Notes under the pieces: model-generated
Databases searched by the model: none
Told to the model about the DNA's origin: nothing
Seen by the model: the letters and a program-made list of their open reading frames with translations, nothing else
Shown: positions 1 to 64,000 of the stretch, in pieces
Position numbering within the stretch: the stretch's first letter is position 1
Layout of the letters: every line of letters starts with the position of its first letter
Source: Sphingobium sp. WTD-1
GTDB lineage: Bacteria; Pseudomonadota; Alphaproteobacteria; Sphingomonadales; Sphingomonadaceae
DNA length: 64,000 nucleotides
Reading direction: 5' to 3'
Assembly (NCBI RefSeq): GCF_030128825.1
Contig: NZ_CP119127.1
Location: 478,001-542,000 of the forward strand
Program-made: the position numbers and the translations under genes

Positions 1-423
1 GCGCAGGGTCGTTATCGACGAATGTCGCCTGACCAAGCCGGGCTATCCTTCGCGCAAGCTCGGCTCTTGCGACCCTGTCATGTTCGTTGTTCATGGCCCC
101 GGACCGGGTGGGATAGATCTTCACAAGGCGGGTCTGTTGCGAACTGGCCATTGAACCTCTCAGATCCTGGAGCAGCTGCCGTCAGGCAGATATTTCATCA
201 ACCCTGCGTCGCAGGTTTATATCCACGTGCCTTACGCACCGAATGCGCGCCGTGGGCCTAGTGTCGCTCCACCGCCGGCAAAGGCCCTTTGCCTCGCGAC
301 AGACGGCGTCGACCGGTGGCGAGAACGGAGGATGGTGGGCGCACATTCTATCGAGACAGGCATCACCTTCTCATTGCCTTCCAACATCGAGCGCCCCTTC
401 GATCTCCCGATCCTGGGGCGACG
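1..423. other. No recognisable gene
   Basis: Several short overlapping frames are open here, but none has a recognisable domain, a good ribosome binding site or a composition like the neighbouring genes. The stretch lies downstream of the minus-strand oxidoreductase that ends at 424. It may hold the remains of a gene cut by the window edge. Confidence 0.4.
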
Positions 424-1404
424 TCATCTGGACGGTCCCTTTTCCAGGCGCGACAGGGCCGGCTTCAGCTCCTGTTCGAAGAAATCGATGAATCCTGCCT
501 GGTCGTCGCCCGGACAGGTCAACACAATATGGTCGAAGCCAGCATCAACATATTGCGAGATCAACTGGACGTGGGCCTCGACGTCCGGGCCAGCCGAAAC
601 CTTCGAGGCCAGGTCCTCAGGCCGGACATATTGGCTTGCGGCTTCGAAGCCCTGGACTGAAGGAACCTCGCTGTTGACCGACCAGTCGAAGGCAGAAAAG
701 CGAAACCTGTCATGAGCGATGTCCAGCCCATGCTCGGCGCTCGGGGCATAGGCGATGACTGCCTCGGCATATCGGGGGCCTGGGTTGCCGGCCTTCGCTT
801 CATAACTCTTCACGAGATCGCCATCTGGTGCGGTCGTCATGATGCCATCGCCCTTTTCCGCGGCGAGTGTGACGGAGGATGGACCACTCACGCCCAGGAC
901 GACCGGGATAGGCTCGGTCGGAAGATCATAAAGCTGGGCGTGGTCGACAACAAAATGCGTCCCATTCCAGCTGTGAACGCCGCCCTTCCAGAGAAGGCGA
1001 AAAATGTCGATCGCCTCACCCAGCATTTCGTGCCGCTCGGGCACCGACGGCCACCGGGCGCCTGTAACATGTTCATTCAGGCGTTCACCCGCGCCGACCG
1101 CCAGGGTGAAACGATTGTCACTCATGACCGCGATAGTGGCCGCCGCCTGCGCGACGATGACAGGATGATAGCGCAGGATCGGGCAGGTAAGGCCAGTCGC
1201 GATGCCAATGCGATCCGTAGCATGGGCGATGGCGCCAAGGACGCTCCAGGCAAAGGGAGCATGGCCCTGTGACTCGAGCCAGGGATGGAAATGGTCCGAA
1301 ATGGAGACGAAATCGAACCCCGCTTTCTCTGCGCGGATGGCATTTTCCACGAGCACTTTTGGCCCGTGCTCCTCCGTCATCAGCTTATATCCGAACTTAG
1401 GCAT
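424..1404 (-). CDS. LLM-class (F420-dependent glucose-6-phosphate dehydrogenase-like) oxidoreductase
   Basis: This 326-residue protein belongs to the bacterial luciferase-like TIM-barrel superfamily. It is closest to the TIGR03557-type subfamily related to F420-dependent glucose-6-phosphate dehydrogenase, judged from the N-terminal FGYKLMTEEHGP, the SDHFHPW segment, AVGAGERLNEHV and the C-terminal stretch about a cofactor-facing DHIVLTCPG. Length is normal for the family and the protein looks complete and cytosolic. The substrate cannot be read from the sequence, and in a sphingomonad the cofactor could be FMN rather than F420. It lies about 100 bp downstream of the hemerythrin gene on the same strand and may be cotranscribed with it. 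Confidence 0.85.
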   Translation of the reverse strand: MPKFGYKLMTEEHGPKVLVENAIRAEKAGFDFVSISDHFHPWLESQGHAPFAWSVLGAIAHATDRIGIATGLTCPILRYHPVIVAQAAATIAVMSDNRFTLAVGAGERLNEHVTGARWPSVPERHEMLGEAIDIFRLLWKGGVHSWNGTHFVVDHAQLYDLPTEPIPVVLGVSGPSSVTLAAEKGDGIMTTAPDGDLVKSYEAKAGNPGPRYAEAVIAYAPSAEHGLDIAHDRFRFSAFDWSVNSEVPSVQGFEAASQYVRPEDLASKVSAGPDVEAHVQLISQYVDAGFDHIVLTCPGDDQAGFIDFFEQELKPALSRLEKGPSR

Positions 1405-1510
1405 GGGCTGTTCCTCATGGCGCTCGAGATGTTGCCGCCGACCTTGTGCGAGCCCCGGTACCGGTCGGCGCCGTTGCTCGACGTCGGCTGCTCGTCAACC
1501 CGAACCCTGC

Positions 1511-2023
1511 TCAGGCAGGGATCAGGTTGACGGCGGTTGGCTTGGCGGCGGGCAGGCCTTCGGCTTTCGCCTGGGCGGTCAATGCTTCTTTGCGTGCAAG
1601 CATCAGATCCCGAAGCGCCACCAGGTCGACATCGGTCTCGCGACACTGCGCAAACATGCCTTCGCCGCGCATTTCTTCCTCATGGACGTGGTGCTTGATC
1701 TCTTCGGACAGCACCTTGACCTTGGCGTCGAAGAATCTGTCCTGCGTCGAGCCAGCCTCGATGTCATTGATCAGCACCTTGGCACCATCATGCTCGACAT
1801 AGGCCTCTTCAAGCGTGTCTGCCTCGATCTTGCCTTCAAACGCGGGATAGAAAATCTCTTCCTCGATCAGTGTATGGATCTTGAGCTCGGTGCAAATCTG
1901 GTGAGCGATATCGCCCTTCTTCTTTGCTGAAGCCGCTTTCTCATATTGTTCGAAAAGCTCTTCGACCGTGCGATGATCGGCCTTCAGAAGGGCAATGGCA
2001 TCACTATATTCGGCCTTGGCCAT
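1511..2023 (-). CDS. Hemerythrin (HHE) domain protein
   Basis: A 170-residue alpha-helical protein with the histidine and glutamate pattern of the HHE cation-binding domain: H17 in DHRTVEELF, H50 and E54 in IHTLIEEE, H78 in VEHD, and H111/H114 with E115-117 in HHVHEEE. Such proteins bind a non-haem di-iron centre and are linked to oxygen, nitric oxide or iron-stress handling. The C-terminal tail is alanine- and lysine-rich and lies outside the domain. The start ATG follows a GAGGAG ribosome binding site. A GGAAC box lies upstream but its -10 partner is a poor match, so EcfG control is possible and not shown. Confidence 0.9.
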   Translation of the reverse strand: MAKAEYSDAIALLKADHRTVEELFEQYEKAASAKKKGDIAHQICTELKIHTLIEEEIFYPAFEGKIEADTLEEAYVEHDGAKVLINDIEAGSTQDRFFDAKVKVLSEEIKHHVHEEEMRGEGMFAQCRETDVDLVALRDLMLARKEALTAQAKAEGLPAAKPTAVNLIPA

Positions 2024-2237
2024 GACAGGTCTCCTCAGTGGTTTTATCCGCTAAGGAAGCCGCAAACAGACGATCGGTTCCGGCAGCTATTTAACCTGAT
2101 CCATCTCAATAATCTGCATCAGGGACGAACGCTTTAGCCTGCGCTTCGTGGGGAAAATCTCGATGAATGCGGGCGGATCGTCACGCAATTGCCTTGGTGC
2201 CCCAAGACAGATTTGTGCGCCGATCGGCGCAACAGCG

Positions 2238-2357
2238 TTACAGAAGGCTGTAAAGGCCAGCGGCCGACGATCCGATCATCATGGCTGCCAGAAGCACGGC
2301 TTCAATCTTGAGGATAAGGTTCGATCCATCACGGTCATTTTGTGCGTCAGGTTTCAA
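2238..2357 (-). CDS. Tiny hydrophobic peptide (TTG start), paralogue of the one at 2646-2747
   Basis: A 39-codon frame whose C-terminal half reads LILKIEAVLLAAMMI followed by a small-residue-rich tail. It closely resembles the ILTIEAILLAAMMI core of the frame at 2646-2747, in both peptide and DNA sequence, so the two look like a diverged duplication. There is no ATG. A TTG codon with AAGG seven bases upstream is the best start. Its leader begins directly after the U-tract of the hairpin at 2369-2398. It would form one membrane helix. It could equally be a decayed copy. Confidence 0.35.
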   Translation of the reverse strand: MKPDAQNDRDGSNLILKIEAVLLAAMMIGSSAAGLYSLL

Positions 2358-2368
2358 ATATCTGCCTT

Positions 2369-2398
2369 AAAAAATACCCCACCGACGCCGGCGGGGTA
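2369..2398 (-). terminator. Intrinsic terminator (minus strand)
   Basis: A GC-rich stem of ten pairs with one mismatch (arms 2375-2384 and 2389-2398, four-base loop) is followed on the minus strand by a run of six U residues. It lies downstream of the small minus-strand frames at 2461-2899 and is well placed to end that transcript, or to attenuate readthrough into the tiny frame at 2238-2357. Confidence 0.75.
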
Positions 2399-2460
2399 GT
2401 GTCGTCCTGAATATCAGAGGAACGAGAAGAACGAGTCCCTCCACGCATTTGTTCCGGACC

Positions 2461-2583
2461 TTATCGCATCAAGCCCACGAGGGCGGCGAACAGCGCCCCG
2501 CACAAGATGCCCAGCGCCAAGACACCATCTACCTCGAAAAAGGATGTCGCGCGGGCGGTGGGGTCGGTTTCTGGGCGGCGCAA
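2461..2583 (-). CDS. Putative small single-pass membrane protein (TTG start)
   Basis: A 40-residue frame with a polar, proline- and threonine-containing N-terminus and one hydrophobic helix (VLALGILCGALFAALVGLM) ending in Arg-stop. The TTG start is preceded by GGAGAG at a suitable distance. It is the third minus-strand small hydrophobic frame in 450 bp, lying between the coupled pair at 2646-2899 and the terminator at 2369-2398. I know of no family for it. The evidence is the ribosome binding site, hydrophobic character and context only. Confidence 0.35.
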   Translation of the reverse strand: MRRPETDPTARATSFFEVDGVLALGILCGALFAALVGLMR

Positions 2584-2645
2584 CGTTCGTCTCTCCAATG
2601 GGCGTTTTGGAATGAAACGACCATTATCGTCGATAGTTGCGCGGG

Positions 2646-2747
2646 TCAGTCGATCAGGCTGACGATCCCGGCAGCGGCGCCGACGATCATCATCGCAGCC
2701 AGCAAAATGGCCTCGATGGTCAGGATCATGTCGGGACCGCTGCGCAT
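2646..2747 (-). CDS. Putative 33-residue membrane peptide, translationally coupled
   Basis: The frame has a short polar N-terminus (MRSGPD) and then one hydrophobic helix, ILTIEAILLAAMMIVGAAAG, ending IVSLID. Its ATG overlaps the TGA of the upstream 50-residue gene as TGATG, a normal translational coupling junction. That arrangement is the main argument that both frames are real. A second, similar peptide is encoded at 2238-2357. No function is recognised; a small inner-membrane stress peptide is a guess. Confidence 0.45.
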   Translation of the reverse strand: MRSGPDMILTIEAILLAAMMIVGAAAGIVSLID

Positions 2748-2899
2748 CAGATATCGATCTCGCGGCGCTCCATCTCGTCCTGGATTGCCGTTTCCTGGGT
2801 GGTCAACTCGTCCCGATCCTCGATTTTGTTCCAGACCGTGATCAATTCCATGTCGGTCATTGCAGCGGCGGCAGCCGCGGCTTTGAGGTGATCATCCAT
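2747..2899 (-). CDS. Small acidic hypothetical protein (50 aa)
   Basis: A 50-residue soluble protein with an Ala7 stretch near the N-terminus and a helical, charged remainder (MELITVWNKIEDRDELTTQETAIQDEMERREIDI). The start at 2899 is chosen because AAGGAG lies eight bases upstream; the longer open frame has no such site. Its stop codon overlaps the start of the hydrophobic frame at 2646-2747. It has no family I can name. It is probably the first gene of a small operon ending at the terminator 2369-2398. Confidence 0.55.
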   Translation of the reverse strand: MDDHLKAAAAAAAMTDMELITVWNKIEDRDELTTQETAIQDEMERREIDI

Positions 2900-3010
2900 G
2901 ATGACTCCTTTCAGCAAGCAACCTAGCACTGATCGAGTTGGCGGTCGCGTGCAAATGGAGAGGCGTGGGAACGGCACCGGCGCGACACGGCACCGGCGCG
3001 CAAAGAAAAG

Positions 3011-3032
3011 ACCCTGCCGTTTCTGGCAGGGT
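3011..3032 (-). terminator. Hairpin, possible terminator
   Basis: A perfect eight-pair stem (3011-3018 with 3025-3032, six-base loop) is followed on the minus strand by a U-rich but interrupted tract (UCUUUUCUUU). It could end the minus-strand LysR transcript, although that would leave about 500 bases of untranslated tail. Confidence 0.35.
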
Positions 3033-3548
3033 CAGTGAACGATCGATCGCGAAGACAATCGTCGGGTCGCTCGAGGGAGATAGCAGCTTGATCAACGGGC
3101 GAAATCACCCGAACGGGGTATCATCGCGGGCAGCTATCATAATCTGCTGCTAACCGCTCACATCAGCTCATTGGCCGTTAGCGTCACTCGGCCGCGACCC
3201 GCGCAAACGGCGGAAAAGGGTGGCTAGCGGTCATTCATTTGAGTTCTATGCGATGTCGGCCATTGGCCGGTAGGCGAATGACCGCTTCGAATGTGGAATG
3301 GAGGGATAGCTGACGTTCACAGCGCGGCAGTTTGCGACCAAGATGCGTCGTTCGCCGGTCGCGCTTTCAACGACAGCTTCTGCCAAAACCTGCCGCTCGG
3401 TCGCCGTGAAACCGTCTAGCAGCAATGCGCCCTAAATTCGGACGTTCGGCCTTGTAGCCGACGATCCCGAAAGCCGCCATTCGTTTCGCCAGCGCTCAAC
3501 TGGTTCAGACCCGACATTGCGCTCACGGCCCAACAGGCGTGGCCACCA
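3033..3548. other. Non-coding stretch
   Basis: I see no supported gene here. Frames are short and interrupted, and no ribosome binding sites precede them. The sequence may contain decayed coding material, but nothing can be named. Confidence 0.4.
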
Positions 3549-4427
3549 TTATTTTCGGAGTGCAGCAATCAGGGCGTCCCGAGCCATGGCCACGCGCGGG
3601 TGTCGCAGCGATGAGCGTGCCCAGACGAGGTAGTAAGCGTTGCGCGGCACCGTGACCGGGGCAGGTATCTCGATCAGCGTGCAGGCAGCGCGTTCGCTGC
3701 GGGTGAGATAGCCAGGCATCACCGTCCAGCCGAGACCCGCGCACAATCCCGACCGTAGCACCCTCAGATCGGGCGCGGTCAACGCGGGCTGGCTCGTCAG
3801 CTCGATCTGGTTTGCATGGAGCCAGGTACGCAGCAGCGGTCGGTCGAGGTCGTACGCGAGGTGGGCCGTCCGGTTGAGCCCGTCGGCAAGCGGCAATTCG
3901 GCAATCCGCATGGCAACGGCGGGCGAGGCTACGGCGCGCAGGTGCTCTTCGCCCAGCGGATGAAAGGCCAACCGCGGATCTTCGGGCTGCGAGGCGGTGA
4001 CGGCTAGGTGCACCTTGTCTTCGAGCAGCAAGGCATAGAGCGCCTCGCGCCCGCCGATATGCAGGCGCAGGTCTAGCCCCGCATCCAGCAGCGGCGCCAG
4101 TCGGGGCGCGATCATCTCTCCCAGTAGGTCCGACGGCGCGGCGATGTGGACCGTGCCCGAGATGCGCGACGATCGGGCCCGCGCGCTGGCCAGTGCCGAT
4201 TCCGCCGTGTCGAGGCTGCTTCCGATCGAAGCCGCGAGATCGTCGGCAATCGCTGTTGGTCGAACACCCCGCGAATGGCGATCGAACAAGGGACGGCCCA
4301 ATTGCGCCTCGAGCGATGCGATGTGCTGCGACGCAGCCGGTTGGGTGATGCCGATTGCCCGGGCCGCCTCGCTCAGTGAACGACGGCGGTAGACTTCGAC
4401 GAAGGTGCGCAACTGCAGGAGGGACAT
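3549..4427 (-). CDS. LysR-family transcriptional regulator
   Basis: The protein has the LysR winged helix-turn-helix in the first 60 residues (LQLRTFVEVYRRRSLSEAARAIGITQPAASQHIASLEAQLGRPLFDR) and a periplasmic-binding-like effector domain over the rest. It is about 292 residues, normal for the family. I take the ATG at 4427 because the conserved domain begins immediately there; an upstream ATG at 4463 would add 12 unconserved residues and run through the palindrome at 4429-4444. It is divergent from the DJ-1/glyoxalase/ene-reductase operon, which it probably controls. The inducer is unknown. Confidence 0.92.
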   Translation of the reverse strand: MSLLQLRTFVEVYRRRSLSEAARAIGITQPAASQHIASLEAQLGRPLFDRHSRGVRPTAIADDLAASIGSSLDTAESALASARARSSRISGTVHIAAPSDLLGEMIAPRLAPLLDAGLDLRLHIGGREALYALLLEDKVHLAVTASQPEDPRLAFHPLGEEHLRAVASPAVAMRIAELPLADGLNRTAHLAYDLDRPLLRTWLHANQIELTSQPALTAPDLRVLRSGLCAGLGWTVMPGYLTRSERAACTLIEIPAPVTVPRNAYYLVWARSSLRHPRVAMARDALIAALRK

Positions 4428-4428
4428 T

Positions 4429-4444
4429 CCGGTTCCATAACCGG
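4429..4444. promoter_or_regulatory. Perfect palindrome in the lysR / operon divergent region
   Basis: CCGGTT and AACCGG arms separated by CCAT lie just upstream of the LysR start, between it and the divergent operon. LysR proteins commonly bind dyads of this kind in their own divergent promoter. It is a candidate operator from position and symmetry alone. Confidence 0.4.
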
Positions 4445-4636
4445 ATTTATGGCCGTCCGCCATTCCCGCTGGATTTCATGATGCCGTTCCCTGCGTATCT
4501 AAGCCGCCGAAAGGAACGATCGAAGCAAAATCGCCGCCAATTGCTCCAAGCCCTTACCGCTGTCCTGGTGGCGGGCGCGGCGCCGGCGGGTGCGTTTGCT
4601 CGTGTTTCCGACATCACTAGAAAAGGACAACTGACG

Positions 4637-5332
4637 ATGACCCGCATTCTCATGGTGGCCACCTCCGCCGACCGCATGACTCCCGGCACCGAACCGACGG
4701 GCGTCTGGCTCGAGGAACTTACCACCCCGTACTACGCGTTCCGCGATGCGGGCGCCGAGGTTACGCTGGCCTCGATCAAGGGTGGCGCCATCCCCGTCGA
4801 CCAGCGTAGCGTCAACGCCGACGGCGAGAACGACGCTTCGGTCGAGCGCTATCTGAAGGACGAGGCCCTGAAGGGCGAGGTTGCCAGCACCCTTGTATTC
4901 ACAAGCATCGATCCCGCCGGCTACGACGCGCTGTTCCTGCCGGGCGGCCACGGCACCATGTTCGATTACCCCGTCAGTGACGAACTGGCCCGCCTGGTCG
5001 AACGCTTCGACCGCGAAGGCAAGATCGTCGCCGCCGTCTGCCATGGACCGGCAGGGCTGGTCTCGGCGAAGAAGGCCGATGGCACGCCCTTCGTCGCCGG
5101 CCGCCGTGTCGCGGGCTTCACGGACAGCGAGGAACGCGCGGTCGGTCTCGATCAGGCGGTGCCGTTCCTCCTCGAAACGCGTCTCAAGGAACTCGGCGGC
5201 AAGCACGAGGGCGGCCCCGATTTTGCCCCCTTCGCCCTGCGCGACGGCAATCTGGTGACCGGCCAGAACCCCGCCAGCGCTACCCTCACCGCAGAGCTCG
5301 TGATGGAAGCCCTCAAGGACAAGGTCGCCTGA
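4637..5332 (+). CDS. DJ-1/PfpI (Hsp31-like) family protein
   Basis: The 231-residue core is a class I glutamine-amidotransferase fold of the Hsp31/glyoxalase III branch. It has E26 or E27 in [14 protein letters not shown], the [12 protein letters not shown] loop and the nucleophile elbow AAVCHGPAG with Cys135. Members act on methylglyoxal or as stress chaperones. The ATG at 4637 has AAGGA nine bases upstream and starts the domain. The frame stays open to an ATG at 4478, and the added 53 residues look like a twin-arginine signal (NRRQLLQAL then an alanine-rich hydrophobic stretch ending AFA). An exported form is therefore possible. It is first in a tight operon with the VOC, ene-reductase and lipoprotein genes. 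Confidence 0.88.
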
Positions 5333-5334
5333 TC

Positions 5335-5790
5335 ATGCGCTATCTCCACACCATGCTGCGCGTCGCCGATCCCGAGGCAGCGATCCGGTTCTTCACGCTG
5401 CTGGGTCTCAAGGAGACCCGGCGCATGGAGAACCAGGCCGGGCGTTACACGCTGATCTACCTTGCCGCCGACGAGGATTTCCGCGGCGACGGCGAGCAGG
5501 GCGATGCCGAGGTCGAACTGACGTACAACTGGCCGCCCGAGGACGGCAGCGCTGCCGAGACTTACACGGGGGGCAGAAACTTCGGCCATCTCGCCTACGG
5601 GGTCGACGACATCTACGAGACGTGCGCGCGGCTGCAAGCGGGCGGCGTGACGATCAATCGCCCCCCGCGCGACGGATACATGGCGTTCGTCCGCTCGCCG
5701 GACGGGATCTCGATCGAACTGCTCCAAAAAGGCGAACACATGGCCCCGGCCGAACCCTGGGCCTCCATGCCCAACACGGGCGCATGGTGA
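5335..5790 (+). CDS. VOC-family glyoxalase I (lactoylglutathione lyase-like)
   Basis: A 151-residue vicinal-oxygen-chelate protein with the paired beta-alpha-beta-beta-beta modules of glyoxalase I. Candidate metal ligands are His5 (RYLHTMLRV), a Glu in AEVELTYNW, His in [10 protein letters not shown] and Glu in SIELLQKG. Glyoxalase I isomerises the hemithioacetal of methylglyoxal and glutathione. It starts two bases after the Hsp31-like gene, and its TGA overlaps the ATG of the ene-reductase gene, so translation is probably coupled. The neighbours make detoxification of reactive carbonyls the likely theme. Confidence 0.9.
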
Positions 5791-6896
5791 TGGCGCGCCT
5801 GTTCGAACCGCTCGAGGTCGCGGGGCTGCGGCTTGCCAACCGCATCGTTATCGCGCCGATGTGCCAGTATTCTGCCGAGGACGGCGCGATGACCGATTGG
5901 CACCGGATGCATCTCGGCCAGTTGGCGCTGTCGGGCGCGGGCGCGCTGACGATAGAGGCGACCGCTGTCAGCCCCGAAGGTCGCATCACCTACGGTGACG
6001 TCGGCCTGTACGATGACCGTACCGAAGCGGCGATGCGAAGCGTGCTAGAAAGCGTCCGTCAGTGGTCGGACATGCCGCTCGTCATCCAGCTGGCCCATGC
6101 CGGCCGCAAGGCGAGCAGCGCCAAGCCGTGGCACGGCGGAGCGCAGCTTCCCCCCGATACGGAGAATGGCTGGCAGACCGTGGCACCCAGCGCCATTCCC
6201 TTCGCTCCGGACGACCATCCCCCTGTCGAACTGGACAAGTCAGGGCTTGCCCGCATCCGGGAGGCGTTCGCGGATGCCGCCCGGCGCGCCGGCAGGCTCG
6301 GCATCGAAGCCGTCCAGATCCACGCCGCGCATGGCTATCTGCTTCACGAGTTTCTTTCGCCGATCTCCAACCGGCGCGGCGACGAATACGGCGGCAGCCT
6401 CGACAACCGGATGCGGTTCCCGCTGGAAGTGTTCGATGCCGTGCGCGAATCGTTTCCGGCCGACCGCCCGGTGACCGTTCGCGTTTCCGGGACTGACTGG
6501 GTTGAAGGCGGCTGGACAGCGGAAGAAACCGCAAGGTTTGCGCAGGAACTGAAGCGGCGCGGTTGCGCGGCGATCCACGTCTCCGGCGGCGGGCTCGACC
6601 CGCGCCAGCAGATCCCGGTCGGCCCCGGCTATCAGGTACCGCTGGCCCGCACGGTCAAGGACGCGGTCGCTATGCCTGTAATCGCTGTCGGCTTGATCAC
6701 CGATCCGCACCAGGCGGAGCGCATCCTAGAAGACGGGCATGCCGACGCCATAGCGATTGCCCGCGCTGCGCTGTGGGATCCGCGTTGGCCCTGGCACGCC
6801 GCCGCCGCGCTTGGTGCATCGGTCAAGGCGCCCCCGCAATATTTCCGGTCCGAGCCTCACGAAGTGGGCCGCATTCTCAAGGAAATGACGCCATGA
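5790..6896 (+). CDS. NADH:flavin oxidoreductase, old yellow enzyme family (YqjM type)
   Basis: A 368-residue FMN-dependent TIM-barrel ene-reductase. Visible markers are Cys25 in APMCQYS, typical of the thermophilic-like YqjM class, the substrate-binding HAAH (QIHAAHGYLLHEFLSP), the loop SNRRGDEYGGSLDNRMRF, and the C-terminal phosphate-binding IAIARAALWDPRWPWHAA. Such enzymes reduce alpha,beta-unsaturated carbonyls with NAD(P)H. The ATG at 5790 is chosen because it overlaps the preceding stop as TGATG; an ATG six bases earlier is also possible. Its own stop overlaps the next gene as ATGA. Confidence 0.93.
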   Translation: MARLFEPLEVAGLRLANRIVIAPMCQYSAEDGAMTDWHRMHLGQLALSGAGALTIEATAVSPEGRITYGDVGLYDDRTEAAMRSVLESVRQWSDMPLVIQLAHAGRKASSAKPWHGGAQLPPDTENGWQTVAPSAIPFAPDDHPPVELDKSGLARIREAFADAARRAGRLGIEAVQIHAAHGYLLHEFLSPISNRRGDEYGGSLDNRMRFPLEVFDAVRESFPADRPVTVRVSGTDWVEGGWTAEETARFAQELKRRGCAAIHVSGGGLDPRQQIPVGPGYQVPLARTVKDAVAMPVIAVGLITDPHQAERILEDGHADAIAIARAALWDPRWPWHAAAALGASVKAPPQYFRSEPHEVGRILKEMTP

Positions 6897-8044
6897 AAAT
6901 CTCCGTCAAACTGCTTCTGGCCGCTGGCGCTGCCCTCTCGCTTGCCGCCTGCGCGACGACCCGGGAGGGTGCATCCGCGCCCCGGATCGAACAGGTCGCG
7001 ACCTTCGATGGCGCGATGCCGACTGGCGTGACCGTCGCCCCCAACGGGCGCATCTTCGTCAACTTCCCGCAATGGGGCGACAACGCGCCGTTCACGGTTG
7101 CCGAGCTGGTCGACGGCAAGGCGGTGCCTTATCCCGACGCCGCGACCAACCGGCCCGATCCGGCCGACCCGGCGGGGCATTTCATCTCGGTGCAGAGCGT
7201 GGTGGCAGACGGCGCCGATCGCCTGTGGGTGCTCGACACGGCGGCGCCCAAATTCTCTCAACCACGGGCCGGCGGTGCAAAGCTGGTGGCGATCGATCTT
7301 GCGACCAACCGGGTGGTGAAGACGATCGTCCTGCCGCCCAGCGTGGTGCTGCCCACGACCTACCTCAACGATGTGCGCTTCGATCTGCGTCAGGGCGCCG
7401 AGGGCGTCGCCTACATCACCGACAGCAGCAACGACGGCGTCGGCGGCATCATCGTCGTCGATATCGCCAGCGGGCGTGCGATCCGGCGCCTGTCGAACCA
7501 TGCGACGACCAACCCCGAGCCCGACTTCACCCCGGTCGTCGACGGCGCGGTGCTCATGAACCTCCCGGCCGACGGCCCCGCGACGCCGGTCACGATCGCA
7601 AGCGACGCGATTGCGCTCAGCGCCGACGGCAGCCTGCTGTATTACGGGCCACTGTCGGGCCGCACGCTGCACGCGGTGCCCACGGCGATGCTGCGCGATC
7701 CCGCGGTGTCCGAGGAGGCGTTAGGCCGCGCGGTCCGCAGCCTGGGGCGCAAAGGCGCCTCGGACGGGATAGCCGAGGACGACAAGGACCGCGTGTTCGC
7801 CGGCGATTACGAGAACAACGCGATCCGCGTGCTCGACCAGGGCCGCTGGACGACGGTGGTCAGCGACCCGCGCATCAGCTGGCCCGACACGCTATCGATC
7901 GGCACCGACGGCTACCTCTACTTTACCGCCAACCAGCTCCACCGCCAGCCCGGCTTCCACGGCGGGCGGGACCTGCGCCGCAAGCCCTACGAGCTGCTCC
8001 GCATCAAGGTCGGCGCCGCTCCCGTCCTGTTGCGCTCGCGGTGA
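6893..8044 (+). CDS. Lipoprotein of the major royal jelly / yellow (SMP-30-like beta-propeller) family
   Basis: A 383-residue protein beginning with a lipoprotein signal peptide (KLLLAAGAALSLAAC, lipobox Cys near residue 19), so it should be anchored in the periplasm. The body matches the major-royal-jelly/yellow beta-propeller group: LWVLDTAAPK, TYLNDVRFD, AYITDSSNDGVGGIIVVD and SDGIAEDDKDRVFAGDYENNAI. Bacterial members are often labelled L-dopachrome tautomerase-related or gluconolactonase-like; the true substrate is unknown. The start overlaps the ene-reductase stop. It is the last gene of the carbonyl-detoxification operon. Confidence 0.85.
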   Translation: MKISVKLLLAAGAALSLAACATTREGASAPRIEQVATFDGAMPTGVTVAPNGRIFVNFPQWGDNAPFTVAELVDGKAVPYPDAATNRPDPADPAGHFISVQSVVADGADRLWVLDTAAPKFSQPRAGGAKLVAIDLATNRVVKTIVLPPSVVLPTTYLNDVRFDLRQGAEGVAYITDSSNDGVGGIIVVDIASGRAIRRLSNHATTNPEPDFTPVVDGAVLMNLPADGPATPVTIASDAIALSADGSLLYYGPLSGRTLHAVPTAMLRDPAVSEEALGRAVRSLGRKGASDGIAEDDKDRVFAGDYENNAIRVLDQGRWTTVVSDPRISWPDTLSIGTDGYLYFTANQLHRQPGFHGGRDLRRKPYELLRIKVGAAPVLLRSR

Positions 8045-8120
8045 ACCCATCAGGCCGGGCGGGCTCGCGCGGGACCGCGATCCGGCGAAAAATCAACAAT
8101 TGACTTGAAGGAATACAATC

Positions 8121-8861
8121 ATGACAAACGGAATCGAAGGCAAGATCGTTCTCATTACCGGCGGCAGCACCGGCATCGGCGCGGAAACCGCGCGTCTTCT
8201 CGCGGAACGGGGCGCCAAGGTGGCCATCGCCGCGCGGCGCAAGGACAGGCTCGACGAGGTCGTCGCGGACATCGCCGCAACTGGCGGCACGGCACGTAGC
8301 TACGCGCTGGACGTGACCGACAAATCGGCGGTCCAGTCCGTCGTCGCAGCAATCATTGCCGACTTCGGCCGCCTTGACGTGCTGATCAACAACGCCGGGC
8401 TGATGCCGATCCGTCCGATGGCCGAGGTCAACACCGACGAGTGGGACCAGATGATCGACGTCAATCTGAAGGGTACGCTCTACGGCATCGCGGCGGCCCT
8501 TCCCGGTTTTCTCGAGCAGGGCAGCGGTCACATCATCAACTTAAGCTCGGTTGCGGGCATCAAGGTCTTTGCACCGGGAGGCACGGTCTACTCCGGCACC
8601 AAGTTCGCCGTCAGCGCGATCAGCGAGGGCTTGCGCCACGAGGTGGGGGAAAAGGTCCGGGTCACGTCAATCGAGCCTGGAGCTGTCGAAAGCGATTTGA
8701 AGTTCACGACCTCTGGCGCGGCCGCCGAGACGGTGCTGGACTTCTACAAGCAGGCCATCCCGGCGGCATCGGTGGCGCGTGCTATCGCGTTCGCTGTCGA
8801 ACAACCTGATGACGTCGATGTCAACGCGATCGTCATCAGGCCGACTGCACAGGAGTTCTGA
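8121..8861 (+). CDS. Short-chain dehydrogenase/reductase (SDR)
   Basis: A 246-residue classical SDR with the nucleotide-binding motif ITGGSTGIGAETA near residue 12, the NNAGLMP motif, catalytic Ser in NLSSVAG and YSGTK for the Tyr-x-x-x-Lys pair. The PGAV segment follows. The sequence resembles the YdfG/clavaldehyde-dehydrogenase-like NADP oxidoreductases used against small aldehydes and ketones. It starts 76 bp after the lipoprotein gene behind an AAGGA site and could belong to the same transcript, but the gap allows its own promoter. Confidence 0.92.
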   Translation: MTNGIEGKIVLITGGSTGIGAETARLLAERGAKVAIAARRKDRLDEVVADIAATGGTARSYALDVTDKSAVQSVVAAIIADFGRLDVLINNAGLMPIRPMAEVNTDEWDQMIDVNLKGTLYGIAAALPGFLEQGSGHIINLSSVAGIKVFAPGGTVYSGTKFAVSAISEGLRHEVGEKVRVTSIEPGAVESDLKFTTSGAAAETVLDFYKQAIPAASVARAIAFAVEQPDDVDVNAIVIRPTAQEF

Positions 8862-8902
8862 TTTCGACGAGGAGGCGGGGCCGCGTGTGCTCCGCCTCGT
8901 GG

Positions 8903-8928
8903 GGAACGTACCGGCCCGCTCGTCCGTT
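8903..8928 (+). promoter_or_regulatory. EcfG-type general stress promoter
   Basis: GGAAC at 8903-8907, a 17-base spacer, then CGTT at 8925-8928: an exact match to the alphaproteobacterial EcfG consensus. It lies 45 bp upstream of the ABM monooxygenase start. No other gene on the plus strand is better placed to use it. Confidence 0.65.
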
Positions 8929-8972
8929 ACTTTGCCGAAGAATAGCTGAGCGTTCAACTTGAGGAGTGATTT

Positions 8973-9266
8973 ATGCCCAAACTTGCCCTGTATGTACCAC
9001 TGAAGGCCAAGCCCGGAAAAGAGCGCGATGTCGCCGATTTCCTGACCTCGGCATTGCCGCTCGTTCAAGCTGAGCCGGGCACTCTGACCTGGTATGCGAT
9101 CGAGGAAGGTCCCGGTGCGTACGCGATCTTCGATACGTTCGACACGGAGGAGGATCGGCAGGCCCATCTTGACGGCAAGGTTGCCGCCGCACTGATGGAC
9201 AAGGCAGAAGAACTGTTTTCTGAACCGCCGCAGATTCACAAGTTCACCCTGCTGGCCGCGAAATAG
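8973..9266 (+). CDS. Antibiotic biosynthesis monooxygenase (ABM) domain protein, putative quinol monooxygenase
   Basis: A 97-residue single-domain dimeric alpha-beta barrel protein (YgiN/ABM type), with KAKPGKERDVADFLTSALPLVQAEPGTLTWYAIEEGPGAYAIFDTFDTEEDRQAHLDG as the domain core. Family members are cofactor-free oxygenases or stress proteins of uncertain substrate. It follows a GAGGAG ribosome binding site and a consensus EcfG promoter, so it is probably part of the general stress regulon. It is followed by a separate GlcG-like gene. Confidence 0.88.
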   Translation: MPKLALYVPLKAKPGKERDVADFLTSALPLVQAEPGTLTWYAIEEGPGAYAIFDTFDTEEDRQAHLDGKVAAALMDKAEELFSEPPQIHKFTLLAAK

Positions 9267-9373
9267 CCGAGCGGTCGGCACCCTAGCGCGTCGCTCTCAT
9301 CGCCCGCGTGGGGGGCCCGGGCGCGGCGGCGTGCGTTGAGCGGCTTTCCCCGAACCGGCCACGGAGATACTCC

Positions 9374-9793
9374 ATGCGCACCACCCAGACGCTCGACCTG
9401 AACGACGCGCGGACGATCATCGATTTGGGGATCGCGGAGGCCGAGCGGATAGGCAACCCGATGAACATCGCGGTGGTGGACGCGGGCGGCTGCCTCCTAG
9501 CGTTCGCGCGGATGGACGATGCGTGGCGCGGCAGCGTCGACATCGCGATCGGCAAGGCGTGGACGGCGCGCGCGTTCGACGTCGAGACCAAGGCGCTGGC
9601 GAACCTCGACCAGCCGGGCGCCGACTTCTACGGCATCCATGCCTCCAACGACGGCAAGGTGATGATCTTCGCCGGGGGCGTGCCGATAAAGGAGGGCGAG
9701 ACGGTGATCGGCGCGGTACGCGTGTCGGGCGGCACCGGCAAGCAAGACCAGGGCGTGGCCGAGGCGGCGGCGCAGGCGTTCGCGCGCGGCTGA
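9374..9793 (+). CDS. GlcG/HbpS-family (heme-binding-like) protein
   Basis: A 139-residue protein of the GlcG/HbpS fold: LDLNDARTIIDLGIAEAERIGNPMNIAVVDAGGCLLAFARMDDAW, then AIGKAWTARAF and the C-terminal VIGAVRVSGGTGKQDQGVAEAAAQAF. The family covers haem-binding sensor proteins and proteins near glycolate or diol-utilisation genes, but function is generally unproven. There is no signal peptide, so it is cytosolic. The ATG at 9374 follows GGAG; the longer frame has no ribosome binding site. Confidence 0.88.
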   Translation: MRTTQTLDLNDARTIIDLGIAEAERIGNPMNIAVVDAGGCLLAFARMDDAWRGSVDIAIGKAWTARAFDVETKALANLDQPGADFYGIHASNDGKVMIFAGGVPIKEGETVIGAVRVSGGTGKQDQGVAEAAAQAFARG

Positions 9794-9971
9794 GCCTTGG
9801 AGCGCGGTGCCGGGCGCGGCGGTGCCCGCTTAGTCGAAGGCGGTTCAGTCGACGGCGGCGGGCGCGCCTCCCGCGCGGCGCGGGTCGCCTCCGTTTAGAG
9901 CGTTATTCGGCCATTCTGGCCCAGTTATTCAGAAAACCGCCGTGAATCGATCCCAGGATAGCCCACGGGAA

Positions 9972-9996
9972 GGAACCTCTCAGGTAGCACAAGGTT
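9972..9996 (+). promoter_or_regulatory. EcfG-like promoter candidate
   Basis: GGAAC (9972-9976), a 16-base spacer and GGTT (9993-9996), one mismatch from CGTT. It is 118 bp upstream of the formaldehyde dehydrogenase-like gene at 10114 and would also serve the PfpI gene behind it. Confidence 0.45.
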
Positions 9997-10113
9997 CAGG
10001 AAACTGAGATCACTTGGAAGGGTGCGATGTCCTCCGCCGCTGCGATGGACCGGATCATCAGCAAGGTCTCGATTTGATGACGCGTTGAGAAGAGCTGCGA
10101 AAGGAAAGGATCC

Positions 10114-11253
10114 GTGAAAGCTGTCGTGTACAACGGGCCCAAAGATGTTTCTGTCAGTACCATCGATGATCCCAAGATTGAAAAGCAGACCGATGTTATC
10201 ATCCGGCTGACCACGACCAATATCTGCGGGTCGGACCTTCACATGTATGAGGGCCGTACCAGCTTCGAAAAGGGCCGGGTCTTCGGTCACGAAAACCTTG
10301 GCGAGGTCATCGAAGTTGGCGCTGCCGTAGATCGTATCAAGAAGGGCGATCGCGTGTGCATGCCGTTCAACGTCGGTTGCGGTTTCTGCGAAAATTGCGA
10401 ACGCGGTTTGACGGGATTCTGCCTCACGACCAACCCTGGAACCGCCGGCGCAGCGTACGGCTTTGCCGAGATGGGTCCGTGGCAAGGTGGTCAAGCCGAG
10501 TTGATGCGCGTTCCTTATGCGGACTTCAATTGTCTGAAGCTGCCTGAGGACGCTGAGGAGAAGGAGGATGGCTATGTCATGCTCTCCGACATCTTCCCCA
10601 CCGGTTGGCATGGCGTCGAACTGTCGGGTTTCCTGCCTGGCGAAAGCATTGCGATCTACGGCGCCGGTCCGGTCGGTTTAATGGCCGCGCACTCGGCCGA
10701 AATCCGCGGCGCCTCTCAGATCTTTGTCGTCGATTCTCACGATGACCGTCTGAAACTGGCCGAGGCGATGGGCGCTATTCCGATCGATATGCGCAAGGGC
10801 GATCCCGCCCAGCAGATCCTTGACGCGACTGGCGGCCTCGGGACCGACCGGGGGGTCGAGGCGGTCGGGTATCAGTGTTGCGATCGCCACGGCAAGGAGC
10901 GCAGCAATTACACGATGAACTGCCTCGTCAATAGCACGAAGGCCACCGGCGGAATCGGCGTCGTCGGCGTGTTCATTCCGGAAGACCCGAACGCGCCCGA
11001 CGATCTCCAGAAGGAAGGCAAGATGGCGTTCGACTTCGGCAACTTCTGGTTCAAGGGCCAGAAGATCGGCACCGGCCAGTGCAATGTAAAGCACTACAAC
11101 CGGCGACTGATGAAGCTTATCGAGCAAGGCCGGGCCAATCCTGCCCAAATCATCTCGCACCGACTGCCGCTCGATCAGGCACCAGACGCCTACAAGCATT
11201 TCGACGAGCGCGATGCAGGCTGGACGAAGGTCGTGCTCAAGCCGGGCACCTGA
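10114..11253 (+). CDS. Glutathione-independent formaldehyde dehydrogenase-like zinc alcohol dehydrogenase
   Basis: A 379-residue medium-chain dehydrogenase closest to Pseudomonas-type FdhA. Catalytic zinc ligand Cys38 lies in NICGSDLHMYEG, the GHENLGEV motif follows, and the structural-zinc lobe is GCGFCENCERGLTGFC. The NAD fold is IYGAGPVGLMAAHSA, and GTDRGVEAVGYQC is characteristic of this branch. It would oxidise formaldehyde or other aldehydes with NAD(H). Translation starts at GTG behind a strong AAGGAAAGGA site. The PfpI protease-like gene follows 31 bp later, probably in the same transcript. Confidence 0.9.
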   Translation: MKAVVYNGPKDVSVSTIDDPKIEKQTDVIIRLTTTNICGSDLHMYEGRTSFEKGRVFGHENLGEVIEVGAAVDRIKKGDRVCMPFNVGCGFCENCERGLTGFCLTTNPGTAGAAYGFAEMGPWQGGQAELMRVPYADFNCLKLPEDAEEKEDGYVMLSDIFPTGWHGVELSGFLPGESIAIYGAGPVGLMAAHSAEIRGASQIFVVDSHDDRLKLAEAMGAIPIDMRKGDPAQQILDATGGLGTDRGVEAVGYQCCDRHGKERSNYTMNCLVNSTKATGGIGVVGVFIPEDPNAPDDLQKEGKMAFDFGNFWFKGQKIGTGQCNVKHYNRRLMKLIEQGRANPAQIISHRLPLDQAPDAYKHFDERDAGWTKVVLKPGT

Positions 11254-11284
11254 CCTTAGTCTTCGACGGAATAGGAAATAAATT

Positions 11285-11854
11285 ATGACTTTGGAAGGCA
11301 AATCGGTTGCCATTCTGATCGCACCCCGAGGGACGGAAGAACCAGAATTCTCGAAGCCCAAGCAAGCTGTCGAGGACGCTGGTGGCAAAGTGACCGTGAT
11401 CAGTTTTGAACCGGGCAAGGCTCGCACAGTCAATAGCGATCTTGACGAGGGCGCCAGCTATACTATCGACAAGACGTTTTCCGAGGTGAAAGCCGACGAT
11501 TTCGACGGACTTGTTGTGCCCGGAGGGACTGTCGGTGCCGACAAGCTGCGCGGCAGCGTCGAGGCAATTGCTTTCATCCGGGCTTTCTTCGATCAGAAAA
11601 AACCTGTTGCCGCTATATGCCATGCACCCTGGACATTGATTGAGGCGGGCGTGCTTGAGGGTCGCACCTTGACGTCCTACCCGACGCTGAAGGTCGATAT
11701 CGAGAACGCCGGCGGTGCATGGACCAATGAGGAAGTCGTGGTCGACAACGGTCTTGTTACCAGCCGCGATCCCAATGATTTGCCCGCTTTCTGTGCCAAA
11801 CTCGTTGAGGAAATCGCAGAAGGCGTGGACGCAGCGCTCGCAGCAGGGAATTAA
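11285..11854 (+). CDS. DJ-1/PfpI family protein (YhbO/general stress protein 18 type)
   Basis: A 189-residue class I amidotransferase-like protein of the PfpI/YhbO subgroup. It has the conserved VPGGTVGADKLR loop and the nucleophile elbow AAICHAPWTLIEAGVLEGRTLTSYP, with the CHAPW signature typical of the group. These proteins protect against oxidative, thermal and glyoxal stress. Together with the upstream aldehyde dehydrogenase gene it forms a two-gene aldehyde-stress unit. A second, distinct DJ-1 homologue is at 4637. Confidence 0.92.
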   Translation: MTLEGKSVAILIAPRGTEEPEFSKPKQAVEDAGGKVTVISFEPGKARTVNSDLDEGASYTIDKTFSEVKADDFDGLVVPGGTVGADKLRGSVEAIAFIRAFFDQKKPVAAICHAPWTLIEAGVLEGRTLTSYPTLKVDIENAGGAWTNEEVVVDNGLVTSRDPNDLPAFCAKLVEEIAEGVDAALAAGN

Positions 11855-11917
11855 GGCGGGGCGTTTCGACGAACCATGTAAGGGCCTCTCACTTGAAAAG
11901 GTCCGCACAAAGCAAAT

Positions 11918-11950
11918 GTGGCGGATGGCCAGCGATTGGCCGTCCGCCAC
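11918..11950. terminator. Strong hairpin between convergent genes
   Basis: A long inverted repeat (GTGGCGGA-x-GGCCA pairing with TGGCC-x-TCCGCCAC, loop GCGAT) lies between the convergent PfpI and uvrA genes. There is no U-tract, so it is a terminator or mRNA 3' stabiliser by position only. Confidence 0.4.
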
Positions 11951-12109
11951 GCCGCGTATCACACGAACGCGGCGCACCTGGCGGGCACACAAACCCTAAG
12001 CCGCGTCAACCGCGGTCACACATCGCCGGTTCCCGCTTCCAGATTCGACCCATTCCAACTTGTGGTTGAGTTGCACATGATCGAACGTGCGTTCGGCCAG
12101 ATTTACGAC

Positions 12110-14770
12110 CTACAGCGCCGCCTTGAGATAGCGGGCGGTGAGACTGCCTTCCGCTTCCGCAACGACGCCAGGGACGCCGCTGGCAACGATACGGCCTCCA
12201 TCTTCCCCGGCCCCCGGTCCCAGGTCGATGATCCAGTCGACCTGTGTGATGGCGCGCATGTCATGTTCGACGACTACGACGGTATTGCCGGCGTCTACGA
12301 GGCCCTGCAGGTGTTGCATCAGCCGATCGCCATCGGAGGGGTGAAGCCCCGAAGTTGGCTCGTCGAGGATGTAGATCGTGTTGCCGCGTTGAGCGCGTTG
12401 CAGTTCAGTCGCCAGCTTGATGCGCTGCGCCTCCCCGCCAGACAACTCGGTCGCCGGCTGACCGAGCCTCAGATAGCCAAGACCGATCTCCCGCAACACG
12501 TCGAGGGAGCGCATCACAGATGCCTCGCCAGCGAAGAAATCGCACGCATCGTCGACAGTCAATTCGAGCACCTGGGCGATATTGCGCCCGTTCCATTCGA
12601 CTTCGAGCGTTTGCGGGTTGTAGCGAGAGCCATGACAGGTCGAGCACGGGGCAAAAACGCTCGGCAGGAACAGCAGCTCCACCATGACGTATCCCTCGCC
12701 CTCGCACACAGGACACCGGCCTTGCGCGACGTTGAACGAGAACCTTCCCGGGCTGTAATGCCGCCGGCGGGCGAGCGGCGTATCAGCGAAGATCCGTCGC
12801 ACATGGTCGAACATGCCGCTGTAGGTGGATAGGTTCGAGCGCGGCGTGCGGCCGATCGGTTTCTGATCGACCCGCACCAGCCTGCGAACATGCTCCATGC
12901 CTGCGACAATGCGTCCTTCAGTGTCGTTCTGCGCAACATCGAGCAGCGGATCGATATCCTCCTCCTCGGCCGCGGGGGAGCCGCCGAGGTGTTCCGTGAC
13001 GAGCTCGGGCAGCGCCTGACTGACAAGACTGGATTTGCCCGATCCCGAAACGCCGGTGACAGCGGTGAAGCAGCCGATGGGAAACTCGACGTCGAGACCA
13101 TGGAGATTGTTCCGCCTGATCCCTTCCAGGCGTAGCCATGCCTTGGGATCGCGCGGTGTGCGCTCACTGCGGAGCGGCTCTGCGAACAGGTAGCGGCGGG
13201 TGATCGAAGTCTCGACGTCGGCAAGTCCCTCTATCGGCCCGCTGTAGAGGACTTCACCGCCCTTTTCCCCGGCTCCTGGCCCGACATCGACGAGCCATTC
13301 CGCGCGGCGGATCACGTCGAGATCATGTTCGACGACGAACAGGGAGTTGCCCGCCGCCTTGAGACGCTCGAGGATGGTGAGCAAGGCTTCGCCATCTGCC
13401 GGGTGCAACCCTGCCGAAGGCTCGTCAAGCACATAGACCACGCCGAAAAGCTGTGACGACAATTGCGTGGCAAGCCGCAAGCGCTGCAGCTCTCCGGAGG
13501 AGAGCGTCGGCGTGCTGCGGTCGAGCGAAATGTAGCCAAGGCCAAGATCGATCAGCGGCTCTAGCCGCTCGATCAATTCGCAGGCAAGGCGTTGGGCGGC
13601 GATCCGCTTCTCGTCGGAGAGATTGGGCGTGCGGCGTACGTCGGGCGCGCTCTTGTGCGCAGAGCCGCCCGCCGCAACCCGTTGTTCGACCGCTGCATCG
13701 CGGGCCGCTTTTTCCAGAACATGGCCCTTTGAGGGGGCGGAGACCGCCCCATACGCGCCATGCGCGACGGGCATCAGCAAGTCCTTCAGCTTGAGCACCG
13801 TCAGGTCGCCGAACTCGGCAATGTCGAGGCCGGCGAATTTGACCGACAGGGCTTCGCGCTTCAGGCGCTTGCCGTCGCAGGTCGGGCACTCGCGGCCGAT
13901 GATATATTGCGAGACGCGCTTCTTCATCAGCGCGCTTTTAGTGTTGGCGAAGGTTTCCAGCACATAGCGGCGCGCGCCGGTGAAGGTGCCCTGGTAGCTC
14001 GGCTCCATGCGGCGCTTGAGCGCCGTCCGGGTCTGTTCGGGCGTCAGGCCCGCATAGACCGGCACCGTCGGCGCCTCTTCAGTGAAGAGGATCCAGTCGC
14101 GATCTTTTTTCGGCAGGTCGCGCCACGGCGTATCGACGTCATAGCCGAGCGAAACGAGGATATCGCGCAGGTTCTGGCCATGCCAGGCGGCCGGCCAGGC
14201 GGCGATCGCTCGATCGCGAATGGTGAGGCTGTCGTCAGGAACCATCGTCTCTTCGGTCGCGTCATATACGCGGCCGATGCCGTGGCAGGTCGCGCAGGCT
14301 CCCGCGACCGTGTTGGGCGAGAAATCCTCCGCATAGAGCATGGGTTGATGGCGCGGATATTCGCCGACGCGCGAATAGAGCATCCGCACCAGGCTGGAGA
14401 GCGTCGTCACGCTGCCGACCGAGGATCGCGCGTTGGCCGAGCCGCGCTGCTGCTGCAGCGCGACCGCAGGCGGCAAACCGTCGATCGCGTCGACCTCCGG
14501 CACGCCGGCCTGGTCGATCAGGCGACGGGCATAGGGCGCAACCGATTCCAGATAACGCCGCTGCGCTTCGGCATAAAGGGTGCCGAACGCGAGCGATGAC
14601 TTGCCCGAGCCCGATATGCCGGTGAACACCACGAAGGCGTCGCGCGGTACATCGACGTCGACATTTTTGAGGTTATTCTGGCGCGCGCCGCGAACCTGCA
14701 CGCAAGCGGGCGGCCCCGTATGCCCATGATCGGTGGCCGGCGTCGTCGCGTGAATATCCTTGCTCTTCAA
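12110..14770 (-). CDS. UvrA-like excinuclease subunit (class II, UvrA2 type)
   Basis: An 886-residue tandem ABC ATPase. Walker A motifs are [14 protein letters not shown] and [15 protein letters not shown]. Signatures are [16 protein letters not shown] and [16 protein letters not shown], with Walker [12 protein letters not shown] and [11 protein letters not shown]. Zinc-finger CxxC pairs are CATCHG, CPTCDG, CPVCEG and CSTCHG. The stretch between the first Walker domain and the first zinc finger is short, so the UvrB-binding domain of canonical UvrA is missing, as in UvrA2 proteins tied to DNA-adduct tolerance or export. Translation probably starts at TTG 14770 behind AGGA. It stands alone, without uvrB or uvrC. 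Confidence 0.93.
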
Positions 14771-15162
14771 TTCAGTCTTCCTGCCCTATCCGCCCGTGCA
14801 GCCCGTGGTTCATTACAGTCGGGTAACAGATGAATGCTTTTCCGGCTCAATACATCCAAAGGTCAGGCTGGCCCGATATTCGGCACCTTTGAAATATTTT
14901 CCAGCATTGGACAAAGGTTACGACAAAACCATTTTCCCCGTTGGATCGCGCGACGAGGCCACACACACTCCGCTGGTAAGCGCCTGGGCCAGGCGGCCCT
15001 GGTCCGTGCCGCTATCGGCATGTAACGACCGCACTTCGGCGCTTGTTACCGCATCGCGACGCGTTGCCCATTTGCCAGAGCGCGCTTCATCATGCCGGGG
15101 TCGGGCCATGATGACGGCCGAGTTGTCGATCCGAGCGCCTCGCGCCGCTTCGGATCGGCGGG
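14771..15162. other. Intergenic, no gene seen
   Basis: Between the 5' end of uvrA and the 3' end of the class III alcohol dehydrogenase gene, both on the minus strand. It should contain the uvrA promoter, but no consensus element is clear. Open frames are shadows without ribosome binding sites. Confidence 0.4.
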
Positions 15163-16323
<1,161 letters not shown>

Positions 16324-16372
16324 TCAGCGCAAATTCGTGGGGGAGCGATCGCTCACTCCCCCGGTATGCCGG

Positions 16373-17362
16373 TCAGACCGTAACGACGACCTTGCCGATC
16401 TGGTCGTTCGATTCGAGGAAGCGGTGAGCGTCCTGGATGGCGTCGAGCGGGAAAGTGCGCGCGATCCGCGGCTTGAGCGCGCCCGATTCCAGACCCGCCA
16501 CGATGAACGCCTTGGCGCGATCGAGGGCGGCATCGTCCGAGACGATCTCGCTGTAGAGATACCCCTTGAGCGTGAGGCTCTTGCCCAGCACGGAGAACAA
16601 CGGGAACGGCGTCGGTTCGCCGCTGAGCGCGCCATATTCGAGCAGGATGCCGCCGCGTGCCATGCTCTCGGTCAGCGGCTCGAACGACGGGCCTCCGACC
16701 GGATCGAGCACCACGCGCGCACCCTGACCATCGGTTATCTCCATCACCCTCGCTACCAGGTCCTCTTCCCCGGTCGCGACGACATGATGCGCACCGGCAT
16801 CGATCAGGGCCTGGCGCTTGGCGCCGGTACGCGTCGTCGCGATTACCGTCGCGCCGACCATCCGCGCAATCTGGAAGGCCGCAAGGCCGACGCTGCTGGA
16901 GGCAGCTGTGACGATGACGAAATCGCCCTCGCCGAGTTTCGCCTGCTCCACCAGTGCACCCCAGGCGGTGACATACTGCATCCACACGGCCGCCGCTTCC
17001 TCGAACGACAGCGCCGCCGGATGCTTGACGACGAGGCGGGCGGGCACGTTGGCGACCTCGCCATAGGTGCCCCAACGCGCGATATCGAGCGGGGGGATGA
17101 CGCTGACGGCTTCGCCTTCCGCAAACCCGGTAACGTCGGCGCCGACCGTAACGACAGTGCCGGCAGCCTCATAGCCAAGGCGGCTCGGGAACTCGGCTTC
17201 CTGAAGGTAGGCATGGTTGCGGAACATCACCTCGGCGCGGTTTATGCCTATCGCCTTCACCGCGATCTGCACTTCGTCGGCCGCAGGCGCGGGGACTGCC
17301 ACATCTTCAATCCTGAGGACGCTGGCGTCGCCATATTCGTGGATACGGACGATGCGGCTCAT
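16373..17362 (-). CDS. Zinc-independent medium-chain oxidoreductase (quinone oxidoreductase-like)
   Basis: A 329-residue MDR protein with GroES-like N-terminus (GINRAEVMFRNHAYLQEAEFPSRLGYEAAGTVVTVG) and Rossmann domain (VIVTAASSSVGLAAFQIARMVGATVIATTRT). The catalytic zinc cysteines of alcohol dehydrogenases are absent, so it fits the quinone oxidoreductase/zeta-crystallin group using NADPH. It is divergent from the TetR gene with 96 bp between, which suggests that regulator controls it. The substrate is probably a quinone or enone, by family. Confidence 0.9.
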   Translation of the reverse strand: MSRIVRIHEYGDASVLRIEDVAVPAPAADEVQIAVKAIGINRAEVMFRNHAYLQEAEFPSRLGYEAAGTVVTVGADVTGFAEGEAVSVIPPLDIARWGTYGEVANVPARLVVKHPAALSFEEAAAVWMQYVTAWGALVEQAKLGEGDFVIVTAASSSVGLAAFQIARMVGATVIATTRTGAKRQALIDAGAHHVVATGEEDLVARVMEITDGQGARVVLDPVGGPSFEPLTESMARGGILLEYGALSGEPTPFPLFSVLGKSLTLKGYLYSEIVSDDAALDRAKAFIVAGLESGALKPRIARTFPLDAIQDAHRFLESNDQIGKVVVTV

Positions 17363-17385
17363 TGGAGACTCCTTGATTATTTAAT

Positions 17386-17441
17386 GATCGTTCTGTAAGG
17401 GAGCGGACCACCCGTTTCAAGATATTATTTATCGATCGTTC
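17386..17441. promoter_or_regulatory. Repeated GATCGTTC elements in the tetR / oxidoreductase divergent region
   Basis: The octamer GATCGTTC occurs at 17386-17393 and 17434-17441, 48 bp apart, in the AT-richer gap between the divergent oxidoreductase and TetR genes. One copy lies near each start. They are candidate operator half-sites. The evidence is repetition and position only. Confidence 0.35.
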
Positions 17442-17458
17442 CATATCGTGCATCAGAG

Positions 17459-18079
17459 ATGACAGAGACGAAAGCCCGTCGCCGCGCAGGTCGCCCTCGT
17501 GTGTTCGACACTGACGCTGCGCTCGACAAGGCGGTGCGGCTGTTCTGGCAGCGCGGCTACGAGGCGACATCGATGGCCGATCTGGTGGCGGAGACTGGCG
17601 TCGCCGCCGCCAGTCTCTATGCAGCGTTTGACAACAAGGCGGGGCTGTTTGCGGCGGTGATCGAACGTTACGCCGCGACGTTCAGCGTCCACCTCTATGC
17701 ACCCATCAACGATCCGGCGTTGTCCACCTACGAAGCCGTCAAAGGCCTGCTGGAACGAGCGGCGTCATCATTCTCGGAACCTGGAACGCCGGCCGGCTGC
17801 TTCATGTATTCGGCAGCGGCAGCCGTTTCGCCGGCGTCCGCCGCCATCGAATGCCTGCTGCGCGACAAGCGTATCGCGGCGGAGGCCCTCCTAATCGAGC
17901 GTCTGCAACGCGGCGCCGCGCAGGGCGAGCTTGCGGCCAACACCGATCCGGCCGTGCTAGGCAAATTCATCAATACGGTCATGGAAGGCATGTCCGTTCA
18001 AGCGCGCGACGGCGCTACGATCAACGAACTGCTCTCCATCGCCAAAATGGCGCTCGATCGATGGCCGGCCGCGATATGA
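17459..18079 (+). CDS. TetR/AcrR-family transcriptional repressor
   Basis: A 206-residue regulator with an N-terminal TetR helix-turn-helix (RVFDTDAALDKAVRLFWQRGYEATSMADLVAETGVAAASLYAAFDNKAGLFAAVIERY, residues about 15-75) and a C-terminal ligand-binding domain of the TetR_C type (GCFMYSAAAAVSPAS). Length is normal. It is divergent from the quinone oxidoreductase gene and 74 bp upstream of the aldo-keto reductase gene, so it may control both. The ligand is not predictable. Confidence 0.93.
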   Translation: MTETKARRRAGRPRVFDTDAALDKAVRLFWQRGYEATSMADLVAETGVAAASLYAAFDNKAGLFAAVIERYAATFSVHLYAPINDPALSTYEAVKGLLERAASSFSEPGTPAGCFMYSAAAAVSPASAAIECLLRDKRIAAEALLIERLQRGAAQGELAANTDPAVLGKFINTVMEGMSVQARDGATINELLSIAKMALDRWPAAI

Positions 18080-18152
18080 TCGTTTCATGGTGGTCATCTG
18101 CCAATCTGCCCCCCGACCGAACAGTCGAACTCATCTCATAGGACGAAAGCAC

Positions 18153-18983
18153 ATGAAACACGTGACATTGCCCGGCGGGGAAGTGGTTCCTTCACTGGGT
18201 CAAGGCACCTGGAAGATGGGCGAACGTGCCGAGCGCCGATCCGATGAGATCGCCACGCTACGCGCCGGTGTCGAACTGGGCATGACGCTCATCGATACCG
18301 CCGAAATGTACGGCGATGGTGCGGCGGAAACGCTGATATCCGAGGCGCTGGGCAGCGTTCGCGACCAGTTGTTCCTCGTCAGCAAGGCATATCCGCAGAA
18401 CGCATCGCGCTCCCGCCTTGCCGATGCATGCGAGGCGAGCCTGAAGCGGCTCGGCACCGACCGGCTGGACCTCTACCTGCTCCATTGGCGGGGATCGGTG
18501 CCGCTCGCTGAGACTGTGGAGGCATTGGAGGCGCTCAAATCAGCGGGGAAAATCAGGCATTGGGGTGTCAGCAATCTCGATACCGACGATATGGACGAGC
18601 TTATCGCTGCCGGCGGGGATGGCTGCGTGACCGATCAGATCCTCTACAATCTCGTCCGTCGAGGCCCTGAGTTGGACCTGTTGCCGTGGCTCGCCCAGCA
18701 CAAAGTGCCAGTGATGGCGTATAGTCCCGTCGAGCAGGGACGCCTCTCAAGCCATCCCGCCCTCGACAAAGTAGCGGCCCAGGTTGGCGCAACCCCTGCG
18801 CAGGTCGCACTTGCCTGGACGTTGCGCCACGATGGCCTTATCGCCATCCCGAAAGCGAGTTCGATTGCACATGTGCGGGAGAACCGCGCGGCCGCAGATA
18901 TCGTGCTCTCCGACGCCGACATTGCGACACTCGATGCGGAATTTCCCAGACCACGCGACCGCCGTCCACTCGAGATGCTTTAG
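18153..18983 (+). CDS. Aldo/keto reductase
   Basis: A 276-residue (alpha/beta)8 NADPH-dependent reductase. The tetrad is visible as Asp in LIDTAEMYG (with Tyr of MYG), Lys in LVSKAYP and His in LYLLHWRG. GVSNLDTDDMDEL and the NADP-binding IPKASSIAHVRENRAA are conserved. It resembles YeaE/DkgB-type methylglyoxal reductases. The ATG at 18153 follows AGGA; the frame upstream lacks a site. It follows the TetR gene on the same strand and fits the carbonyl-detoxification theme of this region. Confidence 0.92.
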   Translation: MKHVTLPGGEVVPSLGQGTWKMGERAERRSDEIATLRAGVELGMTLIDTAEMYGDGAAETLISEALGSVRDQLFLVSKAYPQNASRSRLADACEASLKRLGTDRLDLYLLHWRGSVPLAETVEALEALKSAGKIRHWGVSNLDTDDMDELIAAGGDGCVTDQILYNLVRRGPELDLLPWLAQHKVPVMAYSPVEQGRLSSHPALDKVAAQVGATPAQVALAWTLRHDGLIAIPKASSIAHVRENRAAADIVLSDADIATLDAEFPRPRDRRPLEML

Positions 18984-19505
18984 CGTCAGATGACGATATT
19001 ATCGCTCGAAGGAACAGAACGCAAACCGGATCGGCGGTAGGCGCTCAGCGGTGCGGTGATCGGACCAGTGTCGACACCGCTATCGAGCGGGTGCTGCGCG
19101 ACTGACGGTTCGAGCACCAGGCCTATCGCGCCCCTGGCCCCAATCTGCTCTTAGCCTCCACGAATAACCGTCTGACCGTTCTTACCGTCTATGGGGCGTA
19201 TCCGAGCTGGCAGGGCATCCAGCCAAGGGCGTAATTCTTGTCCATCGGGCGCTCGGGCGGCCTAGCTGTCAGCACGACACCGCGCTGCCTGAGTTTCCGA
19301 GCTGCCATCCCAGCGTGCGCCGCTGGCGGGAAGGTGAGCCGATTACTCGCTCAAGCTCAGTTCGACAGAGCGCAGGCCATGAACCGTTCACTGCACTGCA
19401 GCGCCGAATTAGCGCTCTGCTACCTAGAGAGCTGCTTAGCAAAAAAAATGCTCTCAATAGCCCGATCTCGCAAGCTCAGTATCTGATTTACGAAAAAGGG
19501 AAATG
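18984..19505. other. Intergenic flank of the integration site
   Basis: No supported gene. Short frames are interrupted and lack ribosome binding sites. By the orientation of the tRNA fragment at 19506, this stretch is the original downstream flank of a tRNA-Lys gene. Confidence 0.45.
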
Positions 19506-19559
19506 TGGTGGACGCACTAGGGCTCGAACCTAGGACCCGCTGATTAAGAGTCAGCTGCT
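19506..19559 (-). repeat. 3' half of a tRNA-Lys(CUU) gene: putative integration attachment site
   Basis: On the minus strand this encodes an anticodon stem-loop (GCTGA, loop CTCTTAA, TCAGC, anticodon CUU), variable loop, T-arm (CTAGG-TTCGAGC-CCTAG), acceptor 3' strand TGCGTCC and ACCA. Bases further upstream on the minus strand do not form a D-arm or the matching 5' acceptor GGACGCA, so the 5' half of the tRNA is missing. Such 3' fragments are left at one end when a tyrosine integrase inserts an element into a tRNA gene. The geometry puts the element at higher coordinates. It is not a functional tRNA gene. Confidence 0.85.
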
Positions 19560-19991
19560 TGACGGCAGCTTTAGCCGATTTCTCCCCAAAAGAGGACGGT
19601 CAACAATCGGCCCACTTTCTGCCGATCTGTGATGCCAGTCAGGCAAACGATGTATGTCGGCTCCAGACAGGAGCTGCCATCCGATCTATCAATTTGGAAC
19701 GGCAGCACTGTCCCAGGCCCAGTCATAATCGGGCGGTCCGCTTTCAAGCATCGTAATATTGCGGTCGAACGGCTTGAGTGGGCGCAAAGCAGTCATTTCA
19801 AGTGTGTAGCTCAGATGTCCGCCTTTGGTCGCTTTCCAGACCCACCGGTTTCCGCCAGCGCCTGGCCGATTCATTCCCTGAGCCAATCTCCAGCAATGTT
19901 GTAACACTTCAAGATAACTGATTTTCGATGCTGAGCAGATGTTCGCGACCAAACATTGCATCGACAGCGATGACCCCGCATAGGCGATCGC
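19560..19991. other. Element end, no gene recognised
   Basis: The first 430 bp inside the putative element. A 153-codon minus-strand frame crosses it, but its composition is unlike the neighbouring genes and it largely opposes the small gene at 19992, so I do not call it. No integrase gene is found at this end. Confidence 0.35.
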
Positions 19992-20159
19992 ATGCGTGAA
20001 CCGATGCAAGCCGCCATCCTCGCCGTGATAGAACGCGCGCCGATCTGGATCAGGCAGGATCTGACATCGAAGGATCCGGCGGCCCGCACGCGCGCGGAGG
20101 AGTCGCTGGCGATGATCATCGCCGACGCCGTCCAAAGGCAATCCGCGCAAGCCGATTGA
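19992..20159 (+). CDS. Small conserved-looking hypothetical protein (55 aa)
   Basis: The frame reads MREPMQAAILAVIERAPIWIRQDLTS and continues with KDPAARTRAEESLAMIIADAV and a short polar tail. The pattern of a helix ending ERAPxWIRxDL, then a charged turn and a second helix, recalls small uncharacterised sphingomonad proteins (DUF6771-like), from memory. Its TGA lies next to the stop of the convergent MNT-HEPN gene at 20160, a tidy boundary that supports it. The ribosome binding site is weak. Function unknown. Confidence 0.5.
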   Translation: MREPMQAAILAVIERAPIWIRQDLTSKDPAARTRAEESLAMIIADAVQRQSAQAD

Positions 20160-21092
20160 TCAGGCGGCAACGCCAGCGGTGCGCCTGAGTTCAGCGATCC
20201 GCTCGGCACAGACTTCATGCACGACGCGGCCCAACTCCTCGATCTGCTTGCCAAGCCAGCCGAGTTCCGCCTCGCTTATCTTGTAATGCTTCGAATAGCG
20301 GGCCTTCACATAGGCCTCCTTGAGCTTCTCCCAACGCGCCTGGTCGATGCGGCGCTCACGCGGCCAGACGTCGACCAGGCGGCGATCGAGGCGCTCGGCC
20401 TGGGTACGGAGAAAGCCGATATTATGGACATGGGGCGTGTAGAAGGTCGTGACCAGAAGGACGCAGTGGTAGAGGCTCTCAGTCGCCTGATGTAACTCGA
20501 AAGCAGCGTGCTTGTTGAGACTTTCGCCGATCGCAAATCTCGCGAGCTTCATTCGGCCTTCCGCTGCAGGCAACCACTCTTCTAAATATTCCTGCGCCAT
20601 GGCGAGCGCCTGATCCGGCGTCTTGGGCTTGGGGACGTGGAGCTCTGTGTCCTCGACCTGGTAGAGGGCAATGCCGTCTTCGCGCACGTCCATGAAGAAG
20701 TAGCGGCCATGGGCGAGGCCATCATTCACCTCCTGAAGAGTGTGGACGATGAAATTGACCGGCGTGCGAATGGCATGGGTGATCGCAAGCTCGCGATTGA
20801 ACCGGTCCTCGAGCTTCAGCCAATAATCGACGCGTTCGGTCAGGCGCTTGTCGTTGACGATGATGAGGATGTCATAGTCGGACTGATAGCCCTTGGCCGT
20901 GTGCGGTTCATCGACCCAGCCGCCCCTGGCATAGCTGCCATAAAGGATGATCTTTTCGATCCGGCCGCGCTTCTTCCAGCCATGATTGGCGAGCGCCAGC
21001 GCATCCTCGAATTCCTCGAAGATGATCCGCACGACCCGCTCGAGTTCGCGCTGCTTGTCGCCGGGCAAATGATCCAGATCGGTCCGCATCAC
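20160..21092 (-). CDS. Fused minimal nucleotidyltransferase-HEPN protein
   Basis: A 310-residue two-domain protein. Residues about 40-120 are an MNT nucleotidyltransferase, with ILYGSYARGGW and SDYDILIIVNDKR giving the GSx10DxD catalytic pattern. Residues about 165-290 are a HEPN four-helix domain (FELHQATESLYHCVLLVTTFYTPHVHNIGFL, then KARYSKHYKIS). MNT and HEPN are usually separate antitoxin and toxin; here they are one chain. The expected HEPN RNase motif Rx4-6H is not clear: the closest is RYSKH with three intervening residues. It may be an inactivated or self-neutralised toxin-antitoxin, or an element-maintenance factor. Confidence 0.88.
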   Translation of the reverse strand: MMRTDLDHLPGDKQRELERVVRIIFEEFEDALALANHGWKKRGRIEKIILYGSYARGGWVDEPHTAKGYQSDYDILIIVNDKRLTERVDYWLKLEDRFNRELAITHAIRTPVNFIVHTLQEVNDGLAHGRYFFMDVREDGIALYQVEDTELHVPKPKTPDQALAMAQEYLEEWLPAAEGRMKLARFAIGESLNKHAAFELHQATESLYHCVLLVTTFYTPHVHNIGFLRTQAERLDRRLVDVWPRERRIDQARWEKLKEAYVKARYSKHYKISEAELGWLGKQIEELGRVVHEVCAERIAELRRTAGVAA

Positions 21093-21143
21093 CCTATCCT
21101 AGCTTAGACCGCATGGCGGCCGCAATGATGGGCCGGCCGATCA

Positions 21144-21629
21144 TCAGTGCCTGTCTTCATTCTGTGCCGCATGCTGCATCGCGGCGCGCGCTTCGGCATG
21201 CCACAGGCGCATGGCCGTCAGCGCGGCAGGCGTGAGCCTGACCAATATGCGGCGACGATCGCGGGGATCGGCCACGCGTCTGACCACGTCCAGCGCCGCC
21301 AGCTTCTTGATCCATCGCTGTGTCGTTGCCGGCGCCAGGCCGGCGGCAATGCCGACCGCCGTGATCGGGAGATCGACCTCCTCGACCATGCAGGCATAGA
21401 TATCGAGCATCACATCCCATGCCGGCTCAACGGACTGGACCAGCTCGGGAAGATCGGCGCGGCGGCGGCGCATCCGGATGATGGAGCGGATGAACGCCGC
21501 GTCATTATCGACCTGCGAGCCTTGGGCATGATCCTCGTAAATGTTCTGGGGTTCCGCGCTGTCGGGCCGCGGGCTGCTTGCCGGCAGGATCATGGCAGGC
21601 CTGAGTCGCCTGCGCGGTTGCTCGGTCAT
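21144..21629 (-). CDS. MarR-like winged-helix regulator
   Basis: About 161 residues. A proline-rich N-terminus precedes a winged helix-turn-helix: VDLPITAVGIAAGLAPATTQRWIKKLAALDVVRRVADPRDRRRILVRLTPAALTAM, with the DPRDRRR wing typical of MarR proteins. I start it at the ATG at 21629; the frame is open much further but over the opposite strand of the membrane-protein gene. It lies in the regulatory block at the left end of the element and may control transfer or quorum-sensing genes. The ligand is unknown. Confidence 0.78.
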   Translation of the reverse strand: MTEQPRRRLRPAMILPASSPRPDSAEPQNIYEDHAQGSQVDNDAAFIRSIIRMRRRRADLPELVQSVEPAWDVMLDIYACMVEEVDLPITAVGIAAGLAPATTQRWIKKLAALDVVRRVADPRDRRRILVRLTPAALTAMRLWHAEARAAMQHAAQNEDRH

Positions 21630-21765
21630 GGCGCCCTGCTCCCGCAGTGGGTGTAGAAAAGCCTGTGGATAAGTCTGTGGATAAATCCGGCCTGCGCGGC
21701 GCCTTGCTGCTCTTCCCCTGCTCCTGGATGAAAATGTGTGGCGCGGTCTTTCGGCCTGCGCGCGT

Positions 21766-22224
21766 TCAACCACCATAGCCACGGGCTGGCGGCGACCAGG
21801 CCGGATCCGAGCCATGGCGCCTGACCCGATTGCGATGGCGGATGGTGGCGACAGCCAGAAACAGCATCTGCGGCACCGCCCAGAACACATTGCTGATCCA
21901 GTAGAGGACCGGTACGATCTGCGGATCGAGCAGCCGGATGACATGGCCCATGACCGCCAGCAGCTGGCATGCCGTGATCGCCATCGGCCAGTAGCGGCGC
22001 GCGAACAGCATGATCGCGCCCAGCGCGAGCAGCATGGCGAGATCGACCGCGAAGATCGCCGACTGGAAGCCGTCTGGCGGGGGCGGCGCATGGATGGAAA
22101 TCATGATCGAGGCGAAGATGCCGGCCAGGAAAATCGTGGCGGTGAGCCGTTCGGGGCTGCCGCCCCGCACCAGGGCATAGAAGCAGCAGATCGCCGAAAG
22201 GATCAGGAAGGCCAGAAGGATCAT
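21766..22224 (-). CDS. Four-helix membrane protein of unknown function
   Basis: A 152-residue protein with about four hydrophobic helices (MILLAFLILSAICCFYALV; LTATIFLAGIFASIMISI; AIFAVDLAMLLALGAIMLFA; QMLFLAVATI) and a basic, proline-rich cytosolic tail. Similar small membrane proteins occur in sphingomonad plasmids and ICEs, but I know of no function. It sits between the MarR-like and the hypothetical gene at 22274, all on the minus strand with moderate gaps. Confidence 0.65.
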   Translation of the reverse strand: MILLAFLILSAICCFYALVRGGSPERLTATIFLAGIFASIMISIHAPPPPDGFQSAIFAVDLAMLLALGAIMLFARRYWPMAITACQLLAVMGHVIRLLDPQIVPVLYWISNVFWAVPQMLFLAVATIRHRNRVRRHGSDPAWSPPARGYGG

Positions 22225-22273
22225 GGTTGCTTGTCCACATTAGAGCTGGCCTTCCCCCTTTTTGCAATCGGGC

Positions 22274-22642
22274 TCAGGCCGCCGCCACGAGCGTGGCGAC
22301 GGGTGCCGGCTGCGTCTTCGCCTGCTGACAGGGCCAGGTGGGACCGAAGCTTTCGGGCGTCGCCCCGAAGCGCCGTGCGATCCGGCCATATTCTGCATGA
22401 GCTTCGACGATCGCGGTGCGGCTTTCCATATGCGCGTCGATCGCCCGCCGCAGCTTTGCGAGCGCCGGCTCGGCAATGCCCGGCGGCAGGCCATGATCTT
22501 CCTGCACCCTGATCGTCGCGATGATGAGCTCTGCCGTCGAGACGATGCCGCTATCGGCAGACTTCTCGGCGAGCTGGACTGCGGCGGCGACGGTCATGAT
22601 GCCGCCATGGAGCGGATGGTCGGTCGGCTTGGACATGCGCAT
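22274..22642 (-). CDS. Conserved-looking hypothetical protein (about 120 aa)
   Basis: A soluble, mostly helical protein: LHGGIMTVAAAVQLAEKSADSGIVSTAELIIATIRVQEDHGLPPGIAEPALAKLRRAIDAHMESRTAIVEAHAEYGRIARRFGATPESFGPTWPC. No domain is recognised. Start may be 22642 or the ATG two codons later, close to a GGGAGAA site. It lies in the minus-strand regulatory block, 54 bp downstream of the LuxR-HTH gene. Confidence 0.6.
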   Translation of the reverse strand: MRMSKPTDHPLHGGIMTVAAAVQLAEKSADSGIVSTAELIIATIRVQEDHGLPPGIAEPALAKLRRAIDAHMESRTAIVEAHAEYGRIARRFGATPESFGPTWPCQQAKTQPAPVATLVAAA

Positions 22643-22696
22643 TCTCCCTGCGCCACACCTGATGGCGCAACTGCTGTGATGCCGGCGCGGGAGATT

Positions 22697-23278
22697 TCAG
22701 TGGGAGAGGCTACGGAGAAAATCGGCAATGCTGAAGAGCATGCCCAGGCCAGCGCTGATCGCGAAGAAGCAGAAGCCGATCGCGATTGCGACCGCCAGCG
22801 TCAGCAGCGACCGCGTGGCCAGCGTCATTCCATCCGGTCTCGTTCCATCGAAAATTTCCTGCACGAGCAGGCCAAGGCTGACCTGCCCGCGAGGCGGGGT
22901 GACGGACCGCCTCTCACCCTGATGTCCATCGTCCGGTTCGGACGGCTCGATGGCGTTCAGGGCGTGGGGCAGAGGTGCGGCAGGGTCGATGGTTTCGGCT
23001 AGACCTAGCAAATCGCCCCCTATTTTCTCGGGGGTGTCGGCAATGACATGACCTGGGGCTTGCGGCACGACCTGGGCCAGATGATCGGCATAGAGAAGGG
23101 CCGCATGGCGGCGATCGCGCGCGCCGATCTTGGTGACCGCGTCGCGAATATAGGTATTGACGGTGCCCGGTCGGATATCGAGTGCGCGGGCGATATCCTC
23201 CGAACTTTTGAGGTCGCGTACCATCAGCAGGCATTCGCACTCTCGAGGCGTCAGGCGGTCAAATGGCGTCTCGGTCAT
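22697..23278 (-). CDS. LuxR-type HTH protein with C-terminal membrane anchor
   Basis: About 193 residues. An N-terminal GerE/LuxR helix-turn-helix (FDRLTPRECECLLMVRDLKSSEDIARALDIRPGTVNTYIRDAVTKIGARDRRHAALLY) is followed by a disordered linker and one hydrophobic helix near the C-terminus (LLTLAVAIAIGFCFFAISAGLGMLF). There is no autoinducer-binding or receiver domain. I use the ATG at 23278, which begins just before the HTH; a TTG at 23329 would add 17 residues. The order HTH-linker-TM is unusual and suggests a membrane-tethered regulator. It lies next to the quorum-sensing genes. Confidence 0.82.
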   Translation of the reverse strand: MTETPFDRLTPRECECLLMVRDLKSSEDIARALDIRPGTVNTYIRDAVTKIGARDRRHAALLYADHLAQVVPQAPGHVIADTPEKIGGDLLGLAETIDPAAPLPHALNAIEPSEPDDGHQGERRSVTPPRGQVSLGLLVQEIFDGTRPDGMTLATRSLLTLAVAIAIGFCFFAISAGLGMLFSIADFLRSLSH

Positions 23279-23445
23279 GCGCGGGTCTGGAACCTCTTGG
23301 CCTTTTGCGAACAATGTTCTTTTAGGCAATATTGGGTTGCAAATCTCAACGCATTATGACCGCCGATGACAGTGCGATCTTCAGCCTGCGAGCCCCGGCC
23401 TTGCGCTGCGCGCCGTCAGCGCACGCCGGAAGCGTGTCTGCGCCT

Positions 23446-24045
23446 TCAGTTCTCGCGGACCGCATGGGCCAGTTGCGGGGCGATAGCGCGGCGTCGTGCA
23501 TGATATTGCTGCAGCAGACGGGTAAGCGCTTCCCAGCTCCCGGCGCGTGCGGTCTGGTCGATCTCGTCGATTTCGGCGGCGGCGCCGGCCAGCAAGTCGG
23601 CCTCCATACGACGATAAGGACCCAGGCGCGCCGCTGCATTGGCAATCGCCCGATCAAGTTCGCCATTGCCCGCCGCCATGCCGATCGAACCGAACAGGAT
23701 CGCACACTGATCGGCGATGCCATTATGGCCTTGGGGAATGTCGAGTTGCGCTTCCCCGGTTTCGAGCCGCCGCAGCCCGACACTGAGCAACATCTCGTGC
23801 CAGTCGAGCAGCTGGCTGATATCTGCTGCATCGAGCCGGGGCACATGGAAGCCGATCCCTGCCGTGGCCTGGACCAGGCGCTCACCACTGAGCCGATTGA
23901 GGCTGTCGCGCACCGGCGTGATGCTGACCCCGAGGTCCAGCGCCAGCTTGGTGGCCTCGAGGCGGAAGCCCGATGGCCAGGTTCCGGCAATCAGCCGCCG
24001 GCGGAGCGCGTCATAGGTGGGCTCGAGCACATGGGCCGGGCTCAT
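23446..24045 (-). CDS. GntR-family transcriptional regulator (FadR/FCD-like)
   Basis: A 199-residue regulator with a winged helix (LEPTYDALRRRLIAGTWPSGFRLEATKLALDLGVSITPVRDSLNRLSGERLVQATAGIGFHVPRLDAADISQLLDWHEMLL) typical of GntR, where the linker to the helical FCD-like effector domain is clear. The C-terminal helical domain is shorter than in FadR. The ATG overlaps the stop of phyH as TGATG, so it is the last gene of a luxI-phyH-gntR transcript. It could feed back on this operon. Confidence 0.85.
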   Translation of the reverse strand: MSPAHVLEPTYDALRRRLIAGTWPSGFRLEATKLALDLGVSITPVRDSLNRLSGERLVQATAGIGFHVPRLDAADISQLLDWHEMLLSVGLRRLETGEAQLDIPQGHNGIADQCAILFGSIGMAAGNGELDRAIANAAARLGPYRRMEADLLAGAAAEIDEIDQTARAGSWEALTRLLQQYHARRRAIAPQLAHAVREN

Positions 24046-24914
24046 CGCCCTTCTCCGGCGCGCTCGAGATAATCGGCGAGCATCGCCTCCTGGTCGGGCC
24101 GCAGCGCATCGATCGCGCCGACATGGTCCGGAATGCCGTCGCGGAGCAGGATCGACGGGCACTGGCCTTCATAATTGCCCAGATTGGGGCGATGCTGGGC
24201 ATAGCCGACCAGGGCGGCAAGTTCGGGACTGAAATTCCTGGCAATATCGGGTGGATAGGCGAGCCATTGATTCTCATAGGGTTTGAGCCAGCCCAGGCAG
24301 TAGCCGACCACGATCCCGCGCCGGCTGTCATGGCTGCTATTGGCGCCTGCGCCATGGGCCGTGGAGCCCAGAAAGACGATAGCACCGCCCGGCGGGCACT
24401 GCGCCACAATGGGTGCGCCCGGATCCGACCTGGCCATGCCGGTCTCGCCATGGCTGCCCGGGTAGATCAGCGTCGCACCATTTTCGCGGGTGAAGGGATC
24501 GAGCGGCCATATCACATTGACCAAATATTCATGGGCGCCCTTGGCGCCCTGCCACATGTCATGGTCACGATGCGGCAGCTGTTGCGCCTCGCCCGGCAAT
24601 ATCTCGACCGCCTGCATGACATTGAGCTGGATCCGGTCGCAGGCCGGCCTCAGCACCGTTTCGACCAGGTCCATTATGAGGGCATTGAAGACGAGGGCTT
24701 GCGCATGGCGCGAGCGCTTGAGCAGTCCGCCAAAGCGCCTGGTCTTCTCGCCATAGAAGCGCCCCTGGCAGAGCGGCGTGGCGGCAAAGCTCGGTTCAAG
24801 ATCTTTGTTGAGCGCCTGGATGATCTCCAGCGGGAGCGCATTTTCGATGATGCAGTAGCCATCCCGCAGCAGAGTCTCGGTCGCGCTCTTGTTGCTGGGC
24901 TGGTCGGCAGTCAT
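24042..24914 (-). CDS. Phytanoyl-CoA dioxygenase (PhyH) family oxygenase
   Basis: A 290-residue Fe(II)/2-oxoglutarate-dependent dioxygenase. The iron-binding HxD is in LPHRDHDMWQ, the distal His in GSTAHGAGANSS, and the 2-oxoglutarate-binding Arg in HDSRRGIVVGYCLGW. The N-terminal LLRDGYCIIENALP is typical of PhyH. Its ATG overlaps the luxI stop, and its own stop overlaps gntR. From memory, phyH next to luxI/luxR is a recurrent arrangement in sphingomonads, suggesting that it acts on the signal, its acyl precursor or a quorum-regulated metabolite; the substrate is not known. Confidence 0.92.
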   Translation of the reverse strand: MTADQPSNKSATETLLRDGYCIIENALPLEIIQALNKDLEPSFAATPLCQGRFYGEKTRRFGGLLKRSRHAQALVFNALIMDLVETVLRPACDRIQLNVMQAVEILPGEAQQLPHRDHDMWQGAKGAHEYLVNVIWPLDPFTRENGATLIYPGSHGETGMARSDPGAPIVAQCPPGGAIVFLGSTAHGAGANSSHDSRRGIVVGYCLGWLKPYENQWLAYPPDIARNFSPELAALVGYAQHRPNLGNYEGQCPSILLRDGIPDHVGAIDALRPDQEAMLADYLERAGEGR

Positions 24915-25537
24915 GCGCGCCTCCCATGGCGCGGGGCGCTCAGCCGAAATTGCAGCGGCATGTGGATGCCAGCGCGTTGGAGCCCAATTGGCGTCTTCGC
25001 GTCTATGTGGATGTGGAGGGCGACAAGCTCCTGACTGCCGTACCGGAGCGGTTGCCCCAGCGCCTCGCATTGCCAGCCGAAGGTCCGGATCTTCTCGAAC
25101 CATTGGCGTTCGGCAACGCCGGTATAGGAGCGGATGTCGTTCGCCAGGGCATGATCGACGAGCGCGGTCACCAACTGGTTGCGCGCTGCGCGCCGTTCGT
25201 CTGCCTTGAGGTCGCGATCGAGACAGAAGCGGGTGATCTCCCGGACATGGTCGCCCGTCGGCACCGGTCCAGCACACAGATGCGGGAACAGATCGGCGAG
25301 AATATGAGGGCGATCGGTCGGCAGCAGCCGTGTCGAGGCGCGATGACGAACTTCCGTGTCCGTCAGCACCAGATACTGGGCGTCTGGATTATCGAAATGA
25401 TCGATCTCGTAGCGATCGGCGAGGACCGGAAGATCCCATTTGAGCAGGTCGATGAAGACCCGCTTGCGCGCTTCGAACATGGCGCGCAGCACCGCGTCCT
25501 CGTCGATGTCCGGGCTCTGAATGATCGGGGCTGGCAT
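24911..25537 (-). CDS. LuxI-family acyl-homoserine-lactone synthase
   Basis: A 208-residue autoinducer synthase: the invariant N-terminal Arg/Phe/Trp pattern (ARKRVFIDLLKWDLP), YEIDHFDNPDAQYLVL with the conserved E-x-D-x-F-D, ASTRLLPTDRPHILADLF and REITRFCLDRDL. It makes an N-acyl-homoserine lactone from SAM and an acyl carrier or acyl-CoA. ATG at 25537 follows AGGA. A LuxR gene lies immediately upstream on the same strand, and phyH and gntR follow with overlapping codons. This is a complete quorum-sensing cassette inside the mobile element. Confidence 0.93.
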   Translation of the reverse strand: MPAPIIQSPDIDEDAVLRAMFEARKRVFIDLLKWDLPVLADRYEIDHFDNPDAQYLVLTDTEVRHRASTRLLPTDRPHILADLFPHLCAGPVPTGDHVREITRFCLDRDLKADERRAARNQLVTALVDHALANDIRSYTGVAERQWFEKIRTFGWQCEALGQPLRYGSQELVALHIHIDAKTPIGLQRAGIHMPLQFRLSAPRHGRRA

Positions 25538-25547
25538 GCGCTGTTCC

Positions 25548-25575
25548 TGTCATGATTAAACATGCACGCATGACA
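25548..25575. promoter_or_regulatory. Inverted repeat upstream of luxI, possible LuxR-binding site
   Basis: TGTCATG (25548-25554) and CATGACA (25569-25575) form seven-base inverted arms with 14 bases between, just upstream of the luxI ribosome binding site. Spacing is wider than in a standard 20-bp lux box. It is the only clear dyad in the luxR-luxI gap apart from the hairpin at 25585. Confidence 0.35.
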
Positions 25576-25584
25576 TCATCGCAG

Positions 25585-25619
25585 CGCTACCCCGCCTATA
25601 CCCAGAAAGGGGGATAGCG
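25585..25619. terminator. Hairpin in the luxR-luxI gap
   Basis: CGCTA and TAGCG arms plus inner CCC/GGG pairs can fold into a stem across 25585-25619. On the minus strand it follows the luxR stop by about 30 bases. There is no U-tract, so it is at best a weak attenuator. Confidence 0.3.
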
Positions 25620-25650
25620 CCGCCGCGCGCTTGTGCGGCGGCGCATTTGT

Positions 25651-26403
25651 TCAGGCCCGCTCGCGCCAGCGGAAAATGTCGGAGAAGCTGATCAGGCCAT
25701 CGAACAGCGCGAAGAGGATGAGCGAGGCACGGTTGCTCGTGTCGTAGCGGTCGCGCGCTTCTTTGAGATGCTGGATCACCGTTTCCTTGCTGATGCCAAG
25801 GATCCTGGCGATCTCCCAATTGGTCTTGCCGCGCGCTGCCCAGAGCACGCAGTCGCGTTGCCGGTCGGTGAGGCGCGGTTTCTTTGCCGGGCGGCGCCAT
25901 CCCGATAGCCGGCTCGCTTGGGCGATCGCGATCGCGCCCAATATGTCGGCGATGATGAGCATGCGCTCGGGAAGTGGCCGGTCGGTGCCGGTCACGAAGG
26001 TGCAGCTGCCCGTGATCGTGCCGGGCAGATGGCGCGGGACCGTGAACCCGTCGAGCATGCCATGTTTGCGGCCGGTCTCGAAGGTGACGCGCTCGATCGG
26101 CGTCATCGGGATGAGATCCTCGATATCGCGCCATCGAAAGCCCGAGAGGCTGCTTTCACCGGCCCTTCGGACCGGATCGGTCTGAGCAAGATTGAAGCCG
26201 ATATAGATATCCGCCCAGCTGGACGGATAGCTGTGGAGGAGCATCGATGTGCCCGAATGTCCGCCAAGGCCGACCTCGACGCTGAGGGCGAAGCGATCGA
26301 ACCCCAATGCTGTGGCGACCCTGTCCATCGCCTCGTGAAGGGCATCTGCGGACAGGGCACGAATGATGGTCTGACTGAGCGACTCTATCTGTTCCTGGTG
26401 CAT
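25651..26403 (-). CDS. LuxR-family AHL-responsive regulator
   Basis: A 250-residue protein with an N-terminal autoinducer-binding domain (residues about 15-165: FALSVEVGLGG, SYPSSWADIYIGFNLAQTDPVRRAGESSLSGFRW and the conserved Trp/Tyr/Asp positions) and a C-terminal GerE helix-turn-helix (LTDRQRDCVLWAARGKTNWEIARILGISKETVIQHLKEARDRY). It is the cognate receptor candidate for LuxI, whose gene follows 113 bp downstream on the same strand. TraR of Ti plasmids offers a precedent for quorum control of conjugation; whether it does so here is inference. Confidence 0.93.
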   Translation of the reverse strand: MHQEQIESLSQTIIRALSADALHEAMDRVATALGFDRFALSVEVGLGGHSGTSMLLHSYPSSWADIYIGFNLAQTDPVRRAGESSLSGFRWRDIEDLIPMTPIERVTFETGRKHGMLDGFTVPRHLPGTITGSCTFVTGTDRPLPERMLIIADILGAIAIAQASRLSGWRRPAKKPRLTDRQRDCVLWAARGKTNWEIARILGISKETVIQHLKEARDRYDTSNRASLILFALFDGLISFSDIFRWRERA

Positions 26404-26991
26404 TCCTCTGGATCTGCGTCCATGGCGACAGGCCCAACCCGTTCGGCCATGAAGGCGCCCTTTCCCTGGCTCGGGCCTTTGGCGACGTCCCTCACGCCGC
26501 GCCGCGAGCGTTCATGTCTGCCTTTGGCTGCAACCCTGTCCCGGCTTTTGCTTGCGGACTCTTCTGGTCCGCGACCCAATCTGCCCGAATGACCTGGGGT
26601 TTCAAGACACTTTTGTGACAGTGGCGGATTGTGGGAATGGGGCGCGGCCCGGACATGCCCGGCCGGGCTCTATCCCGATCTTCCGATCGGGATAGAGCCG
26701 CCTTGGTCTGGGCCTGTCGGTCACGATCCCTGCCACAGGATAAGAGTGTCTGCGGTCGCCGCGCGGGCGCGGCGGCGTCGGTCTGGCCGCTTCCTCTCAA
26801 AATCGGGAGTGGCCGGCGCTCTCTGCTAGGCGCGTCACGGCCGGCGGCAAGCTGCTGCGCAGCTGCTCCATTGCATTGCGCCCTGCCGGTGCCCCCGACC
26901 GCTCGAGCGCGCCTCTCCGCTCGCACGCTGCCGCCCACCCCCGCTTTTGCGCGGAAGCGGCTGGTGTGAGGTTCAAGAGCAGGAGGATATC
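26404..26991. other. Divergent intergenic region between luxR and ardC
   Basis: About 590 bp without a supported gene. It contains the long hairpin at 26666-26699 and should hold promoters for luxR (minus) and the ardC transcript (plus). Open frames here are GC-rich shadows. Confidence 0.4.
26666..26699. repeat. Perfect 15-bp inverted repeat with UUCC loop
   Basis: Arms 26666-26680 and 26685-26699 pair without mismatch and enclose the tetraloop TTCC. No U-tract follows on either strand. It lies midway between the divergent luxR and ardC genes, so it could be a protein-binding dyad, a transcript-borne structure, or a single-strand origin-like hairpin. Confidence 0.55.
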
Positions 26992-27651
26992 ATGCGTGGC
27001 AAGACCAGCGCTCGGGCGCGCAGCGCAAGCGACATGTCGGATCGGACCAGCCTCTATGATGAGGTGACCAGCCGGATCATCGGGGAACTGGAAGAGGGGC
27101 GTTTGCCATGGGTCCAGCCTTGGGGGAGCGGGGCGGACCTTGCCCCCGGCCTGCCGCGCAATGCGCTCACCGGCCGCGCCTATTCGGGCGTCAATATCCT
27201 CATTCTCTGGTCCACCGTGATCGAGCGCGAATATCCCTCGCAGGGCTGGCTGACCTTCAGGCAGGCGCTCAGCGCTGGCGGTCAGGTGAGGAAGGGCGAG
27301 AAGGGCACGACCGTGGTCTATGCCGATCGCTTCATCCCGCAGGCCGAGCGGGACAAGGCACGGGGCGGCGAGGAGGCGAAGGCTATTCCCTTCCTCAAGC
27401 GCTTTACCGTTTTCAATGTCGCGCAATGCGAAGGCTTGGCGCCGGGGCTTCTCCCCGATGACCTGCCTGTGCCCGAACGCGAGGCCATCCCCCTTGCCGA
27501 GGCAGTCATTGCCGCCAGTGGCGTCGATTTCCGGGTCGGCGGCGATCAGGCCTATTATGTTCCGTCACAGGATTTTGTCGCGGTGCCGCCGCAACAGGCC
27601 TTCTTCGAGCAGATCAACTATTACCGGACCTGTCTGCATGAACTGACCCAT
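26992..27651 (+). pseudogene. ardC-like antirestriction gene, 5' part (interrupted)
   Basis: Encodes the N-terminal 220 residues of an ArdC protein: the ssDNA-binding DUF1738 domain (SLYDEVTSRIIGELEEGRLPWVQPW; NALTGRAYSGVNILILW; GWLTFRQALSAGGQVRKGEKGTTVVYADRF; FTVFNVAQCEGL) and then the zincin domain up to its HELTH metal motif. The frame is cut exactly after that His by the RIT element; the rest resumes at 31023 in the same frame. ATG 26992 follows a perfect AGGAGG. ArdC proteins protect incoming plasmid DNA from restriction. As it stands the gene should be inactive, ending in 25 element-encoded codons. Confidence 0.92.
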
Positions 27652-27678
27652 AATGCCGTGATCCGGATTATGCCGCAT
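27649..27678. repeat. RIT element left terminal inverted repeat (30 bp)
   Basis: The 30 bases at 27649-27678 are the exact reverse complement of 30962-30991. They begin in the last codon of the interrupted ardC motif. Subrepeats of the type CGGCATAAT recur at both ends (also 27722-27734 with 30905-30917). Confidence 0.95.
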
Positions 27679-27767
27679 CTGATCGGCAGCGCGCGGTTGG
27701 CAGTATGATCGCGCCAATCCCATTCGGCATAATCTTCGTCGCTCCAACGACATGGAGCACGACGATC

Positions 27768-28979
27768 ATGCCTCAATATTTGCAGACCAGCATCGAGCCT
27801 TATCTGGACTCGTTCGCCGAGAGTTTTGCGGCGGAGAACTACACACCCGCCACGATCAATGCCTATCGATTGATCCTGCGGAAAGTGGGCCACGTGATGG
27901 ATGCTGAGGGGATCGACCCTCCGGCGTTGACCCTCGACATGGCCGAGCAGGTGGGCCGCAAAGTGCCGCGCAAGCATGCGGGCACGGCATGGCCGTATAA
28001 GTTGGCCCGTCGCTTCGCGCAGCATCTGCTCGATATCGGCGTGACGCAGCCGGTGCCATTGACCGAGGTGCAGCAGGCGCGCGCGACACTGCTGGCGGAC
28101 TTCGAGACCTATCTCGTCAAACAGCGCGGCCTCAGTCCGCGGAGCATCCCCCATACGATAGGCTTCGCGCGCCGCTTCCTCGACTATCGCTTCGGCGAGA
28201 CGATAATCGATCCGGGCAGCCTGCGTCCCGCCGACGTGATCGGCTTCATGGAACATGTGCTGACCACCGCCCGTCGCGACAAGACGGTTGCCACCCATGT
28301 CCGTATCTTCCTTCAATATCTGTTCGGCTGCGGGGCCACGGCGACCAATCTGGCGCTGAGCGTGCCGAAGACGGCGAAGGTCTGGGGAGCGCGATTGCCG
28401 CGCCACCTGTCGCCGGAAGGCGTCGAGGCAGTGCTGGCTTGCGTGCGCGACAATCCCCGTCACGGCGCGCGGGACTATGCGATGCTGTTGCTCATGGCCC
28501 GGCTTGGCCTGCGCGCGGCCGAGGTCATTGCGATCCAGCTCGACGACATCGACTGGCGCTCGGGCGAGCTTACGGTGCGCGGCAAGGGCAAGCTGCACGA
28601 CCGCCTGCCGATCACGGTGGAGGTCGGCGACGCGCTGAGCCGCTATCTTCGCGAGGAGCGAGGACCGGCGGCTTGCCGCACGATGTTCGTCGCCCATCGC
28701 GCGCCGCATCGCCCGTTCAAGGATGGGCAGATCGTCAACGCCATCCTCAAGGATGCCCTCAAGGCGACCGGCCAGAAGCCGGCGACGCCCTATGTGGGAT
28801 CGCACCTTCTGCGTCATAGCCTTGCCACCCAGCTCGTGAATACGGGCGCGTCGCTCGACGAAGTGGGCGACGTGCTGCGGCACCGCTCCCGATCATCGAC
28901 AATGATATATGCCCGGCTCGACATCGACGGACTGCGGTCGGTCGCGCAGCCCTGGCCGGTGGCGGGAGGCGCGCAATGA
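27768..28979 (+). CDS. RIT tyrosine recombinase, first of three (RitA-like)
   Basis: A 403-residue phage-integrase family protein. An N-terminal SAM-like core-binding region (YLDSFAESFAAENYTPATINAYRLILRKV, and a second one near residue 110) precedes the catalytic domain. Catalytic residues are Arg in RLGLRAAEVIAIQLDD, HLLRHSLATQL for His-x-x-Arg, His in VLRHRSRSST and the nucleophile Tyr in MIYARLD. ATG 27768 follows GGAG. Its stop overlaps the next start. RIT enzymes act together to move the element; the role of each is not established. Confidence 0.93.
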   Translation: MPQYLQTSIEPYLDSFAESFAAENYTPATINAYRLILRKVGHVMDAEGIDPPALTLDMAEQVGRKVPRKHAGTAWPYKLARRFAQHLLDIGVTQPVPLTEVQQARATLLADFETYLVKQRGLSPRSIPHTIGFARRFLDYRFGETIIDPGSLRPADVIGFMEHVLTTARRDKTVATHVRIFLQYLFGCGATATNLALSVPKTAKVWGARLPRHLSPEGVEAVLACVRDNPRHGARDYAMLLLMARLGLRAAEVIAIQLDDIDWRSGELTVRGKGKLHDRLPITVEVGDALSRYLREERGPAACRTMFVAHRAPHRPFKDGQIVNAILKDALKATGQKPATPYVGSHLLRHSLATQLVNTGASLDEVGDVLRHRSRSSTMIYARLDIDGLRSVAQPWPVAGGAQ

Positions 28980-29917
28980 GCCTCGCCTCCCAGCTCGACC
29001 GCTATCTGAGCGTTCGCCGCAGCCTCGGTTACGACCTTGGCACCAGCGAGCGCATCTTGCGTCGCTTCACCCGGTTCGCCGACCGCGAAGGTGCCGTTCA
29101 TATCGATACGGCGCTGTTCCTGCGCTGGCACGCCACACTGGCCGAAGCCTGCCCATCGACGCGAGCGGCGAGGCTCAGCGTCGTGCGGCTGTTCGCGCAG
29201 TGGCTGAGCAGCTTCGATCCGGGGCATGAACCGCCGCCGCGCGGCCTCTTGCCGGGAGGCTTCCAGCGGTCGCGCCCGCATATCTACACTGATGCCGAGA
29301 TCGGGTCGATCATCGCAGCGGCCGAAACGCTGCCATCGATCTACGGCCTGCGCGGGCTGACCTGCTCGACGTTGTTCGGGCTGATAGCGGTCACGGGCCT
29401 GAGGATCAACGAGGCGCTCGGGCTCGATCGTGATGACCTCGATACCGATCATGGCGTGCTGCGCGTCCGGCAGGGCAAGCTCGGCAAAGAGCGGTTGTTG
29501 CCGCTCGATCCGAGCGTCGTCGCGACGTTGATCGACTATCTTGCCGAACGCGACCGGCTGCTCGGCCATCTGGCCAAGCCGCTGTTCGTCACAGACAAGG
29601 GGACGAGGCTCACCGACTGCGCGGCCCGCTACAACTTCGCGCGGGCTTGCCAGCAGATCGGGCTTCGGGCTCATCAGCCATACTGCAAGCATGGTCGCGG
29701 GCCGCGCATCCACGACCTTCGCCACACCTTCGCGGTGAAGACGATGATCGGTTGGTATCGCACGGGCAAAGACCCGGCTCGCGAGATGATCCGGCTGACG
29801 ACCTATCTGGGCCATAGCGATCCCTCCAACACATACTGGTATCTGGAAGCGGTCCCGGAACTGCTCGATCTGGCGATGGCGCGAGCAACAGCCGATGGCC
29901 GGGAGGCAGTCCAATGA
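28976..29917 (+). CDS. RIT tyrosine recombinase, second of three (RitB-like)
   Basis: A 313-residue tyrosine recombinase. The N-terminal DNA-binding part is LDRYLSVRRSLGYDLGTSERILRRFTRFAD. Catalytic residues: Arg in AVTGLRINEALGLDRDDLD, IHDLRHTFAVKT as His-x-x-Arg, His in TYLGHSDPSNTYWYL with the Tyr nucleophile in the same stretch. ATGA overlap with the first recombinase and with the third indicates coupled translation. It corresponds to the middle gene of RIT elements. Confidence 0.93.
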   Translation: MSLASQLDRYLSVRRSLGYDLGTSERILRRFTRFADREGAVHIDTALFLRWHATLAEACPSTRAARLSVVRLFAQWLSSFDPGHEPPPRGLLPGGFQRSRPHIYTDAEIGSIIAAAETLPSIYGLRGLTCSTLFGLIAVTGLRINEALGLDRDDLDTDHGVLRVRQGKLGKERLLPLDPSVVATLIDYLAERDRLLGHLAKPLFVTDKGTRLTDCAARYNFARACQQIGLRAHQPYCKHGRGPRIHDLRHTFAVKTMIGWYRTGKDPAREMIRLTTYLGHSDPSNTYWYLEAVPELLDLAMARATADGREAVQ

Positions 29918-30906
29918 GCGCGGTTGCCTTGCCCGCGCTGATCCAGCGCTTCTTCACCGACCGGCTGCGCGTCCAGATGGAGGCGAGCCGTCATACGGTC
30001 GCAGGCTATCGCGACACGTTCCGGCTGTTGCTCCGATATGCGAGCGCTCGCCACGGCAAGCCGCCGGTCAGGCTCACGGTCGAGGATATCGACGCCGATC
30101 TGGTCGCCGACTTCCTCGTCCATACCGAGACGACGCGTGGCAACAGCGCGCGCAGCCGCAACACCCGGCTCGCCGCGATCCGCTCGTTCTTCCGCTACGT
30201 GGCGATGAGCGATCCGACCTGGCTGCTGCACTGCCAGCGCATCCTCGCCATGCCGAACAAGCGCTATGTGAAGCGCACGGTGACGTTCCTCGACGCCGAC
30301 GAAATGGCGGCATTGCTGGCAGCGCCGGACCGCACGACATGGGCGGGGCGGCGCGATCATGCGCTGCTGCTGCTCGCGGTTCAGACCGGCCTCCGGGCAT
30401 CCGAACTGGTCGGCCTCACGCGCGGCGATGTCGTGCTCGGAAACGGCGCGCACATCCGCTGCATGGGCAAGGGGCGGAAGGAGCGCGCCACCCCTCTTCG
30501 CCGCGAGACGGGCAAGATGCTGGCGGCGTGGATCGGCAACGACAAGGATGAGAGCAGACCGCTGTTCCCGTCGATCCGGGGCGAACGGCTGAGCCGCGAT
30601 GCGCTCGAACATCTGGTGCGTAAGCACTGCCTCACGGCATCGCGCGCGTGTCCGAGCATCGGCACGAAGCGGGTCACGCCGCATACGCTGCGCCACAGCA
30701 CGGCGATGGACCTGCTTCACCACGGCGTCGATCCAGCGGTGATCGCGCTCTGGCTTGGTCACGAGAACGTCGAGACCACCCAGATCTACATCCACGCCGA
30801 CATGCGGATGAAGGAGAAAGCGCTCGCTCGCGTCGCGGCTCCGCCCACTCCGTCAGGCCGGTTCCGGCCCGACGATCAACTCCTCGCGTTCTTGGAAGGG
30901 CTCTGA
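29914..30906 (+). CDS. RIT tyrosine recombinase, third of three (RitC-like)
   Basis: A 330-residue tyrosine recombinase resembling XerC/D-type integrases: core-binding part QMEASRHTVAGYRDTFRLLLRYASAR, catalytic Arg in QTGLRASELVGLTRGDVV, Lys in GKGRKERATPL, His-x-x-Arg in TPHTLRHSTAMDLL, His in LWLGHENVETTQIYIHADM with the nucleophilic Tyr. It overlaps the second gene by ATGA. The gene ends at 30906, directly at the right inner inverted repeat. Confidence 0.93.
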   Translation: MSAVALPALIQRFFTDRLRVQMEASRHTVAGYRDTFRLLLRYASARHGKPPVRLTVEDIDADLVADFLVHTETTRGNSARSRNTRLAAIRSFFRYVAMSDPTWLLHCQRILAMPNKRYVKRTVTFLDADEMAALLAAPDRTTWAGRRDHALLLLAVQTGLRASELVGLTRGDVVLGNGAHIRCMGKGRKERATPLRRETGKMLAAWIGNDKDESRPLFPSIRGERLSRDALEHLVRKHCLTASRACPSIGTKRVTPHTLRHSTAMDLLHHGVDPAVIALWLGHENVETTQIYIHADMRMKEKALARVAAPPTPSGRFRPDDQLLAFLEGL

Positions 30907-30961
30907 TTATGCCGAATAGCCGCATGGCCGATGCCCGGAAAACCGGCTTCCAGCGGAAGCC

Positions 30962-30991
30962 ATGCGGCATAATCCGGATCACGGCATTATG
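30962..30991. repeat. RIT element right terminal inverted repeat (30 bp)
   Basis: Exact reverse complement of 27649-27678. Between it and the resumed ardC sequence lie about 30 more bases that have no counterpart at the left end. Confidence 0.95.
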
Positions 30992-30995
30992 CCCA

Positions 30996-31015
30996 TTATG
31001 CCGATATCGGCATAA
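30996..31015. repeat. Perfect 20-bp palindrome at the RIT right junction
   Basis: TTATGCCGAT and ATCGGCATAA form a fully symmetric site. It shares the CGGCATAA core with both element ends, so it may be a recombinase-binding site or a trace of an earlier recombination. Confidence 0.75.
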
Positions 31016-31022
31016 GGGGCAT

Positions 31023-31328
31023 GCGACCGGCCACCCCTCACGGCTGGGGCGCAATCTGGTCACCCAGTTCGGCAGCAAGGACTATGCGCGGGAGGAACTG
31101 ATCGCCGAAATGGGGTCAGCCTTCCTCTGCGCCGCGCTGGGCATCGTGCCGACCGTCCGCCATGCCGACTATATCGGCTCATGGCTCGAGGTATTGCGCG
31201 AGGATAATCGGGCCATCTTCCGCGCCGCCAGCGCCGCGAGCAAGGCGGCCGACTGGCTTCTCGCCCGGCATCAGGAAGCGGGCGCCGACGCGGTCGATGT
31301 CATGGCGCAGGGGAGGATCGCGGCATGA
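31023..31328 (+). pseudogene. ardC-like antirestriction gene, 3' part
   Basis: Continues the ArdC zincin domain directly after the HELTH codons: ATGHPSRLGRNL, FGSKDYAREELIAEMGSAFLCAALGI with the third-ligand Glu region, then YIGSWLEVLREDNRAIFRAASAASKAADWLL. It has no start of its own at the junction, though frames reading in from the RIT element stay open. Its stop overlaps the DUF2958 start as ATGA, showing that ardC and DUF2958 were one operon before the insertion. Confidence 0.92.
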
Positions 31329-31705
31329 GCCTGCTGCCCGACCCGCTGCGCGAGGCCCTGCGCGCCAATGCCATAACCGCTCATGCGGCCGAGCAGGAGG
31401 CGCGGGTGATCGACCATCTTCCGCTCGTCAAATTCTTCAATCCGATGGGCGCGGCGACATGGATCGCGAGCGAGCTCTATCCCGATGGCGACACCCTGTT
31501 CGGCCTTGCTGATCTGGGCTTTGGCTGTCCCGAGGTCGGCTGCTTCTCGCTTCGCGAGATCGGCGCGATCCATCTGCCCTTCGGGCTGCGGATCGAGCGC
31601 GACCTTTGTTTCGTGACCCGGCACCCGCTTTCCCGCTGGGCACAGGCCGCGCGGCAATGCGGCTCCATCATTCAAGCCGAGCAGCTTTTGCGCGCGGCAC
31701 ACTAG
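31325..31705 (+). CDS. DUF2958 domain protein
   Basis: A 126-residue protein matching DUF2958: VKFFNPMGAATWIASELYPDGDTLFGLADLGFGCPEVGCFSLREI, then LRIERDLCFVTRHPLSRWAQAA. It is a common partner of ArdC and ParB-like genes on alphaproteobacterial plasmids and ICEs; its function is unknown. The start overlaps the ardC stop. The RIT insertion upstream may reduce its expression unless element promoters read through. Confidence 0.92.
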   Translation: MSLLPDPLREALRANAITAHAAEQEARVIDHLPLVKFFNPMGAATWIASELYPDGDTLFGLADLGFGCPEVGCFSLREIGAIHLPFGLRIERDLCFVTRHPLSRWAQAARQCGSIIQAEQLLRAAH

Positions 31706-31842
31706 GCCGGGCGTCCCCTCATTCCCGCCCTGCCGGTGGCCGGGCGGGATCACGCGCGGCGCGTTTCGCCGCATCTGAAAGCCGGGCCGCCTGCCTCTCG
31801 TCAAAGATCGACGGCCCGGCACTCCAGCAAAGGAGCAATGCC

Positions 31843-33633
31843 ATGAAACTCGAATTCATCCCCCTCGACAAGCTTGCCGTGAGCAAGGCCAATATGCGCT
31901 ATGCGAAAAAGGCCCCCGACGTGTCCGATATCCTGCCGACCGTCCGCGCGCGCGGGGTCATCCAGTCGCTGGTTGTCCGCCCGGCCGCCCAGCCCGACCA
32001 TTATGAAATCCTCGCCGGTGCGCGGCGCTATCATGCCGCGCTGATCGTATCCGCCGAGGCCTCAAGCGGCGCGGAAGGCGTCGGGGAAGAGACAGGGGAC
32101 ACCATGCTGCTGCCCTGCGCCATTCTCGACGCGGGCGATGATGCCGCAGCGGTCGAGGCCTCGCTCATCGAAAATCTCGCCCGGCTCGATCCCGACGAGG
32201 TGAACCAATGGGTCAATTTCGTGCGGCTGGTGAAGGAAGGCCGGGGCGTTGTCGATATTGCGGCAACCTTCGGCCTCCCCGAACTTACCGTGCAGCGCGT
32301 GCTGGCGCTCGGCAATCTGATGCCGCGCATCCGCAATCTCTATGGTGCGCAGGAGATTGATCGGGTGACGGTGCGCCACCTCACCCTTGCGAGCATGAGC
32401 CAGCAGCGCGACTGGCTGGCCCTATATGATGATCCCGACGCCCGCGCACCGACCGGCCATCAGTTGAAGGCCTGGCTTCTTGGCGGCCAGTCTATCGCCA
32501 CCCGCCATGCCCTGTTCGACCTTGCCGGCTTCGAAGGCGCCATCGTCTCCGACCTGTTCGGCGAGGACAGCTATTTTGCCGCACCCGAAATATTCTGGGC
32601 GGCGCAGCAGGCCGAGGTCGATGCCCGCAAGGCCGCCTATCTGGAGGCTGGCTGGCAGGAGGTGGTGATAGTGCCCGTCTCCCAATATTTCCATGCCTGG
32701 GAGCATGAGAAGGTCGCCAAGCGCAAGGGCGGGCGCGTCTATATCGAGTTGCGCGCGAGCGGCGAGGTCTGTTTCCACGAAGGCTATATGAGCCGCAAGG
32801 AAGCCGCGCGGATCGATCGGGCGGAGGCAACGGGCACGAAACCCGCCCGGCCCGAAATCACCGCCAAGATGCAGGCCTATGTCGATCTTCATCGCCATGC
32901 CGCGGTGCGCGCGGCGCTGGTCGGTCACCCGCAGATCGCCCTGCGGCTGATGGTCGCCCATGCCATTTGCGGCTCGGCGCTTTGGCGCGTCACCCCCGAT
33001 CCCCGCACGTCGCGCGACGAGCTTGTCGCCGAGAGCGTCGAAAATGCCATCGGGGAGGCGGATTTCGATCACGCACGGCGCCGGGTGCTGGACCTTCTGG
33101 GCTTCTCGTCCGAGGAACCGCATGTGACCGGGGGCAATGCGTCGGATCATGGCGTGGCCGGCCTCTTCCTGCGGCTCCTCCATCTTCCCGACGAAGCCAT
33201 GTTCGATATCGTCGCCATCGTCATGGGCGAGACGCTTGCAAGCGGCAGCGCCGCGATCGAGGCGGTCGGCAACCATATCGGGGTCGATATGGCCGATTAT
33301 TGGGAAGCCGATGATGCCTTTTTTGAGCAGTTGCGCGACCGGGAGATACTGAGCGCGCTGGTCGCCGAGGTGGTCGACCCGCAGACCGCCGCCGCCAATG
33401 CCGGTGCCAAGGGGAAAATCCTCAAGGAAATCATCCGCGATGGCCTCAATGGCACGAACGGCCGGGAGAAAAAGGATCGCTGGGTGCCGCGCTGGATGGC
33501 CTTCCCGCCATCGGCCTATGGCGAGAGGGGCGGTGTCGGTTCGCTCGAGGCCTGGCGCAGGGTGGAAGCGGCAAAGCAGATGCTGGAAAATGCGACGCCG
33601 GCAGCGGCAGAGCCGGGACGGCTCGCCGCCTGA
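31843..33633 (+). CDS. ParB/RepB/Spo0J-type nuclease-domain protein
   Basis: A 596-residue protein with an N-terminal ParB/sulfiredoxin domain (IPLDKLAVSKANMRYAKK; IQSLVVRPA; YEILAGARRYHAAL; IENLARLDPDEVNQW) and a KorB-like helix-turn-helix (VVDIAATFGLPELTVQRVLALGNL) up to about residue 170. A long C-terminal region has no domain I can name. These large ParB-like proteins are standard on sphingomonad ICEs and plasmids and have no adjacent ParA here, so they are probably not simple partition proteins. ATG 31843 follows AAAGGAG. Confidence 0.93.
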   Translation: MKLEFIPLDKLAVSKANMRYAKKAPDVSDILPTVRARGVIQSLVVRPAAQPDHYEILAGARRYHAALIVSAEASSGAEGVGEETGDTMLLPCAILDAGDDAAAVEASLIENLARLDPDEVNQWVNFVRLVKEGRGVVDIAATFGLPELTVQRVLALGNLMPRIRNLYGAQEIDRVTVRHLTLASMSQQRDWLALYDDPDARAPTGHQLKAWLLGGQSIATRHALFDLAGFEGAIVSDLFGEDSYFAAPEIFWAAQQAEVDARKAAYLEAGWQEVVIVPVSQYFHAWEHEKVAKRKGGRVYIELRASGEVCFHEGYMSRKEAARIDRAEATGTKPARPEITAKMQAYVDLHRHAAVRAALVGHPQIALRLMVAHAICGSALWRVTPDPRTSRDELVAESVENAIGEADFDHARRRVLDLLGFSSEEPHVTGGNASDHGVAGLFLRLLHLPDEAMFDIVAIVMGETLASGSAAIEAVGNHIGVDMADYWEADDAFFEQLRDREILSALVAEVVDPQTAAANAGAKGKILKEIIRDGLNGTNGREKKDRWVPRWMAFPPSAYGERGGVGSLEAWRRVEAAKQMLENATPAAAEPGRLAA

Positions 33634-33694
33634 TCGGATGGCCATGGGCAGCAGGATCGCTGCCCATGGATTGTTGGCCACCCGTAAAAATCGC

Positions 33695-33714
33695 GGCCGC
33701 CGCACGCGGCGGCC
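33695..33714 (-). terminator. Hairpin with minus-strand U-tract
   Basis: An eight-pair GC stem (33695-33702 with 33707-33714) is followed on the minus strand, after GCGA, by five U residues. It could end minus-strand transcription arriving from the HU gene, or form a simple 3' hairpin for the parB-like mRNA. Confidence 0.4.
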
Positions 33715-33857
33715 ATTCGTGTGGAAAGGACAAGCCGATATTCGGGGTCTCAGCCAAACTGCTCTGGCGTGATGACGATTTTGCGGCGCATCCCGCCCTT
33801 CCACGACGCTGGCAAGCAAAGGTCGTAACGCAAAATGCGAAAAAATTTCGATTGCGT

Positions 33858-33878
33858 CATTATTTCGCGGAAATAATG
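33858..33878. repeat. AT-rich palindrome in a non-coding gap
   Basis: CATTATTTC and GAAATAATG arms with a GCG loop, inside an AT-rich island (33830-33900) of an otherwise GC-rich element. It is followed by TTATCCCC, which resembles the first half of a DnaA box. It may be a replication or partition site, but that is only suggested by composition. Confidence 0.4.
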
Positions 33879-34306
33879 ATCGATCAATCGGTTATCCCCC
33901 CTGCAAGTCTCCATGGCTTGCGCGACCCGACTGGCCCTGCATCATCCGGTGCAGGGTTTTTCGACCCTCTCGGTTGACCTTGGCCTGCCTGCAGTGGGTG
34001 GCCGGCTGAGGTCGACTCGATGGCGTCCAAGCCATCGCCGAGTGGATTCACATTTCGCTGGTAACAGCCAAACTCATCCAACGGGGCGGCAAGGACTGCG
34101 CCAATCTGCTGGATGCCCCGCCTGCCTTTTCAGAGTGACAGCGACCCGCCTGAGGGCAGGCGGGGCAAGACCTGTCTTCTCCAGCCGGGCGGGAACCTGA
34201 TCTGCTCCTCGCGAGGTTCACCCTTGCCGCGGCGCGCCAGGCGCAGCCTCGCAGCCAATGCCGGCCCATTGCCATAAGCCTCTGCGGATAGGCCCGCGCG
34301 CTGCGA
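33879..34306. other. Intergenic, no gene seen
   Basis: Between the AT-rich island and the end of the minus-strand HU gene. Several small inverted repeats occur, but no supported frame. Confidence 0.4.
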
Positions 34307-34582
34307 TCAGCTGTTGACCTTGTCCTTGAGCGCCTTGGCTGGCTGGAACCCGACCTTGCGCGACGCCGGAATCGTCATCGGCTCGCCCGTCCGGGGATTC
34401 TTGCCCTCTCGGGCAGCGCTCTGCTTCACCTTGAATTTGCCGAAGCCCGCGATCGAAACCTCTTCGCCCCGGGCTGCAGCGTCGGCGATAGCGGCCAGTG
34501 CCGCGTCGATGATCTTCTTCACATCCGACTTGGTGGCCGCTTGCTGGGTAGCGACGGCTTCGATCAGTTCATTTCCGGTCAT
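34307..34582 (-). CDS. HU-family DNA-binding protein
   Basis: A 91-residue histone-like protein: MTGNELIEAVATQQAATKSDVKKIIDAALAAIADAAARGEEVSIAGFGKFKVKQSAAREGKNPRTGEPMTIPASRKVGFQPAKALKDKV. The beta-arm motif GKNPRTGEPMTIPA with its intercalating Pro is intact. ATG 34582 follows GAGGGT; a longer frame would add 28 unrelated residues. It bends DNA nonspecifically. A plasmid-borne HU may help replication, recombination or silencing of the element. Confidence 0.95.
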   Translation of the reverse strand: MTGNELIEAVATQQAATKSDVKKIIDAALAAIADAAARGEEVSIAGFGKFKVKQSAAREGKNPRTGEPMTIPASRKVGFQPAKALKDKVNS

Positions 34583-34682
34583 GGCACCCTCATCTGCTTT
34601 GGAAGCACGCTGTTTGCCAAACATGCCGGCGGCGGTCGAGCGAGGAATATGCTGATTGCGAAACAATCCTGCGCCTCTCTCC

Positions 34683-34973
34683 CTATTTGCCGGGCCGCGC
34701 CAATCGCCGCCGATTCCTGCGGACTGCCTTGCGATAATGGGTGACTGACGCGGTCATCATGGCAGGCGGCGAGCTGCCAAGGCTTCCGGTCATGAACTTC
34801 CATTGCAGCAGCGCTGCTGCCTCCACTTTCTCCCTGACCATCAATTGCGCTTCAGCCATGGCCGCCGCATTGCCGGCCATGAGCCGAGGGAGCCGCATGC
34901 CAATGACGGAGCAAGCCTCAAGCCCGAGGCTCCAGCAATCGAATGTCAGGGACAGGGATGATGGGGTGCGCAT
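34683..34973 (-). CDS. Small hypothetical protein, phasin-like
   Basis: A 96-residue helical protein: FDCWSLGLEACSVIGMRLPRLMAGNAAAMAEAQLMVREKVEAAALLQWKFMTG and then a strongly basic tail (HYRKAVRRNRRRLARPGK). The helical segment with conserved-looking Glu/Met/Lys pattern recalls phasin-like proteins of sphingomonads, but no motif is decisive. I use the ATG at 34973. It lies upstream of HU on the same strand. Function unknown. Confidence 0.55.
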   Translation of the reverse strand: MRTPSSLSLTFDCWSLGLEACSVIGMRLPRLMAGNAAAMAEAQLMVREKVEAAALLQWKFMTGSLGSSPPAMMTASVTHYRKAVRRNRRRLARPGK

Positions 34974-35135
34974 GCCGCTATAAGGCCGCCCGGCCGCTTG
35001 GGTTCCCGACATCGGACAAGATCATGGTGAAGGGGAAAGCAGCCCGCCCGCCATCCTCCCTTGCCGCCGACAGGTCTGAACTCTCCCACCGACGAGAATC
35101 CGGCTCCCGCACCGATTCGTTGCCAAATGCCGCCA

Positions 35136-35570
35136 TCAGCCTGGATAGAGATCAACCCGATCAGCGTCTGGCAGGACGGCATCAAGCAGCAGGGATCGAT
35201 GGCAGCCCGCAGGATTGCGCTCGAAGCAGAGCAGCGCGGTGGGGCGCGCCGCAGCCAGTTCGACCAGTTGCGCTGACTGAACAATCGCCTCGGGCAGGTC
35301 GAGCTGACCCGCATAGATTTCCGCCAGGCGCGCATGCTGCCCCTTGCGCGCCGCTTCGCGACCTGTCGGCGGGGTGCCAAGCGCCTTGAAGCCGACATAG
35401 TCGATCCCCGCCTCGCGCAGTCCGGCTGCAAGGATATTCTTCGAAAATCCCGGGCGGCGCGAGAGTGGAACCGCCCGCACATCGGCCAGGACTTCAACGC
35501 CCGCTGCGCTGAGCGCCTCGATCAGCTGTCCCTGGGTTGCCCCCTCATAGCCGATGGTGAAAATCTTCAT
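35136..35570 (-). CDS. DUF488 family protein
   Basis: A 144-residue protein matching DUF488: MKIFTIGYEGATQGQLIEALSAAGVEVLADVRAVPLSRRPGFSKNILAAGLREAGIDYVGFKALGTP, and the C-terminal LLCFERNPAGCHRSLLLDAVLP, where Cys and His are conserved. The family is widespread and uncharacterised, and recurs as cargo of mobile elements. It looks complete and is monocistronic. Confidence 0.92.
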   Translation of the reverse strand: MKIFTIGYEGATQGQLIEALSAAGVEVLADVRAVPLSRRPGFSKNILAAGLREAGIDYVGFKALGTPPTGREAARKGQHARLAEIYAGQLDLPEAIVQSAQLVELAAARPTALLCFERNPAGCHRSLLLDAVLPDADRVDLYPG

Positions 35571-35790
35571 GAGCGGGACGCCTTCGCCATTGCCTCTATC
35601 AGCGCATCAATCGATCCCGGACAGGCGAGTTCCTGATGGGTCGCCGATCCAAAGCGGCCTCACCACAGGTGAGCATGAAAGATCATAATTCCCTGACGGC
35701 AATCGGACGACCTTGTCCGATCCATACAAGGCGACTCACATGCAAGCCTGTATCTGCTGATCAGCGACCCGAGGCTTCCAGCCTGCTACT

Positions 35791-35819
35791 GCCCGCCCGG
35801 CGCATGCCGGGCGGGCTTT
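35791..35819 (+). terminator. Strong intrinsic-type hairpin (plus strand)
   Basis: An 11-pair GC stem (35791-35801 with 35806-35816, loop GCAT) is followed by TTT. No plus-strand gene ends just upstream: the DUF488 gene is on the other strand and ends toward lower coordinates. The stretch 35640-35790 could therefore be a small RNA ending here. Confidence 0.6.
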
Positions 35820-35947
35820 CATCTCATGACGCCCTGATGAGTGGCATGGTCGCCTTTCCACTTCCGCTTCTGTCCTCTTCGCTGGAGCGATGACCCGATC
35901 CATTTTCCGGCATTTTCAAGCACGGCTTTTTCATTGCCGCGCTCAGA

Positions 35948-35973
35948 GGAACGGCGGTCGCTCGTCGGGCGTT
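35948..35973 (+). promoter_or_regulatory. EcfG-type general stress promoter
   Basis: GGAAC at 35948-35952, 17 bases, CGTT at 35970-35973, an exact match to the EcfG consensus. It is 28 bp upstream of the DUF4142 lipoprotein start. Confidence 0.75.
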
Positions 35974-36000
35974 CGGGCAACACCCAAAGAGGAGGATGTC

Positions 36001-36609
36001 ATGAGAAATCATCTGTGGATGAGTGTCGCGCCGATAGCGGCCCTTGCGCTTGGCGCTTGCAGTCCGAAAGCCGAACAAAAGGCCGATAACGCCTTGAACG
36101 ATACCGGTGCGGCCGTTTCGAACGCTCTCAATTCCACCGGCAACGCAATCGACAATGCGCAGCAGGCTCTCACGACGACGCCAACCGGCCAGGAATTTGC
36201 GGACGCGGCCGCCAAAAGCGATGCCTTCGAGATAGAAGCCGGCAAACTGGCGACGACGAATGCCCAGTCTCCCCAGGTGAAGGAATTTGCCGGGATGATG
36301 GTCGCAGCCCACACGGAATCGACCGCGAAGATCAAGGCCGCGGCCAAGGCGGCCAGTCCCGCGATTACGCCAAATGCGACACTGACCAAGGACCAGGCGG
36401 AAGATCTGGCGGAGCTGAAGGCGCTCAAGGGCGCTGCGTTCGACAAGGAATATATCGACGGCCAGGTCGATGCCCATGAAGATGCCCTCGACCTGATGCG
36501 CAAATATGCAGCGGACGGGACCGTCGCCTCCCTCAAGCAGGCAGCGGGCGAGATAGCGCCGGTCGTCGAGAAGCATCTTTCAAGCGCCAAGGCGCTCGAC
36601 AAGGACTGA
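36001..36609 (+). CDS. DUF4142 ferritin-like lipoprotein
   Basis: A 202-residue protein with a lipoprotein signal (IAALALGACSPK, lipobox Cys20) and a DUF4142 four-helix domain: FADAAAKSDAFEIEAGKLATTNAQSPQVKEFAGMMVAAHTESTAKIKAAAK ... YIDGQVDAHEDALDLMRKYA. The family is predicted to bind metal through its His/Glu positions and is periplasmic. ATG follows AGAGGAGG. The exact EcfG promoter upstream and terminator at 36700-36731 define a monocistronic stress gene. Confidence 0.92.
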   Translation: MRNHLWMSVAPIAALALGACSPKAEQKADNALNDTGAAVSNALNSTGNAIDNAQQALTTTPTGQEFADAAAKSDAFEIEAGKLATTNAQSPQVKEFAGMMVAAHTESTAKIKAAAKAASPAITPNATLTKDQAEDLAELKALKGAAFDKEYIDGQVDAHEDALDLMRKYAADGTVASLKQAAGEIAPVVEKHLSSAKALDKD

Positions 36610-36699
36610 TGGAACGCTGCCTTCGCACGGGGCGTATATCCTGTCTACGAATGAGGCCATGACATAGCGACATCGCCTTCATTGCGTAGGCTACCAGGG

Positions 36700-36731
36700 G
36701 CCCCCGCCAGCATGTCTGGCGGGGGCTTTTT
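36700..36731 (+). terminator. Intrinsic terminator of the DUF4142 gene
   Basis: An 11-pair stem with CATGT loop (outer pair 36700/36726) followed by five T residues. It lies 90 bp downstream of the DUF4142 stop. Confidence 0.8.
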
Positions 36732-36779
36732 CATGGCCGGAGCGGCCCTTAGCTCCTGCTTCCCGACCGACCGCGCTTG

Positions 36780-37235
36780 TCAGCCTGATCGCAGCGCCTG
36801 CCGTGCCCATTGGACAATTGCCTGCACCGGCATCGCACCGGATTGTCGGGCAATCTCCTTGCCCTTCTTCAAGATCAACATCGTCGGGATCGTCCGGATA
36901 GCATAGCGCGCCGCGATCGCCTGATCGGCCTGCGTATCGAGCTTGCCCAGCCGCAGCCAGGGCTCGAGTTGCGGGGCGGCCGCAGCAAAGGCAGGCGCCA
37001 TCTGCCTGCAGGGTCCGCACCAGTCCGCCCAGAAATCCACCAGCATCGGAATGTCGGCCCGCAAGGCGTGCGCATCGAAATTCCTGGCGTCGAGTTCCAC
37101 CGGTGCGGCCGCAAACAGATCGCTACCGCACTTGCCGCATTTTCCTCCCGCACCCAATTTTGACGATGGCACGCGGTTGAGAACCGCGCACATCGGACAG
37201 GCTATGATCAGCGCCTGGCTGTCGGTACCGGCCAA
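36780..37235 (-). CDS. trxC: Thioredoxin 2 (TrxC-like, zinc-binding)
   Basis: A 151-residue thioredoxin with an N-terminal zinc ribbon (CPMCAVLNRVP ... CGKCGSDLF) followed by the thioredoxin fold with the active site FWADWCGPCRQMAPAF and the cis-Pro TIPTMLIL. These are the marks of thioredoxin 2. The start is probably TTG 37235 behind GAGGAAAA, three bases after the DUF3008 stop; the open frame extends further but without homology. It reduces disulfides in the cytosol under oxidative stress. Confidence 0.92.
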   Translation of the reverse strand: MAGTDSQALIIACPMCAVLNRVPSSKLGAGGKCGKCGSDLFAAAPVELDARNFDAHALRADIPMLVDFWADWCGPCRQMAPAFAAAAPQLEPWLRLGKLDTQADQAIAARYAIRTIPTMLILKKGKEIARQSGAMPVQAIVQWARQALRSG

Positions 37236-37237
37236 TG

Positions 37238-37420
37238 TCAGCTTTTCCTCGCGGGCAATTTCTTGCGTTTGGTGCTCGCAAATTCCTCGAGCTGCTTCTC
37301 GGTCATCGAATCTTCCATTTGCTTCGAAGCGCCGCGCAACTTCGATTTGGGTTGGTCGCCGCGCTTGGCGGCAAGAGCGGCACCGGCAGCCTTTTGCTGC
37401 GCCTTGGAGGTTGCAGGCAT
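37238..37420 (-). CDS. DUF3008 family protein
   Basis: A 60-residue basic protein: MPATSKAQQKAAGAALAAKRG then DQPKSKLRGASKQMEDSMTEKQLEEFASTKRKKLP, which matches DUF3008. The family is small, widespread in proteobacteria and uncharacterised. It lies directly upstream of trxC with a two-base gap, so both are on one transcript. Confidence 0.88.
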   Translation of the reverse strand: MPATSKAQQKAAGAALAAKRGDQPKSKLRGASKQMEDSMTEKQLEEFASTKRKKLPARKS

Positions 37421-37777
37421 ATCCTCGTCTCCCAACATCAGATAGCCCGCAAACGCATCTTGCCGCCATTGGTGCCGATAAGCCGATCCTTCTGTCCCGA
37501 TCGGCGAACCAGGCGCTCTCAGCTGTTCCGATGGGCTATGAGGATTGTGCCGGAGGGGCGTCGATCCTGACCCGGCGCATGACGACGTCAGGCCTGAAGC
37601 CATCTGTCTGCCCGGCCTCATTCTTCCTCATCCTCGCCTTGGAGCGGCGTGACTGCCTCATGCCGTCAACCCCGCAAGGGGGTTCCCGGATGCCATCGCC
37701 ATCCGTGACGTCGGCAATCAGCCACTCCCTGGGCTGGGACGTCGGGAATGATCCCGGACAGACAAGGAGATTTCATC

Positions 37778-38098
37778 ATGGCTACCATCGTCGCGAACCT
37801 CATCGTCAAGGGCGACAACCTCGAAGGCACGCTCGCCACCCTGACCATCAGCGCCCCCATCCTCGTCGTACCCAATCTCCGCAAATCGAAGGAGACGGAG
37901 CCCGATTACCGCATCATCAGCCGCAAGAACGGCTTCGAGCTCGGTGCTGGCTGGAAGAAGTTCGCTCAGTCGACCGGCGCCGAATATGTCTCGGTCGTGC
38001 TCTCGGCTCCGGAATTCGGGACCATCTATGGCAATATCGCCAATGCGCCGGGCGACGATCCGATGCGCAAGGTCATCATCTGGAATGCACCGGCCTGA
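37778..38098 (+). CDS. DUF736 family protein (copy 1, divergent)
   Basis: A 106-residue protein of the DUF736 type: VANLIVKGDNLEGTLATLTISAPILVVPNLRKSKETEPDYRIISRKNGFELGAGWKKFAQSTGAEYVSVVLSAPEFGTIYGNIAN. The family is restricted largely to alphaproteobacterial plasmids and ICEs and has no known function. This copy is more diverged than the others at 39052 and 42851. ATG follows AAGGAGA. Confidence 0.88.
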   Translation: MATIVANLIVKGDNLEGTLATLTISAPILVVPNLRKSKETEPDYRIISRKNGFELGAGWKKFAQSTGAEYVSVVLSAPEFGTIYGNIANAPGDDPMRKVIIWNAPA

Positions 38099-38261
38099 CC
38101 GGCCGATCCCGGTCCGCCCCAAGCGGACCGGGATCACTGACCGGCGATCGGCGGCGGATTGTGATTCACCTGACCTGCCCGATGGCCTATATTTGCCCGG
38201 CAGATTTGCGCTGTGGTGGTGGTGGAAAGCGCGTCCCTCATTCCGTCAAGGATGGACGCTG

Positions 38262-38654
38262 ATGACCATTTTGCTGCTTGTCCTCGCTTTCGTCGCCTGC
38301 CTCCAGGCCTGTCGCCTGCTTCTGGCCCTCTCGATCAACGCCTTGCCGGTCGGCATCGCGGTCGTCACCGCCTTTTGGCTGAACGACTTTGGCCACGGCC
38401 TCCTCTTCTCGACCCTGCTCGCACTATCGGTCGGCATCGCGCTCGCGCGCACCGCGCCCTGGCTATGCGCGCACTGCCACGCGCCCGCCGTCCGGCGGAC
38501 CGTCATCTTCCTCTTCGTCCTTCCAGCCGGGATCGCAGGCTATCAGGGGACCATGGCCATCTGCCTGTTATTGATGCCCGAGGGCGCCGCCGTCATGGCG
38601 AGCATGTTTGCCGGGACCCTCATCGGGATATCTGCGGCCCGGCACTTGGGTTGA
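38262..38654 (+). CDS. Small multi-pass membrane protein
   Basis: A 130-residue protein with four hydrophobic helices (MTILLLVLAFVACLQACRLLLAL; ALPVGIAVVTAFWL; LLFSTLLALSVGIAL; VIFLFVLPAGIAGY...MAICLLLMPEGAAVMASMFAGTLIGI) and a WLCAHCHAPAV segment with a Cys-x-x-Cys-like pair. No family recognised. It lies between two DUF736 genes on the same strand. Confidence 0.6.
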   Translation: MTILLLVLAFVACLQACRLLLALSINALPVGIAVVTAFWLNDFGHGLLFSTLLALSVGIALARTAPWLCAHCHAPAVRRTVIFLFVLPAGIAGYQGTMAICLLLMPEGAAVMASMFAGTLIGISAARHLG

Positions 38655-39051
38655 GGGCCGGCACCGGCGGCAAAGCGACATCAGGACCGGCGTTCGCCTG
38701 ATCGAGCGACGGCGCGCATCGTCCATAGCTTCGGGCCTTGCGTCCCCGATCCGCGCCCCTCGGTTATTGCCGATCGTCGCGCATGTCCGTGCCCTGGTCA
38801 TGCCGCACCATGGGCCTCTTTCCTGGCGCATCTGCAGCAACATCGCCTGCGGCTGGCGGGCTTACCGCAACGGTGCCGCTCGCAGTTTCTTCCCCGCGGC
38901 GCTGCGCGCCGCTCCTCGCGCGCCAAGAAACGGCTGCGACACCCTCCTCCGCTTGCGCTGCGGGCCTGCGGCTGCAGCGCCTGCCTGTTGCTGCCCCTCA
39001 TGCGCATCGAGGCCGCAATGGCGCGGCACGAGTAACAGGAAGGAATGCATC
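38655..39051. other. Intergenic, no gene seen
   Basis: Overlapping GC-rich open frames are present but have no ribosome binding sites and low-complexity composition. It should hold the promoter of the DUF736 gene at 39052. Confidence 0.4.
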
Positions 39052-39369
39052 ATGTCGAAGATCGGCAGCTTCAAGAAGGTGGCGGGCGAATATCGGGGCC
39101 AGATCATCACCCTCGCGCTGCAGGCCAGGTCGGTCCGCATCGTCGAGCAGGCGGCAACCAGCGAGCATGCGCCCACCCACCGCGTCTATGCCGGCGAGGC
39201 CGAGGTCGGCGCTGGCTGGGTCAAGACCCGCAACGAGGATCGCCCCTATATCTCCATCAAGCTCGATGATCCCAGCTTCACCGCTCCGATCTTCGCGCAG
39301 CTCTTCGAGGGCGAGAATGGCGACCATGACCTGGTCTGGAACCGCCCGACCCGCCGCGGCAAGGATTGA
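39052..39369 (+). CDS. DUF736 family protein (copy 2)
   Basis: A 105-residue canonical DUF736 protein: MSKIGSFKKVAGEYRGQIITLALQARSVRIVEQ ... THRVYAGEAEVGAGWVKTRNEDRPYISIKLDDPSFTAPIFAQLFEGENGDHDLVWNRP. ATG follows AGGAAGG. It resembles the copies at 37778 and 42851. Function unknown. Confidence 0.93.
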   Translation: MSKIGSFKKVAGEYRGQIITLALQARSVRIVEQAATSEHAPTHRVYAGEAEVGAGWVKTRNEDRPYISIKLDDPSFTAPIFAQLFEGENGDHDLVWNRPTRRGKD

Positions 39370-39444
39370 ATGGAGGCCGGTTCGCTCCCCAAAAAGGGGG
39401 CGAACCGTCCCCATTTGCGGGGATAGCGGCCCCCTGTTGTTGGA

Positions 39445-40267
39445 ATGGCTGGCCGTTCGCCGCCACGCCAGTCTTCTGCCATGGCAGAGGCAGCAGGCAT
39501 CGATGGCACACAGGCGGCAGCGCGCCAGCTGCTCGATCTGCCCGGCTTCGCGCAGGAATTTCTCCGCCGCAATCCGCGTTACCGCGCCGAACATCGAGCG
39601 CTGGCCATCCTGCCAGCTGGGCACGCGCCGCCGGCGCGGGAGGTGATGGCCCGGCGGTGGGGCCTGAGCTTTCCCCTGTGACCCCGACATCTTCGCCGGC
39701 ACGCAGCCCGCGCTCTGGCATCCCGAGGAGGTGCCTGCCGTCCTCATCCTCGACACCGCCCCGTTCGTCGGCACGGGTCTTGCTCTGCCCGATTTCGCGG
39801 ATTGGCCGGGCATTCTCGTCGATCGAGTGCTCGAAGACGGGCGCCACATGGTCCTGGCGGACGGCAGCGGTCTGCATCGCCTGTGGCTGCGCCCCGGCCC
39901 GGCCGACAGATCGCTCGCCTATCTGGTCATCCGGGACGACGCGCTCGTGCTTCGTCAGGCCATGGTGCGCCGCTTCGAACAGCGCATGACGGGTGCTCGC
40001 GCCGGCCGAGCGCCGCCTGGCCTTTGCCCGACGCCATTTCAGCGCCAGCGCCTCTCCATGCTGCTCGATATCCTGGACGCTGCCGGCACCCGCAACGGCG
40101 CCGCGCTGACCACATATGAAATCGCGCGCCGCCATGTCTATGCGCGCCTGCAGGTGGGGCAGGGCAGCGAATGGAAATCCTCCTCCCAGCGTCGCCGCAC
40201 CCAGCGCCTCATCGACGAGGCCCGGGCATTGATGGAAGGCGGCTATCGCAGGCTCCTGCGTCCCTGA
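39445..40267 (+). pseudogene. DUF6499/DUF2285 protein split by a frameshift
   Basis: The first frame (39445-39681) encodes the DUF6499-like N-terminus (LDLPGFAQEFLRRNPRYRAEHRAL ... AREVMARRWGLSFP) and stops at TGA 39679. The second frame, open across the junction and with an internal ATG at 39731, continues as CDPDIFAGTQPALWHPEEVPAVLILD and ends with a DUF2285 domain (RQRLSMLLDILDAAG ... RTQRLIDEARALMEGGYRRLL). Homologues carry both domains on one chain. The break lies at TTT CCC CTG TGA C; a +1 slip on CCCC restores the product. It may be a mutation, a sequencing error or programmed frameshifting. Confidence 0.75.
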
Positions 40268-40403
40268 ACGCCGGGGCTGCGCGGTGCGACAAAAGTCCAG
40301 CGCCCCAAATAGCCGCTCCACCATGCCGGATGCACTTCGCCACTCTCCGCCGGACGGACCGCTGATCTTCGATCCCTGTCCCACCCTTCGATGGAGAATG
40401 ATC

Positions 40404-40667
40404 ATGAGCGCCAATCGCGCCTTGTCCTCGCTGCAATATCTCAGGACACCCGACGCTGCCCTGCATCTGGGTCTCAGCCCGCGAACCCTCGAAAAGCATC
40501 GCTGCTATGGCACCGGCCCGGCTTTTCACAAGCTGGGCGGGCGCGTCGTCTATACGATTGACGCGCTCGACAGCTGGGCCGCGCTCGGCCTGCGGCGCTC
40601 GACCTCCGACCCTGGTTCGGGTGTCTGCCTGCCCGCCCGCAGGTTCGACGGTCCGGTCCGGCGCTGA
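40404..40667 (+). CDS. AlpA/excisionase-like helix-turn-helix protein
   Basis: An 87-residue DNA-binding protein of the HTH_17 (MerR-like excisionase) type: LQYLRTPDAALHLGLSPRTLEKHRCYGTGPAFHKLGGRVVYTIDALDSWAAL. Such small proteins act as excisionases or transcription factors on ICEs and often sit directly upstream of repA in this element class, as here (four bases apart). ATG 40404 follows GGAG. Confidence 0.88.
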   Translation: MSANRALSSLQYLRTPDAALHLGLSPRTLEKHRCYGTGPAFHKLGGRVVYTIDALDSWAALGLRRSTSDPGSGVCLPARRFDGPVRR

Positions 40668-40671
40668 GCCG

Positions 40672-41544
40672 ATGGCCCGCAACCGCTCCCTCACGCTCCG
40701 GGACGAGCCCGATCGGGCCCAGCTCGAACTGTTCCGGTCCATCCCCGGCAACATCGCGCCGCGCGACGCCCAGGATCTGATGGCCTGGCCCTTTTTCAGC
40801 CTCGCCAAGTCGCCGCGTACCGTGCCGATCGCCTTTGAAATGGGCCAGACCTGGATATCGGTAGAGGCCGTCCATGAACATGGCATGGCGACCATCTGGG
40901 ACGCCGACATACTGATCTGGGCCGCGAGCCAGCTGGTCGAGGCCCGCGACGCCGGCCGCCCGACCTCCCGGCTCATGGCGACCACGCCGTTCGAGATACT
41001 GACCTATATCGGACGCGGGACCGGCCGCGACAATTATGATCGGTTGAAAGCCGCGCTCGATCGATTGCAGGCGACCAGCGTCGCCACCTCGATCCGGCAG
41101 CAGCATGAACGCCGCCGACATCGCTTCTCCTGGATCAACGAGTGGCAGGAGCGGCTCGATGGCAAGGGCCGGCCACTCGGCATCGAACTGATCCTGCCCG
41201 ACTGGTTCTATGCCGGCGTGCTCGATCGCGCGCTCATCCTCACCATCGATCCGGCCTATTTCCGCCTGACCGGCGGCCTGGAACGCTGGCTCTACCGGAT
41301 CGTGCGCAAACATGGCGGGCGGCAGGCAGGTGGCTGGAGTTTCGACCTCGCCCATCTGCACAGAAAGTCGGGCGTCCTCTCGCCCTACAAGCGCTTCGCC
41401 TTTGAATTGCGGGACATCGTCCGCCGTCAGCCACTGCCCGGCTATAGCCTTCTCATCGATCGGGACAGGCTGAGTTTCGCGCCGGTCGCGCTCAGCAGCT
41501 ATGAACGTGCGCTGCGCCGGAGCCGCCCGAGGCCGTTGCGATGA
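40672..41544 (+). CDS. Plasmid replication initiator RepA (RPA family)
   Basis: A 290-residue protein of the replication-protein-A type common on alphaproteobacterial plasmids and ICEs: RAQLELFRSIPGNIAPRDAQDLMAWPFFSLAKSPRT, ATTPFEILTYIGRGTGRDNYDRLKAALDRLQATSVATSI, WINEW and LTGGLERWLYRIVRKHGG. It contains winged-helix DNA-binding regions. Its presence inside an integrated element suggests either plasmid origin or a replicative phase. Three iteron-like repeats lie 11 bp downstream. Confidence 0.9.
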   Translation: MARNRSLTLRDEPDRAQLELFRSIPGNIAPRDAQDLMAWPFFSLAKSPRTVPIAFEMGQTWISVEAVHEHGMATIWDADILIWAASQLVEARDAGRPTSRLMATTPFEILTYIGRGTGRDNYDRLKAALDRLQATSVATSIRQQHERRRHRFSWINEWQERLDGKGRPLGIELILPDWFYAGVLDRALILTIDPAYFRLTGGLERWLYRIVRKHGGRQAGGWSFDLAHLHRKSGVLSPYKRFAFELRDIVRRQPLPGYSLLIDRDRLSFAPVALSSYERALRRSRPRPLR

Positions 41545-41555
41545 GCGCGGTCCGG

Positions 41556-41620
41556 CTCGTCCTATCGGGAACCGGCAGGCTCGTCCTATCAGGAACCCGA
41601 TCCTCGTCCTATCGGGAACC
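41556..41620. repeat. Three iteron-like direct repeats downstream of repA
   Basis: An 18-bp unit, CTCGTCCTATCGGGAACC, occurs at 41556-41573, 41580-41597 (one mismatch) and 41603-41620, spaced 24 and 23 bp. A period of about two helical turns and location next to repA are typical of RepA-binding iterons, so this is the likely replication or copy-control origin. Confidence 0.82.
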
Positions 41621-41685
41621 GAGACCGGCGGTAAACCCCTGTCATCGCGGCCGAAATCCCGCTTCCTCTAACCATGCTAATAGAA

Positions 41686-41704
41686 AGGAATCTTTCAGAT
41701 TCCT
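41686..41704. repeat. Hairpin downstream of the iterons
   Basis: AGGAATCT (41686-41693) and AGATTCCT (41697-41704) with a TTC loop, in an AT-richer stretch. It may be part of the origin or a regulatory dyad ahead of the DUF2840 gene. Confidence 0.45.
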
Positions 41705-41764
41705 GCTAACGCCGCGCGCCGCGTGCGCGCCGATCGCATCCCCCGGCCGTAAGGGAGGCGCAAG

Positions 41765-42277
41765 ATGACACCAGCACGGGACCGCGCCGGGTCAGGCACA
41801 GCCATGGCTGCCAGGACGCACGACACCGACATTGAACTTATCTGGATCGAGAAGCGCCTCGAACACTGGATCCGCTTCGGCAAGGCAGTGGACGAGACGA
41901 TCCTGTCGCGCCGCACGCGCATCTTGCGCTTCCCTCCCGGCAGCCCAGTCGCCTTCGTTCGCTGGTCTGCGAGCGACTATGGCACGATCCGATCGCGCAT
42001 CGACATCATGCGCACCATGATGCCGGGCGAGGCCTGTTCGACGCTACCGTTCGTGCGACCGGGCGCGCAAATCTGGCTCAGCATCGAAGGGTGGCCCAAG
42101 GTCCGTTGGGTGCTCGAGACGATCGACGCCATCGAAGCGGCCGGCATCGATCCCTGTACGGTCGCGCCCGAACATTGGAGCCATGTCGCCAACCGGATTG
42201 CCGCGGGCGAGCCGCCACGCGCATACACGGTCGAGCGCCATGCCGCCTGGCGCAAGCGACAGGCGCTCGGGCTATGA
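41765..42277 (+). CDS. DUF2840 domain protein
   Basis: A 170-residue protein matching DUF2840: TDIELIWIEKRLEHWIRFGKAVDETILSRRTRILRFPPGSPVAFVRWSASDYGTIRSRIDIMR, and WLSIEGWPKVRWVLETIDAIEAAGIDPCTVAPEHWSHVANRIAAG. It is a fixed member of this transfer module, upstream of traF and overlapping it as ATGA. Function unknown. Confidence 0.92.
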   Translation: MTPARDRAGSGTAMAARTHDTDIELIWIEKRLEHWIRFGKAVDETILSRRTRILRFPPGSPVAFVRWSASDYGTIRSRIDIMRTMMPGEACSTLPFVRPGAQIWLSIEGWPKVRWVLETIDAIEAAGIDPCTVAPEHWSHVANRIAAGEPPRAYTVERHAAWRKRQALGL

Positions 42278-42864
42278 ACCGCGCTTTCTATCGGCGCGCG
42301 ACGCTGAGCGCGGCTGCGGGGTTCGCCATCGCCTTTGCCGCGATTGCTGCCATCAATCCGCGTGCGCGCCTGCTCTGGAACAGCAGTGCGAGCGCGCCCG
42401 TCGGGCTTTATCGTGTCCATGTCGGCGCACGCCCGCGGCGCGGTATCTTCGTCGCCGTCATGCCGCCGCCAGGGCTCTGCGCCTTCATGGTCCGGCGTCG
42501 CTATCTAGGCGAAAACACGCCGCTGATCAAACGGGTCGCCGCCACGACCGGCGCCCGTGTCTGCCGCGCAGGCGCCATCATCAGTATCAATGGGGTCGCG
42601 CGCGCGGTCGCTCTTGCGCAGGATCGGGAAGGGCGCGCGCTGCCGGGCTGGAGCGGCTGCCGCACGCTCGAGCGGGGCGAACTGTTCCTCCTCAATGCGC
42701 CAGCCGACAGTTTCGACAGCCGCTATTTCGGGCCGCTTTCCGATCAGACGATGATCGGGACCGTGACGCCCATCCTCACGCGCGTTGCGCCGGATGCGCC
42801 CTGGCGCTGGCACGACAATGCGACAGTCCATGCCGACAAGGAGGCGATCCATGCATATCGGTAA
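42274..42864 (+). CDS. traF: S26-family signal peptidase, conjugal transfer TraF type
   Basis: A 196-residue membrane-bound serine protease: an N-terminal hydrophobic helix (SAAAGFAIAFAAIAAI), the Ser nucleophile in NSSASAPVGLYRV and the general-base Lys in NTPLIKRVAATTGARV. In RP4 such TraF enzymes mature and circularise the pilin TrbC. It overlaps DUF2840 and the downstream DUF736 gene. No pilin gene is in the window. Confidence 0.9.
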   Translation: MNRAFYRRATLSAAAGFAIAFAAIAAINPRARLLWNSSASAPVGLYRVHVGARPRRGIFVAVMPPPGLCAFMVRRRYLGENTPLIKRVAATTGARVCRAGAIISINGVARAVALAQDREGRALPGWSGCRTLERGELFLLNAPADSFDSRYFGPLSDQTMIGTVTPILTRVAPDAPWRWHDNATVHADKEAIHAYR

Positions 42865-43186
42865 ATTTCGCAAGGTGATCGGCGGATATGCCGGCCGGCT
42901 CCAGACATTGGGGCTCGATCTCGATATCCGGATCCTGCCCGCCGAGCAGAAGATACGCGCGACAGCACCGGACTGGCATGTCGTCCTTGCGCGCGGGGAT
43001 GCGCGGATCGACGTAGGCTGCGGCTGGACGCGCACCAGCGACAAGGCCGGGCCTTTCATCGCCCTTCTGCTCGATTGCCCGTCCTTTGCGCGTCCGTTGC
43101 GGGCAAATCTGATGCGATCGGATCGCAATCCCGCTGACCATGCCTTGCTCTGGTCGCGCAGTCTGCCGCGCCCAAGGGAGGCGTAG
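42851..43186 (+). CDS. DUF736 family protein (copy 3)
   Basis: A 111-residue DUF736 relative: MHIGKFRKVIGGYAGRLQTLGLDLDIRILPAEQKIRATAPDWHVVLARGDARIDVGCGWTRTSDKAGPFIALLLDCPSFARPLRANLM. It overlaps the end of traF by 14 bp in another frame. Its N-terminal start coincides with a good context inside traF, and the downstream transglycosylase follows after two bases. Confidence 0.88.
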   Translation: MHIGKFRKVIGGYAGRLQTLGLDLDIRILPAEQKIRATAPDWHVVLARGDARIDVGCGWTRTSDKAGPFIALLLDCPSFARPLRANLMRSDRNPADHALLWSRSLPRPREA

Positions 43187-43188
43187 CC

Positions 43189-43872
43189 ATGACTGCCAGA
43201 TCCGCAATCATGCGCCGTCGCCTGCCCTGTTTTCTGCTGGCCGGCCTCCTAGGCTGTGTCATCGCAGCGCCGTCACGCGCCCAGGAGCATGGCCTGATCA
43301 TCGCCGAAGCCGCGTATCGCTTCGCGCTTCCCGAGGACCTGATCCGCAGCGTCATGGCGGCAGAGAGTGCAGGCGATCTGCGCGCGATATCGCATGCCGG
43401 CGCCATGGGATTGATGCAGATCATGCCTGCAACCTGGTCTTATCTGAGCAGACGCCACCATCTGGGTAGCTCTCCCTATGAGCCCAGGGCCAACATATTG
43501 GCAGGGGCTGCCTATCTGCGCGAAATGATCGACCGCTATGGGGATCTTCGCCTTGCTCTGGCGGCCTATAATGCCGGGCCGGGGCGCGTCGACGCCTACC
43601 GCAAATATGCCCGTGCCCTGCCCGCCGAGACCATCACCTATGTCGCTCGTGTCACCGGAAGGCGCGAGGCTGATGCCCGCAATATGGTTGTCCCTATGCC
43701 GACCGACTGGCGCGCATCCCGCCTCTTCTGTGGCAGGATCGCCGCGATGAAGCCGCCGGGCAATGGCGCTGCTGCTGGTTCCGCGCTCACCGCTCATTCG
43801 CCTGGTGAGGGTGGCTTTGTGGATGCGCTGCCGACGATCTTCGTACGGCACTCTACTGGCTCGGCGCGATGA
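43189..43872 (+). CDS. Lytic transglycosylase (SLT domain), transfer associated
   Basis: A 227-residue secreted protein: signal peptide (CFLLAGLLGCVIAAPSRAQ), then the SLT goose-lysozyme-like domain with catalytic Glu in SVMAAESAGDLRA, AISHAGAMGLMQIMPATW, and the late AALAAYNAGPGRVDAYRKY. The enzyme opens peptidoglycan in the periplasm to let a transfer apparatus pass, the VirB1-type role. The C-terminal 60 residues are low complexity. Confidence 0.92.
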   Translation: MTARSAIMRRRLPCFLLAGLLGCVIAAPSRAQEHGLIIAEAAYRFALPEDLIRSVMAAESAGDLRAISHAGAMGLMQIMPATWSYLSRRHHLGSSPYEPRANILAGAAYLREMIDRYGDLRLALAAYNAGPGRVDAYRKYARALPAETITYVARVTGRREADARNMVVPMPTDWRASRLFCGRIAAMKPPGNGAAAGSALTAHSPGEGGFVDALPTIFVRHSTGSAR

Positions 43873-44158
43873 ACCATCGTCCTACCGCCCATGTCGCACT
43901 TGCCGGTCGGAGCGCCGCATGGTCGAAGCCGGTCATACTGGCGAGCGTTGATTGGGGCGCCCATCGGGCAAGGTTGCAGGGCTGCGATGCTCCGCATCGA
44001 GCCAGTAATTTTGATACACACCTCACGCACGGGTGCATCGCGCATTTCTGCGGGGTTGACGGGATGCCGATAGCATCTCGCCAAAGGCAACGGCGCGGAC
44101 ATGGCGCAATTGCGCCTTTCCTTGCGATGGCGAATAGCATCTCGTCACAGGTAGTGCG
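43873..44158. promoter_or_regulatory. Candidate oriT region
   Basis: A 286-bp gap between the transglycosylase and the gene at 44159. It has an 11-bp direct repeat, ATAGCATCTCG, at 44070-44080 and 44134-44144, flanking a perfect 14-bp palindrome GGCGCAATTGCGCC at 44103-44116. A short hairpin (CGATGC-TCC-GCATCG) lies near 43985. Position just upstream of a relaxosome-type small gene, the coupling protein and the relaxase is where oriT is expected. No known nic sequence is recognised. Confidence 0.5.
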
Positions 44159-44530
44159 ATGAGCGCTCGGGCCCAAACCGTTCGGCTCTCTCCAGCCCAG
44201 CATCGCATCCTTGCCGGGTTCGCCCGGCAGCGCGGCTTGAGCGAATATGCCATGCTCGCCCGGGTCGTGGACCAGGGGCTGACCGCCCTCGTCCAGGGAA
44301 CAGGCAGCGCGATCGACACCCGCGAGATCGTGACCGAACTTGCAGCGGTCGGCACGCATATCGTCGACGTCGAGCATATGCTGAACCGCACGCTGTTCAC
44401 CGCCTGCGCAGCCTATTGCTACGCCCGCAGCGCGGCGAGCGGCGCAGGCAAGAGCGACGAAGTCCTCACCCAGGAGATCCATGCCGCCTATGATCGGCAG
44501 CGGCGGCTCGCGCAGGAACATCGTTCATGA
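44159..44530 (+). CDS. Putative relaxosome accessory protein
   Basis: A 123-residue protein. The N-terminal QTVRLSPAQHRILAGFARQRGLSEYAMLARVVDQGLTAL has the beta-strand plus two-helix layout of ribbon-helix-helix proteins. The rest is helical (DTREIVTELAAVGTHIVDVEHMLNRTLF). Small RHH proteins next to oriT and relaxase genes usually help nick-site recognition. Its stop overlaps the traD start as ATGA. The family is not certain. Confidence 0.65.
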   Translation: MSARAQTVRLSPAQHRILAGFARQRGLSEYAMLARVVDQGLTALVQGTGSAIDTREIVTELAAVGTHIVDVEHMLNRTLFTACAAYCYARSAASGAGKSDEVLTQEIHAAYDRQRRLAQEHRS

Positions 44531-46389
44531 CCCGGCGAGACGATCGCCGCGACCATGCAGATGCCCTGCGCAAGCATCATCTCGGTATCGAGGGCGCGCG
44601 CCTCAAGCGGCAGGCCTTGGTGATGCTGGCCTCTATAGCCATCGGCGGACTGTCCTTGCCCAGCATCTTGCTGAACAAGGACAGCATGCTGGCCACGGGC
44701 ACCTATTATTGGGCCAGGACCAAACTCTTGGCCGTGTCGGCCTGGGAGGCGGACACGGGAATCGATGTCCATTATGCCGACCATATCGAGGAAGGACGAT
44801 CAGCCCGCCAGATCATCGCCCACCCCTATTTCCGTCACCAAGTGGATCTTCTCTGGTCCTGCATCAAAGGCGGCAGCATGCTGGGCTTTGCTGGCTGGCT
44901 CGTTGCGCTGATCGCCTTGCGTCATGCGATGGCGCGGCGACGCGAGCGCCTGCTGGCCGATCGCTGGACCGGCGGAACGAAGGTGGCGGACGAGAAGAAA
45001 CTCGCCAGGATGACCGGCAGGCAGGCCGATGCCCGCACCCTCTCGATCGGAAAGGTACCGATTCCCACCCGCCTCGAAACCCGTCACATGGCCATGATCG
45101 GCACAACCGGGAGCGGCAAGACCACGGCCTTGCGGCAATTGCTCGACGGTATTGAGGCGCGTGGCGAAGCTGCGCTGGTCTATGACACAAGCGGCGAGTT
45201 CATCGCACATTATTACGACCCGGCGCGCGGCGATATCATCCTCAATCCGTTCGATGCGCGCTGCGCCTTCTGGTCGCCGTTCGCCGAGATCGCCCATCCC
45301 GCCGATGCCGACCGTATCGCCCACCAGTTGATCACCGAAACCGGGAAACATGAGAGCGACGTGTGGCTCGACACCAGCCGCATCCTTGTCGCCAACATGA
45401 TCAGGGCTTTGTGGCGAGAGAAGAATGGCACTCTGACCGACCTGCTTCATGCCCTGAAAAACCGGACCAAGGATGATCTCAAGCAATGGCTCGCCACCAG
45501 TTCATCGGCCCGTACCTTTGCCGACGATGCCGACCGGGCAACGGGCAGCGTCCTGTTCATGCTCGCCAAGGCGGCGGACCTTGTCCAGTTCCTGCGCGCC
45601 GAGGACGCCAAGGACAGCCCCTTTGCCTTTCGCACCTTCTTCAATGGGCTCGATCGGCATTCCGGCGCGCGGCCCTGGATATTCGTGCCGAGAAAGGAGG
45701 ACTATTTCGAAGCGTCCAAACCCTTGCTCGCCTGTTGGCTGGAATGTGCGGCAAGCGCCGTGCTGGGCCTGCCCCCTTCCGATACGCGGCGCATCTGGTT
45801 CGTGCTGGATGAACTGGCCGACCTGCCCCGCGTCGACAATCTGGCGCGGCTGCTGCCCGAGGGCCGCAAATTTGGTGCGGCGGTGATATTGACCTTCCAG
45901 GCGCTGGGGCAGATGCAGAACCGCTACGGCCCGCACATCGCCGAGGCCATGCTGGGCTGCTGTAACAGCAAGCTGTTCCTGCAAAGCATCGACAGCGAAA
46001 CGAGGAAATGGGCCAGCCAGACCATCGGCGAATGCGAGATGGAAATGCGGACCAAGGCCGACATTCTGGGAGACGGTGATGAGGGCCACCAAATCAGCCT
46101 GGGCAAGCGGCGAGAAGTCCGTCCGGCCGTCTTCGAGAGCGAACTGCGCCTTGCGCGGCATGATGGCTATTTGCTGCTGCCCGACGGATTGCCAGTAGCC
46201 AAAATCCGGCTGACCGCCGATCATGTCGCGCGGCGCGGCCCCCCACGCCAGCCGCGGCTTATTGAAGCCGATCCGGCGACCATGCTCTGGGGCAAGGCTG
46301 CGCCAGCGTCCCCGATATCTCCGGCACCGCCGTCTCCAGCAGCGTCGTCACCGCTTTCCACCCAGCCCGAGAGCGAAGGGCCAGTGTGA
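44527..46389 (+). CDS. traD: Type IV coupling protein TraD/VirD4
   Basis: A 620-residue coupling ATPase. Two N-terminal membrane helices (VMLASIAIGGLSLPSILL, and GGSMLGFAGWLVALIAL) are followed by the AAA domain: Walker A MIGTTGSGKTTALRQLLDG near residue 190 and Walker B IWFVLDELADLPRVDNLARLLPEGRKFGAAVILTFQ. It matches the TrwB/TraD type that works with MobF relaxases. The proline-rich C-terminus is probably disordered. TGATG overlaps the relaxase start. It feeds DNA to a secretion channel that is not encoded here. Confidence 0.94.
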   Translation: MTRRDDRRDHADALRKHHLGIEGARLKRQALVMLASIAIGGLSLPSILLNKDSMLATGTYYWARTKLLAVSAWEADTGIDVHYADHIEEGRSARQIIAHPYFRHQVDLLWSCIKGGSMLGFAGWLVALIALRHAMARRRERLLADRWTGGTKVADEKKLARMTGRQADARTLSIGKVPIPTRLETRHMAMIGTTGSGKTTALRQLLDGIEARGEAALVYDTSGEFIAHYYDPARGDIILNPFDARCAFWSPFAEIAHPADADRIAHQLITETGKHESDVWLDTSRILVANMIRALWREKNGTLTDLLHALKNRTKDDLKQWLATSSSARTFADDADRATGSVLFMLAKAADLVQFLRAEDAKDSPFAFRTFFNGLDRHSGARPWIFVPRKEDYFEASKPLLACWLECAASAVLGLPPSDTRRIWFVLDELADLPRVDNLARLLPEGRKFGAAVILTFQALGQMQNRYGPHIAEAMLGCCNSKLFLQSIDSETRKWASQTIGECEMEMRTKADILGDGDEGHQISLGKRREVRPAVFESELRLARHDGYLLLPDGLPVAKIRLTADHVARRGPPRQPRLIEADPATMLWGKAAPASPISPAPPSPAASSPLSTQPESEGPV

Positions 46390-49151
46390 TGGTGGCATCG
46401 GTATCGGCATTGACCAGCTCGGCGCAGGCGAGCAGCTATTATGAGGCCGATGACTATTATGCCGAGGGCGGTTTGTCGCCCTCCCATTGGCAGGGCCAGG
46501 GCGCCGAAGCGCTGGGTCTGTGCGGGGAGGTGGACCGCGACCAGTTCCGTGCCTTGCTGGACGGCAGGATCGGCGATCTGCAGCTCGGCGCCTTTCGGGA
46601 TGGCGCGCTTCACCACCGTCCCGGCTGGGACGTGACCTTGAGCGCCCCCAAGTCGGTGTCGATCATGGCCCAGGTGGCAGGCGACCGGCGCTTGATTGAC
46701 GCTCATGGTTATGCCGTGAAAATCGCGATGGCGCATGTCGAACGGCATATGGCCGCGACCCGTGTACGCGATGGCGGGACCGTTGCGCGCGAGGCGACCG
46801 GCAATCTGGTCATTGCCAGCTTCCAGCATGGCACCAGCCGTGCCCACGACCCGCAGCTTCATACCCACAATGTCATCATGAACGCCACGCAGGGTGAAGA
46901 TGGTGGCTGGCGCAGCCTTGAACCGCGCGCGCTCTACCAGCTGCAAAAGCAGATTGGAGCCATCTATCGACAGGAACTGGCCTTGAAGGCGCGAGAGCTC
47001 GGCTATGAGATCGATGCCGGCAAGGAGTCCATGTTCGAGATCAGGGATGTGCCAGCCGGTGTCATTGACGCGTTCAGCACCCGAAGTGCCGAGATCGAGG
47101 CAGCGCTTGTCGAAAGGGGAACATCGCGTGATGCCGCCAGCGCTCTGGAGAAGCAGATTGCCGCGCTCGACACGCGCGAGGCCAAGGTCGTCGCTGACCA
47201 GGCGGGACTTGTTGCGCAATGGCGGGAGAGGGCCGCCAAGACCGGCTTTGGGGCAGAAGTGAGGTCTATGATGGTGAGAGAGGCTCAGGCCAGAATGGCC
47301 GATCCTTCTCATCGCGCGAGGATGGCGTTTGAGGGCGAGAATGGCGCAGCCCGCGCTGTCGTCCATGCTGCCGCCAGTCTGGGAGAGCGGCAGTCGCTAT
47401 TTTCCGAGGCCGCCTTGAGGCAGGAGGCTGGACGGATCGGGCTGGGCCGGATCGGCTACGAGCAGATCGGGGCCGCAATCGATTTGGCCACGAAGACGGG
47501 GGATTTGCTGGAGCGTGTCTATATCGACCGGCGCGGCGCCGAATTTTCCGGGTTCACCACCCGGCAGAATGTCGAGACCGAAGCCAGGATGCTGCGGATC
47601 GAGGCGGACGGGCGTGGGGGACTTGCCCCGATCGCATCCCCACTTGCGGCCGCAAAGGCGGTTGCCAACGCTGCAGCGCAGGCCGAGCGCGCAGGTTTCG
47701 GCTGGAACCCCGATCAGCGCTCTGCCACCCAGCAGCTCCTGAACAGTTGCAACCGGATCACGGCTCTGCAGGGCTATGCCGGCACGGCCAAGACCACGAC
47801 TGTACTGGCGACCTTTGCCTGTGCGGCTGCGGCGCGAGGCGTGTCGATCACCGCACTTGCGCCCACCGCATCAGCGGCGATGGTGCTTGGGCAGGCGCTG
47901 GGCACAAATGGCGATACCGTGGCCCGACACCTGTTATCACCGCAGCGTAGCGATATTGGTCGACCTGCCGCGTGGATCGTTGACGAGGCATCCCTGTTGT
48001 CGGCTCACGACATGGCGCGACTGTTCGAGCTTGCAGCCAAGCATGATGCCCGCATCCTGCTTGTCGGGGATGTAAAGCAGTTGGGTTCAGTCGAGGCGGG
48101 CGCGGCCTTTGCCCAATTGCAGGACGCTGGCATGGAGACCGCCAGGCTGGCCGAGATTGTGCGACAGACCAATGGTGCCACCAAGGAAGCGGTGCTGGCG
48201 TCGATCGATGGGGATGCCAGAAAAGCCATGGCAGCGCTGGATCGAGGTGGCGGGCAGGTCATAGAAAACGCGGATCGGAATGAGCGCTTTGCTGCCATCG
48301 CCCAGCGATATGCCGCGCTCGACAAGACAGGACGTGCCCGCACCCTCATCATCGAGCCGTCGCGCGAAGGGCGCGATGCGCTGACCGCAGACATTCGCGC
48401 CGCCCTCGCTCGATCGGAGATATTGACCGGTCCCGCAGTTGCCGTGGAAAGCCTCGCCAACAAGGGGCTCACCCGAGCCGATGCACGCGCTCCGCTGAGT
48501 TACGACAAGGGCGACGTCGTCAGCTTCACTCGTGACTATGCCGATAAGGGGGTGGCGCGTGGAGAAGCCTATCGCGTCGAAAGCATCGATCCGCTCAAGG
48601 CTGCTATCACACTCAGGGCCGAGGATGGGCGCGCAGTGGACTGGCGCCTGCGGCAATGGGGGGCAGGTCATGCTCAGGCTTTCTTGGCCCAACCGATCGA
48701 CCTCAAGGCCGGCGATACGATCCGGTTCACCCGCAATGACCGCGAGACGGGTCGGGTGAATGGCGCCCGTGCGCAAGTCCTTGCGGTTGATCAAGAGACG
48801 CGCACCGCCACGGTCCAGACCGGACGAGGGAAGATCGAAACGCTCCATCTCGATTCCGCCCGCGACCGGCATATTGCCCATGCCTATGTCGATACCGCCT
48901 TTGCGGCGCAGGGCAGGACCGCCGACCATGTCATCATCCATGCCGACAGCAGAGCGACCAACCTGGTCGATCAGAAGTCCTTCTATGTAGGGATCTCCCG
49001 AGCAAAGCTGTCCGCCACCATCTACACTAATGATCGCGACAGGCTCGTGGCTGCGATCAGTGAGCGGACCGGCCAGGTGCAGACGGCCATATTTGAGGCC
49101 AGGGCCCCGGCACTCGCAGCTGCCGCTAGGAAAGGCGCTGGTCTGGGATGA
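46389..49151 (+). CDS. traI: MobF-family relaxase/helicase (TrwC/TraI type)
   Basis: A 920-residue protein with N-terminal relaxase domain: tyrosine pairs Y17/Y18 and Y23/Y24, GWDVTLSAPKSVSIM, and the metal-binding histidine triad around PQLHTHNVIMNA. The C-terminal half is a RecD/TraI-type SF1 helicase: LQGYAGTAKTTTVLA for Walker A, WIVDEASLLSAHDM, LVGDVKQLGSVEAG and the late YVDTAFAAQGRTADHVIIH ... FYVGISRAK. It nicks oriT and unwinds the transferred strand. The ATG at 46389 overlaps the traD stop. It looks complete. Confidence 0.95.
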   Translation: MVASVSALTSSAQASSYYEADDYYAEGGLSPSHWQGQGAEALGLCGEVDRDQFRALLDGRIGDLQLGAFRDGALHHRPGWDVTLSAPKSVSIMAQVAGDRRLIDAHGYAVKIAMAHVERHMAATRVRDGGTVAREATGNLVIASFQHGTSRAHDPQLHTHNVIMNATQGEDGGWRSLEPRALYQLQKQIGAIYRQELALKARELGYEIDAGKESMFEIRDVPAGVIDAFSTRSAEIEAALVERGTSRDAASALEKQIAALDTREAKVVADQAGLVAQWRERAAKTGFGAEVRSMMVREAQARMADPSHRARMAFEGENGAARAVVHAAASLGERQSLFSEAALRQEAGRIGLGRIGYEQIGAAIDLATKTGDLLERVYIDRRGAEFSGFTTRQNVETEARMLRIEADGRGGLAPIASPLAAAKAVANAAAQAERAGFGWNPDQRSATQQLLNSCNRITALQGYAGTAKTTTVLATFACAAAARGVSITALAPTASAAMVLGQALGTNGDTVARHLLSPQRSDIGRPAAWIVDEASLLSAHDMARLFELAAKHDARILLVGDVKQLGSVEAGAAFAQLQDAGMETARLAEIVRQTNGATKEAVLASIDGDARKAMAALDRGGGQVIENADRNERFAAIAQRYAALDKTGRARTLIIEPSREGRDALTADIRAALARSEILTGPAVAVESLANKGLTRADARAPLSYDKGDVVSFTRDYADKGVARGEAYRVESIDPLKAAITLRAEDGRAVDWRLRQWGAGHAQAFLAQPIDLKAGDTIRFTRNDRETGRVNGARAQVLAVDQETRTATVQTGRGKIETLHLDSARDRHIAHAYVDTAFAAQGRTADHVIIHADSRATNLVDQKSFYVGISRAKLSATIYTNDRDRLVAAISERTGQVQTAIFEARAPALAAAARKGAGLG

Positions 49152-49391
49152 GGCCCGGCCTTCATCCTGGCAGGGTAAAAAGCGGCGGCATCGAACGGTC
49201 CGATTGGTTCGCGCCGGGCAGCGTTCCCGCCTAGATGTGGACCGACCGCTGTCCGGGGCCGCCGCCGGGCGCCCCGGCAAACAGCGATCGAGGGTCGGGA
49301 GCGGACGGTCGGAGATCAGTGTCGCCTCGATCGTGAAACCAATTGCGCGCGCGCTTTGTTTGCTTCGACGATGACGCGAAAAAGGATATCG

Positions 49392-49661
49392 ATGATGCCC
49401 ACGACACCTAAAACTACCGACGGCCCAGAGGACACCGGCGCTGGCGAGCGCACCAACCGGAAGGCCGCCCAGAAGGTCTCGCCGGGAGATGGTAGCGCAA
49501 CGATCGCTGGGGAAGGGCTGGGAAGCCCTGCCATACGGACCACAGACATCGAAGAACCCGACGCCCCGGATCCGACCAGTGATCGTCCGGACAGAGGTCC
49601 GAGCGGTGCCGCGACAGCGGGCGAATTCCCAGATAAGTTGCCCAAAAAGTCTCGCAGCTAA
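49392..49661 (+). CDS. Small disordered hypothetical protein
   Basis: An 89-residue protein rich in Pro, Thr, Asp and Gly (TTPKTTDGPEDTGAGERTNRKAAQK ... TTDIEEPDAPDPTSDRPDRGPSG), predicted disordered. ATG 49392 follows AAAAAGGA. It lies 240 bp after traI. No family is known; the ribosome binding site is the main support. Confidence 0.4.
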   Translation: MMPTTPKTTDGPEDTGAGERTNRKAAQKVSPGDGSATIAGEGLGSPAIRTTDIEEPDAPDPTSDRPDRGPSGAATAGEFPDKLPKKSRS

Positions 49662-49850
49662 ACCCGAGCGTGATTGCAGCGAGGGGTGGCTCCCATTTTC
49701 CTCCCGCTCGCGGAAGCGGGGACATGACTGCTTCTGGTCGGTTGCCGACCGCCCCGGTTTGGCCAGCACTCAGGGCAATTCGGTCCCTCGGACCACCCCC
49801 GACATCGACAGTGACAACGGCCCCACAGTGCCGCGGGGCCGTTATTTGCA

Positions 49851-50744
49851 TCACGCGATACCGGCGCCTCCCGTCACACCATAGACTTCGCCGGTGATAT
49901 AACTGCCCTCCTGCGAGGCAAGCAGCACATAAACGGGCGCAATCTCGACTGGCTGGCCAGGACGACCGAACTGGCTCTGCTCGCCGAACTTTCTGACCTT
50001 TTCCTGCGGCTGCCCCCCGCTGGGCTGCAGCACGGTCCAGAATGGACCGGGCGCCACCACATTGGCGCGGATGCCCTTCTCGATCAGCTGCTTTGCGAGC
50101 GCCTTGGTATAGGCGACGATGCCGGCTTTGGTCGTGGCATAGTCCAGAAGAATGGCCGACGGCTCATAGGCCTGCACCGAGGCGGTGGTGATCACGGATG
50201 CGCCGGCAGGTAGATGAGGAACCGCCGCCTGCGTGATCCAATGCATGGCATAGAGATTGGTCTTGAGCGTACGGTCGAAATCTTCCGAGCTCACGGCTGT
50301 CACATCATCGCGATATTGCTGATGACCAGCATTGATGACGAGGATGTCGAGGCCGCCGAGGCCAGAGAGCGTTTCATCGACAAGTTTGCGGCACCAGCTC
50401 TCATCGGTGATGTCGCCCGGTAGCGCCACGGCCGTGCGCCCTTCGGCCTCGATCAGGGCGACCACTGCCTTTGCGTCAGCTTCTTCACTTGGAAGATAGG
50501 AGATGGCGACATCGGCGCCTTCTCGCGCAAAGGCAATGGCCGCAGCCCGGCCGATGCCGCTATCGCCTCCGGTAACGAGCGCCCTGCGGCCCTTGAGCTT
50601 TCCTGAACCGACATAGCTGTCCTCGCCATGATCCGGCTTTGGATCCATGCTTGCTGCGATGCCGGGCGCCGGTTGCGGCTGCTCTGGAAATGGCGGCCTG
50701 GGATATTGCGCGCGCGGGTCCTGCATGGTGAGACGCTCTGCCAT
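49851..50744 (-). CDS. SDR oxidoreductase (YghA-type)
   Basis: A 297-residue SDR with a proline-rich N-terminal extension ([20 protein letters not shown] ... [15 protein letters not shown]) typical of the YghA/stress-dehydrogenase group, then [38 protein letters not shown] and [16 protein letters not shown] for the catalytic Tyr-x-x-x-Lys. The last residues [11 protein letters not shown] are standard. ATG 50744 follows AAGGAG. A near-consensus EcfG promoter lies upstream, so it is probably a stress-induced enzyme. Confidence 0.93.
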
Positions 50745-50810
50745 GTTCGCTCCTTGCTGAATGAAATGATGGACATTGTCCGGATTGCCTCCTGAGGCGA
50801 CAGGGCAATT

Positions 50811-50836
50811 TACGAGCCGCCTAGGGATCTGGTTCC
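50811..50836 (-). promoter_or_regulatory. EcfG-type promoter (minus strand)
   Basis: On the minus strand GGAAC (50832-50836), a 17-base spacer and CGTA (50811-50814), one mismatch from CGTT, 67 bp upstream of the SDR start. Confidence 0.6.
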
Positions 50837-51135
50837 AGTGAATAAGCTGCGCAGACCAATCGGCGGGAGCAGTTGCGACGGCGGCGCGCGCCCTTAAACG
50901 ATGGTACAGTTCATATCGGCCCAAGACGCGCATGCTAGCTGCATCATCCGTGGTGAAAACGGCGTTCAGCTGGGGCGATCTGTCGTGGCCGAGGGCGGGA
51001 GGCCGGGCTTTGAGGTCCTGTTCTGCAAGCTGATACGGTGCCGATACCGCGTGGCGCCAATAGGAAAAGAGCTTAATTCGCATCAACTATGGCAGTTACC
51101 ATGGCACTCAATGGCGCCACGGGAATTGCACTGAC

Positions 51136-52827
51136 ATGGCTACCGCAATCGCTTTCGTCGGCGCAGGTCCGACCACCATCTATACGTTGAACGCGCTGAT
51201 TGAAGCCCTAGGCAATTTACCAGGCCGGCCTGACGCTAATATCACCATATTTGAGCTGCAGTCTCAGCCAGGTCTGGGCACCCCATATCGGCCAGGCTGG
51301 AATGATCCTGCGATGCTGTCCAACATTGCGAGCGTCGAAATTCCGCCTCTGGCCGAAACGTTGATCGATTGGCTCAGCCGGCAGGATGGGGATCGGCTTC
51401 GCGCACTCGGCATTGATCCATCAGGCGTCGACGAACGGACTTTCTACCCGCGGGTAGCGCTCGGCCGGTTCTTTCTCGACCAGTTCACCCAACTGGTCGA
51501 GCGCGCCCGGCTGAAGGGGATCGACGTTCAAGTCCGCGCGCGAACTAAGGTGGTCGACATTGAAGTTGAAGGAGACAGCCTGAAGCTGATGGTCGCCCCT
51601 GCCCGCCTACCCCAGTCAATCGAGTGGTTTGATTATGTCGTCCTGGCGACCGGGCATCAGTGGCCCGAAGAGCCCGAAGTGCGACCCGGCTATTATCTGA
51701 GCCCATGGCCGGCAAGCGCGCTTCAGCGGATTCCCGCCACAAAGGTTGGGCTGCGCGGAAGCTCACTGACGGCCATTGATGCTGTGGTGGCTCTGGCTGT
51801 CGCCCACGGTCAGTTCGAATGCCGGAACGGCGGAGCTCTGACATATCGATCAAAGCCCGGCCATGAAAAGCTTCAGATAACGATGATGTCGCGCAAGGGC
51901 CTGCTTCCGGAAGCTGATTTCTACCATACCATCCCCTACATACCGCTTTCGATCTGCACGGAAGCAGCGATCACAAGCCTGATCGAGGATGGAGAAGGCG
52001 ATATTCTCGGTCGAGCCTACGCGCTTTTCCGGCAGGAGCTGCAGGAGGCTGACCCGGATTATGCGAAACGCATAATGCTTGGAGACCTCGCGCCCGAACA
52101 GTTTTCGAATCGCTATTTTGGAGAGCGCGCCGACGTCGATCCATTTGAGTGGGCAGCGACCAACCTGGCAGAAGCCAAGCGCAACTTCGCCAAGGAAGTC
52201 ACCGTTCCATGGCGCTATGCCATCTTGCGGATGCATGAGGTGATCGCACTGATCGTTCCGCATCTTGATGAAGATGAACTCGAGCGGTTTGATCGCTTTC
52301 TAAAGCCGATCTTCATCGACGACTATGCAACAGTGCCGCACCTTTCCATCGAACGCCTGATAGCGCTGCACCAGGCAAAAAAATTGGATGTGAAGGCATT
52401 GGGTGAGACTTACAGGATCGATAGTCATGGAGCCGACCCCGGTGCGCATGTGTTGATCGATGGCGAAGATCACCATTATCCTGTGTTCATCGAAGCAACC
52501 GGACAGCGTCCACTCGATGTTGACGCATTCCCCTTCCCAACACTGATCGAACAGGAAATCGTCCAAGATGCCGCAGACACGCAAGGCTGCAGCGTCAAAG
52601 GTGTCGCAATTGACGAGCGCTATCATCCTGTCTCTGGCGATCCGGCGGCGCGACGCATATTCTGTCTGAGCCTGCCTTTCATTCTTGGTCGCCATCCCTT
52701 CGTCCAGGGCATCACCAGCTCCCATGAAATGGGCCTGGTAGTCGGCGCCGAACTGGCTTGCGCTATCGCGAAACGCCCATCGCGATCGCCTGTACGACCC
52801 GAGCAACAGCCCGGAGTGTCATTGTGA
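51136..52827 (+). CDS. FAD/NAD(P)-binding protein (HI0933/pfam13454-like)
   Basis: A 563-residue flavoprotein. The N-terminal dinucleotide fold is IAFVGAGPTTIYTLNALIEALGN; GLGTPYRPGWNDPAMLSNIASVEIPPL and the internal DYVVLATGHQWPEEP and VGLRGSSLTAIDAVVALAV follow the FAD_NAD_binding_9 pattern. It ends with FILGRHPFVQGITSSHEMGLVVGAELA. The substrate is unknown; such proteins occur with siderophore or amino-acid oxidising enzymes. Its stop overlaps the DUF1543 start as GTGA. Confidence 0.85.
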   Translation: MATAIAFVGAGPTTIYTLNALIEALGNLPGRPDANITIFELQSQPGLGTPYRPGWNDPAMLSNIASVEIPPLAETLIDWLSRQDGDRLRALGIDPSGVDERTFYPRVALGRFFLDQFTQLVERARLKGIDVQVRARTKVVDIEVEGDSLKLMVAPARLPQSIEWFDYVVLATGHQWPEEPEVRPGYYLSPWPASALQRIPATKVGLRGSSLTAIDAVVALAVAHGQFECRNGGALTYRSKPGHEKLQITMMSRKGLLPEADFYHTIPYIPLSICTEAAITSLIEDGEGDILGRAYALFRQELQEADPDYAKRIMLGDLAPEQFSNRYFGERADVDPFEWAATNLAEAKRNFAKEVTVPWRYAILRMHEVIALIVPHLDEDELERFDRFLKPIFIDDYATVPHLSIERLIALHQAKKLDVKALGETYRIDSHGADPGAHVLIDGEDHHYPVFIEATGQRPLDVDAFPFPTLIEQEIVQDAADTQGCSVKGVAIDERYHPVSGDPAARRIFCLSLPFILGRHPFVQGITSSHEMGLVVGAELACAIAKRPSRSPVRPEQQPGVSL

Positions 52828-53324
52828 AGCTTTTTGCAATATATGTGGGTGGCGAACATCCCAGAGCCCATATCGAAATCCACGATATGCGGTTCGTCGT
52901 CGCTGATACGATCACGGACACCCATGCAGCATTGCGCGAACAATGGTGGGGCACCCCAGGCACCCTGCACATAGACTGCTGGGCCGTGATAGATCATGCC
53001 GATGGCTACAATGTCACTTTGCGCCCCGAGCGATGGATGGGCGCCGAGAGGCTATATTATGTCAATCTGGGAGGATATGATCCGACGGATTTCGCGGAGC
53101 AGCATCGCAACATGTTCGTCGTGGCAACCAGCCTGTCGCGGGCGAAGGCAAAGGCGATCGAGGCCGTAGCTGGCTGGAAGGACGCTCATCGCGACGACAT
53201 ATATGAGGCGGAGCAGGCTTTCGCGCTCGACACGATGGTCGGGGAACAGCTCCACATCCATTTGACGCCAAGCCTGCCAGCCCGACCGCTGAAATTCAGA
53301 TGCAGCTACAAACCGCTAAAATAG
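52824..53324 (+). CDS. DUF1543 domain protein
   Basis: A 166-residue protein with a DUF1543 domain: KLFAIYVGGEHPRAHIEIHDMRFVVADTITDTHAALREQWWGTPGTLHIDCWAVIDHADGYNV, followed by VNLGGYDPTDFAEQHRNMFVVATSLSRAKAKAI. It starts at GTG, coupled to the FAD protein stop. The family is uncharacterised. The transcript probably ends at the bidirectional terminator 53338-53370. Confidence 0.92.
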   Translation: MKLFAIYVGGEHPRAHIEIHDMRFVVADTITDTHAALREQWWGTPGTLHIDCWAVIDHADGYNVTLRPERWMGAERLYYVNLGGYDPTDFAEQHRNMFVVATSLSRAKAKAIEAVAGWKDAHRDDIYEAEQAFALDTMVGEQLHIHLTPSLPARPLKFRCSYKPLK

Positions 53325-53337
53325 AGGCGCTCCAATG

Positions 53338-53370
53338 AAAATCGCCGCCCCGGCACGGGGCGGCGATTTT
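53338..53370. terminator. Bidirectional intrinsic terminator
   Basis: A perfect 15-pair inverted repeat with GCA loop, A-rich on one flank and T-rich on the other, lies exactly between the convergent DUF1543 and CsbD genes, so both strands read stem plus U-tract. Confidence 0.9.
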
Positions 53371-53384
53371 CGCGCGGAGGACCG

Positions 53385-53561
53385 TCAGTCGCCGGTGCCG
53401 GGCTTGTCGGTCTTGGGTAGCTTGCCATCTTCCACCCGGCCTTCGTTGCGAAGGTCGCGGCCTTCCTGGGCCTTCTTCTGGCTTTCAAGCGATTTGCCAT
53501 GCTCGAAAGCTTCTTCCTTAATGTAACCGGCGGCTTCCTTGGCCTTGCCTTCAATGCTCAT
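53385..53561 (-). CDS. CsbD family stress protein
   Basis: A 58-residue hydrophilic protein: MSIEGKAKEAAGYIKEEAFEH then GKSLESQKKAQEGRDLRNEGRVEDGKLPKTDKPG. The opening GKAKEAAGYIKE is the CsbD signature of small general-stress proteins. ATG 53561 follows GGAGAG. A GGAAC element lies upstream but with a weak -10, so EcfG control is plausible. Confidence 0.85.
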   Translation of the reverse strand: MSIEGKAKEAAGYIKEEAFEHGKSLESQKKAQEGRDLRNEGRVEDGKLPKTDKPGTGD

Positions 53562-53610
53562 GATACTCTCCAATCTGCTCGAGACAATTATTGTCCCGCC
53601 AGAAGGACAA

Positions 53611-53633
53611 TCCCTAGCCAAGAGGGGCGTTCC
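53611..53633 (-). promoter_or_regulatory. Weak EcfG-like promoter candidate for csbD
   Basis: GGAAC at 53629-53633 on the minus strand, with only ATT-type sequence at the -10 distance. A 13-bp palindrome, GACAATTATTGTC, lies at 53583-53595 between it and the gene. Confidence 0.3.
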
Positions 53634-53730
53634 CGGTCGCCGCTGTCGCTTTAATCTCGATCAGTGTGATTTTACCGAGCGCAGTCGGCACGTCCGCACG
53701 GCTGAGCATCCTTCCCAGGCGAACGATGTC

Positions 53731-54987
53731 TCAGCGCGCCAGCGCATAAATGCGACAATGGTCGAGATAGCCTGCTTCATGTCGCGCCGCCAAGGCGACT
53801 ACGGCCCGCCATAGCCAGGATGGGGCATCCATGCCGTTCGATCGGCCGTTGCGCAAGGTCGTGAGCCATGCGCGGCGTGTCGCTTTGTCCATTTGTCGAG
53901 CATGGGCTTTTCCCACAACGAAGGCGAGATATCGCGCGGCTTTTAGGGCCTCGCCCCGAGAAAATTGTTCTGCCTCGATCTTGAGGTCTTGCGGCATCAG
54001 TTCGCGAACGAAGATCGAATGTCCAAGCATCCTTGCTGCGGCCATGCGCTCGCCCAAATGCGGAGATAGGGCGCGTGCTGCTGCCAGCACGCGTTCAGCA
54101 GGATCATCCGGCATGCAGGCTCCGGACGCGATCGGCGCGACAGGTTGAACAGCTTCCTTGAGGTCGACCAGCGCATGATCGGTGCGCTTCTTTCCTTTCA
54201 AGGTGACGACCGCGGCGAACCGCAGAAGGCCAAGCGAACTGCAACCCTTCATCCAATAGGCAGCGTCCGCCATGACAGGTGTGCGTTCTTTCCCGCGATG
54301 ATCGAGAGACAGGATCATCGCGCTGACAGGTGGATGGATCACGACATCGCGCAGGGCCGCATATTCCTTTTCATCGAGCGGCCAAAATCGCTTGCCAAGA
54401 GGAATACAGGGTTCAATCGCCTCCAGCCGCTCTTTGGCCAGATGACGCCATTTGCGGTTGAGAGCACGGCGGCGAACCGTGCGCACCGCTTCAGGTTCCT
54501 GCTGGGCCTGCCGCTCGTCCTGGTCCGGGTCGGAAAAGGCTTCGGCGTAGCCCGCAATCATCTCTTCCAGCATGCGAGCGGTGATGACGCCTGGAAGATC
54601 GGAACCGCGCGCCGCGGTCGCAAGTGACAGGCCAAGGCGGATAAGATCGCGTGCGGGATTGCCAATGACCGCCTGATCTAGATCGCGTATCTGGATTGCG
54701 ACATTGCCGTCGCTATCCGCTAACGGACCAAGATTGCCAAGATGGCAGTCCCCGCAGATCCAGATCGCGGGCCCTTCCGGGACGATCCGGGCAAGCCTGC
54801 TGTCTTCCAGCCATTCGTAGAAACGTGCCGTGTTGCCCCGCACATAAGCATGGGCCGACCGTGCCATTTTGAGGTCGCGACGGGCATGGAGATAGGGAAC
54901 ACGTTCTGCAGGCGCGAATGGCTTCATGGAGACATGAACGAGCAACAATTTGTGCCGTTCCGTTAGCTTTCGCCATGGGCTTTTCAA
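53731..54987 (-). CDS. DUF2252 family protein
   Basis: A 418-residue protein of the DUF2252 family: MKPFAFYRG-like start (KMARSAHAYVRGNTARFYEWL), WICGDCHLGNLGPLADSDGNVAIQIRDLDQAVIGNPARDLIRLGLSLA with the conserved GDxHxxN...DxxD kinase-like residues, and KGCSSLGLLRFAAVVTLKGKK. The motif resembles aminoglycoside-phosphotransferase-like folds, so a phosphotransferase activity is inferred. Complete. Confidence 0.92.
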   Translation of the reverse strand: MKSPWRKLTERHKLLLVHVSMKPFAPAERVPYLHARRDLKMARSAHAYVRGNTARFYEWLEDSRLARIVPEGPAIWICGDCHLGNLGPLADSDGNVAIQIRDLDQAVIGNPARDLIRLGLSLATAARGSDLPGVITARMLEEMIAGYAEAFSDPDQDERQAQQEPEAVRTVRRRALNRKWRHLAKERLEAIEPCIPLGKRFWPLDEKEYAALRDVVIHPPVSAMILSLDHRGKERTPVMADAAYWMKGCSSLGLLRFAAVVTLKGKKRTDHALVDLKEAVQPVAPIASGACMPDDPAERVLAAARALSPHLGERMAAARMLGHSIFVRELMPQDLKIEAEQFSRGEALKAARYLAFVVGKAHARQMDKATRRAWLTTLRNGRSNGMDAPSWLWRAVVALAARHEAGYLDHCRIYALAR

Positions 54988-55132
54988 GCTGGGCCAGTAA
55001 CTGGCCTAGGGGCTGCGGCATGCAAGGCTTTAACATGCCGTGCTGCACAAAATGATGGATCGGATGGAGCTTTGGCCACGCTCTCCGAAAGCGTGGTCAG
55101 CAGCAGCGGCAGATCTTTTGCGAGGCCTGCGA

Positions 55133-55387
55133 TCAGCAGCCCGACTTGCGCGCGAAGGCGAGGAGCGTCTCTGCGACAATCATGCGCGCGTCACCTTCTA
55201 TTGCCAGGCTTTTCGGGTCGAGGCTGTGATCCAGTTCACAATTGAGGTGCGCTTGGGCAGCGCCTTCCAGATCGAGGGACAATCCCTGCAGTCGCGCGAT
55301 GTTGATAGCGAATTCAAGCGTGGTCTGGGCCAGCTTGGTGGTGGCGACGGATTGCAGTCTGAGCGCGTAAGCTTCTTCTTCCGTCAT
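55133..55387 (-). CDS. Small hypothetical protein (84 aa)
   Basis: A helical 84-residue protein: MTEEEAYALRLQSVATTKLAQTTLEFAINIARLQGLSLDLEGAAQAHLNCELDH then DPKSLAIEGDARMIVAETLLAFARKSGC. ATG 55387 follows AGGAAAAGG. No family known. It lies in the gap upstream of the DUF2252 gene and divergent from padR. Confidence 0.55.
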   Translation of the reverse strand: MTEEEAYALRLQSVATTKLAQTTLEFAINIARLQGLSLDLEGAAQAHLNCELDHSLDPKSLAIEGDARMIVAETLLAFARKSGC

Positions 55388-55516
55388 GCCTTTTCCTGCT
55401 CAGGTTGTGTGAAAAGCCTGTCATCAAATCCGTGTGCGGAACTTAGTGGGACGATCGGCAATCGGTCAATCTCGAGCAACATTTTGGCGCGCTTCCATGC
55501 TCATTCCGACTGAAGC

Positions 55517-55546
55517 TTGACAATAAATCGATATAGGTAGATTTAT
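55517..55546 (+). promoter_or_regulatory. padR promoter with inverted repeat
   Basis: A TTGACA -35 (55517-55522) precedes an AT-rich dyad ATAAATC (55523-55529) / GATTTAT (55540-55546) that overlaps the -10 position, just upstream of the padR start at 55552. The arrangement suits autorepression by PadR. Confidence 0.5.
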
Positions 55547-55551
55547 CGATC

Positions 55552-55863
55552 ATGTCTCGAACACGTTCCTTGTCCTCTCGCGCCCGGATGGTGCTTGCCA
55601 TCCTGCTCGATGCCGATGGCCAATGGTCGCACGGATATGAATTGGCGCGCCGCGCTGATGTGAAATCCGGCACACTCTATCCGCTCCTCATCCGCCTGGA
55701 AGCTCAGGGACATCTGGAAGCAGAATGGCAGCAGCCAGTTGAAGCTGGCCGCCCGCCACGGCACGCTTATCGGTTGACGGCGAGCGGTGTGCAGCTTGCC
55801 CGCGCCAATCCTCCCGGTCATCCGGTCACAACTGCCGTGCGCAGCCGGCAGGCAACCATATGA
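55552..55863 (+). CDS. PadR-family transcriptional regulator
   Basis: A 103-residue winged-helix protein: RARMVLAILLDADGQWSHGYELARRADVKSGTLYPLLIRLEAQGHLEAEWQQPVEAGRPPRHAYRLTASG, the PadR pattern SGTLYPLLxRLExxGxL being clear. It lacks the long C-terminal dimerisation helix, as PadR-s1 proteins do. ATGA overlap couples it to the membrane protein gene, which it probably regulates, as in other PadR-membrane protein pairs. Confidence 0.92.
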   Translation: MSRTRSLSSRARMVLAILLDADGQWSHGYELARRADVKSGTLYPLLIRLEAQGHLEAEWQQPVEAGRPPRHAYRLTASGVQLARANPPGHPVTTAVRSRQATI

Positions 55864-57038
55864 GCATAGGGCTTCGTCGCCGCTTGATCGATCTGGCCTG
55901 TCGTGCGCTGCAAGCTACGCTGCCCACGCCTTTGCAGCGATGGGGATGGGCGATCCGTTGCGAAGCCGCTGCCATCCCGGATGACAGCAAGGCTCTCTTA
56001 TTCACGCTCGGCAGCCTATGTGGGCTCATGCCGCGTGCGGTCGCATCCCGCCTGCTGACCATCTTCGCCTCGCCTGTTGGTGACCATGTTTCCCGTCCGG
56101 AAGGATCGACCATCATGCATATCGTCAACGCCGCTACACGTCGTCCCCGTGCGCTGGGCATCGTCTGTCTGACCAGCGCTGTCCTGCTCGGCACTGCCTA
56201 TATGGCGATCGCCGGCGCGCCGATGCGCTATCTTGGGGTGAACCTGGGCGCCTTGATCATCGGCTTGACTCTGCTGCTGCTGCTGGAACGCGCGGCCCGA
56301 TCGGGGCAAGGTTGGACGGACGGGGCAAACCTCATGATGGCAGGCGCATTGTTGGCAACAGCTCTTTTCGGCTCCCAAGCCGATGGAATAGCGCGCTGGG
56401 TTTATTGGGGCGGATTGGCGATGCAGCCAAGTCTGATCCTCTTGCCGACAATGCTCGTCGCATTTTCGCGTTTTCGAAACGTCCCCGCGACTGTCAGCAT
56501 CGTCGCGGCTGCGGTCGCAATGGCGCTTCAGCCCGATCGCGCGATGGCGGCGATGCTCGTGATCTGCCTAACCGCGCTTGCGGTCACGCGCCCCGATCGA
56601 CATGTGTGCACCGCACTTGCTGCCAGCGCCGCGAGCTTTGCGGCAACGCTGATCCGTGCCGACAGACTGCCCGCAGTACCCTATGTCGATCAGATTCTCT
56701 ATTCATCGTTCGACCTTCATGCCGTTGCGGGACTGGCGGTATTGGGCGGCTTGATGCTGCTCGTCGTCCCTTCAGTCATTGGTTGGCGCCGGGCTGCCCA
56801 GAGCCGCGCAATCTATGTCGCTTTCGGCGCCGTCTGGTCCGCCGCGATCCTGGCGGCTGCCCTGGGCAATTATCCGACGCCGGTTGTGGGCTATGGCGGT
56901 AGCGCCATCATCGGCTATGCGCTAAGCCTGCTGGCGCTGCCGAAATTCTCCAGTGCCAATGCCCTGGCTACCGCCCCCAAGTGCGGCGCTATCGATGATA
57001 TGCCCACGGATGGCCCGTTGAGCGTCGCGCTTGCCTGA
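55860..57038 (+). CDS. Polytopic membrane protein linked to PadR
   Basis: A 392-residue integral membrane protein with roughly nine hydrophobic helices after a soluble N-terminal 80 residues (GRRLIDLACRALQATLPTPLQRWGWAIRCEAAAIPDDSKALLFTLGSLCGLMP). The later part (LTVLLLLERAAR, VGYGGSAIIGYALSLLAL) resembles light-activated or energy-sensing membrane proteins only loosely. No family named. It overlaps padR. Confidence 0.7.
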   Translation: MSIGLRRRLIDLACRALQATLPTPLQRWGWAIRCEAAAIPDDSKALLFTLGSLCGLMPRAVASRLLTIFASPVGDHVSRPEGSTIMHIVNAATRRPRALGIVCLTSAVLLGTAYMAIAGAPMRYLGVNLGALIIGLTLLLLLERAARSGQGWTDGANLMMAGALLATALFGSQADGIARWVYWGGLAMQPSLILLPTMLVAFSRFRNVPATVSIVAAAVAMALQPDRAMAAMLVICLTALAVTRPDRHVCTALAASAASFAATLIRADRLPAVPYVDQILYSSFDLHAVAGLAVLGGLMLLVVPSVIGWRRAAQSRAIYVAFGAVWSAAILAAALGNYPTPVVGYGGSAIIGYALSLLALPKFSSANALATAPKCGAIDDMPTDGPLSVALA

Positions 57039-57215
57039 TGGCGTGTGGCGCTTCTATCGGCTCGCAGCTGACGAGGGGCAGCCCGTTGTAACGGAAAGAG
57101 GTGCCAGGCAGCCACCAGACGACCGAGCGCCGTCCAACATAACTCATTTGTAACGGAACATGGGTGCCGCTCGCCGCTTACCCCTGCATCTCAAGATGCT
57201 ATCGGGGAACAGTTC

Positions 57216-58215
57216 ATGACCACAGTGGCGCAGGTAATCGTGGAAACGCTCGCGGCAGCCGGGGCTAGGCGCTGCTACGGCGTCCCGGGCGACACCCTCA
57301 ACCATGTGACTGACGCCATCCGCAAAAGCGACATTCGCTGGGTTCATGTGCGCCACGAGGAGGCGGGCGGATTTGCAGCGGGGGCAGACTCGATGCTGAC
57401 CGGCGAATTGGCCCTGTGTGCGGGCTCCTGCGGCCCCGGCAGTCTCCACTTCATCAATGGCCTGTTCGAATCCCACCGCAATCGCGCGCCCGTGGTCCTG
57501 ATTGCCAGCCAGATCGTTCGCGATGAGCTGGGATTCGACTTCCCACAGGAGGTCGACTTCCGGTCAATCTACCAGAGCTGCAGCGTATTCTGTGAAGAGA
57601 TCAGGACGCCCGCACAGGCACGGCGCAAGACCGCGATGGCAGCCCAGGCCGCTCTGGCGAAGAAAGGGGTGGCGGTACTGATCGTGCCTGCGGATGTCTC
57701 GAGCGCCAAGGCCCCCGACGAGCCACCCTTTGCGGTTCATCCCGCCCGTCCGCTCATACGCCCGACCGATGCGGATATCGACCGCATCGCCGCTGAGATC
57801 GCCAAGGGCAAGAAGATCGCCATCTACGGTGGATCGGGTTGCGAGGGCGCCCATGATCAGATCATTGCCTTGGCGCACGCGCTCCAGGCACCGGTCGCCC
57901 ATACCTCGCGCGCCAAGGATTTCCTGGAGCATGACAATGCATTCAATGTCGGGATGACCGGCATATTCGGCGGTGAGGCGGGCTATCATGCGCTGATGGC
58001 CTGCGACACGCTGCTGCTGCTGGGCTGCGATTTTGCCTGGCGGCAATTTTATCCCGAAAAGGCAACTATCATCCAGGTCGACATAGATGGTAGCCATCTG
58101 GGACGACGCCATCCTGTCGACCTTGGCGTCGTGGGCGATGTTGCTGCAACGATCGAAGCGCTGCTGCCACGCATAGCATCGCGTAGCGAACGCGCGTTTC
58201 TCAACGAATGCCTAG
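57216..58215 (+). pseudogene. poxB: Thiamine-diphosphate pyruvate oxidase-like gene, 5' part
   Basis: Encodes the PYR domain and most of the central domain of a ThDP enzyme: GARRCYGVPGDTLNHVTDAIRKSDIRWVHVRHEEAGGFAAGADSMLTGELALCAGSCGPGSLHFINGLFES with the catalytic Glu (RHEEAG), then IYGGSGCEGA. It is cut at CTAG 58212-58215 by IS1380. The rest begins at 59867; joining the two across the duplication restores the frame (NECLAHRARTVEDEAKH). The product would be a membrane-associated pyruvate:quinone oxidoreductase or a related decarboxylase. As it stands it is inactive. Confidence 0.9.
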
Positions 58216-59862
58216 CCCGGCTTATTCATGAGCCCGCTGCACTGGGGTATTTCGGGTTTGGTGGGTCGGTTGCCGCGTGATCTGGGCGAGCGCCAGCGCC
58301 GGCGTTTTTCACCGCAGCAGGAGCAAAGGGCTTTTCGAGGTTGATGGACGAGGGCTCGGGCTTTCGGCGGCACTGCCGCACTGGCTATGTCGGTGCTGGC
58401 CGGAGACTGGTGGCGATTGCTTTGAACACGTCGGCCTCCGGGCAGGCTGACGCGAAGGCGAGACGGATACGCGAGGAGGTTTCGATGACGCGGGCAGCCA
58501 CCTTGAGCAGCCGCAAGCGTAGCGTTGCGAACTCGGCCGTGGCCAGCGCGGTGGTCTTGGGGATCGCCTGCTGGACGCGCCACAACAGCCAGTAGGCGGC
58601 GGTGTGTAGGATGAGGCGCATTTGATTGGCATTGGCTGAGCGGCACGAGGTGCGATCGCTGGCGAGTTGAGCCTTGTGGCGCTTGATCAGGTTTTCGGCT
58701 TGGCCGCGCGCGCAGTAAAGCGTGTCGTAGATATGCTCGGCCGAGCCTTCGGTCAGCGAGGTGACGACGTAGCGGATATCCATGCCCAGCGTGCTGGCCT
58801 CGATCCGGGCGACGACGCGGCGCTGGCAGTTCCAGCTCTTTGCGCCGTAGTGCGTCTCGGCATAGTTGCGCAGGACCGGATACTGGGCCGTGGCCCGCTT
58901 GACCGCGCAGGCGTCTGCGATGGCAACGATGACCGGATCAGCACGTAGCGCGGCATTGGTCGGCAAGCCGAACACGTAATCGACGCGGTGGGCCTCGCAG
59001 AAGGCCATGACTTCGGGGCGGCCATAATGCCCGTCGCCGCGGAAGGTGATGTGCGTTTCTGGCCAGTACCGGCGGATATGACGCACCAGGCGCCGGATGT
59101 GGCCGGCAGCTTCGGCGCCTGACGGCGTCTTACCGGTGCGCAGCAGCATCGCGACCGGACGACCGGTCGCGGTGTCGTACACATGGATCGGCAGGAAGCA
59201 GCGCTCACCGTGATGCCCGTTCCAGAAGGACAACTGCTGATAGCCGTGCACGACATCGCAGGTGTCATCGATGTCCAGCGTCACCGCCACTGGTGGAGCC
59301 GGATAGCTGGCGCAGTAGACGCCGATCATCTCGGCCATCATCCTGGCCAGCTCACGCGTGGTCGGAGCATTCTCCCAGCGGCTCATCGTCGGTTGGCTGG
59401 CAAGCCCCGCGCCCGATCCCGGCAACTTGCCCAGCGCCAGGCGGAAGCCCGGATCGTCGCGCAGGGCGTCGAGATCATCGGCATCTTCATAGCCGCACGC
59501 GATCGCGAACACCCGGGCACGTAGGATGTCATCGAGGCGATGGATCACCCGCGTCGGGTCACGCGGATCGGCAATGCAACCCGCAAGCCGCCGGCAGAGC
59601 CCCATCGCGCGCTCGGCCTGCGCAAGCAGCAGAACGCCGCCGTCCGAGGTCAGTCGGCCACCGTCAAACGCGGCTGTGATCTTCTTCCCGCCGACCGCTG
59701 GGAATCGGAATGAAGTTGCGATATCGTCTTTCATGGCGGGTGTGGCCTGTGGCATTTTCTGCCCTGCAGCAGGGCCGGCGTAGACACCCAGTTCCTAATT
59801 CAGATCAGAGGCTTATGCCACTCCCGCCAACCCTTCAGGCCCCCGTCGGTGAATAAGACGGG
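58216..59862. mobile_element. IS1380-family insertion sequence (complete)
   Basis: A 1647-bp element with terminal inverted repeats CCCGgCTTATTCA (58216-58228) and its reverse complement with one mismatch (59850-59862), flanked by the 4-bp target duplication CTAG (58212-58215 and 59863-59866). It carries one transposase on the minus strand. It has split the pyruvate oxidase-like gene. Confidence 0.95.
58385..59755 (-). CDS. IS1380-family transposase
   Basis: A 456-residue DDE transposase: FDGGRLTSDGGVLLLAQAERAMGL at the N-terminus, VTLDIDDTCDVVHGYQQLSFWNGHHGERCFLPIHVYD with the first Asp, FRGDGHYGRPEVMAFCEAHRVDYVFGLPTN with the second Asp and the later ARGQAENLIKRHK containing Glu. Length and motifs are intact, so it is probably functional. 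Confidence 0.96.
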   Translation of the reverse strand: MPQATPAMKDDIATSFRFPAVGGKKITAAFDGGRLTSDGGVLLLAQAERAMGLCRRLAGCIADPRDPTRVIHRLDDILRARVFAIACGYEDADDLDALRDDPGFRLALGKLPGSGAGLASQPTMSRWENAPTTRELARMMAEMIGVYCASYPAPPVAVTLDIDDTCDVVHGYQQLSFWNGHHGERCFLPIHVYDTATGRPVAMLLRTGKTPSGAEAAGHIRRLVRHIRRYWPETHITFRGDGHYGRPEVMAFCEAHRVDYVFGLPTNAALRADPVIVAIADACAVKRATAQYPVLRNYAETHYGAKSWNCQRRVVARIEASTLGMDIRYVVTSLTEGSAEHIYDTLYCARGQAENLIKRHKAQLASDRTSCRSANANQMRLILHTAAYWLLWRVQQAIPKTTALATAEFATLRLRLLKVAARVIETSSRIRLAFASACPEADVFKAIATSLRPAPT

Positions 59863-59866
59863 CTAG

Positions 59867-60576
59867 CTCATCGTGCCCGAACGGTTGAGGATGAGGCCAA
59901 GCATGCGACCATCGGCAAAGGTGGGGCAATTCATCCCCAATATCTCACCGAGATGATTTCACGGCATGCGCCCGCCGATAGCATCTACACCGCCGATGGT
60001 GGATCGCCGATGGTATGGTGCCTGCGCCATGTCGCGGCCACCGGGCACAATCGCACCGTCATCAGCCTGAGCCATGGCACCATGGCCAATGCGATGCCTC
60101 AGGCCCTGGGCGCCAAGGCGGCGTTCCCCGACCGGACCGTGATATCCTTGTCGGGCGATGGCGGCATCGCCATGCTGTTGGGCGACCTGCTGACCGCAGT
60201 GCAGGAGAAGCTGCCGATCAAGGTCGCGGTGTTCAATAATGGCGCACTCGATTTCGTCGAAATCGAGCAGAAGGTGGAAGGCCTGCTGGAGGCCTATACC
60301 GACCTCGTCAATCCTGATTTCGCGCGCGTGGCCGAGGCGATGGGTCTATGGGGCCGGCGCGTTGAACAAGCCGACCAGCTTGAAGGGGCCGTAAAGGACT
60401 GGCTCGCCGCGCCCGGACCGGCTCTGCTTGATGTGGTCACGGATCGGTTCGAACTGGTCATGCCGCCCAAGGTCGAAGTGGGGCAAGTTGCGGGCATGGC
60501 GCTCTATTCGGCCAAGGCGGTGCTGAACGGACGCGGCCGCGATGTGGTCGGACTGATCCGAAATCTTCTGTCGTGA
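59867..60576 (+). pseudogene. poxB: Pyruvate oxidase-like gene, 3' part
   Basis: Continues the ThDP enzyme with its C-terminal cofactor domain: YTADGGSPMVWCLRHVAATGHNRTVISLSHGTMANAMPQALGAKAAFPDRTVISLSGDGGIAMLLGDLLTAVQEKLPIKVAVFNNGALDFVEIEQK, including the GDGG..N ThDP/Mg motif. An internal ATG at 59953 could start a truncated polypeptide, but that would lack the PYR domain. The stop overlaps the next gene's GTG as GTGA. Confidence 0.9.
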
Positions 60577-62213
60577 GCGAAAGACCCAATCTGGTTGCGG
60601 CATTGACCCGCGACCGTCCGCTGTCCCGAAACCTGCTGCTGCTGATCGGGCTCGTCGGCACGATTGGAGCGCTGGCCACTGGCTGGTATCATCCCCATGA
60701 CCTATGGCTGTCGCTTCTGTTTGCGCCGATCATGGTTCTGGCGTTGACCGATCTGTTCCAGTCGCACCATAGCCTGCGTCGAAACTATCCCGCCTCCGCA
60801 CGCTTCCGCTGGTTCTTTGAATGGTTGCGCCCCTTTGCCAGGTCCTATTTCGTCGAAAGCGATCTGGATGGGCGACCCTATAGCCATGATGAACGGGCGC
60901 TCGTCTACGCTCGCGCCAAAGGCGAGGTGGATGCCCATCCATTCGGTACAGAACTCGACGTCTATTCCGACGAATATGAATGGCTCGCTCATTCGATCGC
61001 ACCGTCGCGTGACGCCCCCAGAGAGACGCGGGTCCATGTCGGCACGGATCAATGCAGTCGGCCTTATCAGGCGTCGCGCCTCAATATTTCGGCCATGAGT
61101 TTCGGCGCACTCGGCAGCAATGCTATCGAGGCGCTCAACCTCGGCGCAAAGATCGGTGCCTTCTATCACGACACCGGAGAAGGCGGCCTGTCGCCCTATC
61201 ATCTCAAACATGGCGGCGACATCGTGTGGGAAATAGGGTCGGGCTATTTCGGCTGCCGCAACCGTCAAGGCCAGTTTGATCCGGGCCATTTTGCTGATCG
61301 GGCCGCCCATGACGCGGTGAAGATGACGGAGATCAAGCTGAGCCAGGGCGCCAAGCCCGGTCATGGCGGACTATTGCCAGCGGCCAAGGTAACGCGCGAA
61401 ATCGCCGAAACCCGCGACGTGCCCATGGGCGAGGACTGCCTGTCGCCCGCTGGGCACAGCGCCTTTTCCACGCCGATCCAGCTTGTCGAATTTGCTGGAA
61501 GGATGCGCGAACTTTCGGGCGGCAAACCGGTCGGGATCAAACTGTGCGTGGGCTACCCCCATGAACTTTTCGCCGTCGTGAAGGCGATGATCGAGACCGG
61601 CATCCTGATCGACTTCATCGTGATTGACGGCGCCGAGGGCGGTACCGGAGCTGCTCCCACCGAATTGTCTGACCGGGTCGGCATGCCGCTGCGGGAGGGG
61701 CTGATGCTTGCGCGCAACGCACTTGTCGGCACAAATCTCAAGGGGAAGATCAGACTGGCGGCGTCGGGCAAGGTCAGTTCGGGTGCGGGGATCGCGATGA
61801 ATGCGGCTTTGGGCGCAGACTGGTGCAATGCGGCGCGAGCCTTCATGTTCTCGCTCGGCTGCGTTCAGTCCATGCGCTGCCATACCGACACCTGTCCGAC
61901 CGGCGTGGCGACGCAGTCACCGGCCCGTCAGAGAGGCCTGGTGATTCCCGAGAAGGCGCAGCGTGTCGCCCGGTTCCAGCAATCCACCCTGTCGGCCCTG
62001 CATGACATCGTCGTTGCATGCGGCCTCAATTCCCCTGACGAGTTTACGCCGGACGGATTGCGCCAGCGGATCAGTGCAGTTGAGATGCGTTCCTTCGATG
62101 AACTCTATCCCTTCGTTGAGCCTGGGGAACTGCTCGATGGCGCTCGCGATCCGCGTCTTGCGCGCTGGTGGGCACAGGCTGATGCAACCTCGTTCAAGAG
62201 GCAAATAGCCTGA
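60573..62213 (+). CDS. Membrane-anchored FMN-binding glutamate synthase-like protein
   Basis: A 546-residue protein with two N-terminal membrane helices (SRNLLLLIGLVGTIGALATGWY; LWLSLLFAPIMVLALTDL) and a GltS-like FMN/Fe-S TIM-barrel: SAMSFGALGSNAIEALNLGAKIG, GEGGLSPYHLKHGGDIVWEIGSGYFG, EIKLSQGAKPGHGGLLP, VDGAEGGTGAAP-like (IDGAEGGTGAAP) and CVQSMRCHTDTCPTGVATQ for the iron-sulfur cysteines. Related proteins are widespread in proteobacteria; the substrate is uncertain because the glutaminase domain is absent. Starts at GTG, coupled to the interrupted pyruvate oxidase gene. Confidence 0.92.
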   Translation: MSERPNLVAALTRDRPLSRNLLLLIGLVGTIGALATGWYHPHDLWLSLLFAPIMVLALTDLFQSHHSLRRNYPASARFRWFFEWLRPFARSYFVESDLDGRPYSHDERALVYARAKGEVDAHPFGTELDVYSDEYEWLAHSIAPSRDAPRETRVHVGTDQCSRPYQASRLNISAMSFGALGSNAIEALNLGAKIGAFYHDTGEGGLSPYHLKHGGDIVWEIGSGYFGCRNRQGQFDPGHFADRAAHDAVKMTEIKLSQGAKPGHGGLLPAAKVTREIAETRDVPMGEDCLSPAGHSAFSTPIQLVEFAGRMRELSGGKPVGIKLCVGYPHELFAVVKAMIETGILIDFIVIDGAEGGTGAAPTELSDRVGMPLREGLMLARNALVGTNLKGKIRLAASGKVSSGAGIAMNAALGADWCNAARAFMFSLGCVQSMRCHTDTCPTGVATQSPARQRGLVIPEKAQRVARFQQSTLSALHDIVVACGLNSPDEFTPDGLRQRISAVEMRSFDELYPFVEPGELLDGARDPRLARWWAQADATSFKRQIA

Positions 62214-62618
62214 TCGACGGTAAGCAAGCCCGGCTCGGTCTGACCTTGGATCGCGCTCACCCGAAAGCATTCGCCCGCGGCTGTACGAGCCACTATTTCC
62301 GGTGTCTCGTGCTGATCGCCGACGGATTAAGATATCCGCGAACGCCGAGAAAGAAGTGAAGTCTGGCAAAAGCCAGCCTATCCAACCGGGAGGGCTTTCC
62401 AAAAGCTGGGTGGACTGAGCGAGACGTCGGCGCACATATGTCGGTTTAGAGAGCGCGGAAGAGGACCTAGCAGCCTATCGATCGCCATCTTTTTCAAACT
62501 GAGTAATCGACTCATGGCTTGCTGAGGGTTCCATTGAAAATCGGAGTAGATTCTTTGTCTTGCAACCGCATGAACACTGGATTGTTATGAATAAAATATC
62601 TGGAAAAAGAAGGTAGGC
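62214..62618. other. Intergenic, no gene seen
   Basis: Downstream of the glutamate-synthase-like gene. Composition turns less GC-rich near 62500-62620. A minus-strand frame from 62721 lacks a ribosome binding site. Confidence 0.4.
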
Positions 62619-62777
62619 ATGCCACACAAGGATGTTCAAGTGAGGAAAGCTGATAACGGATTGGCGAATATTGCGAAATCCGATCTTGCGCGAGACCTTG
62701 ATCGTGCCACTGAGAAATCATGCACTACTTCCAAGCCCGCGCGTCGAATTCTGACACTTCCGTTCGCGACGAATTAG
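62619..62777 (+). CDS. Putative small basic protein (52 aa)
   Basis: The frame MPHKDVQVRKADNGLANIAK then SDLARDLDRATEKSCTTSKPARRILTLPFATN has GAAGG nine bases upstream. It is less GC-rich than neighbours and lies near the IS5 element. No family known. A chance frame is possible. Confidence 0.3.
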   Translation: MPHKDVQVRKADNGLANIAKSDLARDLDRATEKSCTTSKPARRILTLPFATN

Positions 62778-63083
62778 CAACGGAGCGGCCTGTCCAAGTG
62801 CTGCACGCAGACATGATCTGGCATGATCCGGCCATCGAAATGCCGGCAGCACTCTGACGGGACAGCTACTATCTCTCGAGGTGATAGGCATTTCTGTAAA
62901 ACTGACGATGCAGAGAAATGGTAGCTCGGCGTAACTATGGCTTAAACTTTCCGAGCGACTAGAGAATATTGGTGATCAGAAATCCCGCCTTTGATGAACA
63001 TTGAGGGGCATGGGTTGCTCGCGCCTAGCCCCCCAACATTCCGCTGGTTCACATCGCTAATTTTGGGCGCCCGGTTTTTCCTA
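62778..63083. other. Intergenic, no gene seen
   Basis: Roughly 300 bp before the truncated membrane-protein gene, AT-richer than average. No frame or structured element is convincing. Confidence 0.4.
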
Positions 63084-63212
63084 TCAGGCTCGTCTTCCGG
63101 TCACGAACTGATAGACCAGAACGATTACGGCCAGAACCAGGAGTAGATGGATCAGGCCACCGCCGACCGGAATGACGAACGCGCCCAGAACCCAGAGAAT
63201 GAGAAGGACTAG
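63084..63212 (-). pseudogene. DUF5670-like small membrane protein, truncated by IS5
   Basis: The 42 C-terminal residues LVLLILWVLGAFVIPVGGGL continuing IHLLLVLAVIVLVYQFVTGRRA match the Lmo0937/DUF5670 family of two-helix membrane peptides, which start a few residues earlier. The N-terminus is replaced by IS5 sequence at CTAG, so the first codons must lie beyond the right-hand IS end, outside the window. Confidence 0.75.
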
Positions 63213-63679
63213 GTTTCGTGGACAAAGGGTATCCATTGCAGGGCTGAGACGAGATTGACGAAGCCGAGGTAGGACTCTTTGGTTTTGTCGTATCGAGTTG
63301 CGATACGCCGCCAGTTCTTGAGTTTGTTGAAGAGGCGTTCGACAAGATTGCGCCAACGGTATTTTTCGCGATCGTGTGGGATTGGATCGCGCCGATTGCT
63401 TTTGGCGGGAATGACAGCCTCAACGTCAGCATTGGCCAATTCCTCGCGGATGGCATCTGCATCGTAGCCCTTGTCCGCCAACAATGCCTCGATCTTATGA
63501 GCAATCAAACGGAACAGCGGGCCAAAGCCTTGGATATCGTGGCTCTGGCCCGGCGTCAGGACAAAGCCGAGCGGTCGGCCTTTGGCATCGCAGCGGGCGT
63601 GGAGCTTTGTGCTGAATCCGCCTCGCGATCGGCCAAGCGCCTCGGTTTCCTGAGTCCCTTTTTTATGCCGACGGCACAA
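63209..63679 (-). CDS. IS5-family transposase, OrfB part
   Basis: The C-terminal DDE half: GGFSTKLHARCDAKGRPLGFVLTPGQSHDIQGFGPLFRLI, LLADKGYDADAIREEL for the second Asp, and YRWRNLVERLFNKLKNWRRIATRYDKT with the Glu of the DDE signature. It is reached from OrfA through the slippery site at 63658-63664, so the ATG at 63679 need not be used. Confidence 0.92.
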   Translation of the reverse strand: MCRRHKKGTQETEALGRSRGGFSTKLHARCDAKGRPLGFVLTPGQSHDIQGFGPLFRLIAHKIEALLADKGYDADAIREELANADVEAVIPAKSNRRDPIPHDREKYRWRNLVERLFNKLKNWRRIATRYDKTKESYLGFVNLVSALQWIPFVHET

Positions 63680-63999
63680 TGATGTGCTCGGACCACGGTG
63701 CTGTCGATCATGTCCGCAGTGGCATCACGAGCCACCATTTCGCCCAGTGTCTCGAGCATCGCCTCGAACACCCCGGTCGTAACCCAGCGCCGGTAGCGGC
63801 GGAAAACGCTGTTCCACTTGCCATATTCATCCGGCAAGTGGCGCCATTGCGAACCTGTGCGGGCGATCCACATCATGCCTTCGAAATACAGCCGGTTGTC
63901 CTGTGCTGGACGACAGCCACGACCACGCTCAGATGGCAGTAATGTGCCGATGATCCCCCACTCGTCCTCCGTCAGCCCAATACGCTCGCCCAACGCCAC
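63556..63999 (-). CDS. IS5-family transposase, OrfA part
   Basis: The N-terminal half: LTEDEWGIIGTLLPSERGRGCRPAQDNRLYFEGMMWIARTGSQWRHLPDEYGKWNSVFRRYRRWVTTGVFEAML, DUF4096-like, then ATADMIDSTVVRAHHCAVG with the first Asp. It starts at GTG 63999 or upstream of the window edge. Confidence 0.92.
   Translation of the reverse strand: MALGERIGLTEDEWGIIGTLLPSERGRGCRPAQDNRLYFEGMMWIARTGSQWRHLPDEYGKWNSVFRRYRRWVTTGVFEAMLETLGEMVARDATADMIDSTVVRAHHCAVGIKKGLRKPRRLADREADSAQSSTPAAMPKADRSALS
63658..63664 (-). other. Programmed -1 frameshift site
   Basis: On the minus strand A AAA AAG, in the OrfA frame (ATA AAA AAG), is a classical heptamer for -1 slippage. The -1 frame enters OrfB directly after the HKKGTQETEAL codons. 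Confidence 0.85.
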
Positions 64000-64000
64000 C

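Follow-up and report, generated by a model that had tools for sequence, protein, structure and literature searches.

Two described systems come closest to the locus reported here. For the tRNA-gene islands of Islander, the part of the paper drawn on here describes an attP that contains a tDNA fragment, with the anticodon loop among the crossover subsites (PMC4383910). In sphingomonads, the portion of the report on pPDL2 of Sphingobium fuliginis that we use describes an integrative mobilizable plasmid with an attP at the 3' end of int1 that matches a tRNA-Ser, and recombination was shown for it (PMC3516476). Our locus lies in a window of 64,000 nucleotides, the whole stretch analysed, which corresponds to C1:478001-542000 of a 5.67-Mb genome. 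Like the Islander islands, so far as the part of that paper used here describes them, the window has the 3' fragment of the target tRNA, here a tRNA-Lys(CUU), including the CCA end, and copies of the adjoining detoxification block part at the anticodon loop, a crossover subsite in Islander (PMC4383910). Unlike those islands, the window fragment is without a matching intact gene at the other end, that gene being in the opposite orientation and 2.9 Mb apart, and it has mobile DNA on both sides (PMC4383910). The likeness to pPDL2, within the portion of its report used here, is that of a sphingomonad plasmid with a tRNA-like attachment site: in two other genomes, a tyrosine recombinase gene has its 3' end close to where the 156-bp arm next to our fragment ends, at a distance of 8 bp (G094) or 78 bp (G037). 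The differences are that pPDL2 involves a tRNA-Ser rather than a tRNA-Lys(CUU), that recombination is established for pPDL2, and that among the genes scanned no tyrosine recombinase gene lies beside the window copy (PMC3516476). With the principle covered by these two precedents, the window fragment adds another case of a known phenomenon. Its features are collected in Table 1, where G and C numbers are our labels for genomes and contigs.

Table 1 Features at and around the tRNA-Lys(CUU) fragment, in window coordinates
Feature	Position	Strand	Remark
Formaldehyde/redox-detoxification block	3335..19033	+	Plasmid-borne in relatives
Plasmid-like stretch, Tn3 remnant between block and end A	19093..19160	+	82-86% like plasmid DNA
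End A, adjoining the tRNA 3' end	19160..19505	+	70-89% like tRNA-Lys-side segments elsewhere
tRNA-Lys(CUU) 3' fragment	19506..19559	-	Equals A-type tRNA as far as base 54 of 76, counted from CCA
Anticodon loop	19544..19550	-	Block, end A and core switch to other DNA after 19550 (G292:C69) and after 19551 (G242)
Arm, 156 bp, with predicted hairpins	19560..19715	+	Identical over its full length in G094:C84; ends at the breakpoint common to full-arm copies
18-bp site TGTCCCAGGCCCAGTCAT (pattern TGTCCCANRCCMNGTCAT), next to a hairpin	19709..19726	+	Left and right partners change here
Right-hand segment: nucleotidyltransferase/HEPN, LuxR-type regulators, PhyH, ArdC	19811..27678	+	91.6% in G038
RIT-type element, three tandem tyrosine recombinase genes	27649..30991	+	Perfect 30-bp inverted repeat; at the end of ardC
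Plasmid/ICE-type genes: ParB, HU, DUF736, RepA (RPA), DUF2840, SLT, VirD4-type coupling protein, TrwC relaxase	31606..49151	+	

The tRNA-Lys(CUU) fragment and the intact gene of the host

Read as the reverse complement, 19506-19559 gives in order an anticodon stem, a CUU loop, a variable loop, a T-arm, the 3' acceptor strand and CCA; in tRNA terms the fragment starts just before the anticodon stem and ends at the CCA. Intact A-type tRNA-Lys(CUU) genes in relatives have all 54 bases unchanged in their 3' part, and an identity of this length leaves a chance match of no concern. The first-pass annotation had recognised an anticodon stem-loop, T-arm and CCA end without the 5' part, and had taken them for a displaced 3' fragment of tRNA-Lys(CUU) of the type that integrases leave. 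Both statements are borne out by our reading and by the base-for-base identity to the A-type genes, and the tRNA identity of the window copy stops at base 54 of 76, in agreement with the coordinates given at that time. A spliced 5' half adjacent to the fragment had been named as a point to check; with as many as 3 mismatches allowed, a 26-base pattern of the 5' half was not found in the window, and a split or trans-spliced tRNA was rejected because the window is without a 5' half. Compared with the 3' end of the host genome's own matching tRNA-Lys(CUU), 52 of the 54 bases are identical. The two differences are both sides of one T-stem pair and are compensated, the T-stem reading CTAGG/CCTAG in the window copy and CTTGG/CCAAG in the host gene, which is T-type.

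Searching the genome with 50 bases and up to 3 mismatches gave two places, namely the window copy and, on the other strand with 2 mismatches, C1:3389392-3389441. The latter belongs to the host's matching intact gene at C1:3389366-3389441, which lies 2.89 Mb from the window half in the opposite orientation. A 5.8-kb island adjoins this gene; its far end is a third tRNA-Lys copy, a T-type half that stops at the anticodon loop, and a tyrosine recombinase gene adjoins this half. The pair of intact gene and fragment that had been predicted does exist in the host genome, elsewhere and with another fragment. The proposal that the intact tRNA stands at the other end of the window's element fails on the distance and reversed orientation of the matching gene, on its two compensated T-stem bases, and on the island and half copy that it already has. 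A second copy in the genome, suggested as a check, is found in the form of two near-copies at the intact tRNA locus, but neither is the other end of this element. The window has the 3'-terminal piece of a tRNA gene that the genome also possesses, and no intact cognate at the other end in the same orientation and within island distance.

The 5.8-kb island resembles the window fragment in its target tRNA and in the half copy at its far end. It differs in that its half is T-type and stops at the loop, and in having its own tyrosine recombinase and PD-Lambda-2-like genes. Inside it, 4 kb from the matching gene and on the strand of the window half, are two further intact, diverged tRNA-Lys(CUU) genes, which bring the intact genes of the host genome to three; the acceptor and anticodon stems of these two are unlike those of the host gene. 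The island (L004:67-5960 = C1:3389366-3395259) also has genes like PD-Lambda-2_B and PD-Lambda-2_C, which are associated with defence. Cargo tRNA-Lys beside a defence system might guard against tRNA-Lys-cutting toxins. A general link between PD-Lambda-2_C and tRNA-Lys was rejected, since, of 15 PD-Lambda-2_C loci in the family sample, a single one had tRNA-Lys nearby, that of the host genome itself.

Origin of the fragment

The two tRNA types were surveyed in a same-genus sample of 94 genomes. Matches were present in 92 of the 94, and the 146 matches were sorted by hand into 78 intact A-type genes, 57 intact T-type genes, 8 A-type halves and 3 T-type halves. At the search threshold, half copies of tRNA-Lys(CUU) thus number 11, in 11 of the 94 genomes, and this tRNA can be regarded as an insertion point used repeatedly in sphingomonads. 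No intact A-type gene is present in three of the 8 genomes that have an A-type half (G000, G007 and G075). The window's genome has a T-type intact gene and an A-type half. Since its T-stem pair differs from that of the host's matching gene, the window half is foreign and, judged by this base pair, came from outside the host genome. A chromosomal rearrangement parting the two ends of one element was rejected, as the T-stem types differ and as the fragment and its neighbours occur in other species and contexts.

DNA to the left of the fragment

The detoxification block includes a UvrA paralogue, formaldehyde dehydrogenases, a flavin oxidoreductase, TetR and LysR regulators and an aldo/keto reductase. 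From about 3304-3335 to 19550-19715, the DNA is 96-99% alike in G044, G037 (96-98%, to 19715) and G292:C69 (99.1%, 3335-19550), and shorter stretches ending at the same point, 19715, are found in G025, G075, G066 and Sandaracinobacteroides hominis (G066 and G075 correspond to MAG records). The fragment, with the block on its left and the whole or part of the arm on its right, thus recurs at about 91-99% identity in other Sphingomonadales. Plasmids carry this DNA as well: in a high-similarity search, 65 plasmid records matched at least part of 3300-19760 and 6 matched at least 80% of it. For example, plsm_A (NZ_CP142674.1), a complete plasmid of Qipengyuania sp. HL-TH1 that is recorded as circular, contains the block and the fragment followed by 55-64 bp of the arm from its start, and F-type transfer genes come a few kb later. 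The idea that the element simply begins at 19560 and runs rightward has to be abandoned, because the left-hand DNA (3335-19033 and 19160-19505) accompanies the fragment from genome to genome and onto a plasmid.

At least part of the block is also seen on plasmids of many Alphaproteobacteria and of some other bacteria, one of them from metal-working fluid. In the three copies read from G029, Croceicoccus marinus and Sphingomonas naphthae, the block ends at 19033-19040 without end A and the tRNA fragment. A transposon with matching inverted ends was rejected for the block, as no matching repeat between its two ends was seen by eye. In G066, the tRNA fragment is split across two contig ends (C76 and C5) with an 8-base overlap (19511-19518), which suggests an insertion sequence with an 8-bp target duplication.

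The short plasmid-like stretch between the block and end A is annotated as a Tn3-family transposase in 9 of the 16 listed records with a match. End A itself, in whole or in part, resembles DNA beside intact tRNA-Lys genes in G131, G032, G003 and G269 and DNA beside tRNA-Lys halves in G047, G082, G216 and G337. In G131, the first gene on the end-A side of the tRNA is a Peptidase_S24 gene, and the left part of end A matches its 3' end. Together with the DNA to its left, end A is 95-99.8% alike among G032, G047, G082 and G131, whereas the opposite side of the tRNA-Lys is 71-80% alike (G032, G082 and G131 compared), so that the end-A side must have been exchanged horizontally. We read end A as the probable end of an inserted element; alternatively, it could be a horizontally exchanged chromosomal flank. 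The same contrast weakens the case for end A as a simple native flank. Among the high-identity matches in 94 same-genus and 397 family genomes, the block with end A was not found beside an intact tRNA-Lys.

Exchange of partners at the core

The 54-base core is where partners change. On its right, the block, end A and core are joined to unrelated DNA after 19550 in G292:C69 and after 19551 in G242, switching in both cases at the edge of the anticodon loop; the next gene in G292:C69 is a tyrosine integrase. On its left, G094:C84 has an identical core and arm (19506-19715) with a different partner. In G315, the neighbour of an intact tRNA-Lys is this partner (87% over 803 bp), and dispersed matches to part of it turn up in 53 of the 298 family genomes. 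G094 and G292 are evidently the same MAG, in which the detoxification block is on contig C69, and for this reason G094:C84 was downgraded as proof of a second native attR. The contigs of this MAG would fit a side-by-side array at one tRNA-Lys, and misassembly at the 54-base repeat would also yield C84.

Several properties of an attP can be recognised here. Partners exchange precisely at the core, with the right-hand change after 19550/19551 in two genomes and the left-hand change in the MAG contig G094:C84 at the 3' end of the tRNA; the core has mobile DNA on both sides; and the same junction is present on a circular molecule, NZ_CP142674.1, where the arm is matched only to about 19614-19623. 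A cognate integrase was not seen beside the window copy among the genes scanned, and a Pfam scan of 42 of the 68 listed genes of the window gave no integrase beside the core. The 8 copies of the unit match the tRNA to base 54, and the 8 other halves compared stop at bases 45-47 (the halves of G007, G063, G081 and G084 stand outside this comparison). On this evidence, the arm junction may have come from simple truncation of the tRNA rather than from an integrase crossover.

A second breakpoint at 19715

The first-pass annotation had the element run right from 19560. This holds as far as the arm, since 19560-19715 accompanies the fragment in other genomes, but not beyond it, as the 8 full-arm copies have 8 different sequences after 19715. 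In all seven full-arm copies other than that of the window (G025, G037, G044, G066, G075, G094 and G095), the DNA that follows ...CACTGTCC[C/T]A (19715) is unlike the window and unlike that of the others. Among the first genes past this point are those for SSB (G044), tyrosine recombinases (G037 and G094), a Tn3 transposase (G095), a VirD4-type protein (G075) and Abi_C (G025). Further right, G044 and G094 have plasmid-type genes in common, in a different order. The recombinases whose 3' ends lie near the arm end are of 412 aa (G094) and 364 aa (G037), and the G094 recombinase region next to the arm is common on plasmids, with 91 plasmid records matching at least in part. For the right flank of G037 a plasmid look-up gave no match, and for that of G075 it gave distant matches only, 8 being listed, without annotation. 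The right side of G044 is found at 100% identity on the S. yanoikuyae plasmid pTB1 from TGTCCCA onward, with another left side.

The motif GTCAT occurs a few bases past the breakpoint in 5 of the 8 full-arm copies, that of the window included. Across the same-genus sample, the TGTCCCANRCCMNGTCAT pattern has 14 matches in 13 of the 94 genomes, compared with 0 for the reversed control; the match in G072, one of the 14, looks like chance in coding DNA. These sites have many different left and right partners, and 19709-19726 can be taken as a pointer to a second exchange site. A speculative reading, in which we place little confidence, is that 19160-19726 forms a two-site exchange module, in which the tRNA-Lys core would serve for entry and exit of the block and the 18-bp TGTCCCANRCCMNGTCAT site for re-joining backbones. 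If so, the same block would be re-joined to different plasmid/ICE backbones by some further recombinase acting at the 18-bp site.

Explanations for the fragment

We think it probable, on balance, that the 54 bases are an attachment core, either attP-like or an inter-element junction, which targets tRNA-Lys(CUU) and was imported in a larger mobile stretch. They would represent the crossover core of an integrative element, or of an element family, with this tRNA as its target, and would have been brought from outside as a passenger. The left partner of the core would be the detoxification block ending in end A, and the right partner would be the arm, later joined to various plasmid/ICE backbones. 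Such a layout belongs to an attP site, or to the junction of two elements once inserted side by side, and not to one end of an element inserted in the host's own tRNA-Lys. The exchanges were presumably made by a tyrosine integrase, the circular form may have used the core as its attP, and the window copy is probably inert now, there being no cognate integrase beside the core. The most economical account would be an attachment core between two mobile partners that came in with the block and probably works like an attP.

Other histories have to be weighed against this one. A plasmid could have caught a piece of a donor chromosome, consisting of end A and an intact tRNA-Lys, together with the block, and an illegitimate join to the arm could then have cut the tRNA at base 54, in which case the fragment was never an attP. 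This would account for the tRNA match of the unit copies, which goes on for 9 bases after the anticodon loop and in this differs from that of the other compared halves, and would suit both the Tn3-like remnant nearby and the end A-like DNA beside intact tRNA-Lys in the four genomes named above. We consider it unlikely, given that G292:C69 and G242 switch to unlike right-hand DNA at the loop and, if the MAG contig is correct, that core and arm have a different left partner in G094:C84. Somewhat further down the scale, and in our judgement improbable, is a relic of a true attR, which would have arisen in the chromosome of a donor and been transferred in one piece together with the flank on the host side. 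End A would then be native host DNA, in keeping with several genomes in which end A-like DNA directly adjoins an intact tRNA-Lys, the position expected of a native flank; the closer likeness between genomes on the end-A side than across the tRNA implies, however, that the end-A side moves too.

Far less credible is the arrangement first proposed, in which the fragment is the attR of an element still in the host's tRNA-Lys(CUU), extending rightward from 19560 as far as an intact tRNA outside the window. Its polarity suits, as a 3' fragment has non-tRNA DNA on its 5' side, and the host genome has exactly such a layout at its intact tRNA-Lys. The matching intact gene, however, is T-type and holds another island, and its position 2.89 Mb away on the opposite strand already contradicts this arrangement, barring a wrong assembly or a large rearrangement; moreover, the right-hand DNA is found elsewhere without the fragment, and the fragment elsewhere with other right-hand DNA. 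We attach almost no weight to a working tRNA with an unusual 5' half at 19509-19585. The Rfam tRNA model does give a full-length match there, just over the cut-off (31.8 bits against 29), compared with 71 bits for the host's matching intact gene, but ARAGORN reports no tRNA in the window, the acceptor pairing is broken by eye, the 5' part is the arm and is unmatched to tRNA, and three intact tRNA-Lys(CUU) genes are present in the genome. For island finding, the attachment-core account carries a caution: a displaced tRNA fragment, however perfect, is not always the terminus of something integrated in the genome where it is seen, because plasmid-borne blocks can bring such cores along as passengers.

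The right-hand DNA

The DNA to the right had been assigned to the fragment's own element. This assignment does not survive comparison with G038, where the DNA from 19811 on is present and the block and tRNA fragment are absent in the 15 kb read. RIT elements (recombinases in trio) have three tyrosine recombinase genes side by side and inverted repeats at their termini. The three tyrosine recombinases of the window, at 27.7-30.9 kb, all belong to such a RIT-type element with its own inverted repeats (27649-27678/30962-30991), and a Phage_integrase domain is found in each of the three genes. In G038, the end of the RIT-type element lies at the same place in the opposite orientation. The second domain of the ardC gene at this element is matched only in part. 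Further along the window, a DDE_Tnp_1_4 transposase at 58385-59755, which we take to be IS1380, sits between parts of a TPP enzyme, with the N-terminal/central part at 57216-58280 and the C-terminal part at 59953-60576.
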